This document shows, piece by piece, positions 1-51,921 of a DNA stretch of 51,921 nucleotides. Below the pieces are notes generated by a model, which did not search any database, was not told the DNA's origin, and worked only from the letters and a program-made list of their open reading frames with translations. The DNA comes from an uncultured Bacteroidia bacterium (GTDB lineage Bacteria > Bacteroidota > Bacteroidia > Bacteroidales > UBA932): NCBI GenBank assembly GCA_902791945.1, contig CADAXR010000005.1, forward strand, positions 1 to 51,921, given 5' to 3'. Position 1 is the first letter of the stretch; each line of letters opens with the position of its first letter. Made by a program: the position numbers and the translations under genes.

Positions 1-25
1 TAATACATATATAAAACCGACAGTT

Positions 26-2260
26 ATGAACGAGAAGCTAAAGGGCATCGCCAATTCCTTCGCAGAAGAATACTGCAGCGATGCAATCTACCCCTCGCAC
101 CTTTTCAAGGCGGTCCTCCACAAGGAGATCGGACTCGTCAGTTTTCTCGAAAAGGATCTCGACAAGGATTACTATTATCTCCAGGACTGGGCGGACGTCC
201 AGATGCAGCTTTCTCCGCGCGCTGTACGTCCCATGAGGGACCTCGAGTACAGCGACGAAGCGCAGGCCGTCCTGGACGAGGCTGAAAACTACCAGGTCAA
301 GTTCGGCCTGGACGAGTGTACCGACGTCTGCGTCCTCGCCGCACTCGTGACCCCCGGGGTCGGTTTCACCTTCGACCAGCTGAAGACCCTTCCGCTGACC
401 CCCTCGGAAATCAGCGCAAAGATGGGAGGCGGAGCCTCAGTCGAAGCCCCCTATATGGGCGGAGACGAACTCAGGAAGAGTTCTCCATCTTCCGGGAAGG
501 GTCTACTTTCAAAATACTGCACCGACAAGACAGCGCTCGCACGCGCCGGAAACCTCGACAATGTCGTCGGCTTCGAAAAGGAAATCGGCATCATCTACGA
601 GATCCTCGGGCGCAAGACCAAGGCAAATCTTCTCATAACAGGAGAATCCGGCGTCGGCAAGACCTCCCTCGTCAACGGATTCGTCCGTGAGATCGCCGCG
701 GGCAAGGTCCCGGGCTTCCTCGCCGACGCGGCCGCCTGGGAGCTTGACATCGCCGCCCTCGGCAGCGACGCCCAGTACAAGGGCGAGGTCGAGGACCGCT
801 TCAAGAGTATCATAACAGAGGTCGAGGAGCTTCCCAACTCCGTTCTCATCATCGAAAGCATAGACAAGCTTTTCGACAAGCAGGGCTCCCTCTACGGCAC
901 TTCCGCCATCCTCAAGAGCGAGCTCGGCAAAGGCAGGCTCCAGCTTATAGCGACCTCCAGCATAGACGGCTACACCAAAAACATCGAGACCGACAAGGAG
1001 ATGGTCTCGAACCTCGAAAAGATAACCGTCGACGAGCCGACGGCGGACGAGACGATGGAGATTCTCAAGGGCATCATGCCTTCCTACGAGGAGTACCATG
1101 GCATCAAGATCGACGAAGCCGTGATGCAGGATTCCATCAAGCTCGCCAAGCGCTACCTGACCGAAAAGTCGCTTCCCGCATCGGCCATCGACCTCATAGA
1201 CCGCACGATGTCCCACGTCAAGGTCGACAACGACCTCGGCGCCGAAGAGCTCCACCACAAGGAGCTCCTGGGAGCCGACCTCAGCGCCGTCGTCGCCAAG
1301 CAGACCGGCATTCCGCTCGGAAAGGTCCAGACTGAAGAGCGCGAGCGCCTTCTCGGCGGCGAGGAGATACTCAAGAAGAGGGTCGTGGGCCAGGACCACG
1401 CGGTGAAGAAAGTGCTCGACGCCGTGTTCGAAGCCCGTTCGGGCCTCAACAAGAAAGGCCAGCCGATGGGCTCCTTCTTCTTCCTCGGACCGACCGGTAC
1501 CGGCAAGACCGAGCTCTCGAAGGCCCTCGCCGAATTCCTCTTCGGCGAAGAGGCCGCCCTCCTGCGTTTCGACATGTCCGAGTTCAAGGAAGAACACTCC
1601 GTGGCGCTCCTCTACGGCGCGCCTCCGGGATACGTAGGCTACGAAGAAGGCGGCCTCCTCGTCAACAAGATCCGCCAGAAGCCCTACAGCGTCGTCCTCT
1701 TCGACGAGATCGAAAAGGCCCACAAGAGCGTCTTCGACCTCTTCCTCCAGATTCTCGACGAGGGCAAGCTCCACGACAGGCTCGGCCGTGTCGGCGACTT
1801 CTCCAACGCCCTGATCCTTTTCACCTCCAACATCGGTGCAAAGGACATCGTCGCAAAGTTCAACAGCGGCGTCATCCCGGAGAACAACGAACTTATGGAC
1901 ATCATGCAGGGCTACTTCCGTCCGGAATTCCTCGCCCGCCTGACCGAGATCGTCCCGTTCTCCCCCATCACGGACAAGACCGTCTCCCTCATCTTCGACA
2001 TCCACATGAAGGGTCTCCTCAAGCTGCTCGCCGAGCAGAACATCACCCTGACCCTCACGCCGGAAGCCCGGGAGGCCATCTCGCTCCGCGGCTACAACCA
2101 GCAGTACGGCGCCCGCCCCATCCTCGGCATAATCCGCAAGGAACTGCGCCACCCCATCTCCAAGATGCTTATCGCCGGCAAGGTAAAGCCAGGCGACAGC
2201 ATCGAAGTCAGGGTGGACGAAGAAGGCGCCCCTGTATTCGTAATCAATGGAAAAGAATAA
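26..2260 (+). CDS. tssH: T6SS sheath-recycling AAA+ ATPase TssH (ClpV)
   Basis: Double AAA+ unfoldase expected to pull contracted TssB/TssC sheaths apart in the cytoplasm so they can be reused. Seen: a Clp-N-like region at about residues 1-140, Walker A GESGVGKT at 206-213, a second Walker A GPTGTGKT at 488-495, Walker B LFDE ending at D560/E561, and the pore-loop motif PPGYVGYEEGG. The first Walker B is degenerate (VLIIES at 273-278 in place of hhhhDE). Only about 20 residues separate the two ATPase modules, where ClpB/ClpV normally carry a long coiled-coil middle domain, so the protein is short at 744 residues. tssB follows after 27 bp. The start opens a normal N-domain and lies only 25 bp inside the window, so any upstream T6SS genes are out of view. 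A general ClpB is less likely because of the sheath genes directly downstream. Confidence 0.93.
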   Translation: MNEKLKGIANSFAEEYCSDAIYPSHLFKAVLHKEIGLVSFLEKDLDKDYYYLQDWADVQMQLSPRAVRPMRDLEYSDEAQAVLDEAENYQVKFGLDECTDVCVLAALVTPGVGFTFDQLKTLPLTPSEISAKMGGGASVEAPYMGGDELRKSSPSSGKGLLSKYCTDKTALARAGNLDNVVGFEKEIGIIYEILGRKTKANLLITGESGVGKTSLVNGFVREIAAGKVPGFLADAAAWELDIAALGSDAQYKGEVEDRFKSIITEVEELPNSVLIIESIDKLFDKQGSLYGTSAILKSELGKGRLQLIATSSIDGYTKNIETDKEMVSNLEKITVDEPTADETMEILKGIMPSYEEYHGIKIDEAVMQDSIKLAKRYLTEKSLPASAIDLIDRTMSHVKVDNDLGAEELHHKELLGADLSAVVAKQTGIPLGKVQTEERERLLGGEEILKKRVVGQDHAVKKVLDAVFEARSGLNKKGQPMGSFFFLGPTGTGKTELSKALAEFLFGEEAALLRFDMSEFKEEHSVALLYGAPPGYVGYEEGGLLVNKIRQKPYSVVLFDEIEKAHKSVFDLFLQILDEGKLHDRLGRVGDFSNALILFTSNIGAKDIVAKFNSGVIPENNELMDIMQGYFRPEFLARLTEIVPFSPITDKTVSLIFDIHMKGLLKLLAEQNITLTLTPEAREAISLRGYNQQYGARPILGIIRKELRHPISKMLIAGKVKPGDSIEVRVDEEGAPVFVINGKE

Positions 2261-2287
2261 TCAATAATCATTTAAAACATTACAACT

Positions 2288-2749
2288 ATGGCAATGAAAG
2301 AGAACTTCATCTCCATGGCTCCGGATGAGGAGTCCAATGCGAAAGTCAGCCTGATCGACCAGAACAAAACCCTGATGATCGACCAGTACACCAGCGACGT
2401 CGAAGCCGGATCCCCCGAATTTGTGGAAGACATCCAGAACATCGGCGACGCTTTCGCCCACTTCAAACCGAAAGTTGACGTGACCTTCACCGACGCCGAA
2501 GGCGGCGCCGTCGAAGAGACCCTCAAATTCGGCGAACTGCGCGACTTCGAAGCGCAGGGCGGCAAGGGCAGGCTAGTCCAGAACAGCAAGTTCCTCTCCG
2601 GCGTAAAGGAAGAGATCGACACCAACGCCAAGATCCGCAAGAGCATCGAGCAGAACCGCAAGCTCCGCGAAATCCTCAAGGACGCCGGTTCCCGTGAAGA
2701 GCTCAAGCAGATGCTCCAGGGCATGCTCGACGAACTCGAATCCAAGTAG
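2288..2749 (+). CDS. tssB: T6SS contractile sheath small subunit TssB
   Basis: Small sheath protein (153 aa), the normal length for the family. With TssC it forms the helical contractile sheath around the Hcp tube in the cytoplasm. Seen: the core FAHFKPKVDVTFTDAEGG followed by a leucine/charged helical C-terminus (about residues 95-153), where the TssB helix normally contacts TssC. The leader is A/T-rich (ATTTAAAACATTACAACT) with no Shine-Dalgarno sequence, as usual in Bacteroidota. It sits between tssH and tssC with 25-30 bp gaps, so the three are surely cotranscribed. Confidence 0.93.
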   Translation: MAMKENFISMAPDEESNAKVSLIDQNKTLMIDQYTSDVEAGSPEFVEDIQNIGDAFAHFKPKVDVTFTDAEGGAVEETLKFGELRDFEAQGGKGRLVQNSKFLSGVKEEIDTNAKIRKSIEQNRKLREILKDAGSREELKQMLQGMLDELESK

Positions 2750-2773
2750 TAATCAAAAGAAACAAATACAGCT

Positions 2774-4138
2774 ATGGCAGAAACTGAAATGAAAAAAGCC
2801 CAGGCCGTCGAGCAGTCGGCAGCCGGACTGCAGGAGAAAGAAGCCGCCAAGAAAGAACTTCTTTCCTCATTCGGAGGATTCAACGCCGTCCGCGGCTTCA
2901 TGCCCGACGCCGACAACATGAACCCCGCCCGCAAAGCCCAGAAGAACGTGTTCCTCACCGACAAACGTTTCGAGGAAAAGAGAGAGTCCCTCGCCCGCGA
3001 CATCAAGGGCTGGCTCGCACTCCTCGACCAGCCGGAGCTTGACAGCGCGACCGCTTTCGCCGACGCCTGCAAGCAGAAGGAAGAAAGCGCGACCAAAGTC
3101 CTCAAGCAGGGCATCACCGACGCTCTCTACGCAACCCAGGACCTCGAGCGCAGCTACCGCGAACTCGACTCCTTCTTCAAGACCTGCGGGACCGACAAGG
3201 TCAAGAACCTCAGGATCATCAACGTCGTCAAGGAAGACATCGCCGATCCCGACTCCGGCTTCGCCGAGGAAGTGGAGAACCTTCTCCGCAACGGCTTCGA
3301 CCGCCTGAGCCTCAAGGACGCCTACAGCCTCGTCTGCGTCCCCGGCGCCGTACTCAACGACAAGGTGGACCTCCTCAAGTGGGCCAAGATGGCCTTCAAG
3401 TACAAAGTGCTCCTCCTCACGGACCACGCCGACGAGTACTCCTTCGACGACCTCCAGTCCAACACCGAAGGCTACCGCGACAGCGACCAGGAGCTCATGA
3501 ACGTCGTAATGTGCGCCAACTGGATCGTCGGCCGCGAGGCCGAGAAGCTCTCCGCCGACGAGGAAGACGCCAAGGCCTTCTTCATCGCCCCTTCCGCAGC
3601 CCTCTGCGGCAAGCTCTACGACGAGACCGCCAACATGGCGCAGGGCGCCGGCGGCAAGAAGTACGGCACCCTCGACGGCGTCAAGGGCGTCAAGAGCGAC
3701 CTTCTCAAGTCCGAAATCGCCTCCCTCATGGACAACCAGGTCATCCCGATGGTCTACAGTGAAGGCCGCGTGATGGCGTTCAACAACACGACTCTCTACA
3801 ACGGAGACCTCGACGCGATGAAGGAATACCCCATCGTCCGCGTCTTCGACTGGGTCAAGAAGGTGCTCATGAACTACGTCCACGAGGTCGCCCTCGAAAA
3901 CTGGGATCCATACAACTCCCCGAAGAACCTCAAGGCCAAGATCCAGGAGTTCCTCAACATGTACAAGGGCTACGGAAACCTCTTCCAGAACTACGAGATC
4001 GGCGAGCCCCGCCAGGATCCCGTCACAAAGCAGATCACCTGCGACATAACCCTCACTCCATTCTACGCCGCCAAGAACTTCGTCATCAAGGTGGCCGCCG
4101 ACAAGAAGAGCAAGGATGCCTCAATGGCCAGCGCGTAG
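2774..4138 (+). CDS. tssC: T6SS contractile sheath large subunit TssC
   Basis: Large sheath subunit (454 aa), partner of TssB. Seen: an N-terminal helical part (about 1-130), the central fold with LVCVPGAVLNDKVDLLKWAKMA, then PMVYSEGRVMAFNNTTLYNG and DWVKKVLMNYVHEVALENW, and a C-terminal half ending in beta strands (ITCDITLTPFYAAKNFVIKV) that match the handshake-strand end of the family. The leader is A-rich without a Shine-Dalgarno sequence. Codon use is strongly C-ending, which creates long false ORFs on the opposite strand. Confidence 0.93.
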   Translation: MAETEMKKAQAVEQSAAGLQEKEAAKKELLSSFGGFNAVRGFMPDADNMNPARKAQKNVFLTDKRFEEKRESLARDIKGWLALLDQPELDSATAFADACKQKEESATKVLKQGITDALYATQDLERSYRELDSFFKTCGTDKVKNLRIINVVKEDIADPDSGFAEEVENLLRNGFDRLSLKDAYSLVCVPGAVLNDKVDLLKWAKMAFKYKVLLLTDHADEYSFDDLQSNTEGYRDSDQELMNVVMCANWIVGREAEKLSADEEDAKAFFIAPSAALCGKLYDETANMAQGAGGKKYGTLDGVKGVKSDLLKSEIASLMDNQVIPMVYSEGRVMAFNNTTLYNGDLDAMKEYPIVRVFDWVKKVLMNYVHEVALENWDPYNSPKNLKAKIQEFLNMYKGYGNLFQNYEIGEPRQDPVTKQITCDITLTPFYAAKNFVIKVAADKKSKDASMASA

Positions 4139-4170
4139 ATCCGACAGCAAACCATTAAACCCTAAAAATT

Positions 4171-4563
4171 ATGGCAAAAACTCCCGTATCAATGAAGATC
4201 GACGGTTACAAGGACAGGGAAGTCCTTATGGTAACCTACGAGTTCGACCAGGCCACCGATGTCGAAGGACAGATGGCCGGCATTCCGCGCGGCGGCAAGA
4301 TCACAGTCCGCCTCAAAGCTCTCAACGACGGCACCCCGGACCTCCTGGCCTGGATGTGCGAACGCAGCCTTCCGAAGAACGGTTCCATCGAGTTCCTCGA
4401 GACCAAGACCGGCAAGGTCATGAAGGAGATCAAGTTCACCAACGGCTACTGCGTCGATTTCGAGGAAAGGTGGGAAGACAAGCTCGGCCACTACGAGCTC
4501 ATCACCATCACCTGCAAGGCTATCGAGTTCGGCTCGGTCAAATACGAGAACGACTGGGCATAA
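4171..4563 (+). CDS. tssD: T6SS tube protein TssD (Hcp), copy 1
   Basis: Bacteroidota-type Hcp (130 aa), whose hexamers stack to form the inner tube propelled by the sheath. Seen: the family pattern YEFDQATDVEGQMAGIPRGG near the N-terminus, a central helix DLLAWMCERSLPKNGSIEF, and a C-terminal strand with CVDFEERWED. It is very similar to the next gene (shared FDQATD/FNQATD, GQ-AGIPRGG, and SV-YEN-W at the C-terminus), so the two are a tandem duplication. It lies 32 bp after tssC in the same operon. Confidence 0.92.
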   Translation: MAKTPVSMKIDGYKDREVLMVTYEFDQATDVEGQMAGIPRGGKITVRLKALNDGTPDLLAWMCERSLPKNGSIEFLETKTGKVMKEIKFTNGYCVDFEERWEDKLGHYELITITCKAIEFGSVKYENDWA

Positions 4564-4578
4564 TGTTGAACAATAATT

Positions 4579-4585
4579 AAGGAGG
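4579..4585 (+). promoter_or_regulatory. Perfect Shine-Dalgarno site before the second tube gene
   Basis: AAGGAGG lies 9 nt before the ATG at 4595. The other starts in this cluster (tssB, tssC, first tssD) have A/T-rich leaders without such a sequence, as is usual in Bacteroidota. It may raise translation of the second tube protein relative to the first; that effect is inferred. Confidence 0.7.
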
Positions 4586-4594
4586 AAACATATT

Positions 4595-4993
4595 ATGGCA
4601 GAAAACGTAACCCCCGTAGTACTTGCAGTCAAGGATTTCGAGGAAAGGCAAGTGATGATGATCGACTACAAGTTCAACCAGGCGACCGACCGTGAAGGAC
4701 AAATCGCCGGCATTCCGCGCGGCGGCATCGTCGTCATCCGTGTCAAGGCCATGAACGACGGAAACAACCAGCTCCTCCAGTGGATGCTGGCCCCGACCGA
4801 CCCCCGCGACTTCACCGTGACCTTCTACAACACCGTTGACGGGTCCACGATGAAGGAGCTCAAGGGCACCGGCTGCTACTGCATCCACTACATCGAGAAG
4901 TGGGAAGACGGCCAGGAGCACTACGAAGAGATAGAGATCGCTTGCCAGAAGCTGGAGAACGGTCCCGTCTCGTACGAGAATCCATGGAAGTAA
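4595..4993 (+). CDS. tssD: T6SS tube protein TssD (Hcp), copy 2
   Basis: Second Bacteroidota-type Hcp (132 aa), a paralog of the gene just upstream. It shares FNQATDREGQ-AGIPRGG, a central LLQWML helix, the cysteine-containing strand (GCYCIHYIEKWED) and the end VSYENPW. It has the only consensus Shine-Dalgarno sequence noticed in the cluster and is followed by a strong RNA hairpin at 5008-5046. This suggests it is the high-output tube subunit, made in excess of the spike genes. Which copy forms the bulk tube and which caps it or carries effectors cannot be told from sequence. Confidence 0.92.
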   Translation: MAENVTPVVLAVKDFEERQVMMIDYKFNQATDREGQIAGIPRGGIVVIRVKAMNDGNNQLLQWMLAPTDPRDFTVTFYNTVDGSTMKELKGTGCYCIHYIEKWEDGQEHYEEIEIACQKLENGPVSYENPWK

Positions 4994-5007
4994 TCTTTTT
5001 TCAATCA

Positions 5008-5046
5008 GGGAAAGTCAGCCGGGCCCTGAGCCCGACTGGCTTTCCC
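5008..5046 (+). promoter_or_regulatory. Strong intra-operon RNA hairpin after the second tube gene
   Basis: Arms GGGAAAGTCAGCCGGGC and GCCCGACTGGCTTTCCC can form a 17-bp stem with one U-G wobble and one C-A mismatch around a CCTGA loop. No T-tract follows (GCTAAAAAATGAG), so it is not a classical terminator. It more likely protects the 3' end of an abundant upstream mRNA segment or attenuates transcription into the spike genes. The only supporting position is its location in the 68-bp gap between tube genes 2 and 3. Confidence 0.65.
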
Positions 5047-5061
5047 GCTAAAAAATGAGAA

Positions 5062-5496
5062 ATGGCACTGACCGCAAAACTGGTCTTCGAAAACAATCAG
5101 GCCCCCGAAAGTAATTCCTCGGCAAAAAAGTATCTGCTGAAGGATTTCAGTGTCCGCGTAGGACGCTCGCACAACGACGAGCGGCCGGACGGCGGCCCTC
5201 TGTGCGACAGCCTGGAGCTGACGTTCATCGCTCCTGACGAAAGCGACCTCACCCTCTACGAGTGGTTCGAAGGCCAGTCTTGTATGTCAGGCTACATTAT
5301 GTTCGAACTGCCGACCAAAACCGGGTTCGGCTTCAATATTAAGAAAGTGCTGTTTGAAGATGCAGTATGCTTCGCAATGTCGGAAGAGTACCACATTGAC
5401 CTCAAGGTCCGCCGGACCCTGCACCTCAGCATCATCACCGGCAAACTGACCATTGAAAGCATCAACGTTAACTCAGACCTGATATGGCAGAAATAG
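5062..5496 (+). CDS. Divergent TssD/Hcp-like tube or tube-cap protein, third in array
   Basis: A 144-aa protein with the size and strand pattern of Bacteroidota TssD but little residue identity to the two copies upstream. Seen: an N-terminal strand TAKLVFENN, then YLLKDFSVRVGRSHNDERPDGGPLCDSLELTF, the tube-fold-like segment LTLYEWFEGQSCMSGYIMFEL, and a C-terminal strand-rich part. Known Bacteroidota TssD proteins carry the same order: strand, 'R..N..G.P....L.F', 'L..W', strand. It may form the first ring above VgrG or carry a specific effector; that role is inferred from its position between the true tube genes and vgrG. Its end overlaps the next gene by 13 bp. Confidence 0.65.
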   Translation: MALTAKLVFENNQAPESNSSAKKYLLKDFSVRVGRSHNDERPDGGPLCDSLELTFIAPDESDLTLYEWFEGQSCMSGYIMFELPTKTGFGFNIKKVLFEDAVCFAMSEEYHIDLKVRRTLHLSIITGKLTIESINVNSDLIWQK

Positions 5497-5999
5497 GATT
5501 AGGGCTCTCGGCGCTCCTTCTGACAAATGACGTCCTGGCCCCGGACGCCAAGATTAGTCTGGACAAAGCCTTGACAGTGCAGCACCTGACCTACGGGTGC
5601 AGCAAGAAACGCACATCCGCCGGCAACCCCTACGGCGCAACCCTCCCCTCCTTCCTCGAATTCACAGTCAGAATCTTGAAGGAGAAGGCCGGAAAGGTTT
5701 TCCTCGAGCGCATGGCCGAGCCGGAAACACACCCCTACAGTTTTGTTTTCTACAACAAAGATTCCGACGGAAACTTAGTGGAAAACGGCATCATAGTAGC
5801 CTCCGGCTACGCGGTCAGCCTTGAAGAATCCACCAGGACCGTTACTACCATTGAGCAGGTAACCGGGGATGACGGCAAGAATAAGGATGTCCCCAAAGAT
5901 GACGAACAGCTTCACCTCACAGTCAAGATTATGCTGAGCAACCTTGTCTTCAAGGGCAAGGACGGCAAGAACCTCAGTCTTATTATAACAAACGATTAA
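5484..5999 (+). CDS. Divergent TssD/Hcp-like protein, fourth in array
   Basis: A 171-aa protein of tube-like layout and the longest of the four. Seen: the segment SAGNPYGATLPSFLEFTVRILKEK followed by FLERM...HPYSFVFYNKD, matching the place where TssD family members have 'G.P....L.FTV' and then the extended loop. A charged insert (TGDDGKNKDVPKDDEQ, about residues 128-143) precedes the last strand. The start overlaps the previous gene by 13 bp and the stop lies 10 bp before vgrG, so translation is probably coupled. Possible roles are a tube-spike adaptor or an initiator ring. It is not a duplicate of copies 1 and 2 at the residue level. Confidence 0.6.
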   Translation: MAEIGLGLSALLLTNDVLAPDAKISLDKALTVQHLTYGCSKKRTSAGNPYGATLPSFLEFTVRILKEKAGKVFLERMAEPETHPYSFVFYNKDSDGNLVENGIIVASGYAVSLEESTRTVTTIEQVTGDDGKNKDVPKDDEQLHLTVKIMLSNLVFKGKDGKNLSLIITND

Positions 6000-6009
6000 C
6001 CGAAGCCTT

Positions 6010-9000
6010 ATGAGCGAGTCCACCCACAACACCAACATACTCGTCTATAAGCTGAACCTTACCGGTACCAGTTTTAAATACAAAGGCGATGACGGCAATG
6101 AGGTATCAGGATGCCCGCCTGTCGTTACCGGCCGGAAGACCGAAGTAAAATATGGCAGCGACACTCTGTTCCTGTCGCTTCGCGGCGTCAGCTTCCGCAG
6201 GAAGATCTACGAACCCGGACACATCAAGGCCGAGATTCTTATCCAGGTGGGAAAAGACCTGTCGATCTCAACCCTTTCCAAGATGCTGAGCGGTTGTGGA
6301 GTTTCGCTCTCGGTAGGGACAGAGACAGTCGCGAAGAATTATTTTGTCAACGAGATATCCCCCAGGTTCGAAAAAGGTACCGGTGACACCCGGTTCATCT
6401 ATGTAACGATGGATATCTTCAGCAAAGACATCCTGCTCGGGTTCAACAAATTCAGCAGGGCCCATCTGGGCCAGAAGCTGATCAGTGAGATCGTGCCGAT
6501 CTTCACAACGCAGGCATCCGTGCCGCTCAAGCCGTTGAGCAACAGCACCCTGCAGAAGCTCGCATATAAGGACACAGGCGGCAATCAGGTCGAGTTCATC
6601 CAACCCTACCTCGTGCAGTACAACGAGAGTTTCCTCTCCTTCCTCAGGAGAGTGACCAACCGCTGCGGCGAAATGTTCTATTTCGAGGATGGTCAGCTCT
6701 GCTTCGGCCTGGATTCCAAGGCGGAATCATCCGAAGTGAAAGGAGCCCGCAGCATAGTTTTCCAGAATGTCTCTTCCGGGCCTTCGTTCAGCGACGCGTT
6801 CCCCGTCTCAGACTACTCCCGGGACACTCTGAAAGAATACCGTCATGTCCATAAAGACGCTCATGACGGCGAGCCGGCAGTCGACTACGACACTTACAGC
6901 CCCAAAGACGGCAAGGTCATAACCGACCCCATAGATGTCGGGGAAAATGGCTTCCCCTCAGATGCTTTCCCAGACAATGCGTTTACCTACAACTCCGAGA
7001 CAGCTTCCGAAGACCAGTTTATGATCCTTTTCAAAGACAAGTTCGCCCACGACGACGACAGCACCGAACTGTGGCTTGGCGATATCGACGCCCGTGTCGT
7101 AGGCTGGATCTCGATGGTACTCAACTCCACTTCGCTCCTTGAAGCGATTGCCACCTTCGGCGAGCAGGAGATAATGAATGCCTTCAAGCTTGTCGGCAAA
7201 TACAAAAAGGCGACTGATAAAGGCAACGCTCTTATCGAAGAAGAAGCCCTCAACGGCAAAAACGACTACGCCGTCCTCTTCTCCAAGGTGGACGACGACC
7301 CCACCCACTGGATTAACACAAAGTGGTACTACAAGGACATCCGCAAGAACGAGGAGATTCAGTCAAGAAAAACCGTTTGCGTGGATATGGGAGAAGGCTT
7401 CAAGCCAGTAAAGCTTGGCGGGAAAATCACCATCCCCTCCTACGACTCCGGGACCACATATGTCGTTATCGGCATCGATATGGATTCCGCGACCCAGTCT
7501 CAGAAGTTCCAGGCGGTCCCCATCGCTTCCGACGGGGTGTTCTATCCTCCCGTCCTTCCAGACAATCCCTTCCGCAAAAGCGGCCCCCAGCCGGCTTTTG
7601 TCATCGACGCATCTGATCCTTCCAGGCAGGGGCGCGTCCGTATCCGTTTCCCCTGGCAACCCAAAATCGACTCGGAGCAGAGTGCCTTCAAAACTGCAAA
7701 GGGCGACTTCGAAAAAGCAAAAACCGAATTGCTGAAGTATGCCAAGATTTCAACCGACGATAACGGGAATGAGACAATCACCAAGATAAACGGCGCATCG
7801 GAAGACAAATTTAAAACCGCGAAGGATGATTATGAGGATAAAAAGCCTAAATATCTCAGTGCCAAATTGCTGCTGATGACCAAAGAGGCCGCGACGCCAT
7901 GGATCCGGATGTCATGCCAGTCGGCAACTTCCGGTGGCGGCATCTTCTTCAAGCCTGAGAATGGAGACGAGGTCATGGTGGATTTTGAAAACGGAAACAT
8001 CGAACGTCCGTATGTCACAGGAGCCCTCTACTCCAAGAATGTTCCCGCCCCGGACAGGGGTGACAGAGTCATAGTCTCGAAAAACGGCCACACCATAAAG
8101 ATGGATGACCCGAACGACGCCACTCCCCTTGTGGCCAGCACCATTCCCGCGGTTAAGTTCCTAAGTACTTTCGGGGTCAAACTTCCCAATCTGGAAGACA
8201 AGGTAAACTCGGCTCTCGGAGGCATCGAGATCACGGACAAACCAGGTCTGTACAGCATAAAGATGTCCTCCCACGACCGCCAGATCAGTCTTTCCAGTCC
8301 CCTCGGCAAAATCAAGATGGACGCTCTTACCGGCATTTCCATCGACGCTCCCAACGGAGACATCACCATCTGCGGCAAGAACATCAACCTTATGGCCTAC
8401 AATAAGGTCAATGTCACCTCCGGCAGAAACATCCTGTACGCAACCGGCGATCATCTCGGAGGCTACTTTTCAACTCTTTTCGACGCAGAGAGCTGGGGAT
8501 ACCAGACAGGCAAGTTCCTTTCTGATATGGTGCTGCTAAAATTCTTCGACTTTTCCCTGCTCCGTTCAATACTTGAAATATTCGTCCGTCCCATAGACGG
8601 TTCGATGATCCTTAAATCCCACCGCTATCTGTCGCTCGAGGCCAACAAGGGCAAGGCGGTAGATGAACCGACGAACTACGCGATGCGGCCGGGGGACAAG
8701 AAAGCCCGATCCAAAGCGGAGAATGCGGCTATAATCCCGGATCTGATTGATGCTGTCAGCAACAAGCTGAACACCTTTGTCACCGAGTTCATTCCGATAT
8801 TCAACACTGCGCGCGCCGCAGTCAACAACAATTTTCCCGACGCATTATTCGGTGCCGGCAATGACATAGAGACACCGGCCACTAAAGCCGCCTTCCTCAA
8901 GGACATCTTCGAGAATGTCCCTGATAATCTTGCTGATGTGATTGGAACTGTACTCCACTACATTAATGACGACACCAAGTTTAAATTCAAGGACGGCATT

Positions 9001-9789
9001 GCAGCCGGTGTGCCGGCAAGCCACGGTGAACACGTCATAGCAGTGATGGAAGCCATTCATCCTCTTAAAAAGAAGGCGGCGGAGTTCGAGCACCTCTGCG
9101 ATAATCTCGACGCCAGATTCGCCGCGTTCCATCTCAACACCGATGCCCCTGCTATCCTCAAGACCGCGCAGGCAATACTTCCTGCGGTTCCCGCGGCAGG
9201 AGATGTCCGACACGAATTATACACCGACTGCATCAAGAAGGTAAATGAATTTGTCACAACTCCGGATGCCTCTCTGTTCGGTAACGCGGATCTTGTCCCT
9301 GCAGATTTTGACAGGTGGAAGAAATTCGTGATGCGTCGCATCTGCTACGACATAATTGAAAAATGCCGTGGTGTGAACAATCCCATTGAGGGGTGTGATT
9401 TCCCGGCAGCGGCTTACTCCCCTATCAGAACAGTAGCTGCCGACGGAACCGTCGCCATCACTCAAGCCAACTTTTCCGATCAGAACAATCCCTTTGAGCC
9501 CGGGGATTGGACGCTTTATGCCGAAGCCGTAGAGGTGAAAAAACCGCCTCTGACAGACTCCGATTTCTTAAAAGGCTTTGCGAACGCCGTCACTTTCGAC
9601 ATCATGAAAAAGGTTATCCCGTTGGAATGGTGGATATGGAAACCGGCAGCTAAGGGACACATCCTTTTCTCTGAAGATGAAGACCATACGGTCCGTTTTA
9701 AAAATGGAGAAACCGAATGTTACAAGAATCCGAGCCGTACGCACGACACGGTTCAAACGGCTATTCGGAATAAATTAAAAGAATTCTGA
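6010..9789 (+). CDS. vgrG: T6SS spike protein VgrG (TssI) with long C-terminal extension
   Basis: Trimeric spike on the Hcp tube (1259 aa, roughly twice a minimal VgrG). Seen: a gp27-like N-terminal part (about 1-520, including LVQYNESFLSFLRRVTNRCGEMFYFEDGQL), an OB-fold entry DPSRQGRVRIRFPW starting at residue 534, a charged helical insert at about 550-635, then RMSCQSATSGGGIFFKPENGDEVMVDFENGN, and gp5-like beta-helix repeats at about 740-810 (ISIDAPNGDITICGKNINLMA). The remaining roughly 440 residues are largely helical, do not resemble the spike, and are less GC-rich: for example 23 of 60 bases at 8941-9000 against 33 of 60 at 1861-1920. That part may be an effector domain or a docking platform; I recognise no catalytic motif in it. 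Confidence 0.88.
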   Translation: MSESTHNTNILVYKLNLTGTSFKYKGDDGNEVSGCPPVVTGRKTEVKYGSDTLFLSLRGVSFRRKIYEPGHIKAEILIQVGKDLSISTLSKMLSGCGVSLSVGTETVAKNYFVNEISPRFEKGTGDTRFIYVTMDIFSKDILLGFNKFSRAHLGQKLISEIVPIFTTQASVPLKPLSNSTLQKLAYKDTGGNQVEFIQPYLVQYNESFLSFLRRVTNRCGEMFYFEDGQLCFGLDSKAESSEVKGARSIVFQNVSSGPSFSDAFPVSDYSRDTLKEYRHVHKDAHDGEPAVDYDTYSPKDGKVITDPIDVGENGFPSDAFPDNAFTYNSETASEDQFMILFKDKFAHDDDSTELWLGDIDARVVGWISMVLNSTSLLEAIATFGEQEIMNAFKLVGKYKKATDKGNALIEEEALNGKNDYAVLFSKVDDDPTHWINTKWYYKDIRKNEEIQSRKTVCVDMGEGFKPVKLGGKITIPSYDSGTTYVVIGIDMDSATQSQKFQAVPIASDGVFYPPVLPDNPFRKSGPQPAFVIDASDPSRQGRVRIRFPWQPKIDSEQSAFKTAKGDFEKAKTELLKYAKISTDDNGNETITKINGASEDKFKTAKDDYEDKKPKYLSAKLLLMTKEAATPWIRMSCQSATSGGGIFFKPENGDEVMVDFENGNIERPYVTGALYSKNVPAPDRGDRVIVSKNGHTIKMDDPNDATPLVASTIPAVKFLSTFGVKLPNLEDKVNSALGGIEITDKPGLYSIKMSSHDRQISLSSPLGKIKMDALTGISIDAPNGDITICGKNINLMAYNKVNVTSGRNILYATGDHLGGYFSTLFDAESWGYQTGKFLSDMVLLKFFDFSLLRSILEIFVRPIDGSMILKSHRYLSLEANKGKAVDEPTNYAMRPGDKKARSKAENAAIIPDLIDAVSNKLNTFVTEFIPIFNTARAAVNNNFPDALFGAGNDIETPATKAAFLKDIFENVPDNLADVIGTVLHYINDDTKFKFKDGIAAGVPASHGEHVIAVMEAIHPLKKKAAEFEHLCDNLDARFAAFHLNTDAPAILKTAQAILPAVPAAGDVRHELYTDCIKKVNEFVTTPDASLFGNADLVPADFDRWKKFVMRRICYDIIEKCRGVNNPIEGCDFPAAAYSPIRTVAADGTVAITQANFSDQNNPFEPGDWTLYAEAVEVKKPPLTDSDFLKGFANAVTFDIMKKVIPLEWWIWKPAAKGHILFSEDEDHTVRFKNGETECYKNPSRTHDTVQTAIRNKLKEF

Positions 9790-9793
9790 TTTT

Positions 9794-11584
9794 ATGGAAT
9801 ACACTTTCGATTCACTGAAAAAAGCGCTGGAAGATTTCAAAAAAAGCGTAACCAAGGACCTGGAAGAGATCCGCTCCCAGAAGGAAGAGGTCCGGAAGCT
9901 CAAGGAGGATATCTACAGCGCGATCAACGACGGCTACTTCATAAGGGATGACAAACGCATCGTTATCTCCGCCCCGGAAATTGTCATTGGCAATGTGGAC
10001 AGGGAAGGGATAATGCTGAAAGACGGCGGCGGAAGTGTCATACTTCGTTCCAACAACGTGTCTCTCGAAGGTGTCGGGGAAGCGGGTTCGGTGAAGACCA
10101 GGGCGGCGAGCATACGCTCGGTCGCGGCCGATCCCGGCGCTGACGGGCTTGAGGAAGTCGTAGGAGCGCTTTCGGAAGTCGTCTCACAGGGCCGTCACAT
10201 TGTGCTTGACGGAGTGGGTACCCTGGGTGTATTCCCCCAGCTCCCCAAATCATCCGGCAGCGGAGGCGTACGCATCCATGCCGACGGCAGTCTCGAGCTG
10301 GATGCAAGCATTTCAAGCGAGAGGCTCAAAAAGGACATCGACGACCGTGTCAAGGCCCTCGAAGACCAGAAAAAGGTCATCGAAAACGATGTGGATAACG
10401 GCATTAAGTCATTCGGTAACATCGCAAAGGCCATTCAGGACATCTGTGACCAGAATGAAAGCATTATCTCCGATCCTTTCACTCTGAGGACAGAAGCCGG
10501 AGCCCTCGAAGAACTGGCCAACAAGATGCAAATCCACTCAGCCACCTTGTTCCAGACCTACGGCGACACCTCAAGGTCAATCTCCCGCCTCGCAGAGATC
10601 AATCGCCAGATAACCAGTCTGAAGGATGCGAAGCAGGCAATAAAGAGCGGAGACGACTACTTGAAGAAGTCCACCGGAAGCATGGTGTCTATCGTTGGAG
10701 AAAGGATAGACCTCGCCTCCCGCGACGGCGACGGCAACATCCGCGACAACGAAGAAGCCGGAGTCGGAGTCCTTGCCAATGATGTCAAGGTCCTTTCCAT
10801 CGACAAGGACAACGCCCTTCAGAAAGAAGGGAAGCTGACAGTAAACGCCAGGACGGTGGAGATTTCAACCGTCAATGCCGCGGACCTCAAATACGACGAC
10901 AAGGGAAAGCTCACGGAAGCCAAGTACACTTCCGAAGGCGACATTCTCGTGAAGACCAAGACTCTGTCAGTCGAATCCGTGGATTCCGAGCTCAAAGACG
11001 ACAAGCTGGAGGAGAAGGCTCTCACAAAGGACAGTGCCATCACCATCCGCGCCGAGAAGCTGGACGTCTCCGCGACGGACACCGAAGGCAAGGCGACGGG
11101 TGAGATTGCACTCAACGCCAAGGAAGTCTCCGTCCGTTCGATGGATGTGGACAAGGAGAAAAGGACCGACGACAAGCTCGCCGAAGGCAGCACGATGCTC
11201 CTCCTTTCCGAGAAGATGTTCCTCGGAGCGAAGAAAAAGGACATCAAGTCCAAGAAACTCCAGGCGGTCAGCGAAGAGGTCGGCCTTTTCGCCGACAAGA
11301 CCCTCGAAGCCCAGCAGGACGACGGAAAGGCGGCCCTGCAGCTTTCCGGCGGCAAAGCGGCCCTCGGCGGCAGCGACACCGACGTCTTCGGCAAGACGAC
11401 CGTCAACAACTCCCTCGAAGCCAAGGGCGAGTTCAAGGCGCCGAAAGCTACTGTGGACCACGTGGAGGCCAAGAGCTCGTTCAAATCGTCCAACATCAGC
11501 GACGGCATCCCGGTGCCGCCCGCTCCTCCGTCCGGCAGCCTGAGCGCCAAGCTCAAGGCCGAGGACGCACCTGAAAAGAAGTAG
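9794..11584 (+). CDS. Beta-helix/coiled-coil spike-associated protein
   Basis: A 596-aa soluble protein of unrecognised family. Seen: an N-terminal coiled coil (about 5-45, LEDFKKSVTKDLEEIRSQKE), a beta region of alternating hydrophobics (RIVISAPEIVIGNVDREGIML, 56-76), a second coiled coil (about 175-205), a helical middle, and from about 330 onward short strand-turn repeats such as KLDVSATDTEGK, EIALNAKEVSVRSMDV and MLLLSEKMFLGA. It ends in a Pro-rich tail (GIPVPPAPPSGS). The strand repeats resemble VgrG/gp5-type spike helices. Sitting 4 bp after vgrG and 4 bp before the PAAR-like gene, it is probably a spike extension or adaptor; this is inferred from layout. Confidence 0.6.
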   Translation: MEYTFDSLKKALEDFKKSVTKDLEEIRSQKEEVRKLKEDIYSAINDGYFIRDDKRIVISAPEIVIGNVDREGIMLKDGGGSVILRSNNVSLEGVGEAGSVKTRAASIRSVAADPGADGLEEVVGALSEVVSQGRHIVLDGVGTLGVFPQLPKSSGSGGVRIHADGSLELDASISSERLKKDIDDRVKALEDQKKVIENDVDNGIKSFGNIAKAIQDICDQNESIISDPFTLRTEAGALEELANKMQIHSATLFQTYGDTSRSISRLAEINRQITSLKDAKQAIKSGDDYLKKSTGSMVSIVGERIDLASRDGDGNIRDNEEAGVGVLANDVKVLSIDKDNALQKEGKLTVNARTVEISTVNAADLKYDDKGKLTEAKYTSEGDILVKTKTLSVESVDSELKDDKLEEKALTKDSAITIRAEKLDVSATDTEGKATGEIALNAKEVSVRSMDVDKEKRTDDKLAEGSTMLLLSEKMFLGAKKKDIKSKKLQAVSEEVGLFADKTLEAQQDDGKAALQLSGGKAALGGSDTDVFGKTTVNNSLEAKGEFKAPKATVDHVEAKSSFKSSNISDGIPVPPAPPSGSLSAKLKAEDAPEKK

Positions 11585-11588
11585 CGCT

Positions 11589-11978
11589 ATGGGCAAGTTC
11601 GTGTGTGCAGGAGCAATGCTCAAATGCAGTTTCGGAATGGCGCCGTCATCATTGATGGTGATAGACCCGATGCGGGCCAAGGTCCAGAACAAGCCGATAG
11701 CCAACATCATGGACAACAAGCCGATGGCCAACATCATGCCCTTCGGCATGTGCCAGTCGCTGGCAAATCCGACGGTCGCATCGGCGACCGCCGCGGCGAT
11801 GGGGACCCTCACACCGATGCCATGCATCCCTGTCATTGCGGCGCCCTGGGCTCCGGGAGGACAGGAGATGATTTCAAATTTGCCCGCCCTGCTGGACAAC
11901 TGCAAATGCATTTGCAACTGGGGAGGCTGCATTGAGGTAACAATGCCCGGCAATGTCTGCCTGGCCGAAGGAAAGTAA
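11589..11978 (+). CDS. DUF4280 PAAR-like spike tip protein
   Basis: A 129-aa tip protein of the DUF4280 PAAR-like family, thought to sharpen the VgrG spike and bind effectors. Seen: the opening FVCAGAMLKCSFGMAPSSL, the NIM-NKPMANIMPFGMCQS segment, NPTVASATAAAMGTLTPMPC, then PWAPG and the C-terminal CKCICNWGGCIEVTMPGN. Conserved Cys residues may bind metal. Length is typical. It is 2 bp before the next gene, and its position after vgrG and the spike-type gene supports a role as the tip. Confidence 0.88.
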   Translation: MGKFVCAGAMLKCSFGMAPSSLMVIDPMRAKVQNKPIANIMDNKPMANIMPFGMCQSLANPTVASATAAAMGTLTPMPCIPVIAAPWAPGGQEMISNLPALLDNCKCICNWGGCIEVTMPGNVCLAEGK

Positions 11979-11980
11979 GG

Positions 11981-13300
11981 ATGAAACGCACGGGACTTGT
12001 CATACTTCTCGTACTCGCCTGCCTGCCGCTCGCAGCGCAGCAGATGAGCGTGGAGGAGTTTGCCAAAGTCCGTCGCATGCCGTGGAACAAAACGATTGAA
12101 GTGGACAAAGCCTCCGCCATCGTGGACTTCGTCACTGAAGAAAAAGGCTTCACTTTCCTTGCAAACGGGAAAGTGCAGGCCGAAGCGCAGGAAGGAGACG
12201 GGATGGTAACCGTGAAGTTCCCGAAGAAGACAAAGGCGATAGTAATCCGCCACCCGTCCTTCGGGCAATACACCTGGAAATCAGCCAAAAACAAGTCCCT
12301 TAAAGTCAACTCTCACTACAGGGCTCTGCTCTTCGCGTCAGACCCCACGGTCGATTTCAAGGCGCCTAAGCAGTGGGTGATCTTCAGGATGAGCCCTGCC
12401 AATACCCTCCTCACCGTGGATTCGCTCTCAAAGCAGGTCCGGAGCGACATCGTCGAGATGTATCTTCCTGTAGGAAAGCACAGTTACAGGGTCGAATCTC
12501 CGTTCTATGAGGCGGAAGAAGGTTCATTCGAGCTTTCGGACAGCGTCAGGGCGGACATCCCGGTCAGGCTTCAGCCCTTCTATTCCTACCTTACCGTTAA
12601 GCCGGAGTGGCGCGGACGGCGGGACCTCTACATCGACCTTGCCCGCATAAGCAAAAAAGAAGCGACAAGCTTCCGTATGCAGGAAGGCTGGCACAGGGTC
12701 AATGTCTTCAGGAAAGACAAATGCTGCTACGACTCGCTTCTTCTCGTCGGAAGGGCGGAAAAGAAACTTCTCACCATCGCGGACGCAGACCTTCATCCCC
12801 TCCCCCTCAAGCTTACGGATCCGATGCCTGTCGCCCCGCCCGATTCCGTCGCGCTCGCGGCCGTCAGGCTTACTCCCATCAAGATCACAGCCCACGACCC
12901 GCAGGCTGAGATCTGGGTTGACCTGGAGAAAAAAGCCGTCGGGGAGTGGGAAGATTCCCTCTCTCTGGGCATCCACTTCGTTGAAGCCAGGAAGGAAGGA
13001 GTGTCCTCCTCCCCTCTCCGTCTCCTTATCGAGGACAGTTTCCCGAAGGAAATAACCCTCGAAGCCGCCGGAGCCGGATACGGCCTCGTCAACATCCACT
13101 GCAATGTGGCAGGCGCGGACATCACCATAGACGGGAAAGATTACGGGCAGACCCCTAAAATCGTACGCCTTGAAGCTACCAGGAACTACAGGGTAACTCT
13201 CTCCAAGGACGGCTACAAGGCTGTCTCCCAGAAGATACCTCCGAGGGGCAACAACCTCACGGACGTTTATATGAAACTGAAAAAGAAAAAAAGGATATGA
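11981..13300 (+). CDS. Exported PEGA-domain protein of the T6SS cluster
   Basis: A 439-aa exported protein. Seen: an N-terminal signal peptide (MKRTGLVILLVLACLPLAAQ), several beta-rich modules, and a C-terminal PEGA domain (about 365-432: VNIHCNVAGADITIDGKDYGQTPKIVRLEATRNYRVTLSKDGY). PEGA domains are beta-sandwich modules found in surface and periplasmic proteins. No lipobox Cys follows the signal, so it is probably periplasmic. It overlaps the next gene by 4 bp (ATGA), which ties it to the T6SS operon. Because TssJ/L/M are absent, it is a candidate part of the periplasmic anchor; that is inference. Confidence 0.72.
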   Translation: MKRTGLVILLVLACLPLAAQQMSVEEFAKVRRMPWNKTIEVDKASAIVDFVTEEKGFTFLANGKVQAEAQEGDGMVTVKFPKKTKAIVIRHPSFGQYTWKSAKNKSLKVNSHYRALLFASDPTVDFKAPKQWVIFRMSPANTLLTVDSLSKQVRSDIVEMYLPVGKHSYRVESPFYEAEEGSFELSDSVRADIPVRLQPFYSYLTVKPEWRGRRDLYIDLARISKKEATSFRMQEGWHRVNVFRKDKCCYDSLLLVGRAEKKLLTIADADLHPLPLKLTDPMPVAPPDSVALAAVRLTPIKITAHDPQAEIWVDLEKKAVGEWEDSLSLGIHFVEARKEGVSSSPLRLLIEDSFPKEITLEAAGAGYGLVNIHCNVAGADITIDGKDYGQTPKIVRLEATRNYRVTLSKDGYKAVSQKIPPRGNNLTDVYMKLKKKKRI

Positions 13301-13989
13301 AAAAAAGTGTCGTCGGCATTCTGAACAATGCCCAGGGCAAGATGAGCGGCTATGTGGCCCTTCTGAACTACCGCTACTGCAACCTGAGCGTACTGGCGCA
13401 GCCTGAAGCGCTGCTCTGCGTATTCGTTGATGTGGACGGAGAAATGATGCCGATTGAGAAAGTCGCGAAGGCAAGGAATGCACCGGAAAGGGAGGACCAG
13501 TTTGAGATCTACCCCAACGACAAAGATTTGCTCATGCCTATAGTCAAGGCTGTCAACGATTTCCACTCGGAATACAAAATCGAGCTTGTCAATTTGGACG
13601 AGGACGACGACGAGGAGAAAATCATCCTTGCGACGGTCCCCCCCGTGGATGATGCCCGCTACAAATTCCTGAAAGAAGGTATAGGCGTGCTTGCCGACAT
13701 CTGCAAGGGTCAGATAGAAGCGACCTTCAACACCGCAACGGCGGAAATCGGGGTCAAGCTCGCAGGAGCCTCCGGTGAGGAAATAGATGAAGCGAAAGAC
13801 ATGCTTAAGCAGGTCCACGACAAGGCTACCGAGCTGGCAAAGAAGATTCAGGAGGCGAAGGAAGAAGAAATAGAGAAGGCATATAAAATATATAAGGAAG
13901 AGCAGGACAAGAAGAAGGAAGAGGAACAGAAAAAAGTGCAGGACGCCCAGGCGGCCACACAGATGAAAATGACGCCGGGCGATGAATAG
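13297..13989 (+). CDS. Cytoplasmic helical Lys/Glu-rich protein coupled to the E1 gene
   Basis: A 230-aa protein of no family I recognise. Seen: an N-terminal alpha/beta part (1-120; includes YVALLNYRYCNLSVLAQPEALLC and an acidic LDEDDDEEK), and a long helical C-terminal half (about 125-215) that becomes extremely rich in Lys and Glu (KIQEAKEEEIEKAYKIYKEE) before an unstructured tail. No signal or membrane segment. Its start overlaps the PEGA gene by 4 bp and its end overlaps the E1 gene by 8 bp, so all three are translated together. The Lys-rich helix could be a target of the adjacent conjugation enzymes or a scaffold for them; neither is shown. Confidence 0.6.
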   Translation: MKKSVVGILNNAQGKMSGYVALLNYRYCNLSVLAQPEALLCVFVDVDGEMMPIEKVAKARNAPEREDQFEIYPNDKDLLMPIVKAVNDFHSEYKIELVNLDEDDDEEKIILATVPPVDDARYKFLKEGIGVLADICKGQIEATFNTATAEIGVKLAGASGEEIDEAKDMLKQVHDKATELAKKIQEAKEEEIEKAYKIYKEEQDKKKEEEQKKVQDAQAATQMKMTPGDE

Positions 13990-15106
13990 TCCTTTCTGTG
14001 CGGACAGGATCGCCTCCGCGAATATAATGGTCGTGGGGTGCGGCGCCCTCGGCAACGAGGTCCTGAAAAACCTCGCCCTGATGGGAGCCGGACACGTCTG
14101 GGCGGTCGATTTCGACCGCGTGGAGACGGGGAACCTGAGCCGCAGCGTCCTTTTCAGGAAGGAGGACGCGCTGGAAGGACGATTCAAGGTGGAAGTGGCG
14201 GCGGAGCGCCTGAGAGGGATGAACCCCACCATAGAGGTGACTCCCGTCCGCGGCGACATCGCTTTCGATGTCGGCCTCGGGCTCATCAGGAAGATGGACG
14301 TGGTGATAGGATGCGTGGACAACCGCTGGGCCCGCTACTGCATCAACCGGCTCTGCATGAGGGCCGGGGTGCCGTGGGTCGACGGAGGAATAAGCTACCT
14401 GGAAGGCACTGTGAGGGTTTTTATCCCCGGCAAAAACTGTTACGCCTGCCAGCTGGGTCCCGAAGGGCTGAAAGACCTCGCGAGGAGGATGCCCTGCTCG
14501 GGAATCATACGCCGGGACGAGCAGGCCGGGAAGGCCCCGACGAGTTCCATCATAGCCTCCGTGACCGGAGCGGTTCAGGTGCAGGAAGCCCTGAAGCTCC
14601 TCCACCCGGAGCTTTTGGAAAGCGGAGAACTGACCTCCCTCTGCGGACGGATGTTCTGCTTTGAGGGTGAACATATGACTACGAAAGTCGTCTCGCTTGC
14701 CGCCTACGACGACGACTGCCCGGTCCACGACAGGTGGGAGCCGGTAAGGCCCACGGAAGTGACGGCAGAGACGACGGTGCAGGAGGCGCTTGAAGTGCTG
14801 AAAAAGGAGCTTGGCGCAAGCAAAATAACGATCCACCCCGGCGACTGCTTCGTGGACCGTGTTATAAGAAAAGACGGCGATGCATCGCTGGAAGTGATGC
14901 TGCCGGGACGGAATGTGGCGGAAAGGCTGGGAAAGGAGCCGGAGTGGAGGGGCATACCCTTCAGCGGCCTGTACCAGCACGAATACAGGGAAATTGACGA
15001 TAGTTTCCCCTACAGGTCCCTCACGCTGGGACAGCTGGGGATTCCCGAAAAGGAAGTGCTGCTTGTCAGCACCGGTTCGGGAGAAGAATATATTGAAATG
15101 AAATGA
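13982..15106 (+). CDS. E1-like (ThiF/UBA-type) activating enzyme with UBL-fold-like tail
   Basis: A 374-aa enzyme expected to adenylate the C-terminus of a ubiquitin-like protein and form a thioester with it. Seen: the nucleotide loop GCGALG at 19-24, VDFD at 42-45, N51 and R54, K69, and D113/N114, all at E1/MoeB active-site places; zinc ligands C153, C156, C246 and H249 (CYAC...CPVH); a candidate catalytic Cys C172 (RMPCSGI) upstream of the PTSSIIASVTGAVQVQEALKLL helix. Residues 255-374 form a separate domain whose end (TLGQLG 348-353, then EVLLV) resembles a ubiquitin fold, matching the place of the E2-recruiting UFD in eukaryotic E1s. It overlaps tssG by 4 bp. No thiamine or molybdopterin genes are nearby, arguing against a ThiF/MoeB role. 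Confidence 0.85.
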   Translation: MNSPFCADRIASANIMVVGCGALGNEVLKNLALMGAGHVWAVDFDRVETGNLSRSVLFRKEDALEGRFKVEVAAERLRGMNPTIEVTPVRGDIAFDVGLGLIRKMDVVIGCVDNRWARYCINRLCMRAGVPWVDGGISYLEGTVRVFIPGKNCYACQLGPEGLKDLARRMPCSGIIRRDEQAGKAPTSSIIASVTGAVQVQEALKLLHPELLESGELTSLCGRMFCFEGEHMTTKVVSLAAYDDDCPVHDRWEPVRPTEVTAETTVQEALEVLKKELGASKITIHPGDCFVDRVIRKDGDASLEVMLPGRNVAERLGKEPEWRGIPFSGLYQHEYREIDDSFPYRSLTLGQLGIPEKEVLLVSTGSGEEYIEMK

Positions 15107-15885
15107 GACAGTCTGTAACCAATACAGAGATCGGGGCTGAGATGCTGCTCTCCTTCCTCTATCCTGAGCTGGAGGACAAGTGGATCGTGCGCTATGACGG
15201 CACGTTCTACCGCAACTACAGCCACGACGCCATGGAGATAAGCCCGGAAGAGACCACGGTGTGGCTCTCCCGCGACGGTATCCTCGACCTGCTCCCGCAG
15301 GGTCTCCTCTCCATGGAGGACGAACTCAAGGACGGAGATGTCCTGGAAAAGCACAAGCAGCTGGACCTTCAGCGCCGGATCCTCTCCGAGGCGTTCCTCC
15401 CCTTTGATTCGGTGGAGTTCCGCCGCCGGCTGAAGGTGGAAAGGAATGTCTCCGAACTTCTCTCGGACAAGCTCTCCTACATCCTCCGGACCTTCTTCGG
15501 CTTCGACATCGATGCAGAGAAGAATCCTTACATAAGGGAATTCGCCGTCCTTCTGCCCTACGTGAGGCACTGGAGGGGCGATTTCGAGATGATACGCCGC
15601 CTGCTCTCCGCAATCTTCGGCTGCGAGGTCGTCCGACGCGACGGGCGCTACGCCGAGGAGGACAGCACGAGGGCCTGGATCCCCTCCGTGCGTTTCGAAC
15701 TTCTAGTCCCGGACCTTTCCGCAGAAGAATACAAGGCCCTGCACAGGGACATCCTCCCTCTCAGGGACTTCCTCGCGGAGTGGTTCATCCCCGCAGAAGT
15801 GCGCCTTGAGATACTTCTCAAGCAGCACTCCGTCTCCCCTGAACTTTGCAAGAACATGATACTCGACTATAACACAGAACTGTAA
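15103..15885 (+). CDS. tssG: T6SS baseplate protein TssG
   Basis: A 260-aa baseplate wedge protein, partner of TssF and TssE. Seen: EIGAEMLLSFLYPELEDKW at the N-terminus, FRRRLKVERNVSELLSDKLSYILRTFFGFDID in the middle, and the C-terminal VRFELLVPDLSAEEYKALHRDILPLRDFLAEWFIP, matching Bacteroidota TssG in length and helical layout. It overlaps the E1 gene by 4 bp (ATGA) and precedes tssK by 1 bp. The assignment leans on its neighbours, since TssG proteins of this phylum are divergent. Confidence 0.75.
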   Translation: MRQSVTNTEIGAEMLLSFLYPELEDKWIVRYDGTFYRNYSHDAMEISPEETTVWLSRDGILDLLPQGLLSMEDELKDGDVLEKHKQLDLQRRILSEAFLPFDSVEFRRRLKVERNVSELLSDKLSYILRTFFGFDIDAEKNPYIREFAVLLPYVRHWRGDFEMIRRLLSAIFGCEVVRRDGRYAEEDSTRAWIPSVRFELLVPDLSAEEYKALHRDILPLRDFLAEWFIPAEVRLEILLKQHSVSPELCKNMILDYNTEL

Positions 15886-15886
15886 T

Positions 15887-17026
15887 ATGGATATCGATGC
15901 TAGAATAAACTGGGCCCCCGGCATGGAGCTTTCAGCGCAGACGCTGAAAGAGCTTGACCGGAACCTGGATTTCCGCCAGCAGATGGCCGTCCGCGCCGCG
16001 ATGGGCGGAGAAAGGTTCGGACTTCTGCCCGGAGCGGCGTTCTCCGCCGCCGGCTCTTTTGTGAAAAACACGTTCGAGATAGCACGTTTCCAGTGCTCGG
16101 CGGTGCTTCCGTCAGGAAAGCTTATCAGCGCCGACGAGCCTGTCTCCGTCGCGATCCCGATGCTTTTCGGGAAGGAGTACTACCTCACCGTCGCTCCCGG
16201 CGGGGAGGACACGGCCTTCGAAAAGGAAGGCGTGCCGTATGTCCGCCCGCAGAAGAAATTCGCGATCCACTCGCTGGAAGAGATGGCCGGAGAGGACCTT
16301 TTCCCCGTGGCGAGGTTCAAGGTCTCCGACGGGATATTCTCCCGTGACGACGATTTCATCCCGCCGTGCCTGCTTCTAGGAAGCGACTCCCGCTTTGCCG
16401 ACTATGGTGCGGCATTCGCCGAAAAGCTGCAGGTCCTGTCATCCCACGCGAACCTTGCCGACGGAGAGGGCAAGCGCGCGCTCCTGCGCTATATGTTCAT
16501 CCTCAAGGGATACAGCTGGGACGGAGGCGTCAGCGAGTTCATTATGCTCACCCGCGAGATCGCCCAGGCCATCGACTACTACGTCGTGAAGCCCAACACC
16601 GAGAACCCGGTCGAGATTCCCGCCGCTTCCCGCTACGACATTCAGAAGTGGCTGCAGTGGCTCTCGGACTACCTCGGAGGGGCCGCGAGCATCCTCGACA
16701 CTGTGGTCCTGGAGGACGACTCCATAGACTACGAGGCACTTCTCGCCCAGGCCAAGGCCGAGCTTTACGAGAAACTCAATCCGGAGCTCCGCGCCGACCT
16801 CCTCCGCCAGATCAAGGAGGAGCTCCGCAGCGAACTCAGCGAGAAGCTCTCCGCGACCCTCAAGGCGTTCATCGAAGAAAAGATGAAGCCGGAGCTCCAC
16901 GACACCCTTTCGGGCGAGCTGGATCCTTCTCTGCACGACAAACTCTATCCGGAACTCTACGAGGCGCTTTACAACGCCCTTTATGTGCCGGAGGAGGAAG
17001 AGGAAGAGTTTTTCCCTATGATGTAG
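15887..17026 (+). CDS. tssK: T6SS baseplate protein TssK with repeat-like helical tail
   Basis: A 379-aa baseplate component that normally links the wedge to the membrane complex. Seen: an N-terminal shell-like region (INWAPGMELSAQTLKELDRNL; ending about 150), a helical middle (165-265), and an unusual C-terminus (291-367) built of near-repeats of the type EL-x3-L-x2-EL (ELYEKLNPEL, ELRSELSEKL, ELHDTLSGEL, DKLYPELYEAL), then an acidic tail of Glu before FFPMM. In classical T6SS the TssK C-terminal domain contacts TssL/TssM. Those are absent here, so this tail may dock onto a different membrane partner (inferred). Confidence 0.8.
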   Translation: MDIDARINWAPGMELSAQTLKELDRNLDFRQQMAVRAAMGGERFGLLPGAAFSAAGSFVKNTFEIARFQCSAVLPSGKLISADEPVSVAIPMLFGKEYYLTVAPGGEDTAFEKEGVPYVRPQKKFAIHSLEEMAGEDLFPVARFKVSDGIFSRDDDFIPPCLLLGSDSRFADYGAAFAEKLQVLSSHANLADGEGKRALLRYMFILKGYSWDGGVSEFIMLTREIAQAIDYYVVKPNTENPVEIPAASRYDIQKWLQWLSDYLGGAASILDTVVLEDDSIDYEALLAQAKAELYEKLNPELRADLLRQIKEELRSELSEKLSATLKAFIEEKMKPELHDTLSGELDPSLHDKLYPELYEALYNALYVPEEEEEEFFPMM

Positions 17027-17033
17027 CCTGATT

Positions 17034-17486
17034 ATGAGCAACCTGTCAATCCCCCTGCGTATAGGAAAAGGTCGACTGGACCGTACGGACAACACCAGGA
17101 AGTCCATAGACAGCGCCATCGCGCTGCTTATGGCCACCACGTGCGGCGACTCCCCCGCCGATCCGGAATACGGATTCATCTTCAACAATCTCAAGTTTGA
17201 GATTTTCAACGAGAGCGAGGGCGTGGTGTACGATTCCGCTCCGGAAGAATCCGGAGATTCGGACGGTCTTTACGACAAGAAACTTACAGGTTCTTCCAGC
17301 AACCTCAACACCTTTGCCGCCGAACTGAGGGAGAAGATAGAAATCTATGAAAAAAGACTCACTGACGTAAAAGTTTCCATGACCTATGCAAGGCAGGAAA
17401 GGAAAATCTACGTCACCGTCAAGGGAAAGATCATCTCCACGGGGAAAGGCTACCAGTATTCCACCGTCATCAATGTATGGAAGTAA
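17034..17486 (+). CDS. tssE: T6SS baseplate wedge protein TssE (gp25-like)
   Basis: A 150-aa gp25/TssE-family wedge protein that nucleates sheath assembly. Seen: the N-terminal IPLRIGKGRLDRTDNTRKSIDSAIALLMATTCGDSPADPEYGF, where gp25 proteins have the phage-type 'T..GE....P.fG' motif, and a C-terminal half with helix and strand (LREKIEIYEKRLTDVKVSMTYARQERKIYVTVKG). Normal length. It lies 7 bp after tssK and 6 bp before tssF, consistent with the tssK-E-F order. Confidence 0.82.
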   Translation: MSNLSIPLRIGKGRLDRTDNTRKSIDSAIALLMATTCGDSPADPEYGFIFNNLKFEIFNESEGVVYDSAPEESGDSDGLYDKKLTGSSSNLNTFAAELREKIEIYEKRLTDVKVSMTYARQERKIYVTVKGKIISTGKGYQYSTVINVWK

Positions 17487-17492
17487 GCTGAC

Positions 17493-19199
17493 ATGAAACA
17501 GATATCATTTGAAACACGCCAGAAGGCCGACGAACTGCTGAAAGAGGCCCGGGCCGTATGGAATCAGAGCGACCGGTCGGAAGACCTCGAGAACCTCGGA
17601 GACGATCCGGTGTTCTCGCTGCTCATGACGGCCCTGGCATACCAGTCCAACGAACTCGACAGCGAGATCGAACGTCTCAAAAGCGAGGTGCTCGAAGACT
17701 TCGCACGGCTTCTCGTACCCTATGAGATGGGCCACGCAGTCCCTGCCACGGCCGCCGTCCAGACGGCCCTGCAGGACGACATCGGAGAGATAGCCGTCGG
17801 CGAAGGGACAGCCTTCCAGCTGAAGGGAGGCCACTCCTTCCTTCCTCTTTTCGAATCAAGGGCGCTCAACGCGGAAATCCACTCCGTTACGCGCCTTGAC
17901 GGAAGAAGGTGGAAAGTCTCCCTGAAATTCAAGTTCCCAGTGAGCGACCTGTCGCAGTTTACCTTCGCGATAAAGGGAGTGGAATTCAAGGATGTAGCAG
18001 TGTCGATAAAGAACCGCCCGCTTCCCCTCGTGAAGCCCTGGCACTACTCGGAGCTTCCGCTCTCTCCGTTGTTCTCGCCCGAAGCGATGTCCTACAACCT
18101 CGGCCAGATCTGGAACACTTCGGTCCTCCCGATGGACCTTTTCGCCCGCCAGAACGTCCGTCTTTTCTGTATAAGAAAGCACTCTCCCGAAACATTTATC
18201 CCGTCGGAGACGGATCAGATCGACCTCGTATTCGAATTCTCGGGCATTTCCGACCGGTTCAGCTTCGACAAGGAAAATCTCGCGCTCAACGCGATCATCC
18301 TTGTAAACGCCAGCGTAGGAGAAGCCACGATCTCGGCACAGACGCCTATCGCCCGGCTTGTCGGAGGGCAGCCTAACCCCACGGACGAAGACATCTCCTC
18401 CCGCCAGTTCCTCCACCTGATCCGCCCGTCGGACAATCAGATCTACGGAGACACTGCGCTGGAGGTCAGGGGCGTTGCCGGAGACCGCTTCAACCAGGGA
18501 AGCCTCTACAAACTCCTCAACTGCATCATTACCAGATACCGTTCCGATTTCTATGCCTTCCGCCAGCTCAGCGGCGAGTCGGCCGGCAAGGCCGTCACCC
18601 AGCTGGAGTCGGCGATGGTGCAGCTCAAATCGGAGAGTGCGCAGAACGTCCTCAGAAACGTCTCCGGAATCTATCTTATGCCGCGCGGACCGCTCCAGCA
18701 GCAGAAGAAGGATTTCACCCTGACGGTGAAATACCTCACGACTGCCGGCACAGCCGTCAATTCTGCACTCGGAGGGCAGTTTGAAGCCCCCTCGGGCTTC
18801 CTGTCCGCCGGGACCTCGCTTATCTCCGCTCCCGTCCCCGGTATGGACGAGGTCAAGGACGAAGCCGCGGTCGGAAGCCTTCTGCGCTATTTCATGGTCA
18901 CAGGAGACCGGCTCGTAACCATGGCCGACATCAAGTTCTTCTGCCGCAAGCAGCTTATGGTGCTCTACGGCATCGAGAGCAGCCTCATCAGCCGCCTCGA
19001 AGTAGGAAGGCGTCTCGAGAGGGATTCGACGGGCTGCGGCTACGAGATTGTAGTGGACATCGCTCTCGTCGGCAACGCCTTCATCAAGCGTTCCTTCACG
19101 GACAGACTTCCGGGAGCCGAACTCCTCCTGCAGAAGATGGCCGAGGCAAGAAGCACCGGCATCTACCCGATTAAAGTGAATATCAATATAGAAGACTGA
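17493..19199 (+). CDS. tssF: T6SS baseplate protein TssF
   Basis: A 568-aa baseplate wedge protein, partner of TssG and TssE. Seen: the conserved N-terminal helical region ending in a Pro-rich stretch (DSEIERLKSEVLEDFARLLVPYEMGHAVPATAAVQ, about residues 50-85), a middle of beta domains (IKGVEFKDVAVSIKN; DQIDLVFEFSG), and a C-terminal region (RYFMVTGDRLVTMADIKFFCRKQL) that matches the family's C-terminal domain. Length is close to other family members. The ubiquitin-like gene begins 5 bp after its stop, so the conjugation genes are physically inside the baseplate operon. Confidence 0.86.
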   Translation: MKQISFETRQKADELLKEARAVWNQSDRSEDLENLGDDPVFSLLMTALAYQSNELDSEIERLKSEVLEDFARLLVPYEMGHAVPATAAVQTALQDDIGEIAVGEGTAFQLKGGHSFLPLFESRALNAEIHSVTRLDGRRWKVSLKFKFPVSDLSQFTFAIKGVEFKDVAVSIKNRPLPLVKPWHYSELPLSPLFSPEAMSYNLGQIWNTSVLPMDLFARQNVRLFCIRKHSPETFIPSETDQIDLVFEFSGISDRFSFDKENLALNAIILVNASVGEATISAQTPIARLVGGQPNPTDEDISSRQFLHLIRPSDNQIYGDTALEVRGVAGDRFNQGSLYKLLNCIITRYRSDFYAFRQLSGESAGKAVTQLESAMVQLKSESAQNVLRNVSGIYLMPRGPLQQQKKDFTLTVKYLTTAGTAVNSALGGQFEAPSGFLSAGTSLISAPVPGMDEVKDEAAVGSLLRYFMVTGDRLVTMADIKFFCRKQLMVLYGIESSLISRLEVGRRLERDSTGCGYEIVVDIALVGNAFIKRSFTDRLPGAELLLQKMAEARSTGIYPIKVNINIED

Positions 19200-19204
19200 C
19201 AGAT

Positions 19205-19522
19205 ATGGAAGATTTCTTTTTGGATCTCGTGTATAAAAACAAGAAGGTACGCTTCAGGGTGATGAATCCGGAAGCTCCCCTTGGCACGCTGATGAATAAC
19301 CTTCGCCACGCCACCGGCAGCGACGGAAGGCTCATCTTCGACTTCCCGTCCCTGGACGAGACCGGAGCCCCGATGGATTATTTCTTCGGAATGGAAGATC
19401 CGGATGTCCACGAGGTCAGGGTGCTGCGCCCCCGCATCGGACGCACCGACCAGACCCTCGCGGACTACAACGTCCATAACGGAGACACCCTGTTCCTCGT
19501 AGCTGATCCTTTCCCGGGTTAA
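19205..19522 (+). CDS. Ubiquitin-like protein with ubiquitin-type C-terminus
   Basis: A 105-aa beta-grasp protein expected to be activated by the E1 and passed to the E2. Seen: an N-terminal strand pair (FFLDLVYKNKKVRFRVM), a helix (LGTLMNNLRHATG), and a C-terminus (84-105) that aligns to ubiquitin 55-76 with no gap and 10 identities: TLADYN at 84-89 against TLSDYN, TLFLV at 95-99 against TLHLV, and a terminal Gly at 105. The end is a single Gly (FPG), so it may need no processing. An insert of about 25 residues (46-70) precedes the last strands. It shares one base with the E2 start (TAATG), coupling their translation. A YukD-like UBL is an alternative family name. Confidence 0.82.
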   Translation: MEDFFLDLVYKNKKVRFRVMNPEAPLGTLMNNLRHATGSDGRLIFDFPSLDETGAPMDYFFGMEDPDVHEVRVLRPRIGRTDQTLADYNVHNGDTLFLVADPFPG

Positions 19523-20103
19523 TGGAGAGCGGCAAATTCATACCGGAGCAGCTCAGCGGGCGCAACCGTCGCCTGCTGAACGAGTGGCGCCGGCTGGAGG
19601 AGCGCTTCAGCGGACGGCGGGACATCTCCGTGTCCGTCGAAGAGCGCAACGCCGCCGGCCTGCCCGTCCGCTACCGTGTGGATTACCGCATCCACAGTAT
19701 CTGCGGCGTCGGGCAGCCTGAGCGTCTCGGCGAGAAAGGCGTGGCCAACCCGCCGCTTTTCGCCGACGAGTTCAAGATGGACATTACGCTCCCGGCGGCC
19801 TACCCCTGCGTGGACGGAGCTCCGGTGTTCCGTTTTCTCACCAGCGGCGAGGACGGCACCCCGATTCCCCACCCCTGGCACCCTAACATCCGCTATTTCG
19901 GCGAAATGGCAGGGAGGGTGTGCCTCAACCAGGACGACACCTACACGGAGCTCGCCTGGGGCGTCGACAGGGTGGCGCAGTATCTCCGCTACGACGTCTA
20001 CCACGCCGTCTGCGAGCCGCCGTATCCGGAGGATATGCAGGTTGCCGCATGGGTGATCCGACAGGGAGAGCCCAACGAATGGATTTATTTTGACCAAGAC
20101 TGA
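19522..20103 (+). CDS. E2-like ubiquitin-conjugating enzyme with HPN and active-site Cys
   Basis: A 193-aa E2-fold protein expected to carry the ubiquitin-like protein as a thioester. Seen: the strand PAAYPCVDGAPVFRF (91-105) and WHPNIRYFGEM (119-129) with the HPN triad at 120-122, then GRVCLN with candidate catalytic C134, and W146 and PPYPEDMQVAAW (166-177), the equivalents of the conserved Trp and the 'PNPDDP..AA' loop of eukaryotic E2s. The HPN-to-Cys spacing of 12 is longer than in the shortest Ubc proteins, which suggests a small loop insertion. It is longer than a minimal E2 (about 150), with a charged N-terminal extension. It is located 2 bp before an exported protein gene. Confidence 0.85.
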   Translation: MESGKFIPEQLSGRNRRLLNEWRRLEERFSGRRDISVSVEERNAAGLPVRYRVDYRIHSICGVGQPERLGEKGVANPPLFADEFKMDITLPAAYPCVDGAPVFRFLTSGEDGTPIPHPWHPNIRYFGEMAGRVCLNQDDTYTELAWGVDRVAQYLRYDVYHAVCEPPYPEDMQVAAWVIRQGEPNEWIYFDQD

Positions 20104-20105
20104 TT

Positions 20106-21248
20106 ATGAGCAGAACACATATACTGAAACTTCTCCTGACGCTTCCGGTGCTGTGCCTTATGGCAGCTCCGATGAAGGCGCAAACCGTAAAGAACATTTC
20201 CGTCTCCGCCGGGACCTCCTACACGGATCACATAGCCTTGTCCGAGGACTCGAGGGACTCGGATATAATGGTAAAGTTCGTCTTCGACGAGGACAACAAC
20301 ACCCTTACGGTCAGCGCGCTGTCGTACAGGACGCTGTTCGTTTTCCGTGAGGCGTCCCGCTACAAGGCGGTCGTATCCCACAAAAACCTGATTCCGGACA
20401 GGCTGCCCTACGTGGCGGATGCCGACAAAGGCAGCAAGTTTCCCCTTTCCAAAGGGCTCGTGAAGTCTATCCCCTCCCCGAAGAAGAAATACATATTCAA
20501 CCGCTGGATTGAATATGAAGGGCTCCAGCCGGCCCCGGCCGACTACAAGATGGTCAACGACTACATCGAACAGACCTTCCAGATCCTTGGAGCAAGAAAT
20601 TCCGTCAGCGTGACCCTCCGGGACCTCCTGCTGCTTGAACCGATGAAAAAATCCAGATGGCAGCTGCTTCAGGGGCGTGACCTCAACGCCAGGTACCAGA
20701 TTCGTATCCAGCGCAACCCTTGCCTTGGCCGGGATGAGGAAATCGCCGAAGCGCAGGCTAACGTAGAGACCGTCAAGGCGGCCTACGAGAACTTTAATAA
20801 AATCTATGCAAGCGGCACGGTCCCCTCGATGGATGCTCTAAAGACCTACAAAGAGACAAAAGATGTACTTCTTACCCAGTTCACCGCCAAGCAGGGTCAG
20901 TCCCCGTGCCCGCTTCTACAGGAGGCGACGGATCAGTACAACCACTATGTAGATTCCATAGCGAACCATTTCTGCAGGATCGAGGCCCCGGAAGAGCCCG
21001 GGGAGGTCAAAACTCTGGACATCAAGATGATCTATGCCCAGGCCCGTCAGATAGACAAATCGGTAGCCCGCTACCTTGTCAGCAACGACGAACTCGAACG
21101 CTACGACCTCGTGACACAGTGCAACGAGATCATCAAGGACATCTCGGGCATTCTCTCAAGATACCCTTACGTCATGTCCGCAGAAGAAGAGAACGCAGTC
21201 AGAGTCTACAGACAGGCCGAGCAGTATTTCAAGAAAACGTGTAGATAG
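20106..21248 (+). CDS. Exported T6SS-cluster protein of unknown family
   Basis: A 380-aa protein with a Sec signal peptide (about 1-26, ending MKAQ) and no other membrane segment, so probably periplasmic. Seen: a beta-rich N-terminal half (27-200; ITLSVSxx-type strands such as FVFDEDNNTLTVSALSY and SVTLRDLLLL) and a helical C-terminal half (about 210-380). It has several Cys residues (at RNPCLG, SPCPL, HFCRI, TQCNE) that could form disulfides. It lies 2 bp after the E2 and 1 bp before the next gene. I cannot match it to TssP, TssQ or TssR; it is a candidate part of the envelope anchor that replaces TssJLM. Confidence 0.65.
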   Translation: MSRTHILKLLLTLPVLCLMAAPMKAQTVKNISVSAGTSYTDHIALSEDSRDSDIMVKFVFDEDNNTLTVSALSYRTLFVFREASRYKAVVSHKNLIPDRLPYVADADKGSKFPLSKGLVKSIPSPKKKYIFNRWIEYEGLQPAPADYKMVNDYIEQTFQILGARNSVSVTLRDLLLLEPMKKSRWQLLQGRDLNARYQIRIQRNPCLGRDEEIAEAQANVETVKAAYENFNKIYASGTVPSMDALKTYKETKDVLLTQFTAKQGQSPCPLLQEATDQYNHYVDSIANHFCRIEAPEEPGEVKTLDIKMIYAQARQIDKSVARYLVSNDELERYDLVTQCNEIIKDISGILSRYPYVMSAEEENAVRVYRQAEQYFKKTCR

Positions 21249-21249
21249 C

Positions 21250-22140
21250 ATGAGCGGAAGATTGGTGTCATACCTTGCGGCGGCGGGGCTCCTTCTGGCG
21301 GCTTCCACGGCGCTTTGCGCCCAGGACAAGCCCGCCTCGGCGGAGCACCTCGACGAGTCCATACGCCTGGAAATCCAGGGGCGCGTGGACCAGTATCTCG
21401 GGGAGATGAGGGGGGTATACGACGCCTCCGTGGCCAGCCTTCCCATTTCACCGAACAGCCAGATCACCGAAGGATACCTCCGGATGATAGAACGCCGGCT
21501 GAAGAACGCGGAAAGCAGCCGCCGCTCACTCGAGATCCGCTGGAACAACTACTTCCCTTCACAGCAGTGGGCCGTCGCCCTCGACGAGACGCTGATGGCG
21601 AGCGTGGAGAGCTTTGAAATGATGAAGCAGGATGCCACCGACTCGCTGGAAGTCCGGAAACAGATGCTGGCCTCACTGCAGGCCTTCCTGGATACCCAGA
21701 CGATGATCGCTAACCTGGACAGCACCTACAACACCCTTGGCAAGAGGGCTTTCGAACTTTCCCTTTCACCGAAGACGGCCCCTCTTCTCGAGAAGGAGAA
21801 ACAGAAGGAGCAGCTTATCTTCTCGGCCGTTCAGGAAAAATTCGACGCAGCCAAACAGGCCGAAGAATACCGGCTGGTCTCACGCGCCCGCATGGAGACT
21901 CTTGAAGACGCCTATGCCGCCCTCAAGAACAAGTCCGACGCAATCCAGGAGATGACATACAAGCCCCTCATCCAGAGGATAAAGGACTACCTGCTGGGCC
22001 TCGCCGCAGTCGCGGTCCTGCTTATGTTCCTGAGCATGCTCAGGGCAAGGATCAAGGCAATAAAGGATGCCCGCGAGGCCATGAAGAAATACAAGGATGC
22101 TTTAAAACTCAACGGTTCGGACGAGTATCCGACCATCTGA
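21250..22140 (+). CDS. Inner-membrane coiled-coil protein of the T6SS cluster
   Basis: A 296-aa protein with an N-terminal signal or anchor (1-24), a long mainly helical periplasmic region (about 30-240, with charged heptad-like stretches), and one transmembrane helix at about 247-264 (YLLGLAAVAVLLMFLSML). This is followed by a strongly positive cytoplasmic tail (RARIKAIKDAREAMKKYKDALK). By the positive-inside rule the helical domain faces the periplasm and the tail the cytoplasm. It could bridge the cytoplasmic baseplate to the periplasmic protein encoded just before it. No family recognised; TssO-like proteins have a similar layout, but I see no specific motif. Confidence 0.65.
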   Translation: MSGRLVSYLAAAGLLLAASTALCAQDKPASAEHLDESIRLEIQGRVDQYLGEMRGVYDASVASLPISPNSQITEGYLRMIERRLKNAESSRRSLEIRWNNYFPSQQWAVALDETLMASVESFEMMKQDATDSLEVRKQMLASLQAFLDTQTMIANLDSTYNTLGKRAFELSLSPKTAPLLEKEKQKEQLIFSAVQEKFDAAKQAEEYRLVSRARMETLEDAYAALKNKSDAIQEMTYKPLIQRIKDYLLGLAAVAVLLMFLSMLRARIKAIKDAREAMKKYKDALKLNGSDEYPTI

Positions 22141-22143
22141 TAT

Positions 22144-24531
22144 ATGACAAGGATGAAAAGAATTTTCAGATACCTGATGCCGCTTGCGGCGGCGCTGGCC
22201 CTTCAGGCCTGCCAGTCAGACTTCCTGTCCCACCTCGGAGTCAGCGACCCGAGCGCGATGTTCGAGGCTTCTTCCCTGCCCGGCGCCAAAGCCGGAGCGC
22301 AGGAAAAGATGGTGGTCAAGGAAATCGAATTCGCACCCGACCACAAGACGTTCTCCATATGGACGAGCGTCGTGGACGACATCGGTCCCTACTCACTGAC
22401 CGATTCGTCCACCGTCCGCATCGATGTCGAAGAATACGACGACGGCGTCCTGGCGGCCCGCCGTGTCCATCCACGCCTCGTTAAGGCCTGGAACACCGAG
22501 AGCGACCAGATCGCCGAGCTCGGCATCAAAGTGCTCGTGCTCGTGGATCTCTCCCTGCCGCAGGAGATTGTCGACAAGGAAAGGGAGGCTGTAGAAGAGA
22601 TGTTCACCGTTCTCAACCGCAGCAATCTCTTCCTGGCATTCATGAACGACAAACAGGTGTCCAAGACCTACGGTATTTCCGACTACATCATTAAGGAGTA
22701 CTTCAAGACAGGGTCTTCGAAAAAATACCTTTACCGCTCCATCTCCGCCAAAATGCAGGAGATGGCGGCAAGGCAGGGCCCCTGGGCCGACGCCTCGGAG
22801 GTCAAGCTCGTCGTTTTCTCCGACGGCCGCGTCTATGACGACGGCGACGTCCCGATGGACAGCGAGCATTTCAAGATAGAGAGCGACCTTCTCCACGCCG
22901 AGCTTCCCGACAGCGTCAGCGTCAGCTACGTCAACTTCAGCGTCACCCCTGCCGGCGCGGAGGCGGACGCCACGGTCACCGACCTCTTCACCTCCTTCTG
23001 CCAGTCCACCGGAGGGTCGTATTTCCCGAAATTCAACTGGACGAAGCTCGAAGAGACCATCCTCGGCAAACACGTGGATTCCATCATGTCCAACCGCTTC
23101 GATTTCGTCAATCCCGACAGGAAGGTCTACCGCGGCGACAACAACCAGCTCAAGCTGATCTTCCACAGCCTGGAAGAAAACCGCGAGATCGCCTCCGTCA
23201 CGGCGAATATCCGCGAAGGCTCGCTCTACAAGCCCATTATCGTCAACGGCGACTCCCTCAAGGGGGTTCTCATCGAGGGCACGAGCATCGGGCTCTTGAT
23301 TATCCTCCTGCTCTATCTGGTCTTCCAGTTCCTTGTGCCATATATCCGGTACAGGATATTCCTCCGCAAATACGTTGTCAGGCACACCGGGAGGGATATG
23401 GTGATCGGAGACGTCGCTGTAGCGGAGTCCTGCTACCTCTGCAAGGAGCCCTTTAAGGAAGGCGACGAGGTGGTGGTAAAGTGCGAACACTCGATGCACA
23501 AGTCCTGCTGGGATGAGAACGAGTACCACTGCCCCGAATACGGACGCCACTGCAAGGATGGCTCCCATTTCTACGACAGGGAGCACCTTGCCGACAAGAG
23601 GAACGCCCCGTTCTATATGAAATGGCTGCTGATGGGTGTCCTAGTTTCCGTCCTGGCCTGGATAGCGCTGTCCATCTGGACGAATTTCACGGAGAAACAC
23701 ATCCTCGAATACCTCATCCCCGTGGAGTACCTCAACGCGGACAAGAACGGCACGCACCTCAACCAGCTGCCGTCCTACGGTCTGTTCGTAGCCTTCTTCC
23801 TCACCCTCGGAATCGGGCTGATGTCCGTCAGGAACAAACATTTCCTGTCCCTTCTCGACATCTTCCTCAAATCGGTCGTCGCCGGTCTGGCCACCGCGCT
23901 GCTGTACCTGCTTGTCAGCCTGGCCTGCATAGGACTTCACCTTGAGTCAGTGAGTTTCATCCTGAACCTCATCCCCTGGATACTGTCGGCCTATCTGATA
24001 GCGCTCATTGGCACTGCCGGCAGCCGTATCAAACTCAAGAGGCACATCATTCTCATAGCCCTCGCGGCGTCGGTCCTGTCGATGTACCTGTGGTACTCCT
24101 GTTATATTATGATAGGTATAGACTTCCGCGTGCTGGTACTCTTCAGCATTATGATCTATGCTGTCGGAATCACTCTCGCCATCGCAGCGGCCGCACCGAA
24201 GTCGGAACACTACTTCCTGCACGCCCAGGGCGCGGTCAAGACCATGGACGTAGCCATCTACAAATGGTTCAGGGCCAATCCCAACGCCGTCGTCTCCATA
24301 GGCAAATCGGTGGACTGCTCGCTGCAGCTGTCCTGGGACCTCCAGAGCGACATAGCCCCCGTCCACGCCGAGATAACAATGAAAAAAGGCATACCACGCC
24401 TGACGGCCCTCGAAGAAGGCGTCACCTTCAATGGCAAGCCTCTCAAGGTAGACAAACAGGTCAGCCTCTACCACGGCACCACCTTCCGTATCGGCAAGAC
24501 GACCTTCACCTACGAGGAAAAAGATATCTAA
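22144..24531 (+). CDS. Polytopic membrane protein: periplasmic VWA-like, cytoplasmic RING-H2 and FHA
   Basis: A 795-aa protein and the probable E3-type ligase of the cluster. Seen: a signal with possible lipobox (LQAC23); a VWA-like domain (about 60-320) with DLSLP at 135-139 and VVFSDG at 223-228; TM1 about 377-400 followed by RYRIFLRK; a zinc site C430-x2-C433-x13-C447-x-H449-x2-H452-x2-C455-x7-C463-x6-C470, the RING-H2 pattern except that the last Cys pair is x6 apart instead of x2; six more membrane helices (about 492, 545, 575, 603, 634 and 661 onward); and an FHA domain (about 715-790; SIGKS, VHAEI with H741). With an N-terminal domain outside, TM1 puts RING in the cytoplasm, and the six later helices return the chain so FHA is also cytoplasmic. 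Positive loops follow TM1, TM3 and TM5, as this topology predicts. FHA suggests binding to a phosphothreonine partner. A start at 22153 is also possible. Confidence 0.8.
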   Translation: MTRMKRIFRYLMPLAAALALQACQSDFLSHLGVSDPSAMFEASSLPGAKAGAQEKMVVKEIEFAPDHKTFSIWTSVVDDIGPYSLTDSSTVRIDVEEYDDGVLAARRVHPRLVKAWNTESDQIAELGIKVLVLVDLSLPQEIVDKEREAVEEMFTVLNRSNLFLAFMNDKQVSKTYGISDYIIKEYFKTGSSKKYLYRSISAKMQEMAARQGPWADASEVKLVVFSDGRVYDDGDVPMDSEHFKIESDLLHAELPDSVSVSYVNFSVTPAGAEADATVTDLFTSFCQSTGGSYFPKFNWTKLEETILGKHVDSIMSNRFDFVNPDRKVYRGDNNQLKLIFHSLEENREIASVTANIREGSLYKPIIVNGDSLKGVLIEGTSIGLLIILLLYLVFQFLVPYIRYRIFLRKYVVRHTGRDMVIGDVAVAESCYLCKEPFKEGDEVVVKCEHSMHKSCWDENEYHCPEYGRHCKDGSHFYDREHLADKRNAPFYMKWLLMGVLVSVLAWIALSIWTNFTEKHILEYLIPVEYLNADKNGTHLNQLPSYGLFVAFFLTLGIGLMSVRNKHFLSLLDIFLKSVVAGLATALLYLLVSLACIGLHLESVSFILNLIPWILSAYLIALIGTAGSRIKLKRHIILIALAASVLSMYLWYSCYIMIGIDFRVLVLFSIMIYAVGITLAIAAAAPKSEHYFLHAQGAVKTMDVAIYKWFRANPNAVVSIGKSVDCSLQLSWDLQSDIAPVHAEITMKKGIPRLTALEEGVTFNGKPLKVDKQVSLYHGTTFRIGKTTFTYEEKDI

Positions 24532-24591
24532 GAACACTGATAACCTGCATCCTCTTTCTCGGCTACTTCGCCTCTTTTATCCAGTAAAGCG

Positions 24592-26850
24592 ATGAAAAGA
24601 ATACTCCTCCCCCTGCTGGGACTTTTTATCTGCAACTGCCTGTTTTCCCAGTCGCTGCCTGTCAGGCTGTCGAAAGACAACATTCCTGAAATAGTTTCTC
24701 TCCTCACTCCGGAGGAGAAGGCCGCGCTCATAGTTGGGGCACGGTCCACGCAGTTCGACGGGGTCGGATACACTTCGCTGTATGTCCCCGGCGCCGCAGG
24801 GACGACTCACCCGGTGAGCCGGCTCGGCATCCCGGCGATAGTGCTTGCCGACGGCCCTGCCGGGGTCCGTATCAAAGACCGCCCCTGCACAAGGTTTCCC
24901 AACGGCACCTCCCTTTCCTCGACCTGGAATGCAGATCTTGTGGAGGAGGTCGGCGCAGCTATCGGCAACGAGGTCAGGGAATATGGAGTGGACGTGCTGC
25001 TGGCCCCTGGGGTGAACATCCAGCGCAATCCTCTCTGCGGAAGGAACTTTGAGTATTACTCCGAGGACCCGCTTCTCTCCGGCAAGATTGCCGCCGCCTA
25101 CATTCGGGGCGTACAGAGCCAGGGAGTGGGAACCTCCATCAAGCATTTCGCGGCCAATAACCAGGAGCTCAACAGACTCTTCCTCGACGCCCGCATCGGG
25201 GCGCGCGCCCTCCGCGAGATCTATCTCAGGAACTTTGAGATAGCGGTCAAAGAATCGGATCCATGGACGCTTATGACGTCCTATAATTATATTAATGGTG
25301 TCTATGCCTCCGAGAACGGCGAGCTGGTGAGCGGCATCCTCCGCGAAGAGTGGGACTGGGAGGGCACAGTGATGACAGACTGGGGCGCCGGCCACGACAC
25401 CGGGGCCATCGTTTCCAGCGGAAACGACATGATCCAGCCGGGCAGTGACGCCCATTATGAGGCGGTACTGGCCGGTCTCAGGGACGGCTCCCTGTCGGTC
25501 GCGGCAGTGGATTCCGCCGTGACGCACATACTTCGGCTTGTGGTTAAGACTCCGCGCTTCGCTTCCTACGAGTACTCCAACTGTCCCGACCTGGAGGCCA
25601 ACGCGGCGACTGCGCGAAAGGCCGCCTGCGAGGGCATGGTGCTTCTCAAGAACGACGCTTCCACCCTGCCGCTCTCCGGCAGGGAAAACATAGCCCTCCT
25701 TGGAGTGGCCTCCTATGATTTCATCACAGGAGGGACCGGTTCCGGCGACGTCAACGGCGCCTACATCGTTGATCTTCAGCAGGGTCTGAGGAACGCCGGC
25801 GTCAGCCTTGACGGCGCCGTCGATGAGTTCTACGCCTCTTACATGGAATATGAAAGAGCCCGCTGTGCAGCTATCAACAAGCCGGGCAAGAAGTGGTACG
25901 TCGATGCCGAAAGGGCTCTTGAGGTGGTTCCTCGGGAAATAATCCTGGACGCCGCCTCCGCCGCCGATGCCGCGATTGTCACCATCGGCCGGGTTTTCGG
26001 CGAAAGCAAGGACCGCAGCTATTACCACAGCTACTGTCTCTCTGAAGCTGAAATCGAACTTCTCCGATGCACCTCCGAGGCGTTCCACAGGGCCGGGAAG
26101 AAATTGATTGTGGTCCTGGACACGGGAGGCATCGTGGACATGGCGCCGTGGCAGCATCTTGCCGATGCGATTCTCGTCTGCTGGCTGCCGGGATGCGAGG
26201 CAGGCAACGCAGTCGCCGACATCCTTCTCGGCAAGGAGAACCCTTCCGGCCGCCTTCCGATGACAATCCCGGTCCGCTACTCCGACGATCCCACCTTCGG
26301 CGACATCCCGGAAATCCTCACCGACAAGCCGTTCAACTATTCCTTCTATAGGCAGAACCTCGGAGACGACTTCAGGAAGCGCTACGAAATCCCCAATGTG
26401 GATTATGTGGATTACGATGAAGGGGTATTTGTCGGCTATCGCTACTATGTGACCGGCAGGATCAAGGTGTCGTATCCCTTCGGCTTCGGCCTCAGTTACA
26501 CGACCTTCAGGTATTCCGACATGAAGACCGTCCTCGATGGGGACACTGTCCACGTCAGCGTCAGGGTTGCCAACACCGGCTCCGTCGCCGGCAAGGAAGT
26601 GGTGCAGATCTACGTAAAAGCTCCCGGCAGGGACATGAAAAAGCCCCGTAGGGAGTTGAAGGGCTTCGCCAAGACCGGACTTCTCGCCCCCGGCGAAAGC
26701 GCCGTCGTAGAGATTGACATTCCCGTCTCCCTGCTGGCCTCCTTCGACGAGCGCTCTGACGGGTGGGCCCTCGAAAAGGGCCGCTACGTCTTCATGGCCG
26801 CCCGCAACGCATCCGATCCAATCCGTAAATCAAGACTCAGAATCCGATGA
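24592..26850 (+). CDS. Secreted glycoside hydrolase family 3 enzyme (beta-glucosidase-like)
   Basis: A 752-aa exported GH3 enzyme with signal peptide (MKRILLPLLGLFICNCLFSQ). Seen: the N-terminal GH3 barrel with FAANNQELNR (the KHFA...E..R region), the nucleophile region VMTDWGAGHD with D263, then the C-terminal sandwich with candidate acid/base E471 in VFGESKDRS, and a C-terminal fibronectin-type domain (about 640-745: VSVRVANTGSVAGKEVVQIYV). Domain order and size match Bacteroidota beta-glucosidases; the substrate cannot be told. It lies 60 bp after the T6SS genes with no clear terminator between, so readthrough is possible. It overlaps the next gene by 4 bp. Confidence 0.9.
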   Translation: MKRILLPLLGLFICNCLFSQSLPVRLSKDNIPEIVSLLTPEEKAALIVGARSTQFDGVGYTSLYVPGAAGTTHPVSRLGIPAIVLADGPAGVRIKDRPCTRFPNGTSLSSTWNADLVEEVGAAIGNEVREYGVDVLLAPGVNIQRNPLCGRNFEYYSEDPLLSGKIAAAYIRGVQSQGVGTSIKHFAANNQELNRLFLDARIGARALREIYLRNFEIAVKESDPWTLMTSYNYINGVYASENGELVSGILREEWDWEGTVMTDWGAGHDTGAIVSSGNDMIQPGSDAHYEAVLAGLRDGSLSVAAVDSAVTHILRLVVKTPRFASYEYSNCPDLEANAATARKAACEGMVLLKNDASTLPLSGRENIALLGVASYDFITGGTGSGDVNGAYIVDLQQGLRNAGVSLDGAVDEFYASYMEYERARCAAINKPGKKWYVDAERALEVVPREIILDAASAADAAIVTIGRVFGESKDRSYYHSYCLSEAEIELLRCTSEAFHRAGKKLIVVLDTGGIVDMAPWQHLADAILVCWLPGCEAGNAVADILLGKENPSGRLPMTIPVRYSDDPTFGDIPEILTDKPFNYSFYRQNLGDDFRKRYEIPNVDYVDYDEGVFVGYRYYVTGRIKVSYPFGFGLSYTTFRYSDMKTVLDGDTVHVSVRVANTGSVAGKEVVQIYVKAPGRDMKKPRRELKGFAKTGLLAPGESAVVEIDIPVSLLASFDERSDGWALEKGRYVFMAARNASDPIRKSRLRIR

Positions 26851-27521
26851 AAGCTAGGGATATACTCATTCGTTACGGCATCTCCACCCTCGGGCTCATC
26901 GTAGTAGCCCTCGGGGTAGGGCTTTCCATCAAATCGAACCTCGGCATCGCTCCCCTCTCCTGCGTTCCGACCATCCTGAGCCTTCGCTGGCCGAATATCT
27001 CGATAGGGACATTTACGTGGGGATTCAACCTTCTTTTCATCGTGCTGCAGGCAATAATCCTGCGGAAGGATTTCAAATGGGAGCATGTGCTGCAGGTCGT
27101 GCCTATCCTCATCTTCGGATACCTAGTGGATGGAGCGGTCTGGCTCTTTAACGCACTCGACGCTCCTGCGACAAATTATTTCGTACAGATTGCGCTCTGC
27201 CTTGCCGCCGTAGTCCTCACGGCTATCGGCATACGCCTCGAGGTCGTCGGCGAAGGCTGGCTGCTTCCCGCCGACAGCACCCTCAACGTCATCACTCAGA
27301 AGACAAAGGCAAGGTTCAGCACGGTCAAAGTCATTATGGACGTCTCACTCGTCACTATGACCGTCATCCTTGCCCTCATCTTCTTCAGGCTCCTGACCGG
27401 CAACGGCGAGACCGTCGTCATACGCGAAGGGACCCTCATCCAGGCCGTCCTCACCGGACTCTGCATGAAGGTCACCGATCCCCTTGTCGACAGGATATTT
27501 TCCTGTCATTCCGAGCGTTAG
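26847..27521 (+). CDS. YczE/YitT-like integral membrane protein
   Basis: A 224-aa protein with about five hydrophobic segments, starting with GISTLGLIVVALGVGLSIKSNLGIAPLSC, the typical opening of the YczE/YyaS/YitT group. Function of the group is not established; transport roles have been suggested. It overlaps the GH3 gene by 4 bp (ATGA). Its last codons (CHSER) and stop are encoded by a REP-like repeat (27504-27531), so the natural C-terminus may originally have been elsewhere and been replaced by the repeat insertion. The visible protein is otherwise intact. Confidence 0.75.
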   Translation: MKARDILIRYGISTLGLIVVALGVGLSIKSNLGIAPLSCVPTILSLRWPNISIGTFTWGFNLLFIVLQAIILRKDFKWEHVLQVVPILIFGYLVDGAVWLFNALDAPATNYFVQIALCLAAVVLTAIGIRLEVVGEGWLLPADSTLNVITQKTKARFSTVKVIMDVSLVTMTVILALIFFRLLTGNGETVVIREGTLIQAVLTGLCMKVTDPLVDRIFSCHSER

Positions 27522-27531
27522 CCGAGGAATC
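27504..27531. repeat. REP-like palindromic repeat at the end of the YczE/YitT-like gene
   Basis: GTCATTCCGAGCG, then TTAGCC, then GAGGAATCT forms an imperfect palindrome with ATTCC/GGAAT arms. This resembles the small repeats of the form GTCATTCCGAGCG...GAGGAATCT seen in many Bacteroidota genomes (from memory, not searched). It encodes the tail of the upstream gene and reaches the stop of the convergent DUF486 gene at 27531. Confidence 0.6.
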
Positions 27532-27905
27532 TAATCGCCCATAAACGCGAAGAACACCGCCAGAACCAGACAGGCGAAGGCAGCGAAGTGGTTCCAGTGG
27601 AAGCTCTCTCCCTTGAACATGAACATCATGATGGCGGTGAACACCGTCAGCGATATCACCTCCTGCAGGACCTTAAGCTGAACCAGCGAGAACGGCCCGC
27701 CATTGATGCGCGACCCAATCCTGTTTGCCGGCACCGCCAGGCAGTACTCAAAAAAAGCTATCCCCCACGACATAAGTATGATCAGTATCAACGGCCATCC
27801 CGTCGATATCTTCATCTCCTGAAGTTTCAGGTGCCCGTACCACGCGAACGTCATCAGCACGTTCGACGCCACCAGCATCAGCACAGTCCAAATTCCCTGT
27901 GGCAT
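27531..27905 (-). CDS. DUF486 (DMT superfamily) membrane protein
   Basis: A 124-aa small membrane protein with four hydrophobic helices (LMLVASNVLMTFAWYGH; WPLILIILMSWGIAFFEYCLAVPANRIG; LQEVISLTVFTAIMMFMF; FAAFACLVLAVFFAF), characteristic of the DUF486 group of the drug/metabolite transporter superfamily. Length matches the family. Substrate unknown. It is convergent with the YczE/YitT-like gene, with the two ends within 10 bp, and lies downstream of the terminator of the large lipoprotein gene. Confidence 0.82.
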   Translation of the reverse strand: MPQGIWTVLMLVASNVLMTFAWYGHLKLQEMKISTGWPLILIILMSWGIAFFEYCLAVPANRIGSRINGGPFSLVQLKVLQEVISLTVFTAIMMFMFKGESFHWNHFAAFACLVLAVFFAFMGD

Positions 27906-27916
27906 AATTCTCTCTC

Positions 27917-27959
27917 AAAAATCAGCGGCCCCGAAGTAGCCCCCGGAGCCGCTGAAAAT
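27917..27959 (-). terminator. Rho-independent terminator for the large lipoprotein gene (minus strand)
   Basis: Read on the minus strand, TCAGCGGCTCCGGGGGC is followed by TACTTCG and GGGCCGCTGA, with arms TCAGCGGC (27948-27955) and GCCGCTGA (27922-27929) extended by further pairs inside. A T-rich tract ATTTTTG follows (complement of 27917-27921). It sits just below the lipoprotein stop at 27974, so it fits as its terminator. Confidence 0.75.
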
Positions 27960-27973
27960 GTAATTAACAAATT

Positions 27974-30900
27974 CTATTCGTAAGTAACCTTGATACTGGT
28001 CGCACGAACCTGGTTGGTAGATGCCGTAAAGGTTACCTCTTGTGCCGAGCCGATCCATGTTCCGACAGTTCCACTATAGGAATAGCCGGTCTGCTCAGCA
28101 AAGCACCCAGGACCGTACTTGGTCGTACCATTTGCAGTACAGGTGAATATAATCTCAGTAATATTCTTCCCGGAAGGTACGCTGAAGGTAATCGTACTAC
28201 TCTTGAAAATTCTGATTTCAGATGCGATTGTTCCTTTGGATATAGCAACACTGACATCCTGCAAGGAGCCATTGATGGCAGTTTCCGTTCCACTCAACCC
28301 TCCGGCAGTGGTAGTAAACTCTACAGTGACGGCAGCGCCGCTGCTTGCTACCTTCTGGGTGCAGGTGACAGTCTTTTTAACTGTCGCGTCATCACCATGG
28401 GCGATTTCTATCTTAAGGACTTTGGCGGAGGTGCCGTTGTTGGCGGCCTTCGGATAGATATCGAGGGCTGAGCCACTCTTGGAGACCGACCAGTCGGATG
28501 CGGTGCCTTCGACGACACTGTAATTGAAGTTGCCAGCCGTAGCGCCCGCATTCAGAGTGACGGACACACCCGCCTCGGCGTCCGCGCCATACTCGTCAGC
28601 ATCCCAGCTGAGAGTCTCGGGATCAACGGAGATAGACGCTGCATCGGGATCGACATACTCCTCGATTGTCACGAGGTGATAGTAGAAATTCGAAAAGCTG
28701 GTGTTGTAGCCATAGATATAGCCCGTCGTGGCGACATTCTTGCCATCGCAGGTAGTATTTGCCTGGTTAAGGTAGAGTACCACAGAATTGGAGTTAGTGA
28801 TGTTCCTTCCGCTCTGAGCACCGTTCATCTTCACATACACTGCTGAATGGAAGCCTGTGGAAGTGAAAGTGGTCTGGTTGCTCTGAGCGACCGAAGCGAC
28901 ATCAAGATCGGCGGCGGTGCCATGATCGACCGGATTGCCGCTTGACTTCTTTTCAAACGTGCCTCCGGTAAGCTCAAGCACAACACTCTGGTAGGTAGCA
29001 GTCACAGGGTTAGTGACGGTGAATTTATCGCCGGCAACATAGCCATGACCGCTCTTGTAAAGAAGAATCTTTCCGGTGCTGTCTCCGACGATAGCGTTGC
29101 TCCCGGTGACAGCATAGACCAGCAGCTCTCCGGTCGTACCGGTAAATGTAGTTGCTCCGCCGGCAAGGAGGTCTGCAATGGTCAGGGCAGAGTTCTTCGC
29201 CTGGGTGCATTCGACTGTCTTGGTCACATTTGAGTCATCCTTATGGGTGATGACGAGGCTTAGGGTCTTCTCGGTCGTAGTACTGCTGTTGGCAGCCTTA
29301 GGAGAGACGGTGATGGTTCCCTGGCCGTTGTCTGAAATATTCCAGTTGGCATCCGAGGCGGGGCTGACAGAGTATCCTGTGGCGTTGCCGTTGAGACTGA
29401 CGGTAATCGTCTGGGCATCGGTCGCATCCGCCGCCCATGAGAGGCTGGCAGGATCGACGCTGAGTGAAGGCACGTCCGGATCAACGGCGATTGAAATCAG
29501 ATAATTGCCCTGGGCAAGCTGGGGGGCGTTGTTATAAAGACTGATCTTACCATATACAACGACCAGGTCGCCTACTGCTATCTGATCCGCGGATGTGAAG
29601 CTCGCGTTCTCCAGATACTTTCCACGGTACACCAGAATGCTCTGCTGGCCGTCGCTGATAGTGTATGTGGCATTGCCGTGCTGTGTGGAAACTTCCTGGA
29701 TATCGGTAATCGTTCCGGTGACATATACCTGCTCGTCTCCTGAACCGCTCTCAGGATAGAGTGTCCAGATGTCACCGGCAGTGTAAGGATTCTCCTGTGT
29801 ACCATCACCGACAGTCTCAGGACCGGGCACATAGGCCTCCTGGACTATGGTGAGGACAACTCCCTCATCGGCAATGCCCTGGCCTGTCATTTTGACAATG
29901 ATGCGCTTGTCGGTCTCATCAGTGTTGGGAATGATGTTGATCGTTACCTTGTTGTCGCTAACGACAGGTTCTCCGTCGAACAGACCCAGTCCGCCGACCT
30001 TCGTGAGCGTCGGGAGCTCGGTGACATACTTGTTCTTGGTGTAAGGGAACTCGACGGTTGTCGTGGAGGCCGGGACGGTCTTCTCTACTCTTCCGTTTTC
30101 GTCACCTTCGAAAGTGATGCGCGGAGTGGGATCAGCCGCCACATCCAGCCTGTAAAGTGCGACAGGTTTTTGGGTAGAGTAAGACGTGCTCTTGAAATAA
30201 CGGAACCTGTCCTGACCGGAGTTGGCATTGTAACGAAGGTGATTGCCCGAGCAGGCAATGTCAGCATCACCACTTTCTTCGATGGAAATACTGTTGACCA
30301 CAGCCTCATCACGGGCCGCCAGGCCATTGGAATTGGCGGTCTGGCAAATATATTTTCCGCTGGCGGAAAGGATGGAATAACCGCCTTCCATGGCTTCAAT
30401 GGTGAAGGCTGCAGCATCGGTAACGGTCGTCGAAGGGATGGCGTCGTCCTCAATGACAACTTCTATGTAATTGCTGGCAGCGTCAAGCGTTGAAAGGCCG
30501 CCGTTGAACGCCCTGGAGCCTTCCTCATAGACAATAAGGTACTGGCCGTCGTCAAGGCCGCTGTCGGAAGTAACCTTCAGGTAGCTCTTGTCACTGACGG
30601 TCGGGAGGTCCTTGTCGCGGAGCTTGAGGCCGATGACATTGACGTTGCCGGCCTGGAGCTGCATATCCGAAGGGGCGGTCACGGTGCGGTTGAAAGCGGT
30701 CGTACCGTTGTAATCCTCGGTCTCGACGATGAAATTGATCTCGGTGCCGGCAGGGATCAGAAGCGGGTTGACCACGAGGTAAACGGCGTTGAAGCCGTCG
30801 GACTCACCGACGGTGATTTCCTCGCCAAGATCAATCTCAGCCTTGACGTAGCTGCACTTGAGGGACTGGTTCCAATCCATGCCCGCAGCTGAAATCTTGG

Positions 30901-31558
30901 CACGGCCCGTCAGGATAAGGTCTGACGGGAGCTGCATCTTGAGGCTGGAAACCTTCTGGCCGAAAGCCTTGGCGTCGGAGTCCGCATTCAGGTTGATGCG
31001 AAGGATTGCCATAGGGCGCTGGAGAGCGATATTCTCCAGCACGAGCGAACCGTCTTCGACTACGGCATCGTCGCTGGAGTAGCCCATGAGGTCGGCTGCG
31101 GGATCGAAGGATCCGAGGACAGGATTCTGGACTTTCTTGAGGTCGAAGCCAAGTCCACCGTCGTTGTAGCCGGTGCCGAAAGCGGAAGCCGGGTAGAAAA
31201 CGAAGATGTCGTAAGTCCCGTCTTCGGCTGTAAGTTCACCGGTGAAGATTGGATTGTTGTCAGTGGTCGGCTCAGCCTCAAGGATGGCGGGCTGGACCTT
31301 GTCATCGACATCGCCGAGGACGACGCCGAGGGCTTCACCGCTGTTGCTCCACTTGGCTTCGTAGCTGGAGCCGGTTTCGCTGATGAAAGTCCTGGTGGAA
31401 GGATCGACCTCGCGGGCGTCCTCCGGAGCGCCGGAGATGCGGACGCTTACCTTGGGACCGACGGGCTCTTCGGGGACATTCAGTTCGTTCTTGTTGCAGG
31501 AAAGGGCGGCAAGGGCGGCTATCGCGGCCGTTGCGAGGAAGATGCTGATTCTTTTCAT
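27974..31558 (-). CDS. Large surface lipoprotein with fimbrillin-like and BACON domains
   Basis: An exported lipoprotein of 1194 aa when started at MKRISIF; an in-frame Met lies four codons upstream at 31570. Seen: lipobox LAALSC near residue 20; an N-terminal fimbrillin-like region (about 25-320); a beta-rich lectin-type segment (about 330-475); OB-fold-like modules (YVTGTITDIQEVS; GELLVYAVTGSN); and three BACON-type modules, each opening with a VDP..LSW motif or equivalent and closing with 'K.V.CTQ'. These domains are typical of Bacteroidota carbohydrate- or mucin-binding surface proteins. It is not part of a SusC/SusD locus here. The 50-codon ORF at 31574-31726 precedes it, and a terminator follows. 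Confidence 0.75.
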   Translation of the reverse strand: MKRISIFLATAAIAALAALSCNKNELNVPEEPVGPKVSVRISGAPEDAREVDPSTRTFISETGSSYEAKWSNSGEALGVVLGDVDDKVQPAILEAEPTTDNNPIFTGELTAEDGTYDIFVFYPASAFGTGYNDGGLGFDLKKVQNPVLGSFDPAADLMGYSSDDAVVEDGSLVLENIALQRPMAILRINLNADSDAKAFGQKVSSLKMQLPSDLILTGRAKISAAGMDWNQSLKCSYVKAEIDLGEEITVGESDGFNAVYLVVNPLLIPAGTEINFIVETEDYNGTTAFNRTVTAPSDMQLQAGNVNVIGLKLRDKDLPTVSDKSYLKVTSDSGLDDGQYLIVYEEGSRAFNGGLSTLDAASNYIEVVIEDDAIPSTTVTDAAAFTIEAMEGGYSILSASGKYICQTANSNGLAARDEAVVNSISIEESGDADIACSGNHLRYNANSGQDRFRYFKSTSYSTQKPVALYRLDVAADPTPRITFEGDENGRVEKTVPASTTTVEFPYTKNKYVTELPTLTKVGGLGLFDGEPVVSDNKVTINIIPNTDETDKRIIVKMTGQGIADEGVVLTIVQEAYVPGPETVGDGTQENPYTAGDIWTLYPESGSGDEQVYVTGTITDIQEVSTQHGNATYTISDGQQSILVYRGKYLENASFTSADQIAVGDLVVVYGKISLYNNAPQLAQGNYLISIAVDPDVPSLSVDPASLSWAADATDAQTITVSLNGNATGYSVSPASDANWNISDNGQGTITVSPKAANSSTTTEKTLSLVITHKDDSNVTKTVECTQAKNSALTIADLLAGGATTFTGTTGELLVYAVTGSNAIVGDSTGKILLYKSGHGYVAGDKFTVTNPVTATYQSVVLELTGGTFEKKSSGNPVDHGTAADLDVASVAQSNQTTFTSTGFHSAVYVKMNGAQSGRNITNSNSVVLYLNQANTTCDGKNVATTGYIYGYNTSFSNFYYHLVTIEEYVDPDAASISVDPETLSWDADEYGADAEAGVSVTLNAGATAGNFNYSVVEGTASDWSVSKSGSALDIYPKAANNGTSAKVLKIEIAHGDDATVKKTVTCTQKVASSGAAVTVEFTTTAGGLSGTETAINGSLQDVSVAISKGTIASEIRIFKSSTITFSVPSGKNITEIIFTCTANGTTKYGPGCFAEQTGYSYSGTVGTWIGSAQEVTFTASTNQVRATSIKVTYE

Positions 31559-31573
31559 AGTGCAGTCCATCTT

Positions 31574-31726
31574 TTAGTCCTCGTCACCGAATTCCCAGGA
31601 ACCGCCTGTGCCGGGGTCCTGTCCGGGGGTTATGCCTCCTGCAGTTGCGGAAGCGAGAAAATTACGCTCAAGCGACACCTCGCCAATCCTTGTAGCGGGT
31701 GTGCAATAGTAAAGTTTTCCGACCAT
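31574..31726 (-). CDS. Small 50-codon ORF upstream of the lipoprotein gene
   Basis: A 50-aa ORF running from ATG (31726-31724) to TAA. It begins MVGKLYYCTPATRIGEVS, has a middle ERNFLASATAGG, and ends in a Gly/acidic tail (GQDPGTGGSWEFGDED). It stops 3 bp before the upstream Met of the lipoprotein gene. This layout (short ORF with LYY-C-P and a Gly-rich end, ahead of a fimbrillin-type lipoprotein) recurs in Bacteroidales in my memory. A perfect promoter lies just upstream. Function unknown; it may be a leader gene or a coupled small protein. Confidence 0.6.
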   Translation of the reverse strand: MVGKLYYCTPATRIGEVSLERNFLASATAGGITPGQDPGTGGSWEFGDED

Positions 31727-31761
31727 ATTGAATTAGATGATTTAATTGCCAATCCGGGCCG

Positions 31762-31792
31762 CAAAATTAGTCATTTTATAAATCAACGCAAA
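31762..31792 (-). promoter_or_regulatory. Bacteroidota promoter for the small ORF and lipoprotein gene
   Basis: On the minus strand TTTG (complement of 31789-31792), 19 nt, then TAATTTTG (complement of 31762-31769). This is the exact consensus TTTG-N19-TAnnTTTG of the Bacteroidota housekeeping sigma factor. The expected start of transcription is near 31755, giving a leader of about 28 nt before the ATG at 31726. Confidence 0.7.
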
Positions 31793-31851
31793 GATAAATT
31801 TCGAAAAGTTATCAACAGTACTTTATTTTTCACAATGAGCGCAAATTTTAC

Positions 31852-31859
31852 TATATTCG
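31852..31859 (+). promoter_or_regulatory. Likely -7 element for the alpha-2-macroglobulin gene
   Basis: TATATTCG resembles TAnnTTTG with one mismatch. The -33 position is weak (T-rich TTTTT near 31826-31830). It lies about 38 bp before the chosen start at 31898, in the 171-bp divergent gap that also holds the minus-strand promoter. Apart from these two promoters I see nothing else in this gap. Confidence 0.4.
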
Positions 31860-31897
31860 CAAGGAATTGTGTACGCAAACGAATAAAAGATTTCGAT

Positions 31898-34800
31898 ATG
31901 AAACGCCTTATCATTGTCGCCCTCGCGGCGCTCGCGGTCGTCTCCTGCTTCAACAGGACCTCGACCCCGGACACTTCCTTCGCACCCTACGTGACCGCCT
32001 ACACAGGCGGAAGCGTCTCCCCGTCCGGACCGATATCAATCCGTCTGGCCGGCGAAGTCGCCCCTGAGAAGCAGATTACCGAAGGCCTGTTCTCCTTCTC
32101 CCCGTCCGTCAAAGGTACGGTGGTCTGGAACGGCCCCTCTTCGGTAGATTTCATCCCCGACGAGCCGTTCCTTGAAGAAGGGAAGGTCTATAACGCGACC
32201 TTCGCACTTCAGAAAGTGCTGGACGGCGCCCCGGGCAAGTTCCCCTTCTCGTTCATGGTGAGAAAATCCGTCGTCGCCGAGGAAGTGGACACTTCCGTCG
32301 ATGACAACGGCTTCCGCATCAAGGGCATCAAAAAGGACCTCGGCGGCAACCCCCACATCGACATCATCTTCAGCGAGAACCTCGCCGGCCAGGCTTCCCT
32401 CAAGGGCCTCATAGAGCTCGAGGGCGTCGGTCGTCACTACATCGACGTCAAGGGCAACATAGCCTCCGTCTATTTCGAAAGCCCCGGAGAAAAGATAACC
32501 CTCAAGGTAAGCTCCGCCATCAAGAGCGCCTCCGGCAACGTGCTCGGCAAGGACTGCGAGGAGGAGATCCTCTGCTCCGAGGAGAAGCCGCAGGCCGTCA
32601 TCGCCCTCAGCGGCAACATCCTCCCGGACAAGGGCCAGCTCATCCTGCCCCTCAGGGCCGTGAACCTCGCCGCCGTTGACGTCAGCGTGATCCGCATCTT
32701 CGAGAGCAACGTGCTTATGTTCCTCCAGGACAACGACCTGAAGGGCGACGACGACCTACGCCGCAGCGGCCGTCTCATCCTCCGCCAGACCTTCCGCCTC
32801 GACAGCGATCCTTCCATCGACCTCCACTCCTGGAACGACTTCCCCATCGACCTCACTAACCTCTTCAAGAAAGAGCCGGGCGCAATCTACAGGATCCGCG
32901 TCACCTTCCGCAAGGAATACTCTCTCTACGGCAAGGCCGACGACCCGCTCCGTTACACCGACAACGGCGAAGCCTCCCTCACCGAGGAAGACCGCGTGGT
33001 CTGGGACACCCCGTCGAGCTACTGGTGGGAGAGCTACTACGACTGGGACGAGTACGAGTGGGACGAGAAGGACGACCCTGACAAGCCTTCTTATTATATG
33101 GAAGAAGACAAATTCCCGGTGGTCAACCTCATGGCCTCGGAAATCGGTCTCCTCGCCAAATACTCCGGCGGCAAGGAAATCTGGGTCAGCGCGACAAAGC
33201 TCTCTTCCGCCAAACCGGCTTCCGGAGCGAAGATTGAAGTCTATGACTACCAGCTCCAGAAGATAGCCTCCGGCAAGACGGATTCCAAGGGCGACGCCGT
33301 CCTCAAGGTGGACCGCAAGCCGTTCGTCGTGACTGCGTCCTCCGGCGGCTCGACCACATATCTCAAGGTGACCGACGGCCGCGAGAACTCCTACAGCCGC
33401 TTCGACACCGGCGGCGAGACCGTCAGCGGCGGCATCCGCAGCTTCATCTACGGAGAAAGGGGCGTCTGGCGTCCGGGAGACACTCTCCACGTGACGATGC
33501 TCGTCTCCGATCCCGAAAAGCTTATCCCTGCAAGCCACCCTGCGACTATGGAGCTCTACACCCCCGAAGGAAGGTTCCACTCCAAGAAGATAGCTTCCGC
33601 AGAGAACGGCTTCTACGTGTTCCACATCCCGACATCCGCTTCCGACCCTACAGGCTTCTACAACGCCTACTTCCACCTTGGAAGCTCCACCTTCCACAAG
33701 AGGCTCAACATCGAGACAGTCAAGCCCAACCGCCTCAAGATCCACTTCGACACAGGCACTAAGATGCTCCGCGCAGGCGTGGTGACCGACCTCACTTTCA
33801 GCGCCAACTGGCTGACCGGTCCCGCCGCCTCCGGCCTCAAGGCGAAGACTATCATGACACTTACCCCCGGCGCAGCCCCCTTCAAGGGCTTCGAGGGCTA
33901 CACCTTCAACAACCCCGCTTCGAGATTCTCGAGCGAAAGCTATATCGCCATCGAAGGCGTTCTCCCCTCCTCCGGCGAGCTCACTTCGTCGGTGATAATG
34001 CCCGACGCCTCCGACGCTCCCGGCATGCTTTCCGCCAACATGGTCAGCACCGTTATGGAGGCCGGCGGCGACGAGTCGTTCACTACTTCATCACTTCCCT
34101 TCTCTCCTTTCAGCGCCTACGTAGGCCTCAAACTTCCCGAAGGAGACTACCTTGAGACCGACTCCGACCAGACGGTCAGTGTCGCCGTCGTAAGTCCCGA
34201 AGGCAAGAGGGTCGGCGGCCACGAGCTGGAGTACAGGGTGTTCAAACTCAAATGGAGCTGGTGGTGGGAGAGCCGCAGCGGCGAGCTCGACTCCTATGTC
34301 AACGGCTCCGGAGCAGACGCCATCACCTCCGGCAAGCTAGTCTCCTCCACAAGCGGTGACGCCAAGTTCACCGTGAGGGTCGATTATCCCGAATGGGGAC
34401 GCTACTTCATCTTTGTCAAGGACAAGGAGAGCGGCCACATCAGCGGCCGGGTCGTCACGATCGACTGGCCGTCCTACAGGGGCCGCGCCGACCGCCGCGA
34501 TCCTTCCGCCCTCACGATGCTGACCTTCTCTCTCGACAAGAGGGAGTACTCCGTCGGCGAGAGCGCGACAGTCTTCATCCCCGCCTCCGAAGGCCAGGCC
34601 CTCGTGTCCATAGAGAACGGCTCGAAGGTCATTGAGCGCTACCACGTGGCCACTTCCGCCGGCAAGGACACCCCGTTCAAGTTCAAGGTGACAGAGGACA
34701 TGGCGCCCAACTTCTACGTCAACATCACCCTCATCCAGCCTTACGGCTCCGCCGAAAACGACCTGCCGCTCCGTATGTACGGCGTCCAGAAAGTCATGGT

Positions 34801-37030
34801 CTCCAATCCCGAGTCCCACCTGGAGCCGGTCCTCAAGGTTGCGGACACGATCCACCCTGAAGAGGAATTCACGATCTCCGTCAGCGAAGCCTCCGGCAAG
34901 CCGATGAACTACACCATCGCGATTGTCGATGAAGGCCTTCTCGACATCACGGCCTTCAAGACGCCGGATCCGTGGGCCTCGATGTACGCCCCCGTAGCCC
35001 TCGGCGTCAAGACCTGGGATATGTACGACGACGTCGTCGGCGCCTTCAGCGGCCGGTTCTCGCCGATGTTCGCAATCGGCGGCGACCAGGCCAACGTCGT
35101 GGCCGCCAAGAAGGACAACCGCTTCAACCCGGTCGTCCGCTTCCTCGGACCCTTCACCCTTTCCAAGGGCACGGCGAACCATAAGGTAACCCTTCCGATG
35201 TACGTCGGAAGCGTCAAGGTGATGCTCGTCGCGGCCCGCGACAGGGCCTACGGCAACGCCGAGAAGACAGTGACCGTCAAGTCTCCCCTCATGGTGCTCA
35301 GCACGCTCCCGAGGGTCGTTTCCGACGGTGAGCAGGTAACGATGCCGGTCAACGTATTCTCCATGGAAGACGGTGCACGCGACGTCAAGGTCGCCGTCTC
35401 GGTCGACGGTCCGCTCAAGATCACTGGCAGTCCTTCCGCCTCGCTCCACTTCAGCGCCTCCGGAGACAAGGTAGTCCGCTTCGCCCTCTCGGCCGAAGGC
35501 ACGGGCACGGCCGCCGTGACCGTCAAGGCCACCAGCGGCAGCCTCCACTTCGACGAGACGATCAACATCGAAGTCCGCAATCCGAACCCCGTGACCGCCA
35601 AGGTCTCCGACTCCATCCTCGCCCCCGGCAAGGAAGTGACCTTCGATCCCGAGGACGGCAACGGACGCCTCACCCTCTCGACATTCCCTGCGGTCAATAC
35701 TTCCGGGATGTTCACCAAGATGAAGGCCTATCCTTACGACTGCACCGAGCAGCTCTCCTCCAAGGGCCTCGTGATGCTGCACCTTAAGGGCCTTCTCAGC
35801 GAAGCCGAGGCCGCCGAAGCCGACGGCATCATCAACCAGACGATAGCCGACATCTACGGCCGCCAGAACTCCGACGGCGGATTCGGCTACTGGAAGGGCT
35901 CGAGGTCCGACACGTGGGTGACCTCACTGGCCGGCCAGTTCCTCTCCGAGGCGGCCGCCAAGGGATACACCGTCAACAGCAAGGTCCTCAGCAGCTGGAA
36001 CGCCTACCAGAACCGCGTCTGCCAGGCCTACAAGCTCGTCGGAGGCTCCGTCTTCTCCGAGCTCGACCAGGCCTACAGGCTCTACGCCCTCGCCGTCGCC
36101 GGCAAGGCCCAGGTGTCCGCCATGAACCGTCTCAAGGAAAATCCCGACCTCGGCTACAGGGCCGCCTGGATGCTTGCCGCAGCCTACGCGGTCTCCGGCA
36201 AGGCCTCCGTCGCCAAGGACATGATCAACACCCTCACCAACGACTTCGACGACAACGAGTCCGGCAACTCTACCTACGGCTCATCCCTCAGGGACAGGGC
36301 CATAGCGGTCGACGCCCTCGCCCTCACCGGCGTGGACGCAAGGACCCTCGCGCTGGCCGAAGCCATGGCAGGCAGAATCAACACCGGTTGGTACGGCACC
36401 GGCGAGGCCGCCTTCGCGGCTGTCGCTCTCGACCACCTCGCCGCCAAGGTCCCGAGCCAGGCCGTTTCCGCCGAAATCGGCGGCAAGAACGTCGCAAGCA
36501 CCAAGTCCGCGCTCACCGTCGATATCCCCGCAAAGTCCGTCGTGAAGAACACCGGTTCCGGCAACATCTACCTCTCCTTCACCGACATCTTCCAGAAGAA
36601 GGGCCGCGAGAAGGTCGAGGCCGCCGCGAACGGACTTTCCATCAGCGTCTCCTACGCCGACTCCAAGGGCAAATCGCTCAGCCCGGCCTCCATCAAGCAG
36701 GGCGAAGAGTTCACCTCCAGCGTGACAGTGAGGAACACCGGCATCACCTATGTCGGCAACCTCGCCCTCTCCGAGATGATCCCTTCGGGCTGGGAGATTG
36801 TCAACGAAAGGCTGCGTTCCGGCGTTGAAAGCGCCGACAACGCGGACCTCCGCGACGACCGCGCCCTCTGGTACTTCGGCCTAGGCGCCGGTTCCTCGAG
36901 GACGTTCAAGCTGAAACTGCGCGCCGCCTACGAAGGTGACTATGTCCTTCCCGCCATCAAGTGCGAGGCGATGTACGATCCTTCCATCTCCGCCAACACC
37001 GCTTCCGCATCCGCAGCGGTCGTGAGATGA
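31898..37030 (+). CDS. Bacterial alpha-2-macroglobulin family lipoprotein
   Basis: A 1710-aa envelope lipoprotein of the alpha-2-macroglobulin type, which in bacteria is thought to trap attacking proteases by a thioester and to work with PBP1C. Start set at MKRLIIV because it gives a clean signal with lipobox VVSC followed by a predicted lipid-anchored Cys; an upstream in-frame Met at 31835 lies before that signal. Seen: repeated MG beta-sandwich domains, the bait-like region, the TED region with the thioester motif CTEQ (C1282), and the conserved 'SDGGFGYW' and 'DNESGNSTYGSS' segments. It overlaps pbpC by the ATGA at 37027-37030, as in known alpha-2-macroglobulin/pbpC pairs. Confidence 0.92.
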   Translation: MKRLIIVALAALAVVSCFNRTSTPDTSFAPYVTAYTGGSVSPSGPISIRLAGEVAPEKQITEGLFSFSPSVKGTVVWNGPSSVDFIPDEPFLEEGKVYNATFALQKVLDGAPGKFPFSFMVRKSVVAEEVDTSVDDNGFRIKGIKKDLGGNPHIDIIFSENLAGQASLKGLIELEGVGRHYIDVKGNIASVYFESPGEKITLKVSSAIKSASGNVLGKDCEEEILCSEEKPQAVIALSGNILPDKGQLILPLRAVNLAAVDVSVIRIFESNVLMFLQDNDLKGDDDLRRSGRLILRQTFRLDSDPSIDLHSWNDFPIDLTNLFKKEPGAIYRIRVTFRKEYSLYGKADDPLRYTDNGEASLTEEDRVVWDTPSSYWWESYYDWDEYEWDEKDDPDKPSYYMEEDKFPVVNLMASEIGLLAKYSGGKEIWVSATKLSSAKPASGAKIEVYDYQLQKIASGKTDSKGDAVLKVDRKPFVVTASSGGSTTYLKVTDGRENSYSRFDTGGETVSGGIRSFIYGERGVWRPGDTLHVTMLVSDPEKLIPASHPATMELYTPEGRFHSKKIASAENGFYVFHIPTSASDPTGFYNAYFHLGSSTFHKRLNIETVKPNRLKIHFDTGTKMLRAGVVTDLTFSANWLTGPAASGLKAKTIMTLTPGAAPFKGFEGYTFNNPASRFSSESYIAIEGVLPSSGELTSSVIMPDASDAPGMLSANMVSTVMEAGGDESFTTSSLPFSPFSAYVGLKLPEGDYLETDSDQTVSVAVVSPEGKRVGGHELEYRVFKLKWSWWWESRSGELDSYVNGSGADAITSGKLVSSTSGDAKFTVRVDYPEWGRYFIFVKDKESGHISGRVVTIDWPSYRGRADRRDPSALTMLTFSLDKREYSVGESATVFIPASEGQALVSIENGSKVIERYHVATSAGKDTPFKFKVTEDMAPNFYVNITLIQPYGSAENDLPLRMYGVQKVMVSNPESHLEPVLKVADTIHPEEEFTISVSEASGKPMNYTIAIVDEGLLDITAFKTPDPWASMYAPVALGVKTWDMYDDVVGAFSGRFSPMFAIGGDQANVVAAKKDNRFNPVVRFLGPFTLSKGTANHKVTLPMYVGSVKVMLVAARDRAYGNAEKTVTVKSPLMVLSTLPRVVSDGEQVTMPVNVFSMEDGARDVKVAVSVDGPLKITGSPSASLHFSASGDKVVRFALSAEGTGTAAVTVKATSGSLHFDETINIEVRNPNPVTAKVSDSILAPGKEVTFDPEDGNGRLTLSTFPAVNTSGMFTKMKAYPYDCTEQLSSKGLVMLHLKGLLSEAEAAEADGIINQTIADIYGRQNSDGGFGYWKGSRSDTWVTSLAGQFLSEAAAKGYTVNSKVLSSWNAYQNRVCQAYKLVGGSVFSELDQAYRLYALAVAGKAQVSAMNRLKENPDLGYRAAWMLAAAYAVSGKASVAKDMINTLTNDFDDNESGNSTYGSSLRDRAIAVDALALTGVDARTLALAEAMAGRINTGWYGTGEAAFAAVALDHLAAKVPSQAVSAEIGGKNVASTKSALTVDIPAKSVVKNTGSGNIYLSFTDIFQKKGREKVEAAANGLSISVSYADSKGKSLSPASIKQGEEFTSSVTVRNTGITYVGNLALSEMIPSGWEIVNERLRSGVESADNADLRDDRALWYFGLGAGSSRTFKLKLRAAYEGDYVLPAIKCEAMYDPSISANTASASAAVVR

Positions 37031-39186
37031 AACGCAGGCAGGCCATAGCGCTTGCAATAGTATCAGGTCTCCTGGCAGGGTATCTCCTGACCCTGCCGGG
37101 AGACCTTTTCAAAGGTACGCACTACTCTACGGTGGTCGTGGACAGGGACGGCGTCCTTCTCGGCGCGAAGACGGCTTCCGACGGGCAGTGGAGGTTTCCT
37201 CCCTGCGACACGGTCCCGGAGCGCTACGCCAAAGCCGTCATCCAGTTTGAGGACAGGCATTTCAGATGGCATCTCGGAGTCAATCCGGTCTCGCTCGTAA
37301 GGGCCCTCATAGGGAACATCAAGGCCGGCCACGTCACTTCCGGCGGCAGCACCATCACGATGCAGGTGATAAGGATATCCCGGCGCAAGCCGCGAACCGT
37401 CTGGCAGAAGGCTGTCGAAGCGGTCCTCGCGACGAACCTCGAACTCCACCGTTCCAAAAAGAAAATCCTCGCGACCTACGCCTCACACGCCCCTTTCGGA
37501 GGCAACGTGGTCGGTCTGGAAGCGGCATCCTGGAGGTATTTCGGAAGGCCGCCGTCAGAGCTTTCCTGGGCGGAAGCGGCGACCCTTGCAGTCCTGCCGA
37601 ACTCCCCTTCTTCAATCCATCCCGGGAAAAACCGCGACGCCCTGCTCCTGAAGCGTAACCGCCTTCTGGAGCGGCTCTGCGCCCACGGCGACCTGGACAG
37701 CATGACCCTGGAGCTGGCCCTTGAAGAGCCGCTGCCGGAGGCTCCTCTCCCCCTTCCCTCCCTCGCCCCGCATCTTGTCGCACGCTACGACGGGGCCGAA
37801 AAGACCGTGAAGACCTCAATAGACGCCCACCTCCAGAGGATGGTGTCGGAGACGGTGGACCTGAATTCCGACTATCTGGCCGTAAGGGGGATAGCCGACA
37901 TGGCAGCAGTTGTCATTGACATCAGGACCGGAGAGACGATAGCCTATGTCGGCAATGCATCGGTCGAAAGAAAAAGGGACGGCGCCATGGTGGACGTCGC
38001 CTCAAGGCCACGTTCCACGGGGAGCATCCTGAAGCCCTTCCTGTACGCCGGAGCCCTCCAGGAGGGGGTAATTCTCCCGAGGACACTTCTCAAGGACACC
38101 CCCGTCAACATAGGAGGTTTCTCACCGCAGAACTTCGACCTGCAGTTCTACGGCGCGGTGCCGGCGGCGGAAGCGCTCGCCCGTTCCCTCAACGTGCCTT
38201 CGGTCCACCTCCTCCGCGATTACGGAGTCCCGCGCTTCCACTCGATGCTCAGGGAAGCCGGGCTGACCACGCTTACCAAAGAGCCATCCCACTACGGCCT
38301 GTCGCTGATTCTCGGCGGCGGCGAAGGACGCCTGGACGAGATCACGGCGGCCTACGCCGGTCTCGTGAGGAGTTTCTACGACATCGACAAAGATTTCCCT
38401 GTCCGTGACAAATGGGCGCTCTGGTACACCTTCGACGCTCTCAAGGAGGTCGCGCGCCCCGACGACATAGACATACACCTTCTCCGCTCCGTCAGGAAAG
38501 CGTCCTGGAAAACGGGGACCAGCTACGGCTTCCGCGACGCCTGGGCGGTGGGAGTCACTCCGGAATACGCGGTAGGCGTCTGGGCCGGCAACGCCGGAGG
38601 CCAGGGCGTCCCGGGCCTCACCGGGGCGCAGGCTGCAGGCCCCGTGATGTTCGACATACTCAACCTCCTTCCTCCCTCCGACGCCTGGTTCGACGAGCCG
38701 GCCGGCGGGCTTGAAGCCGACGTCTGCCGTGCTTCCGGCCACCTCAAAGGCATGGCCTGCGACGAATACGACCGAATCACCCTGCCGGAAAAGGCCATGA
38801 ACAGCGAGGTCTGCCCTTACCACAGGGAAGTGGACGGAGACCACGTGTTCATCCTTCCTCCCGCCATGGAGTGGTTCTACAGGCCCCATCACCCGGAATA
38901 TTCAATTCCGCGCAAATCCGACACCGCTCCCATGGAATTCATCTATCCTGAAAGCGGAAGCACCATCTATATCCCGCGCCAGCTCGACGGGTCGGTGGAA
39001 GGAGCCGTGTTCCAGATAGCGCACCGCCACAGCGACGCCACTGTCTGGTGGCACCTCGACGGCCGCTACATAGGCGAGACCCGCTTCATCCACCAGATGA
39101 GACTGGCGCCGGAGAAGGGAAAACATACCCTCGCCGCGGTTGACGGCGAGGGCAATACGATTTCCGTGACCTTTACGGTCTCTTAA
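37027..39186 (+). CDS. pbpC: Bifunctional penicillin-binding protein 1C
   Basis: A 719-aa inner-membrane peptidoglycan synthase. Start at 37027 is chosen because it gives MKRRQAIALAIVSGLLAGYLL (one N-terminal membrane helix) and overlaps the previous stop by ATGA; earlier in-frame Met codons would extend into the other gene. Seen: transglycosylase motif with catalytic E75 (QFEDRHF) and TSGGSTITMQ; transpeptidase S333-x-x-K336 (STGSILKPF), S387-x-N389 (RSLN) and K495-T-G-T (WKTGTSYG); and a C-terminal BiPBP_C-type domain (about 630-719). It normally repairs peptidoglycan after damage and is paired with alpha-2-macroglobulin. Confidence 0.92.
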   Translation: MKRRQAIALAIVSGLLAGYLLTLPGDLFKGTHYSTVVVDRDGVLLGAKTASDGQWRFPPCDTVPERYAKAVIQFEDRHFRWHLGVNPVSLVRALIGNIKAGHVTSGGSTITMQVIRISRRKPRTVWQKAVEAVLATNLELHRSKKKILATYASHAPFGGNVVGLEAASWRYFGRPPSELSWAEAATLAVLPNSPSSIHPGKNRDALLLKRNRLLERLCAHGDLDSMTLELALEEPLPEAPLPLPSLAPHLVARYDGAEKTVKTSIDAHLQRMVSETVDLNSDYLAVRGIADMAAVVIDIRTGETIAYVGNASVERKRDGAMVDVASRPRSTGSILKPFLYAGALQEGVILPRTLLKDTPVNIGGFSPQNFDLQFYGAVPAAEALARSLNVPSVHLLRDYGVPRFHSMLREAGLTTLTKEPSHYGLSLILGGGEGRLDEITAAYAGLVRSFYDIDKDFPVRDKWALWYTFDALKEVARPDDIDIHLLRSVRKASWKTGTSYGFRDAWAVGVTPEYAVGVWAGNAGGQGVPGLTGAQAAGPVMFDILNLLPPSDAWFDEPAGGLEADVCRASGHLKGMACDEYDRITLPEKAMNSEVCPYHREVDGDHVFILPPAMEWFYRPHHPEYSIPRKSDTAPMEFIYPESGSTIYIPRQLDGSVEGAVFQIAHRHSDATVWWHLDGRYIGETRFIHQMRLAPEKGKHTLAAVDGEGNTISVTFTVS

Positions 39187-41852
39187 GCCTCCTTTTCTAC
39201 TTTTAGGTGGACATCCCTCTGAGGGAACGGGATCTCGATGCCGTTCTCGTTGAGGGCGTTGTAGATGATCTCCTTAGCCGCGGCGATGTAGGCATATTCT
39301 TCCTCGACGAGGACATACTGCTTCACTGCGAGTTCGACGGAGCTGTCGGCAAGGTCGTTGACGGTCACGGTGAGTTTTCTTGAAGGATCCAGCACATAGC
39401 GTCCGAAGCGGTCCTTCTTCTGGAGGACGGAGAGGGCATCCATGATTATGCCGCGCACCTTCTCAACATCAGTCCCGTAGCTCACCCCGATTACTATCTT
39501 AATATATTCGTAAGAGTTGTTGCGGGTGAGGTTCTTGAAGTTCATGTTGAAGAGCGCCGTGTTGGTAAACGCCATCACTGCGCCTTCGAGGGTGATGATC
39601 TGGGTACTCTGGTAGGTGATGCTCTCGACCTTGCCGCGCACTCCGTTGCACTCGATGAAATCGCCCACCCTGAGGCGGCCGGACATAAGCTGGATGCCGT
39701 AGATGAAGTTGTTGAGGATGTCCTTCATGGCGAGACCGAGACCGGTTGCGAGGCCGGCGGCTATGATCGAGATGGCACCCATCGGTATCTTCAGCATATA
39801 AACCGCTATGATTACATAGAGGCCCCAGACGAGGATGCTGATAATGTTGTTCGCAAGGGTGAGGTTGACCTGGTTGGCGTGGATGAAATCCTGGCCGCTC
39901 TGCGCAAGGACCCTCTCGAGCTTCTCTACCTTGTAGGCCGAACGGAGAAGGTAGTCGAGGTACCTGAACACGAAGAACATCGAGCTCGCGAGGACTATCT
40001 TGTAGAGCGACAGGTAGAGGATTGCGTTGCCGTCCTTGTCCACGAGGTTGAGGAAGGGGTAGAACAGTATGGTCTTGAACACCTCGGTGAGGTCGAACAC
40101 GCCGGATGCAAGGTGGAGCGAGAACGGCACGCTGAGGACTGCGATAACGGGCATTATGGCCATTACAATCATATCGAAGATCCAAGTGACGCGGATGTTG
40201 TCGCCCTTTTTGCCCTTGAGGGCGGTTGAGACCTGGGAATTGTCGGCGGAAGCAATCTTCTTTTCGAGGACCTTGACCCTGTAGGTCTCGAGAAGGTCGA
40301 AAAGGGCTATCACGGTCTCTATCGAAGCCAGCTGGAACAGCCACCAGATCAACGCCTGGATGCCTAGAAGGACATACCCGGTCAGGGAGACCACGGAGGT
40401 GACACCGATTATGAACAGGGTGATCCAGGCGAAGATCATGTCGCTCCGGCGTATCTTGCCGCGAACCCTGCGGCAGACGAAAGCCTGCCAGACGAAGAAG
40501 GCGATGAGCACCGGCGGAAGGACCAGGTTCACCATCCTGTTGGGTATGAAGATGACCCTGAAGGAGATGACGATGAGACCAAGCAGCACGACAGGGATAT
40601 AGGAATAGAGCGTCGGTCTCATCTGGTCAGGGTCGAGGCGGATAAGCAGCGAGACGAGAATGGCAGCGACGAGCCAGGCAAAGACAATCACCAGATTGGA
40701 CGCCTCGATGAAGAAGTTGTTTTTACTCACATAGGAGTAGATTACAATAGCCACTGAAGAGAGAATGACCCCTGAAAGCAGCGTAATGCACGGCAGCCTC
40801 TTCTTGAATTCAGTGTCGCGGAAAAGAGGGATCCAGCGCTTCAGGAGCAGGACTACCAGCACCGAGAACAGCGAAGCCGCCAGAATACAGAAGATGACGA
40901 GGGCAGAGAACCCCATGACCACCGGGCCACGCCACTCGCTCTTTACGATGGTCCTGTTGTCCTTTGCGTTGGAGGCCCAGCCATACTTGGCCTTGATCTC
41001 GTGGAAGGCCAGGGTAGCATAGCTCCCGAGGTTGGCGAGAACCTTGAAGTAGTTGTCCTGTCCCTTGATGAATATATTTTTGCGAAGGATCTTATAACGC
41101 TCCTGGGCATAGTTGTAAATCCCCTCCAGGCGGGCGCTGGCATCATCGTAGTGGTCGCTGTCGATGACGACCCTGTTGCGGAACCGTGTGTTCATATCGA
41201 GGAGGGCCCTGGCGTAGAAGAGGCAGGAGTCCCTGTCCTCGAGGCTCTGCGCGTCGAGGACGAAAGGACGCTCACGACGGAGTGTGTCGCCGTCGCGGAT
41301 GATTATGCTGTCTCCGGGCCCGACCATCGGAGGAGGAGTGGACATCCTTCTAGCCTCCATCCGGCCGATTCCGAGGCTGTCATAGACGGCCTTCCTTGCG
41401 GAGTCCATCTGGATCGCAGGCATCTTGCCGAAAGGGCTGTCCTTTGTCGGGAGCTTCTCCAGTGCTTCGACAAGGCGCTCGTAACGGTCTATCTCAAGAT
41501 TGAGCCTTGCGAGCATGTCGTCATAGGGCATCTTGTTCTCGTTGAACTCCTTGTACTGCTTGGTCACCTCCTTGAGGGCATAGGTCACGTCGAAGGTGAA
41601 GTCCTGGTTCTGGGAGTAGAGGATTAGGCTGAGCTCGTTGCACTTTTTCACAAGGTCCGCCAATGCACCGCGGCGGGTTTTGTTGCGCCCGCGCATCCTC
41701 TCTCTCATGTTGTTCATTTTGTCGTAGTCCTGCCTCAGCTCATAACGGAGCACGGACAGGGTCTGCGGCAGGTCCTTCTCGTTGAAAACGGCATAGACCG
41801 GCAGCGCGACAAGACAAAGAAGTACGGCAATTATGAAATATTTCTTTTTCAT
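39183..41852 (-). CDS. MscS-family mechanosensitive channel with large periplasmic domain
   Basis: An 889-aa channel that would open under membrane tension to release solutes. Seen: a signal peptide (MKKKYFIIAVLLCLVALPVYA), a large periplasmic helical region (about 25-300), about ten membrane helices (from about 315 to 735), and the conserved pore helix and beta domain GLATGLGLAMKDILNNFIYGIQL plus RVGDFIECNGVRGKVESI and TLEGAVMAFTNTALF. Length is in the range of MscK/MscM-type members. Its stop overlaps that of pbpC (TTAA at 39183-39186), so the two transcripts converge without spacing. The -7-like TATATTTA upstream is weak. Confidence 0.9.
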   Translation of the reverse strand: MKKKYFIIAVLLCLVALPVYAVFNEKDLPQTLSVLRYELRQDYDKMNNMRERMRGRNKTRRGALADLVKKCNELSLILYSQNQDFTFDVTYALKEVTKQYKEFNENKMPYDDMLARLNLEIDRYERLVEALEKLPTKDSPFGKMPAIQMDSARKAVYDSLGIGRMEARRMSTPPPMVGPGDSIIIRDGDTLRRERPFVLDAQSLEDRDSCLFYARALLDMNTRFRNRVVIDSDHYDDASARLEGIYNYAQERYKILRKNIFIKGQDNYFKVLANLGSYATLAFHEIKAKYGWASNAKDNRTIVKSEWRGPVVMGFSALVIFCILAASLFSVLVVLLLKRWIPLFRDTEFKKRLPCITLLSGVILSSVAIVIYSYVSKNNFFIEASNLVIVFAWLVAAILVSLLIRLDPDQMRPTLYSYIPVVLLGLIVISFRVIFIPNRMVNLVLPPVLIAFFVWQAFVCRRVRGKIRRSDMIFAWITLFIIGVTSVVSLTGYVLLGIQALIWWLFQLASIETVIALFDLLETYRVKVLEKKIASADNSQVSTALKGKKGDNIRVTWIFDMIVMAIMPVIAVLSVPFSLHLASGVFDLTEVFKTILFYPFLNLVDKDGNAILYLSLYKIVLASSMFFVFRYLDYLLRSAYKVEKLERVLAQSGQDFIHANQVNLTLANNIISILVWGLYVIIAVYMLKIPMGAISIIAAGLATGLGLAMKDILNNFIYGIQLMSGRLRVGDFIECNGVRGKVESITYQSTQIITLEGAVMAFTNTALFNMNFKNLTRNNSYEYIKIVIGVSYGTDVEKVRGIIMDALSVLQKKDRFGRYVLDPSRKLTVTVNDLADSSVELAVKQYVLVEEEYAYIAAAKEIIYNALNENGIEIPFPQRDVHLKVEKEA

Positions 41853-41895
41853 ACCTTTAATTCTGTTTTCAGCCGATAAATATAGTGAAAAGATA

Positions 41896-41926
41896 TTGTC
41901 CGGAATAATTTGTTTTCATATTTTTG
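41896..41926 (+). promoter_or_regulatory. Promoter for the 240-aa lipoprotein gene
   Basis: -7 element TATTTTTG at 41919-41926 matches TAnnTTTG exactly; a weak -33 TTGT lies 19 nt upstream at 41896-41899. It gives a leader of about 15 nt before the ATG at 41948 and supports the start choice. Confidence 0.55.
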
Positions 41927-41947
41927 CACATATAAGAATTCACTGCC

Positions 41948-42670
41948 ATGAAAAAAACAGTCATCGCTGCGACTCTGATCGCGACAGCACTTCTTCTCGT
42001 CTCCTGCGGAGGCAAAGGTAAAAAGGCAAAGGACGCCGACGGCAAGATAGACGCCGTCGAGGCCGCCAAGGATCTCATGGACAAGGCACCCGAGGACCGC
42101 AACACCAAGGAAGCCGCAATCTACTGGCTCAAAAAGAGCAACGGCATCGATTACAGCGCCATCGCCCCCTCCTGGGAGCTCGACGAATCCCGCAAGTACA
42201 CCTTCACCGGCGATGAAAGCTCCGTCCGCTTCAACTTCTTCAAGAAGGAAGGCGAGTACACTGTCGAGGATCACGTCGCCGACGTGCGCAAGCTCTTCGC
42301 CGCGACCGCGGCCGTCTCCGAGTGCGGCAAGAACGTCGTTGGTTTCTCTTCAGCCAAGACCAAGGAAGACGCGATGAAAGAAGCCGACCTAGAAGACCTT
42401 ATCGAAAAGGGCAAGCCCTCCTACATGTTCGGCATAGAACTCTACATCGGCATGTACTCCTGGGACTTCATCAAGGACGAGGCCTTCAGGACATGCTCAG
42501 TCGGAGTGCTGACAAAGAAAGTCGACGGCGACGACGTCAAGTGCGGCTACTCCGTCGAGTTCTACAAGGGCATGCAGATGAGCTGGGAAGACACCGAGAA
42601 GGTCCTCAACGAGACCCTCACGGACGAAGTGATGGAAAAAGCCGTCAAGGAATACAATAAGAAAAAGTAA
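41948..42670 (+). CDS. Lipoprotein of unknown function
   Basis: A 240-aa lipoprotein: signal MKKTVIAATLIATALLLVSC with lipobox VSC and anchor Cys20, then a Lys-rich linker (GGKGKKAKD) and a mixed alpha/beta domain (about 60-235) with two Cys (SECGKN; FRTCSV; VKCGYS). No family recognised. Codon use matches the neighbours. A perfect -7 element lies 21 bp upstream and cstA begins 3 bp after its stop, so the two are probably cotranscribed. Confidence 0.75.
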   Translation: MKKTVIAATLIATALLLVSCGGKGKKAKDADGKIDAVEAAKDLMDKAPEDRNTKEAAIYWLKKSNGIDYSAIAPSWELDESRKYTFTGDESSVRFNFFKKEGEYTVEDHVADVRKLFAATAAVSECGKNVVGFSSAKTKEDAMKEADLEDLIEKGKPSYMFGIELYIGMYSWDFIKDEAFRTCSVGVLTKKVDGDDVKCGYSVEFYKGMQMSWEDTEKVLNETLTDEVMEKAVKEYNKKK

Positions 42671-42673
42671 GCC

Positions 42674-44137
42674 TTGTTCTCATTTTTAATTTCGATAGTG
42701 GCGCTCGTCGCGGGGTATTTCCTCTACGGGCGCTTTGTGGAGAAGATTTTCGGGCCTGATCCCGCGAGACCTACTCCCGCCGTCGCCAAGGCCGACGGGG
42801 TGGATTTCATCAAACTGCCTTCCTGGAAGGTGTTCATGATCCAGTTCCTCAACATTGCGGGGACGGGGCCCATATTCGGCGCCATAATGGGCGCGAAGTT
42901 CGGCCCGTCGTCGTATCTCTGGATTGTTTTCGGCTGCATTTTCGCGGGTGCGGTCCACGACTACCTCAGCGGCATGCTTTCCGTCCGCAACGGCGGCGTA
43001 GGCCTGCCTGAGCTCGCAGGCAAATACCTGGGCCGCGGGATGAAGTCCGCGGTGCTCGTATTCTCCGTAGTGCTGCTGCTCCTTGTCGGCACCGTCTTCG
43101 TCTATTCCCCCGCCCTTATCCTCGGAGACATAGCCGGCAACGGTTCGAAGACCGCCATCATGATCTGGGTCGGCGCCATATTCCTTTATTATATCGTGGC
43201 GACCCTCCTTCCGATAGACAAACTTATCGGCAAGATATACCCCCTCTTTGCCTTCGCCCTCCTTTTCATGGCGCTGGCGCTGATGGTGGGGCTCTTTGTC
43301 AAGTGGCCCTCGATTCCGGAGTTCTGGGACGGTCTGTATAACAGGGGTCCGGAGGTCGGCCTCAAGGGGCAGCCTATATTCCCCTGCCTATTCATCACCA
43401 TTGCCTGCGGCGCGATCAGCGGCTTCCACGGGACCCAGAGCCCCATGATGGCCCGCTGCATCAACAGCGAAAAGCACGGAAGGCCCATTTTCTACGGCGC
43501 CATGATAACGGAAGGCATCGTAGCGCTCGTCTGGGCGGCGGTCTCCTCCTACTTCTTCTTCGACGGCGGAGCGCTCGAGGTCGGCTCCGACCTCTCGGCC
43601 GCCGCGCCGACCGTGGTGACGAAAGTCTCCGAGGGCTGGCTCGGCATTGTCGGCGGGATCCTGGCAATCCTCGGTGTCGTCGCCGCTCCGATAACCAGCG
43701 GCGACACCGCCTTCCGTTCCTCGCGCCTCATCATAGCGGACTGGCTCAAACTCGACCAGAAGTTCATCGGCAGGAGACTCATCATCGCCCTCCCAATGTT
43801 CCTCGCAGCCTCGCTGCTGCTCTGGTTCAACGTCGCCGAGGAAGACGGCTTCAACATAATCTGGCGCTACTTCGGCTGGGCGAACCAGACCCTCGCGGCG
43901 TTCACCCTCTGGACCGCCACGGCCTACCTCGTCCGCGAACGCAAAGGCGCGAGCTACCTCATCGCCTTCCTCCCGGCATGCTTCATGACTGCCGTCTGCG
44001 TCGCCTACATCCTGACGGCAAAGATAGGCTTCAACCTCCCCGACTCATGGAACCTTCCTATCGGAGGCGCGACCTTCGCGATTTCCTTCGCAGCGTTCTA
44101 CCTTATCCGTTGGAGAAAAGCAAAACAATTGAAATAA
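42674..44137 (+). CDS. cstA: CstA-family carbon-starvation transporter
   Basis: A 487-aa integral membrane protein of the CstA family, which takes up peptides or pyruvate in carbon-starved cells. Seen: the N-terminal FSFLISIVALVAGYFLYGRFVEKIFGPDP, then PSWKVFMIQFLNIAGTGPIFGAIMGAKFGP, the strongly conserved HDYLSGMLSVRNGG, and GFHGTQSPMMARCI. The start is the TTG at 42674; no ATG lies nearby in frame that keeps the conserved N-terminal helix, so a TTG start is likely. It is shorter than E. coli CstA, as usual for this branch. Spacing of 6 bp to the HerA-like gene suggests one transcript. Confidence 0.9.
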   Translation: MFSFLISIVALVAGYFLYGRFVEKIFGPDPARPTPAVAKADGVDFIKLPSWKVFMIQFLNIAGTGPIFGAIMGAKFGPSSYLWIVFGCIFAGAVHDYLSGMLSVRNGGVGLPELAGKYLGRGMKSAVLVFSVVLLLLVGTVFVYSPALILGDIAGNGSKTAIMIWVGAIFLYYIVATLLPIDKLIGKIYPLFAFALLFMALALMVGLFVKWPSIPEFWDGLYNRGPEVGLKGQPIFPCLFITIACGAISGFHGTQSPMMARCINSEKHGRPIFYGAMITEGIVALVWAAVSSYFFFDGGALEVGSDLSAAAPTVVTKVSEGWLGIVGGILAILGVVAAPITSGDTAFRSSRLIIADWLKLDQKFIGRRLIIALPMFLAASLLLWFNVAEEDGFNIIWRYFGWANQTLAAFTLWTATAYLVRERKGASYLIAFLPACFMTAVCVAYILTAKIGFNLPDSWNLPIGGATFAISFAAFYLIRWRKAKQLK

Positions 44138-44143
44138 TATAGT

Positions 44144-45733
44144 ATGTACGACAAAGAAAGAGGGCTCTACATAGCCCACTGCGACAACGGGCCTATTTCC
44201 ATCTGCGGTAAAATGGCCAACCGCCACGGACTCGTCGCCGGCGCGACCGGCACCGGCAAGACCGTCACCCTCCAGGTCCTTGCGGAGACATTCTGCCAGG
44301 TAGGAGTACCCTGCTTCATGGCCGACATGAAGGGCGACCTCTCCGGCATCAGCCAGCCCGGACGCCTGTCCGGCTTCATCGAGAAGAGGATGCCCGAATT
44401 CGGTATCGAGAATCCCGAGTTCCAGAGCTGCCCCGTGCGCTTTTTCGACGTATTCGGCGAGCAGGGCCACCCCATGAGGGCGACCATCTCCCAGATGGGC
44501 CCGGACCTTCTCGCCCGTCTTATGGAGCTCAACGAGACCCAGGCCGGAGTCCTCAACATCGTCTTCCGCGTCGCTGATGAGAGGGGCCTTCTCCTCATAG
44601 ACCTCAAGGACCTCAGGGCCATGCTAGACTATGTGGCGAAGAACGCCGCCCAGTTCACTACCTCCTACGGCAACGTCTCCGCAACCAGCGTCGGAGCCAT
44701 CCAGAGAGCGCTTCTTTCCCTCGAGAACCAGGGCGCCGACAAGTTCTTCGGCGAGCCTTCCTTCGACATCTACGACCTCCTCCAGTGCGAGGGGACCAAG
44801 GGCATAATGAACGTCCTCGCGGCCGACAAACTGATGCTTCAGCCGAAGCTTTATTCTACCTTCCTGCTGTGGCTCATGTCCGAGCTTTATGCGACTCTCC
44901 CCGAGGTCGGCGACATGGAACTGCCCAAGCTCATATTCTTCTTCGACGAGGCCCACATGCTCTTCGACGGCACTTCAAAGGCCATGGTCGACAAGATCGA
45001 GCAGGTCATCCGCCTCATCCGTTCCAAGGGCGTCGGCATCTACTTCATCACCCAGAGCCCTACCGACATCCCCGAGAACATTCTCGGCCAGCTCGGAAAC
45101 CGTATCCAGCACGCCCTCCGCGCCTACACTCCTAAGGACCAGAAGGCCGTCAGGACCGCCGCGGACACCTTCCGCCCGAATCCCGCCTTCAACACGGCGG
45201 ACGCCATCATGAACCTGGAGACCGGCGAAGCCCTCGTCTCCTTCCTCGACGAGAAGGGCGCCCCTGCCGTCGTCGAAAGGGCAAAGATTCTCTTCCCTCT
45301 CAGCCAGATCGGCGCCATCTCCGACAGCCAGCGCGACGAGATCATCAAGCGCTCCCGTATATGGGGCCGTTACGACCACCCCATAGACCGTGAAAGCGCC
45401 TTCGAGGTCCTCCTCGCCGAAAGCGAGAAGGCGGCGAAAGAGGCCGAAGAGGCCGCCGCAGCTGAGGAAGCCGCGAAGCAGCAGGCCATCCAGGAGAAGG
45501 AGCAGGCCAAGGCCGATAAGGAAGCCGAGAAGAAAAAGAAGGGCGGCATAGGGTCCAAGATCCTCAAGGGCGTCCTCACCGCAATAACGGGTGCTGTAGC
45601 GACCTCCGTCGGCAGCGCCGTCGTGGGCGAAAAGTTCAACGGCAAGAAGACCGCCAAGCGCGCCGCCAAGAACGCCACTTCCTCCGCGACCAGGACTATC
45701 ACCCGTTCGCTGCTGGGCAATCTTATAAAATAA
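44144..45733 (+). CDS. DUF853 HerA/FtsK-superfamily ATPase (YjgR-like)
   Basis: A 529-aa P-loop ATPase of the DUF853 (YjgR) group. Seen: Walker A GATGTGKT at 33-40, the MADMKGDLSGISQPGR motif, GAIQRALLSLE, and Walker B LIFFFDEAHMLF near 268-279, followed by the arginine/sensor segment IYFITQSPTDIPENILGQLGNRIQHALRAYTPKDQKAV. The C-terminus (about 430-529) is a charged coiled coil with Ala/Glu/Lys followed by a Gly/Lys region. Its role is not established; the group is thought to act on DNA or macromolecules. No NurA partner is seen. Confidence 0.87.
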   Translation: MYDKERGLYIAHCDNGPISICGKMANRHGLVAGATGTGKTVTLQVLAETFCQVGVPCFMADMKGDLSGISQPGRLSGFIEKRMPEFGIENPEFQSCPVRFFDVFGEQGHPMRATISQMGPDLLARLMELNETQAGVLNIVFRVADERGLLLIDLKDLRAMLDYVAKNAAQFTTSYGNVSATSVGAIQRALLSLENQGADKFFGEPSFDIYDLLQCEGTKGIMNVLAADKLMLQPKLYSTFLLWLMSELYATLPEVGDMELPKLIFFFDEAHMLFDGTSKAMVDKIEQVIRLIRSKGVGIYFITQSPTDIPENILGQLGNRIQHALRAYTPKDQKAVRTAADTFRPNPAFNTADAIMNLETGEALVSFLDEKGAPAVVERAKILFPLSQIGAISDSQRDEIIKRSRIWGRYDHPIDRESAFEVLLAESEKAAKEAEEAAAAEEAAKQQAIQEKEQAKADKEAEKKKKGGIGSKILKGVLTAITGAVATSVGSAVVGEKFNGKKTAKRAAKNATSSATRTITRSLLGNLIK

Positions 45734-45740
45734 GTGGTTG

Positions 45741-46271
45741 CTACGCGAAGAAGGTAAAATGGACCTTCCCGTAGGTCTTCTCTTTGACGAAATGCGGGTG
45801 GTCCTTGAATGAATACGTCCCGGGGTGCTCGAGAATGAAGTAGCACTCCGGGTGTATTATATCCGCGGCGAAGACCTTGTCCGGGAGGGTGTCGAGCCCC
45901 TCGAGGGCATAAGGCGGGTCTGCAAAGACGATGTCGAACTTTTCGTGGCAGAGGGGCAGGAAGTCGAAGACATTGGCACGGACCATCGTGACGTTCTGCA
46001 GCCCGAGCCGGGCCGCCTCCTTCTTTATGAACGAGGCGTTCTCCCTCGCCATCTCGACGCAGTAGACCCTGCCGGCGCCGCGGGAGGCGAACTCAAAAGC
46101 GATGGCGCCGGTCCCGCCGAAAAGGTCGAGGACCTTGAGGTCGGCGAATTCGTACTCGTTGTCCAACACGTTGAAGAGGCCTTCCTTGGCGAAATCGGTC
46201 GTCGGCCGCGCGGAATACCCGTGCGGCGGCCTGATTTCCTTGCCCTTCAGGGCTCCGCCTATTATTCTCAT
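45741..46271 (-). CDS. rsmD: 16S rRNA (guanine-966-N2)-methyltransferase RsmD
   Basis: A 176-aa SAM-dependent methyltransferase that modifies G966 of 16S rRNA. Seen: the family opening MRIIGGALKGKEIRPPHG, RPTTDFAKEGLFNVL, the SAM loop LDLFGGTGAIAFE, and the catalytic motif FADPPY. Length is normal. It begins within 4 bp of the end of the DUF3822 gene and converges with the HerA-like gene 7 bp away. Confidence 0.95.
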   Translation of the reverse strand: MRIIGGALKGKEIRPPHGYSARPTTDFAKEGLFNVLDNEYEFADLKVLDLFGGTGAIAFEFASRGAGRVYCVEMARENASFIKKEAARLGLQNVTMVRANVFDFLPLCHEKFDIVFADPPYALEGLDTLPDKVFAADIIHPECYFILEHPGTYSFKDHPHFVKEKTYGKVHFTFFA

Positions 46272-46945
46272 ATCATTTCGACCGCCTTGAAATAGCGGCA
46301 GAGGGAAATTTCTTCCTCAGCCGTGACGGGGGTGCGGAAGGAGATGGTCGAGACCTCGGGGTTGAGCTGGAGGGATTTCATCGAAAGGAAGATGAAATAC
46401 TCCGCCGTGGTGAAGTCGGGAGCGTCGAAGACATTGGCGAGACGAAGGGTCCGGCCCTGGGCTATGACCAGGAACAGGTGGCCGTCGCGGAAGGATGCGA
46501 TAATGCGGTTGTACTCCCTGAGCTCGCCGATTGCCTGGATAAGATAGTACATCTCAGGCAGCACCGGCGCCTGGCTTCCGTCTTTCTGAAGCACCATCCT
46601 GGAGATGACTCCGGAAAGCGTCTCCCCCACTGAAAGCGAATAGACAAGGACCGCATCGACGGAAGGGATCTCCACGTAGCTTACCTTGTCCTCAGGGTCG
46701 AGAGGACAGACGTCGGCAAGGGCCGCACGTCCCGTTTCGGAGTCGAAGAACTTGGAAGGGACAAGCGTGCACTTCGGGGTCAGGAGCGAGATTTCTACCG
46801 AATCATAGCTCTGCGAGAGTTCCTTTGAGGAGAATATGCTCTCCGGCGAAAGCCACGGCGAACGCTTCCCCGACGGGCGGAGAGTAAAAGAATATCCACT
46901 CAATGAAACTTGAATGGATATTCTCTCTGAGACTGCAGACGGCAT
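46268..46945 (-). CDS. DUF3822-family protein
   Basis: A 225-aa protein matching the DUF3822 layout: SLSGYSFTLRP near the start, LVPSKFFDSE, an ASFRDGHLFLVIAQGRTLRLANVF segment and EYFIFLSMKSLQLNPE...SFRTPVTAEEE near the end. DUF3822 is a Bacteroidota family often found next to rsmD, and the order here is the same, with a 4-bp overlap. Its function is unknown; an actin-like fold has been suggested for related proteins, which I cannot test. Soluble, no signal. Confidence 0.82.
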   Translation of the reverse strand: MPSAVSERISIQVSLSGYSFTLRPSGKRSPWLSPESIFSSKELSQSYDSVEISLLTPKCTLVPSKFFDSETGRAALADVCPLDPEDKVSYVEIPSVDAVLVYSLSVGETLSGVISRMVLQKDGSQAPVLPEMYYLIQAIGELREYNRIIASFRDGHLFLVIAQGRTLRLANVFDAPDFTTAEYFIFLSMKSLQLNPEVSTISFRTPVTAEEEISLCRYFKAVEMI

Positions 46946-46950
46946 GGGGA

Positions 46951-47640
46951 CTACTCCCAGTTGCCGGCGTTGTTGTTCGGAGCGGACACGCTGCCGACCT
47001 GGAGGCCTTCGTACTTGTTCTGGTTCTCCCTGTCAGCCTTGAGGTTGACGATGAGCTGGCGGTTGAGACCCTTGAGAAGGTCGTCATACGGCATGCGGGC
47101 CTCGAACAGAGGGACCTGGACACCGGAGACCATCTTCACGATCGCGTCCATCTCGACTCTCTTGCCGCCCGAGAACGGGATGTAGGTGATGGAGTCGATG
47201 ACGAAGCCTTCGCGGCTGGCGAAGAGGGTGTCTTTTACGGCGAGAGGTGTGCTGATGGAGAACACGAGGGGCTGGCCCTGACGGTAGAGCTCGAGGAGCT
47301 CTTCATTGGTGATCTTGCGGTTCTTCTTGCGGACGGCGGCGGTGTTGGCCACGGCGACTGAGTCGTCCTGGGAGCCGATCTGCATGACGACGTCCATCTT
47401 GCCGTTGTTGAAGAAGTCGATGAGGGAGTCGGGATCCGCGGTGAAGTGATTGGTTACGCTCTTGAAAGCAACTTCGATGGTGCGGATATCCTTGAGGCGC
47501 TGGATGGCGACTTCCTCCCTTGCCGCTTTCTCTTTGTTGAAATTGACCGGCTTCATGATACTGGCGTAAATCAGCCACACGAGAACCACTGCCAGAACGG
47601 CCAGAAGGATTTCAACGATAATCTTGACGAGTTTGTTCAT
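46951..47640 (-). CDS. Conserved-looking membrane-anchored protein of unknown function
   Basis: A 229-aa protein with one N-terminal membrane helix (LVKIIVEILLAVLAVVLVWLIYASIM, about 4-29), a positively charged short segment, then a periplasmic domain with FNKEKAAREEVAIQRLKDIRTIEVAFKSV and a beta-rich C-terminal half. No enzymatic motif. It lies 5 bp upstream of the DUF3822 gene and is the first of a likely three-gene operon with rsmD, driven by the perfect promoter at 47676-47706. Confidence 0.72.
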   Translation of the reverse strand: MNKLVKIIVEILLAVLAVVLVWLIYASIMKPVNFNKEKAAREEVAIQRLKDIRTIEVAFKSVTNHFTADPDSLIDFFNNGKMDVVMQIGSQDDSVAVANTAAVRKKNRKITNEELLELYRQGQPLVFSISTPLAVKDTLFASREGFVIDSITYIPFSGGKRVEMDAIVKMVSGVQVPLFEARMPYDDLLKGLNRQLIVNLKADRENQNKYEGLQVGSVSAPNNNAGNWE

Positions 47641-47675
47641 TATGTGATGTTTTTGTTATTTCGGACTAATCCGGA

Positions 47676-47706
47676 CAAATTTAACAACAGTTTTGCAATT
47701 TTCAAA
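47676..47706 (-). promoter_or_regulatory. Bacteroidota promoter for the rsmD operon
   Basis: Minus strand: TTTG (complement of 47703-47706), 19 nt, then TAAATTTG (complement of 47676-47683), an exact match to TTTG-N19-TAnnTTTG. The expected start near 47669 gives a leader of about 28 nt before the ATG at 47640. It lies directly beside the inverted-repeat element at 47716-47848. Confidence 0.75.
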
Positions 47707-47715
47707 AAACTTTGT

Positions 47716-47848
47716 CGAAAAATGCCGGTGCTCTTTTTCTCCACCTTCGGTTCCTGACGGAACCTTCGTCCCTCCCATCTGCCGATGGGCCCCTCCCTCT
47801 AATATGCCGAGGGTGGCACGTTGCGAAAAAGAGCACCGGCATTTTTCG
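47716..47848. repeat. 133-bp structured inverted repeat with perfect 24-bp arms
   Basis: The left arm (47716-47739, opening CGAAAAATGCCGG) and the right arm (47825-47848, ending CCGGCATTTTTCG) are exact complements over 24 bp. Inside are nested hairpins: GGTTCC-TGAC-GGAACC, CCCATC-TGCC-GATGGG, and CCACCTTCGG opposite CCGAGGGTGG. No ORF is visible, so it looks like a small mobile structured repeat (MITE or large REP-type). Transcribed from either side it would be a very stable hairpin. It fills most of the divergent gap between the rsmD operon and the nrnA operon. Confidence 0.75.
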
Positions 47849-47875
47849 TTTTAACGGCAATAATTTATATCTTTG
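47845..47875 (+). promoter_or_regulatory. Promoter for the nrnA operon, overlapping the repeat
   Basis: -7 element TATCTTTG at 47868-47875 is an exact TAnnTTTG. The -33 position, 19 nt upstream at 47845-47848, reads TTCG and is the last 4 bp of the right arm of the inverted repeat. The expected start is at about 47880-47882, at the ATG, so the mRNA would be leaderless or nearly so. Confidence 0.6.
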
Positions 47876-47881
47876 TAGGAT

Positions 47882-48925
47882 ATGACAAAAGCGGTGTGCA
47901 TAACGGATGAAAAGCTGGCTTCGCTGAAGGGCCTTATAGACCCAGCGGAGAATATAGCGGTGATCTCGCATATGAACCCCGACGGCGACGCCGTGGGGGC
48001 GTGCGCGGCAATGTCGTCGTTCCTCAGGGAGTATCTCGGCAAGAAGGACGTCACTGTCGTGCTGCCGGACGCTCCGGGAGAGCCGCTTTCATTTGTCACG
48101 TCCCTGATTCCGAAGCTCATGGTCGGAAGAAGGGATCCGGAGGCGGCCGCAAAGGCCATTGAAAGTGCCGGCGCCGTGTTCGTAGTGGACCTCAACAGGC
48201 TGGAGCGGACAAGCGTCCTGGAGCAGGCAGTGCGCCTCGCTGCCGCCCCGAAGGTGCTCATAGACCACCATCCGGGGCCGGAAGAGGAGCCGTTCTCCCT
48301 TGTTTTCTCCGAGGTCAACGTGTCCTCCGCCTGTGAACTCATCTACCACATTCTGACACGCATCTGCGGGGGTGCGGCGAAGCTTCCCGCCGACTGCGCG
48401 ACAGCCCTCATGTGCGGAATGACGACGGACACCAACAACTTCGCCAACTCCGTCTTCCCATCGACCCTCAGGATGGCCTCCGAGCTGCTGGAAGCCGGAG
48501 TCGACCGGGACGCAATCGTGCTGAACCTTTTCAACAGCTACAGGACCAACCGCATACGCCTTATGGGCCACATGCTGGACAAGTGCCTTCGGATCACCCC
48601 CGAAGGCGCGGCCTGGATGCTGCTTACAAAGGAGATCAAGCAGATGTTCGATTTCCACGACGGGGAGAGCGAAGGCTTCGTCAACATCCCTCTTGCCTCG
48701 AAAGAAATACGCCTCAGCATACTCCTTACCGAAGAAGACGACAGGATCAGAGTCTCCGTCCGCTCGAAGAAAGGTACCTCGGCGCGGGAGATAGCCGGCC
48801 GCTTCTTCAACGGCGGCGGCCACGAGAACGCCTCCGGCGGCCGCCTGATGATACCGGCCGACATTCCCGGCGTCTCCGCCGTCGAAGCCTATGTAGAAAA
48901 CGCCATAAAGCAGTGCCTCGGATGA
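47882..48925 (+). CDS. DHH/DHHA1 phosphoesterase, NrnA-like
   Basis: A 347-aa metal-dependent phosphoesterase of the NrnA type (nanoRNA or pAp/c-di-NMP linear product hydrolysis). Seen: SHMNPDGDAVGA with H30, D34 and D36, the signature VLIDHHPGPEE, MCGMTTDTNNFANS, and a C-terminal DHHA1 motif FFNGGGHENASGG. Length is normal. The last codon overlaps the start of the first FKBP lipoprotein gene. Substrate preference cannot be told from sequence. Confidence 0.9.
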   Translation: MTKAVCITDEKLASLKGLIDPAENIAVISHMNPDGDAVGACAAMSSFLREYLGKKDVTVVLPDAPGEPLSFVTSLIPKLMVGRRDPEAAAKAIESAGAVFVVDLNRLERTSVLEQAVRLAAAPKVLIDHHPGPEEEPFSLVFSEVNVSSACELIYHILTRICGGAAKLPADCATALMCGMTTDTNNFANSVFPSTLRMASELLEAGVDRDAIVLNLFNSYRTNRIRLMGHMLDKCLRITPEGAAWMLLTKEIKQMFDFHDGESEGFVNIPLASKEIRLSILLTEEDDRIRVSVRSKKGTSAREIAGRFFNGGGHENASGGRLMIPADIPGVSAVEAYVENAIKQCLG

Positions 48926-49449
48926 AAAAATACCTTCTCATAGCGCTCGCCATTCTGGCAGCCGGCTGCACCAAGCAGTCGGTCCAGGTCTTCTACGACA
49001 ACCAGGAGAAGACCATCGAAAAATTCGTGGAGGCCCACAAGGACTGGACGCCGACCTACAACAAAGGCTCGGTCCGCCTGACCGTCGCCGAAGGCACCTC
49101 CGAAGAGACTCTCTCGAAAGGCGGCGTGGTCTCTTTCTATTACGCCGGATACATCCTGAGCGGCACTTCCGTTTCCGCGTCGAACATGTTTGCGACCAAC
49201 GACCGGACCGTCGCCGAAGCCGCCTCCTGGACTATAGCCGACGAAAGCATCTTCGAAGTCGAGACGGTCGAGCTCGGGACCGACCGGCTCCTTGTCGGAC
49301 TCGAAAACGGGCTTGAAGGAGTGCGCGCCGGAGAAGAATGTTACATTCTTTTCTCCGGAAAATACGCCTATGGCAAAAAGGTTGCAGGGACGATCCCCTC
49401 GAAATCAGCCCTCGTCTATCACATCAAAGTTGAAAGCATAACAAACTGA
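48922..49449 (+). CDS. FKBP-type peptidyl-prolyl isomerase lipoprotein
   Basis: A 175-aa lipoprotein with signal MKKYLLIALAILAAGC (lipobox AAGC) and a single FKBP-like domain (GGVVSFYYAGYILSGTSVSASNMFATN, then VGLENGLEGVRAGEECYILFSGKYAYGKK, and YHIKVES). Start set at 48922, where the ATGA overlaps the nrnA stop; an ORF call beginning earlier would lie inside nrnA. The NrnA-FKBP lipoprotein order is also known around GldI in gliding Bacteroidota (from memory). Several FKBP active-site residues are replaced, so it may be a chaperone more than an isomerase. Confidence 0.82.
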   Translation: MKKYLLIALAILAAGCTKQSVQVFYDNQEKTIEKFVEAHKDWTPTYNKGSVRLTVAEGTSEETLSKGGVVSFYYAGYILSGTSVSASNMFATNDRTVAEAASWTIADESIFEVETVELGTDRLLVGLENGLEGVRAGEECYILFSGKYAYGKKVAGTIPSKSALVYHIKVESITN

Positions 49450-49453
49450 CAAT

Positions 49454-50581
49454 ATGAAAAAAAGTGCAGCAGCGCTCACGATAATCGCCGTTCTCACCCT
49501 TACGGGATGCGCAAAACAGGTCGTCAGCAAAGACAACGAAGGACTCGCAAGAATCTTCGACGCCTGGATCGAGTACTACTACGGCAAGGCTCTCGAAGAC
49601 GGGACCTACCAGGAAGGCAGGACCGGCCTCAGGGCGACACCGCTCGGAGATAACGGCGTAATGCTCCTCGGCGAGGAGACCGTCGGGGACGGCGACGCCT
49701 GGGACCCTTCCGCGAAGTGGGTCAATGTCGACTTTACCATCACCGACCTCGACGGCTACATCTATTCCACGACCGACGAGAACACGGCCCGCCGCGCAGG
49801 CCTCTATCACGACGGAGACTACTACGGCCCGAAGACCTGGTACATAACCGACGGATCGGTAGGCTGCTATGCCGGCGTCGCTGACGCACTTTCCGGCATG
49901 AAAATCGGCGGCAAAAGGAAAGTTGCCATCCCCGGATGGCTTATCACGACGGACAGGTACGGCTCGAAAAAGGACTATCTTAAAAAGGCCGACGAGAACG
50001 CCGTTTCCTACATCTACGACTTCGAGCTCCTTGGGATGAGCGAGGACATCTTCCAGACCGAGATCGACTCGATGGAGATATTTATCAACGAGAATTTCGC
50101 TCCTCAGTACCGCGACTCAGTCGCCTATGACCCCGAAAGCGGCAGCAAGAGAGGCTTCTACTTCGAGAGCCTCGGCTTCGGCAGCCCTTCTTCCGGCTCG
50201 AAATACAAGATGCCGGCGGATCCTGCTAACTACGACATGCCGAATGACACCACGATCTACGTCAACTACACAGGACGGCTCCTTAACGGACTTGTCTTCG
50301 ACACGACCGAAGCCGACACGGCGAAGGTCCACGGCATCTACTCCGCTTCGAAGGCGTACGCTCCCCTCCCCGTGATCCTCACGGAAAAGTATTCGAACAT
50401 CACCCTCAACGGCTCCACGACCATCACCGGCTTCAGCGGGGCCCTTGCAAAACTCCACCCTTACGAGAAAGCCAGGACCTGTTTCTACTCCCTTCTCGGC
50501 TACAGCTACACCGGAACGGGGAATTCAATCCCTCCTTACGCTCCGCTCATTTTTGACATCCGGGTAGTCGAACAGCCTTAG
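49454..50581 (+). CDS. Double FKBP-like lipoprotein
   Basis: A 375-aa lipoprotein with signal MKKSAAALTIIAVLTLTGC (lipobox LTGC). It carries two FKBP-like units: one at about 85-200 (WVNVDFTITDLDGYIYSTTDEN...ALSGMKIGGKRKVAIPGWLI) and one at about 265-370 (IYVNYTGRLLNGLVFDTTEAD...FSGALAKLHPYEKARTCFYS). The first half lacks some conserved active-site aromatic residues. It follows the first FKBP gene by 4 bp in the same operon, suggesting periplasmic or outer-membrane folding duties. Function beyond the fold is unknown. Confidence 0.82.
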   Translation: MKKSAAALTIIAVLTLTGCAKQVVSKDNEGLARIFDAWIEYYYGKALEDGTYQEGRTGLRATPLGDNGVMLLGEETVGDGDAWDPSAKWVNVDFTITDLDGYIYSTTDENTARRAGLYHDGDYYGPKTWYITDGSVGCYAGVADALSGMKIGGKRKVAIPGWLITTDRYGSKKDYLKKADENAVSYIYDFELLGMSEDIFQTEIDSMEIFINENFAPQYRDSVAYDPESGSKRGFYFESLGFGSPSSGSKYKMPADPANYDMPNDTTIYVNYTGRLLNGLVFDTTEADTAKVHGIYSASKAYAPLPVILTEKYSNITLNGSTTITGFSGALAKLHPYEKARTCFYSLLGYSYTGTGNSIPPYAPLIFDIRVVEQP

Positions 50582-50582
50582 G

Positions 50583-51921
50583 ATGAGACAGAGCGAATCC
50601 CCGACCGAGCTCGGAACGAAGAAAATAGGCGCGCTGCTCGAGCAGTACGCCATCCCCGCCATCATTGCGATGACGGCTTCTTCGCTGTACAATATGGTCG
50701 ACAGCATCTTCATCGGCCATATTCCCGAAGTCGGCGCCCTCGCCCTGTCCGGACTTTCGGTCACTTTCCCCCTGATGAACATCTCCGCCGCCCTCGGCAC
50801 CCTCGTCGGGGTCGGCGCCTCAACTCTTATTTCCGTCCTTCTCGGACGCCGTGAATACGACAAGGCAGGTAGAGTCCTTTCCAACGCGCTCACCCTCAAC
50901 ATCCTGATAGGCCTGCTGTTCACCACGGTGACCCTTCTGTGGATGAATCCCATCCTCCGTTTTTTCGGCGCCAGCGACAACACCCTCCCCTTTGCCCGCG
51001 ATTATATGATCATAATCGCCGCAGGCAATGTAATCACCCATCTCTACTTCGGCCTCAACAGCATCATCCGCGCTTCGGGGAACCCGAAGACCGCAATGTA
51101 CCTGACCGTCTTCACTGTGACCTCCAACGCAGTACTCGACCCGCTGCTGATCAGCGTGTTCGGGCTCGGGGTCAGGGGCGCGGCCATCGCGACGGTGATC
51201 TGCCAGGCGATGGCGCTCGCCTACACCCTCAATTTTTTCAGCGACAGGAAGAGAGTGGTTCATTTCAGCGGCAATGTCCTCCGTGTGGACTGGCCCATCG
51301 CTAAGGACTCCCTTGCCATCGGCATGGGGCCTTTCCTGATGAACCTCGCCAGCTGCCTCGTGGTCCTTTTCGTCAACCGCCAGCTTCTCAGCTACGGCGG
51401 TGACCTCGCGATCGGCGCCCACGGGATTCTCCACCGCATATCATTCATATTCATCATGGTAGCGATGGGACTAAACCAGGGGATGCAGCCGATAGCCGGC
51501 TACAACTACGGCGCGAGGCTCTACTCCAGGGTCCGCGAAGTCTATAAAAAAACCGTCATCTGGGCGACCGGCGCCCTTACCCTCGGCTTTCTCGTCAGCG
51601 AAATCATCCCGATGGCCGTGGTAACAATCTTTACGAACGATCCCGAGCTGGAAGCGATAGCCGCCCACGGCCTCATGATAGGGAACTGCATGCTCCCTAT
51701 CGTCGGTTTCCAGATAGTCACGACCAACCTTTTCCAGAGCCTCGGCATGGTCCGCAAGTCCATTTTCCTCTCGCTGACACGCCAGCTTATTTTCCTTCTT
51801 CCTCTTATATATTTCCTTCCCAGACTGTTCGGAGGAGTAGACGGCGTGTGGTGGAGTTTTCCCATTTCGGATGCGCTGGCGTCAATCACGACCGGTATTT
51901 TCGCCATACAGCTCATCCGCA
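50583..51921 (+). CDS. MATE-family multidrug efflux transporter (cut by window end)
   Basis: A MATE-family antiporter, 446 codons visible and open at the 3' edge, so only the last few residues are missing. Seen: KKIGALLEQYAIPAIIAMTASSLYNMVDSIFIGHI near the N-terminus, GVGASTLISVLLGRREYDKA, the NVITHLYFGLNSIIRASGNPKTAM segment, and GLNQGMQPIAGYNYGA in the second half, all matching MepA-like members. About 12 membrane helices. It begins 1 bp after the FKBP gene stop, so it may belong to the same transcript. Confidence 0.9.
   Translation, partial: MRQSESPTELGTKKIGALLEQYAIPAIIAMTASSLYNMVDSIFIGHIPEVGALALSGLSVTFPLMNISAALGTLVGVGASTLISVLLGRREYDKAGRVLSNALTLNILIGLLFTTVTLLWMNPILRFFGASDNTLPFARDYMIIIAAGNVITHLYFGLNSIIRASGNPKTAMYLTVFTVTSNAVLDPLLISVFGLGVRGAAIATVICQAMALAYTLNFFSDRKRVVHFSGNVLRVDWPIAKDSLAIGMGPFLMNLASCLVVLFVNRQLLSYGGDLAIGAHGILHRISFIFIMVAMGLNQGMQPIAGYNYGARLYSRVREVYKKTVIWATGALTLGFLVSEIIPMAVVTIFTNDPELEAIAAHGLMIGNCMLPIVGFQIVTTNLFQSLGMVRKSIFLSLTRQLIFLLPLIYFLPRLFGGVDGVWWSFPISDALASITTGIFAIQLIR

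Follow-up and report, generated by a model that had tools for sequence, protein, structure and literature searches.

The type VI secretion system (T6SS) is a spring-loaded harpoon that many bacteria turn on their rivals. In Pseudomonas aeruginosa, the H1-T6SS has a threonine phosphorylation pathway, PpkA/PppA/Fha1, in which PpkA carries a vWA domain. Bil/Bub and CBASS Cap2 are ubiquitin-like systems of bacteria, with E1, E2 and (in Bil/Bub) ubiquitin-like protein (UBL) chemistry; most links drawn so far for bacterial E1-E2-UBL sets are to phage defence, and to our knowledge few of their targets are known. Stand-alone operons of Bacteroidota are presumably the kind behind the Pfam family Prok-RING_1 (Burroughs 2011). 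The Caldiarchaeum cascade, as given in part of its published description, consists of operonic E1, E2, ubiquitin and a small RING protein (PMC5654768). For T6SSiii, a portion of the account by Bongiovanni et al. (2024, PMC10781749) describes a TssNQOPR membrane complex; its TssR subunit contains a vWA domain, and the polytopic TssN bears a ubiquitin-like domain in the cytoplasm.

The window analysed here, a stretch of 51,921 nucleotides from an uncultured Bacteroidia bacterium, holds a T6SS operon whose TssC and TssD are unambiguous by Bacteroidota T6SS models and in which ClpV, VgrG and a gp25-like TssE are all present (Pfam; Table 1). Embedded in it are genes for an E1, a UBL, an E2 and a RING membrane protein; none of the papers searched describes a T6SS with such a set, in line with the sequence-only reading. 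The locus shares E1/E2 chemistry with Bil/Bub and CBASS Cap2, and UBL chemistry with Bil/Bub, whereas the RING protein, the embedding among T6SS genes and the lack of any JAB seen in the clade of the window set it apart from both. Citrobacter BubCD is a distant PDB match of the E1 profile (3.3e-12), with MoeB and eukaryotic E1s scoring far better. The H1-T6SS resembles the locus in coupling protein modification to a T6SS and in having vWA and FHA parts; it phosphorylates, however, whereas the window set is predicted to conjugate a UBL, and a kinase/PP2C/FHA set is found in a relative, G294. Three stand-alone operons (G051, G498 and G592) have homologous E1, E2, UBL and vWA-RING-FHA proteins, but unlike the window they carry a JAB and no T6SS genes were seen in them. 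As in the cited part of the Caldiarchaeum description, E1, E2, a ubiquitin-type protein and a RING occur in one prokaryotic operon; there, however, the RING protein is small and no secretion machine is mentioned (PMC5654768). With T6SSiii, as far as the cited portion goes, the locus has in common the TssC/TssD families, ClpV, gp25-like TssE, VgrG and a putative TssF/G/K set, and the vWA and polytopic parts of the RING protein resemble the TssR vWA domain and polytopic TssN (PMC10781749). Unlike T6SSiii, the window genome yielded no TssN, TssO or TssR in searches that each do match in other genomes, and in their place it encodes an E1, a free UBL, an E2 and a membrane protein that combines vWA, RING and FHA.

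Table 1. Features of the T6SS operon in the window, with the evidence for each
Feature	Position	Strand	Evidence
ClpV-type AAA+ ATPase	26..2260	+	AAA_2 8e-58, AAA_lid_9, ClpB_D2-small
TssB (sheath)	2288..2749	+	position and homology to TssB of relatives
TssC (sheath)	2774..4138	+	PF17541 1.8e-101
TssD/Hcp tube protein 1	4171..4563	+	PF17642 5.4e-28
TssD/Hcp tube protein 2	4595..4993	+	PF17642 5.3e-22
TssD/Hcp-like protein 3	5062..5496	+	PF17642 3.3e-6, above cut-off
Hcp-like protein 4	5484..5999	+	position only (after Hcp3 in relatives); no Pfam match
VgrG spike	6010..9789	+	Phage_base_V 1.4e-15; Phage_GPD 1.2e-4 (below cut-off)
Conserved T6SS-linked protein	9794..11584	+	present in 49 loci
DUF4280 protein	11589..11978	+	PF14107 1.3e-32
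PEGA-domain protein	11981..13300	+	PF08308 1.1e-15
Distant similarity to ribosome recycling factor	13297..13989	+	PF01765 1.3e-8; in 53 loci
E1-like activating enzyme	13982..15106	+	ThiF 3.6e-51
TssG (baseplate)	15103..15885	+	homologous to gene between E1 and TssK in L121/L122
TssK (baseplate)	15887..17026	+	VasE/TssK 0.0064; TssK structure 5y0e 0.026; both weak
TssE, gp25-like baseplate wedge	17034..17486	+	PF04965 7.7e-9
TssF (baseplate)	17493..19199	+	L121 homologue above Pfam TssF cut-off (8.1e-7)
Ubiquitin-like protein (UBL), 105 aa	19205..19522	+	C-terminus ...DPFPG; predicted ubiquitin fold
E2-like conjugating enzyme	19522..20103	+	HPN 120-122, catalytic Cys134; PDB profile matches
Conserved unit member, signal-like N-terminal hydrophobic stretch (by eye)	20106..21248	+	in 79/80 scan loci
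Conserved unit member, C-terminal hydrophobic stretch (by eye)	21250..22140	+	in 76/80 scan loci
vWA-TM-RING-TM-FHA membrane protein, putative E3	22144..24531	+	

Some of the names in Table 1 depend on relatives. The only Pfam match of TssB itself is irrelevant and sub-threshold, and the family HMM finds homologues adjoining TssC in other T6SS loci. None of tssF, tssG and tssK rises above its Pfam cut-off in the window, and these names rest on the relatives and on the weak TssK matches; a further TssG homologue, in L108, has a sub-threshold Pfam TssG match. We take the DUF4280 protein to be a PAAR-like tip. Near-invariant lysines were seen in TssE (K82/K83), in TssK (K196) and in the product of the gene at 21250 (K245), their conservation alone being no proof of an acceptor role.

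The sequence-only reading had placed the four conjugation genes correctly: E1 overlaps tssG (by 4 bp), the UBL gene starts 5 bp after tssF, E2 overlaps the UBL stop by 1 bp, and the RING gene closes the series. It had also suggested a search for co-location with baseplate genes, and the set proved to be co-inherited with them. Among 80 loci from other Bacteroidia genomes, the UBL was present in 80, the RING protein in 77, E1 in 75 and all four genes in 72; in the other 8, the absent gene would fall beyond the end of the contig. The set thus forms a conserved core, far from anything expected of a chance insertion. The patterns for the E2 search were taken from T6SS-linked E2s, so these 80 loci over-represent linkage to T6SS. 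The order E1-TssG-TssK-TssE-TssF-UBL-E2-x-y-RING is nearly fixed across loci, the fixed block joining the conjugation set to baseplate and envelope genes; the positions of the spike and tube genes vary. Protein distances of E1, UBL, E2 and RING track those of TssG, TssK, TssE and TssF (r 0.65-0.86, 66 rows), and for each of the 16 pairs none of 500 permutations was as high. The loci come from many genera, and the cluster was found in gut and rumen Bacteroidales, including the cultured commensals Xylanibacter ruminicola D31d, Mediterranea massiliensis and Caecibacteroides pullorum.

All four parts belong to the expected families with their catalytic residues kept, as judged from Pfam, alignments and profiles. 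The E1 retains GxGxxG, D45, N51, K69, a cysteine at the catalytic position (Cys172) and the zinc ligands C153/C156/C246/H249 in 77/77 sequences, and the solved relatives of its profile in the PDB are eukaryotic E1s, MoeB, ThiF and MccB. The adenylation site, catalytic cysteine and CxxC...CxxH zinc site are not enough to separate it from MoeB/ThiF. Per-domain PDB scores are nearly tied (UBA2 114 bits, MoeB 108 bits) and the best NCBI family model is ThiF (4.2e-38); on both measures, the E1 is equally close to ThiF/MoeB and to eukaryotic E1s. A search of its C-terminal domain for a ubiquitin-fold domain (UFD) gave two irrelevant PDB matches, and a second search gave a probability of 3.7%.

Taken singly, the window sequences of the UBL, E2 and RING protein score weakly, and family evidence makes these assignments firmer. 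The best Pfam match of the UBL is sub-threshold (Rad60-SLD 0.0011); the model built from a 33-sequence alignment has a ubiquitin fold (pLDDT 92.8) with residue 105 falling on ubiquitin G76. The protein ends exactly at this glycine with nothing beyond, a terminal glycine is found in 81/81 relatives, and the tail is PG, not GG. By predicted fold and C-terminal glycine, it is a ubiquitin-like modifier. The E2 has a sub-threshold UQ_con match (0.0016), a relative in L119 lies above the cut-off, and HPN and Cys134 are kept in 83/83; a profile of 29 E2s retrieved 12 PDB sequences with E <= 0.01, and every one of them is an E2 (best 4e-5).

The RING protein is laid out as vWA (within aa 56-356), TM, RING (aa 428-470), six helices and FHA (aa 690-792). 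Prok-RING_1 (2e-4; 21.5 bits against a curated cut-off of 29.1 bits) and zf-RING_2 (5e-4) both match below their curated cut-offs, and the eight zinc ligands of a RING-H2 (C3H2C3) are kept in 76-77/77. The last ligand pair is C463-x6-C470 rather than C-x2-C; a longer insertion in this pair has been described for prokaryotic RINGs, in the part of the source cited (PMC11354881). In models, the vWA and FHA folds are predicted well and the protein is predicted to be membrane-embedded. The two genes between E2 and RING are part of the unit: the first follows E2 in 79 neighbour pairs (80 scan loci), and the second is fused in frame with the RING gene in 6/77 loci (L011, L012, L024, L076, L079 and L083).

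The linkage to T6SS, which the sequence-only reading had made a point of possible refutation, is not universal. A homologous E1-UBL-E2-JAB-vWA/RING/FHA cassette occurs in G051, G498 and G592, genomes in which TssC was searched for and not found. A T6SS is therefore not needed for the enzymes to work, the module is not T6SS-exclusive and the cassette was probably recruited to the T6SS. In two of these three cassettes the UBL tail has residues past the glycine (IAG|YLVV and VPG|GK), and 5 of 8 aligned RING ligands are lost in G498 and G592. The JAB protease that had been called usual in such sets lies near the set in deeper T6SS branches and stand-alone sets, but in no locus of the clade of the window; the H[ST]HPG motif was absent from L005-L083 and L088, and no Prok-JAB above cut-off was found in the window genome.

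In a sample of 393 Bacteroidales genomes, 18 were TssC-positive, of which 8 had TssN, TssO or TssR, 5 had the E2 and none had both. G429 has the UBL cluster plus, on another contig, TssN/O/R. In the TssC tree, a 100/100 branch separates all conjugation T6SSs together with one set-less member, G294, a pattern that fits one gain and one loss of the set. As G294 keeps its T6SS genes, not every member depends on the set. Around these genes lie Ser/Thr kinases, a PP2C phosphatase and FHA proteins, so this close relative carries another protein-modification module; its sister genome G424 has the UBL set and kinases together, so the two are not strict alternatives.

We lean, by a little, towards a reading in which the conjugation set tags components of the T6SS where it meets the inner membrane, acting as a post-translational switch for anchoring and assembly. 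The E1 would adenylate the UBL glycine, load the UBL on Cys172 and hand it over to Cys134 of the E2. The RING domain, on the cytoplasmic face, would bring E2~UBL to a nearby acceptor, the closest candidates being proteins of the baseplate or of the envelope itself; the periplasmic vWA domain may serve as a sensor or contact the envelope, and the FHA domain may dock phosphopeptides. Since the UBL is made mature and no JAB was seen near the set in the clade of the window, the tag may persist or have a structural role instead of being taken off quickly. The RING protein probably also forms the anchor together with its two partners, as all three are found where TssN, TssO and TssR are missing. We can only tentatively suggest a second kind of Bacteroidota T6SS, in which a RING-ligase anchor and its partners would replace TssNQOPR, and a free UBL, attached covalently to subunits of the baseplate or anchor, the ubiquitin-like docking domain of TssN, so that conjugation of a eukaryotic kind would arm or build the weapon; the UBL profile did not match the cytoplasmic domain of TssN.

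It is unlikely that the cascade, instead of governing anchoring, acts on what is secreted, tagging Hcp, VgrG, the DUF4280 tip or effectors for tube loading or for action in the recipient cell. Spike and tube genes do share the operon, with several TssD paralogues, but their varying places outside the fixed block and a putative E3 predicted to sit in the membrane argue against it. Nor do we give much weight to a quality-control role, in which the UBL would flag T6SS particles that are misassembled or have contracted, so that they are removed. UBLs with E1, E2 and E3 often serve turnover in eukaryotes, and ClpV is encoded in the operon; recycling of the tag would, however, call for a JAB, and none was seen near the set in the clade of the window. 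No UBL-binding protease emerged from the annotation of the unit either.

The stand-alone cassettes, which have an nSTAND1 NTPase and ion channel beside them in G498 and SrfB with an SrfC-like protein in G051, resemble conflict systems and could point to an anti-phage cascade riding with the T6SS. The fixed interdigitation with baseplate genes in many genera and the co-divergence with their products make this very improbable, and PADLOC matches only the E1 domain among six set proteins, to generic E1-E2 models. A set that does not conjugate at all, in which E1 and UBL form a pair of the sulfur-carrier type, the E2 is not catalytic and the RING is structural, would suit the ThiF and MoeB scores and the PG tail, and the E1 cysteine and zinc ligands are common to MoeB/ThiF types. 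We find it scarcely credible, as a non-catalytic role would not require the conservation seen in the E2 active site and RING ligands.

Our analysis thus describes an apparently complete cascade, RING protein included, that is integrated into a machine with some dozen known core parts; substrates can therefore be searched for directly in cultured commensals that have the cluster. It suggests a possible anchor for Bacteroidota T6SSs without TssN, TssO and TssR, and the related machines allow ubiquitin-like tagging, in the clade of the window, to be compared with Ser/Thr phosphorylation, in G294.

The set studied here (E1, ubiquitin-like protein UBL, E2 and a vWA-TM-RING-TM-FHA membrane protein, folds and topology being predicted) lies in the window, contig C5 of a 2.57 Mb genome in 187 contigs, within one run of T6SS genes. 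The sequence-only reading had described tight packing around the conjugation genes, and the gene coordinates bear this out, with junctions of 1-8 bp overlaps or 1-5 bp gaps. At E <= 0.001 the E1 was the only ThiF-family match genome-wide. The operon also encodes a product distantly similar to ribosome recycling factor (RRF; PF01765, 1.3e-8), present in 53 related loci, and tandem Hcp-like genes, the fourth too diverged for Pfam.

Features of the T6SS operon, in gene order, and of stand-alone cassettes in related genomes
Sequence	Coordinates	Strand	Feature
Window	26-24531	+	Core T6SS genes
Window		+	ClpV
Window		+	TssB
Window		+	TssC
Window	4171-5999	+	Four Hcp-like genes
Window		+	VgrG
Window	9794 (start)	+	Gene 9794
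Window		+	DUF4280
Window		+	PEGA
Window	13297-13989	+	RRF-like gene
Window	13982-15106	+	E1
Window		+	TssG
Window		+	TssK
Window		+	TssE
Window		+	TssF
Window	19205-19522	+	UBL
Window	19522-20103	+	E2
Window	20106 (start)	+	Gene 20106
Window	21250 (start)	+	Gene 21250
Window	22144-24531	+	RING protein
G498, L119	5821-15635		E1-UBL-E2-JAB-vWA-FHA operon
G592, L120			E1-UBL-E2-JAB-vWA-FHA operon
G051, L085; L086	1548-18540; 4924-5790		Cassette, SrfB, SrfC-like protein, second JAB gene

Of 704 candidates drawn from the protein database, 666 proved to be relatives of the E2 (E <= 0.001). A 16-sequence E2 alignment scanned against 84,980 species genomes gave 106 confirmed relatives, and the best 80 loci were kept, with record titles of Bacteroidales or Bacteroidia. 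At least one of TssE/F/G/K was present in 80/80, UBL and E2 each in 80/80, RING in 77/80, E1 in 75/80 and all four set genes in 72/80, in a sample biased towards linkage because the search patterns were derived from T6SS-linked E2s. Where E1 (five loci) or RING (three) was missing, the contig ends on that side. Family HMMs iterated over these loci plus L088 (genome G010) and L085 (genome G051) detected E1 in 77, UBL in 81, E2 in 82, the RING protein in 79, TssG in 76, TssK in 77, TssE in 78, TssF in 80, 20106 in 80 and 21250 in 77. Co-location with tssF and tssG, proposed earlier as a check, was recovered as adjacent pairs: TssF to UBL in 78 and E1 to TssG in 75; UBL and E2 were neighbours in 80. 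In-frame fusion of 21250 to the RING gene, seen in 6/77 loci (L011, L012, L024, L076, L079, L083), supports a probable physical complex of both products. Among the 66 rows having all ten genes, protein distances of the set correlated with those of TssG/K/E/F (r 0.65-0.86), none of 500 permutations being as high in any of the 16 pairs; the baseplate proteins among themselves gave r 0.85-0.91. These correlations show an apparent shared history of set and baseplate genes, partly through common species descent.

The distribution is patchy, since E2 was found in 2/37 genomes of the window's genus. Over 395 genomes in the phylum, a wider profile (A3) matched three: besides the window genome, two in which no T6SS genes lie close by. 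An E2-only search of 61 relatives also gave three: the window genome, G010 (with a T6SS) and G051 (without).

The available sections of Bongiovanni 2024 (PMC10781749) define the TssNQOPR membrane complex, report all or part of it in all 443 T6SSiii of that study and liken the TssN cytoplasmic domain to the Ub-like fold of EccD. In the window's order, the sheath marker TssC was present in 18/393 genomes. Five of the 18 carry E2 (the window genome G000, G082, G214, G278 and G424), and TssN, TssO and TssR exceeded the cut-off in seven, eight and four, together eight genomes; E2 co-occurred with any of them in 0/18. Neither was found in G283, G294, G306, G309 and G367; among these, the TssC gene of G306 and G309 lies at the edge of a contig or on a short one. 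Seven extra genomes (G010, G429-G434) were chosen for having E2; TssN/O/R over the cut-off were found in none of six (TssN matched at 9e-4, below cut-off, in G010 and G432), and G429 has all three, on a contig other than that of the set. In none of the genomes read did the contig carrying the E2 set also hold TssN/O/R. G429 (Bacteroides mediterraneensis An793, L066) holds two T6SS clusters, on contigs C17 and C23, one with TssN/O/R and the other with the set; TssD expression published for chicken caecum is not assignable to either.

The nucleotide-binding glycines, D45, N51, K69, Cys172 and Zn ligands C153/C156/C246/H249 are invariant in 77 E1s including the window's, as are H120-P121-N122 and C134 in 83 E2s and C430, C433, C447, H449, H452, C455 and C470 in 77 RING proteins (C463 in 76/77). 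UBL ends in glycine with no residue after it in 81/81 relatives. Against the PDB, the E1 profile matched UBA7 (2.7e-36 as the sum of two aligned segments), UBA6, UBA2 (114 bits), UBA1, MoeB (108 bits), ThiF and others, with BubCD distant (3.3e-12); since UBA2 and MoeB score similarly and the top NCBI family model is ThiF (4.2e-38), this E1 is not clearly closer to eukaryotic E1s. All 12 PDB sequences matching the E2 profile at E <= 0.01 are E2s (best 4e-5), and the RNF126 RING was the sole match of the RING protein (0.0027). Among the 60 of 99 UBL profile matches listed, most were ubiquitins, through the TLSDYNIQKESTLHLV segment, and a plexin and an RNase were included; natural single ubiquitins scored 0.08-0.9 and a designed variant 4e-4, stronger values coming from repeated domains. 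The vWA metal site DxSxS of the RING protein (aa 120-145) is altered in aligned window-clade rows and G424 and kept in stand-alone relatives.

On a 22-row TssC tree, conjugation T6SSs split from five other T6SSs (support 100/100), with single placements unsure for the long branches G278, G424, G214, G306 and G294. The only row without the set on the conjugation side is G294, sister to set-bearing G424 (99/97). Strict monophyly of E2-positive rows was rejected (p 4.4e-7); the set requires at least two changes, which would fit one gain and one loss. JAB proteins bearing H[ST]HPG...[ST]xxD are encoded by the deeper T6SSs of G082, G424 and G214, by L084 and by the stand-alone sets; their Pfam scores exceed a cut-off for G214, G051 and G498 and are sub-threshold for G424 and G082. 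The motif was not found in L005-L083 or L088 with flanks up to 10 kb. Tails of the deeper T6SS UBLs read PIAG, VIAG, VIAG and PIAG. Among stand-alone UBLs, whose operons all have a JAB gene, that of G051 continues four residues past IAG and that of G592 two past VPG, and that of G498 stops at VPG; the extra residues in G051 and G592 place the putative JAB cut point where the T6SS-linked UBL ends naturally. The simplest reading is that a T6SS captured an E1-UBL-E2-JAB-RING cassette, and that the window's clade then lost JAB and changed its tail from AG to PG.

The stand-alone cassette may reportedly be described by Burroughs 2011. In G498 it adjoins nSTAND1 NTPase and ion-channel genes. Of the eight Zn ligands aligned, the RING equivalent in L119/L120 has lost five, and its DPIT sequence recalls a U-box. 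The G051 cassette is followed by SrfB (PF07520, 1e-213) and an SrfC-like protein (PF10139, 1.8e-139), with a second JAB gene further along.

In open-licence PMC literature pairing secretion with ubiquitin terms, we found no paper joining T6SS and UBL conjugation. The words ubiquitin and ThiF are absent from the main text of Coyne 2016 (PMC4714493), and the available sections of Iyer 2006 (PMC1779556) catalogue bacterial E1/E2/JAB operons with no T6SS mention.

No ubiquitin-like set was found in G294 (L131, L107, L130, L125). On either side of its T6SS genes, in the same orientation, lie four Ser/Thr kinase genes (one of them also encoding FHA), together with genes for a PP2C phosphatase and several FHA proteins. 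Kinases near T6SS genes on the same contig also occur in G283, G367, G309 and E2-positive G424. The remaining 11 E2-positive genomes and the eight that have TssN/O/R either lack kinases or carry them on different contigs or at a distance of hundreds of kb. In these few, partly fragmented genomes, this is suggestive of a tendency of T6SSs of this branch towards a protein-modification module, conjugation or phosphorylation.

A lysine conservation scan of 12 operon proteins gave few near-invariant positions: TssE K82 (77/79) and K83 (79/79), TssK K196 (76/77), 21250 K245 (71/72) and several in the RING protein. UBL itself has K11 in 78/82 and K13 in 76/82. The gene content and order, residues, tail, co-inheritance and TssN/O/R absence are observed; in the proposed mechanism, UBL would be activated and then transferred, and the RING protein would direct its attachment at the membrane. 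Such attachment may control anchoring and assembly of the T6SS.
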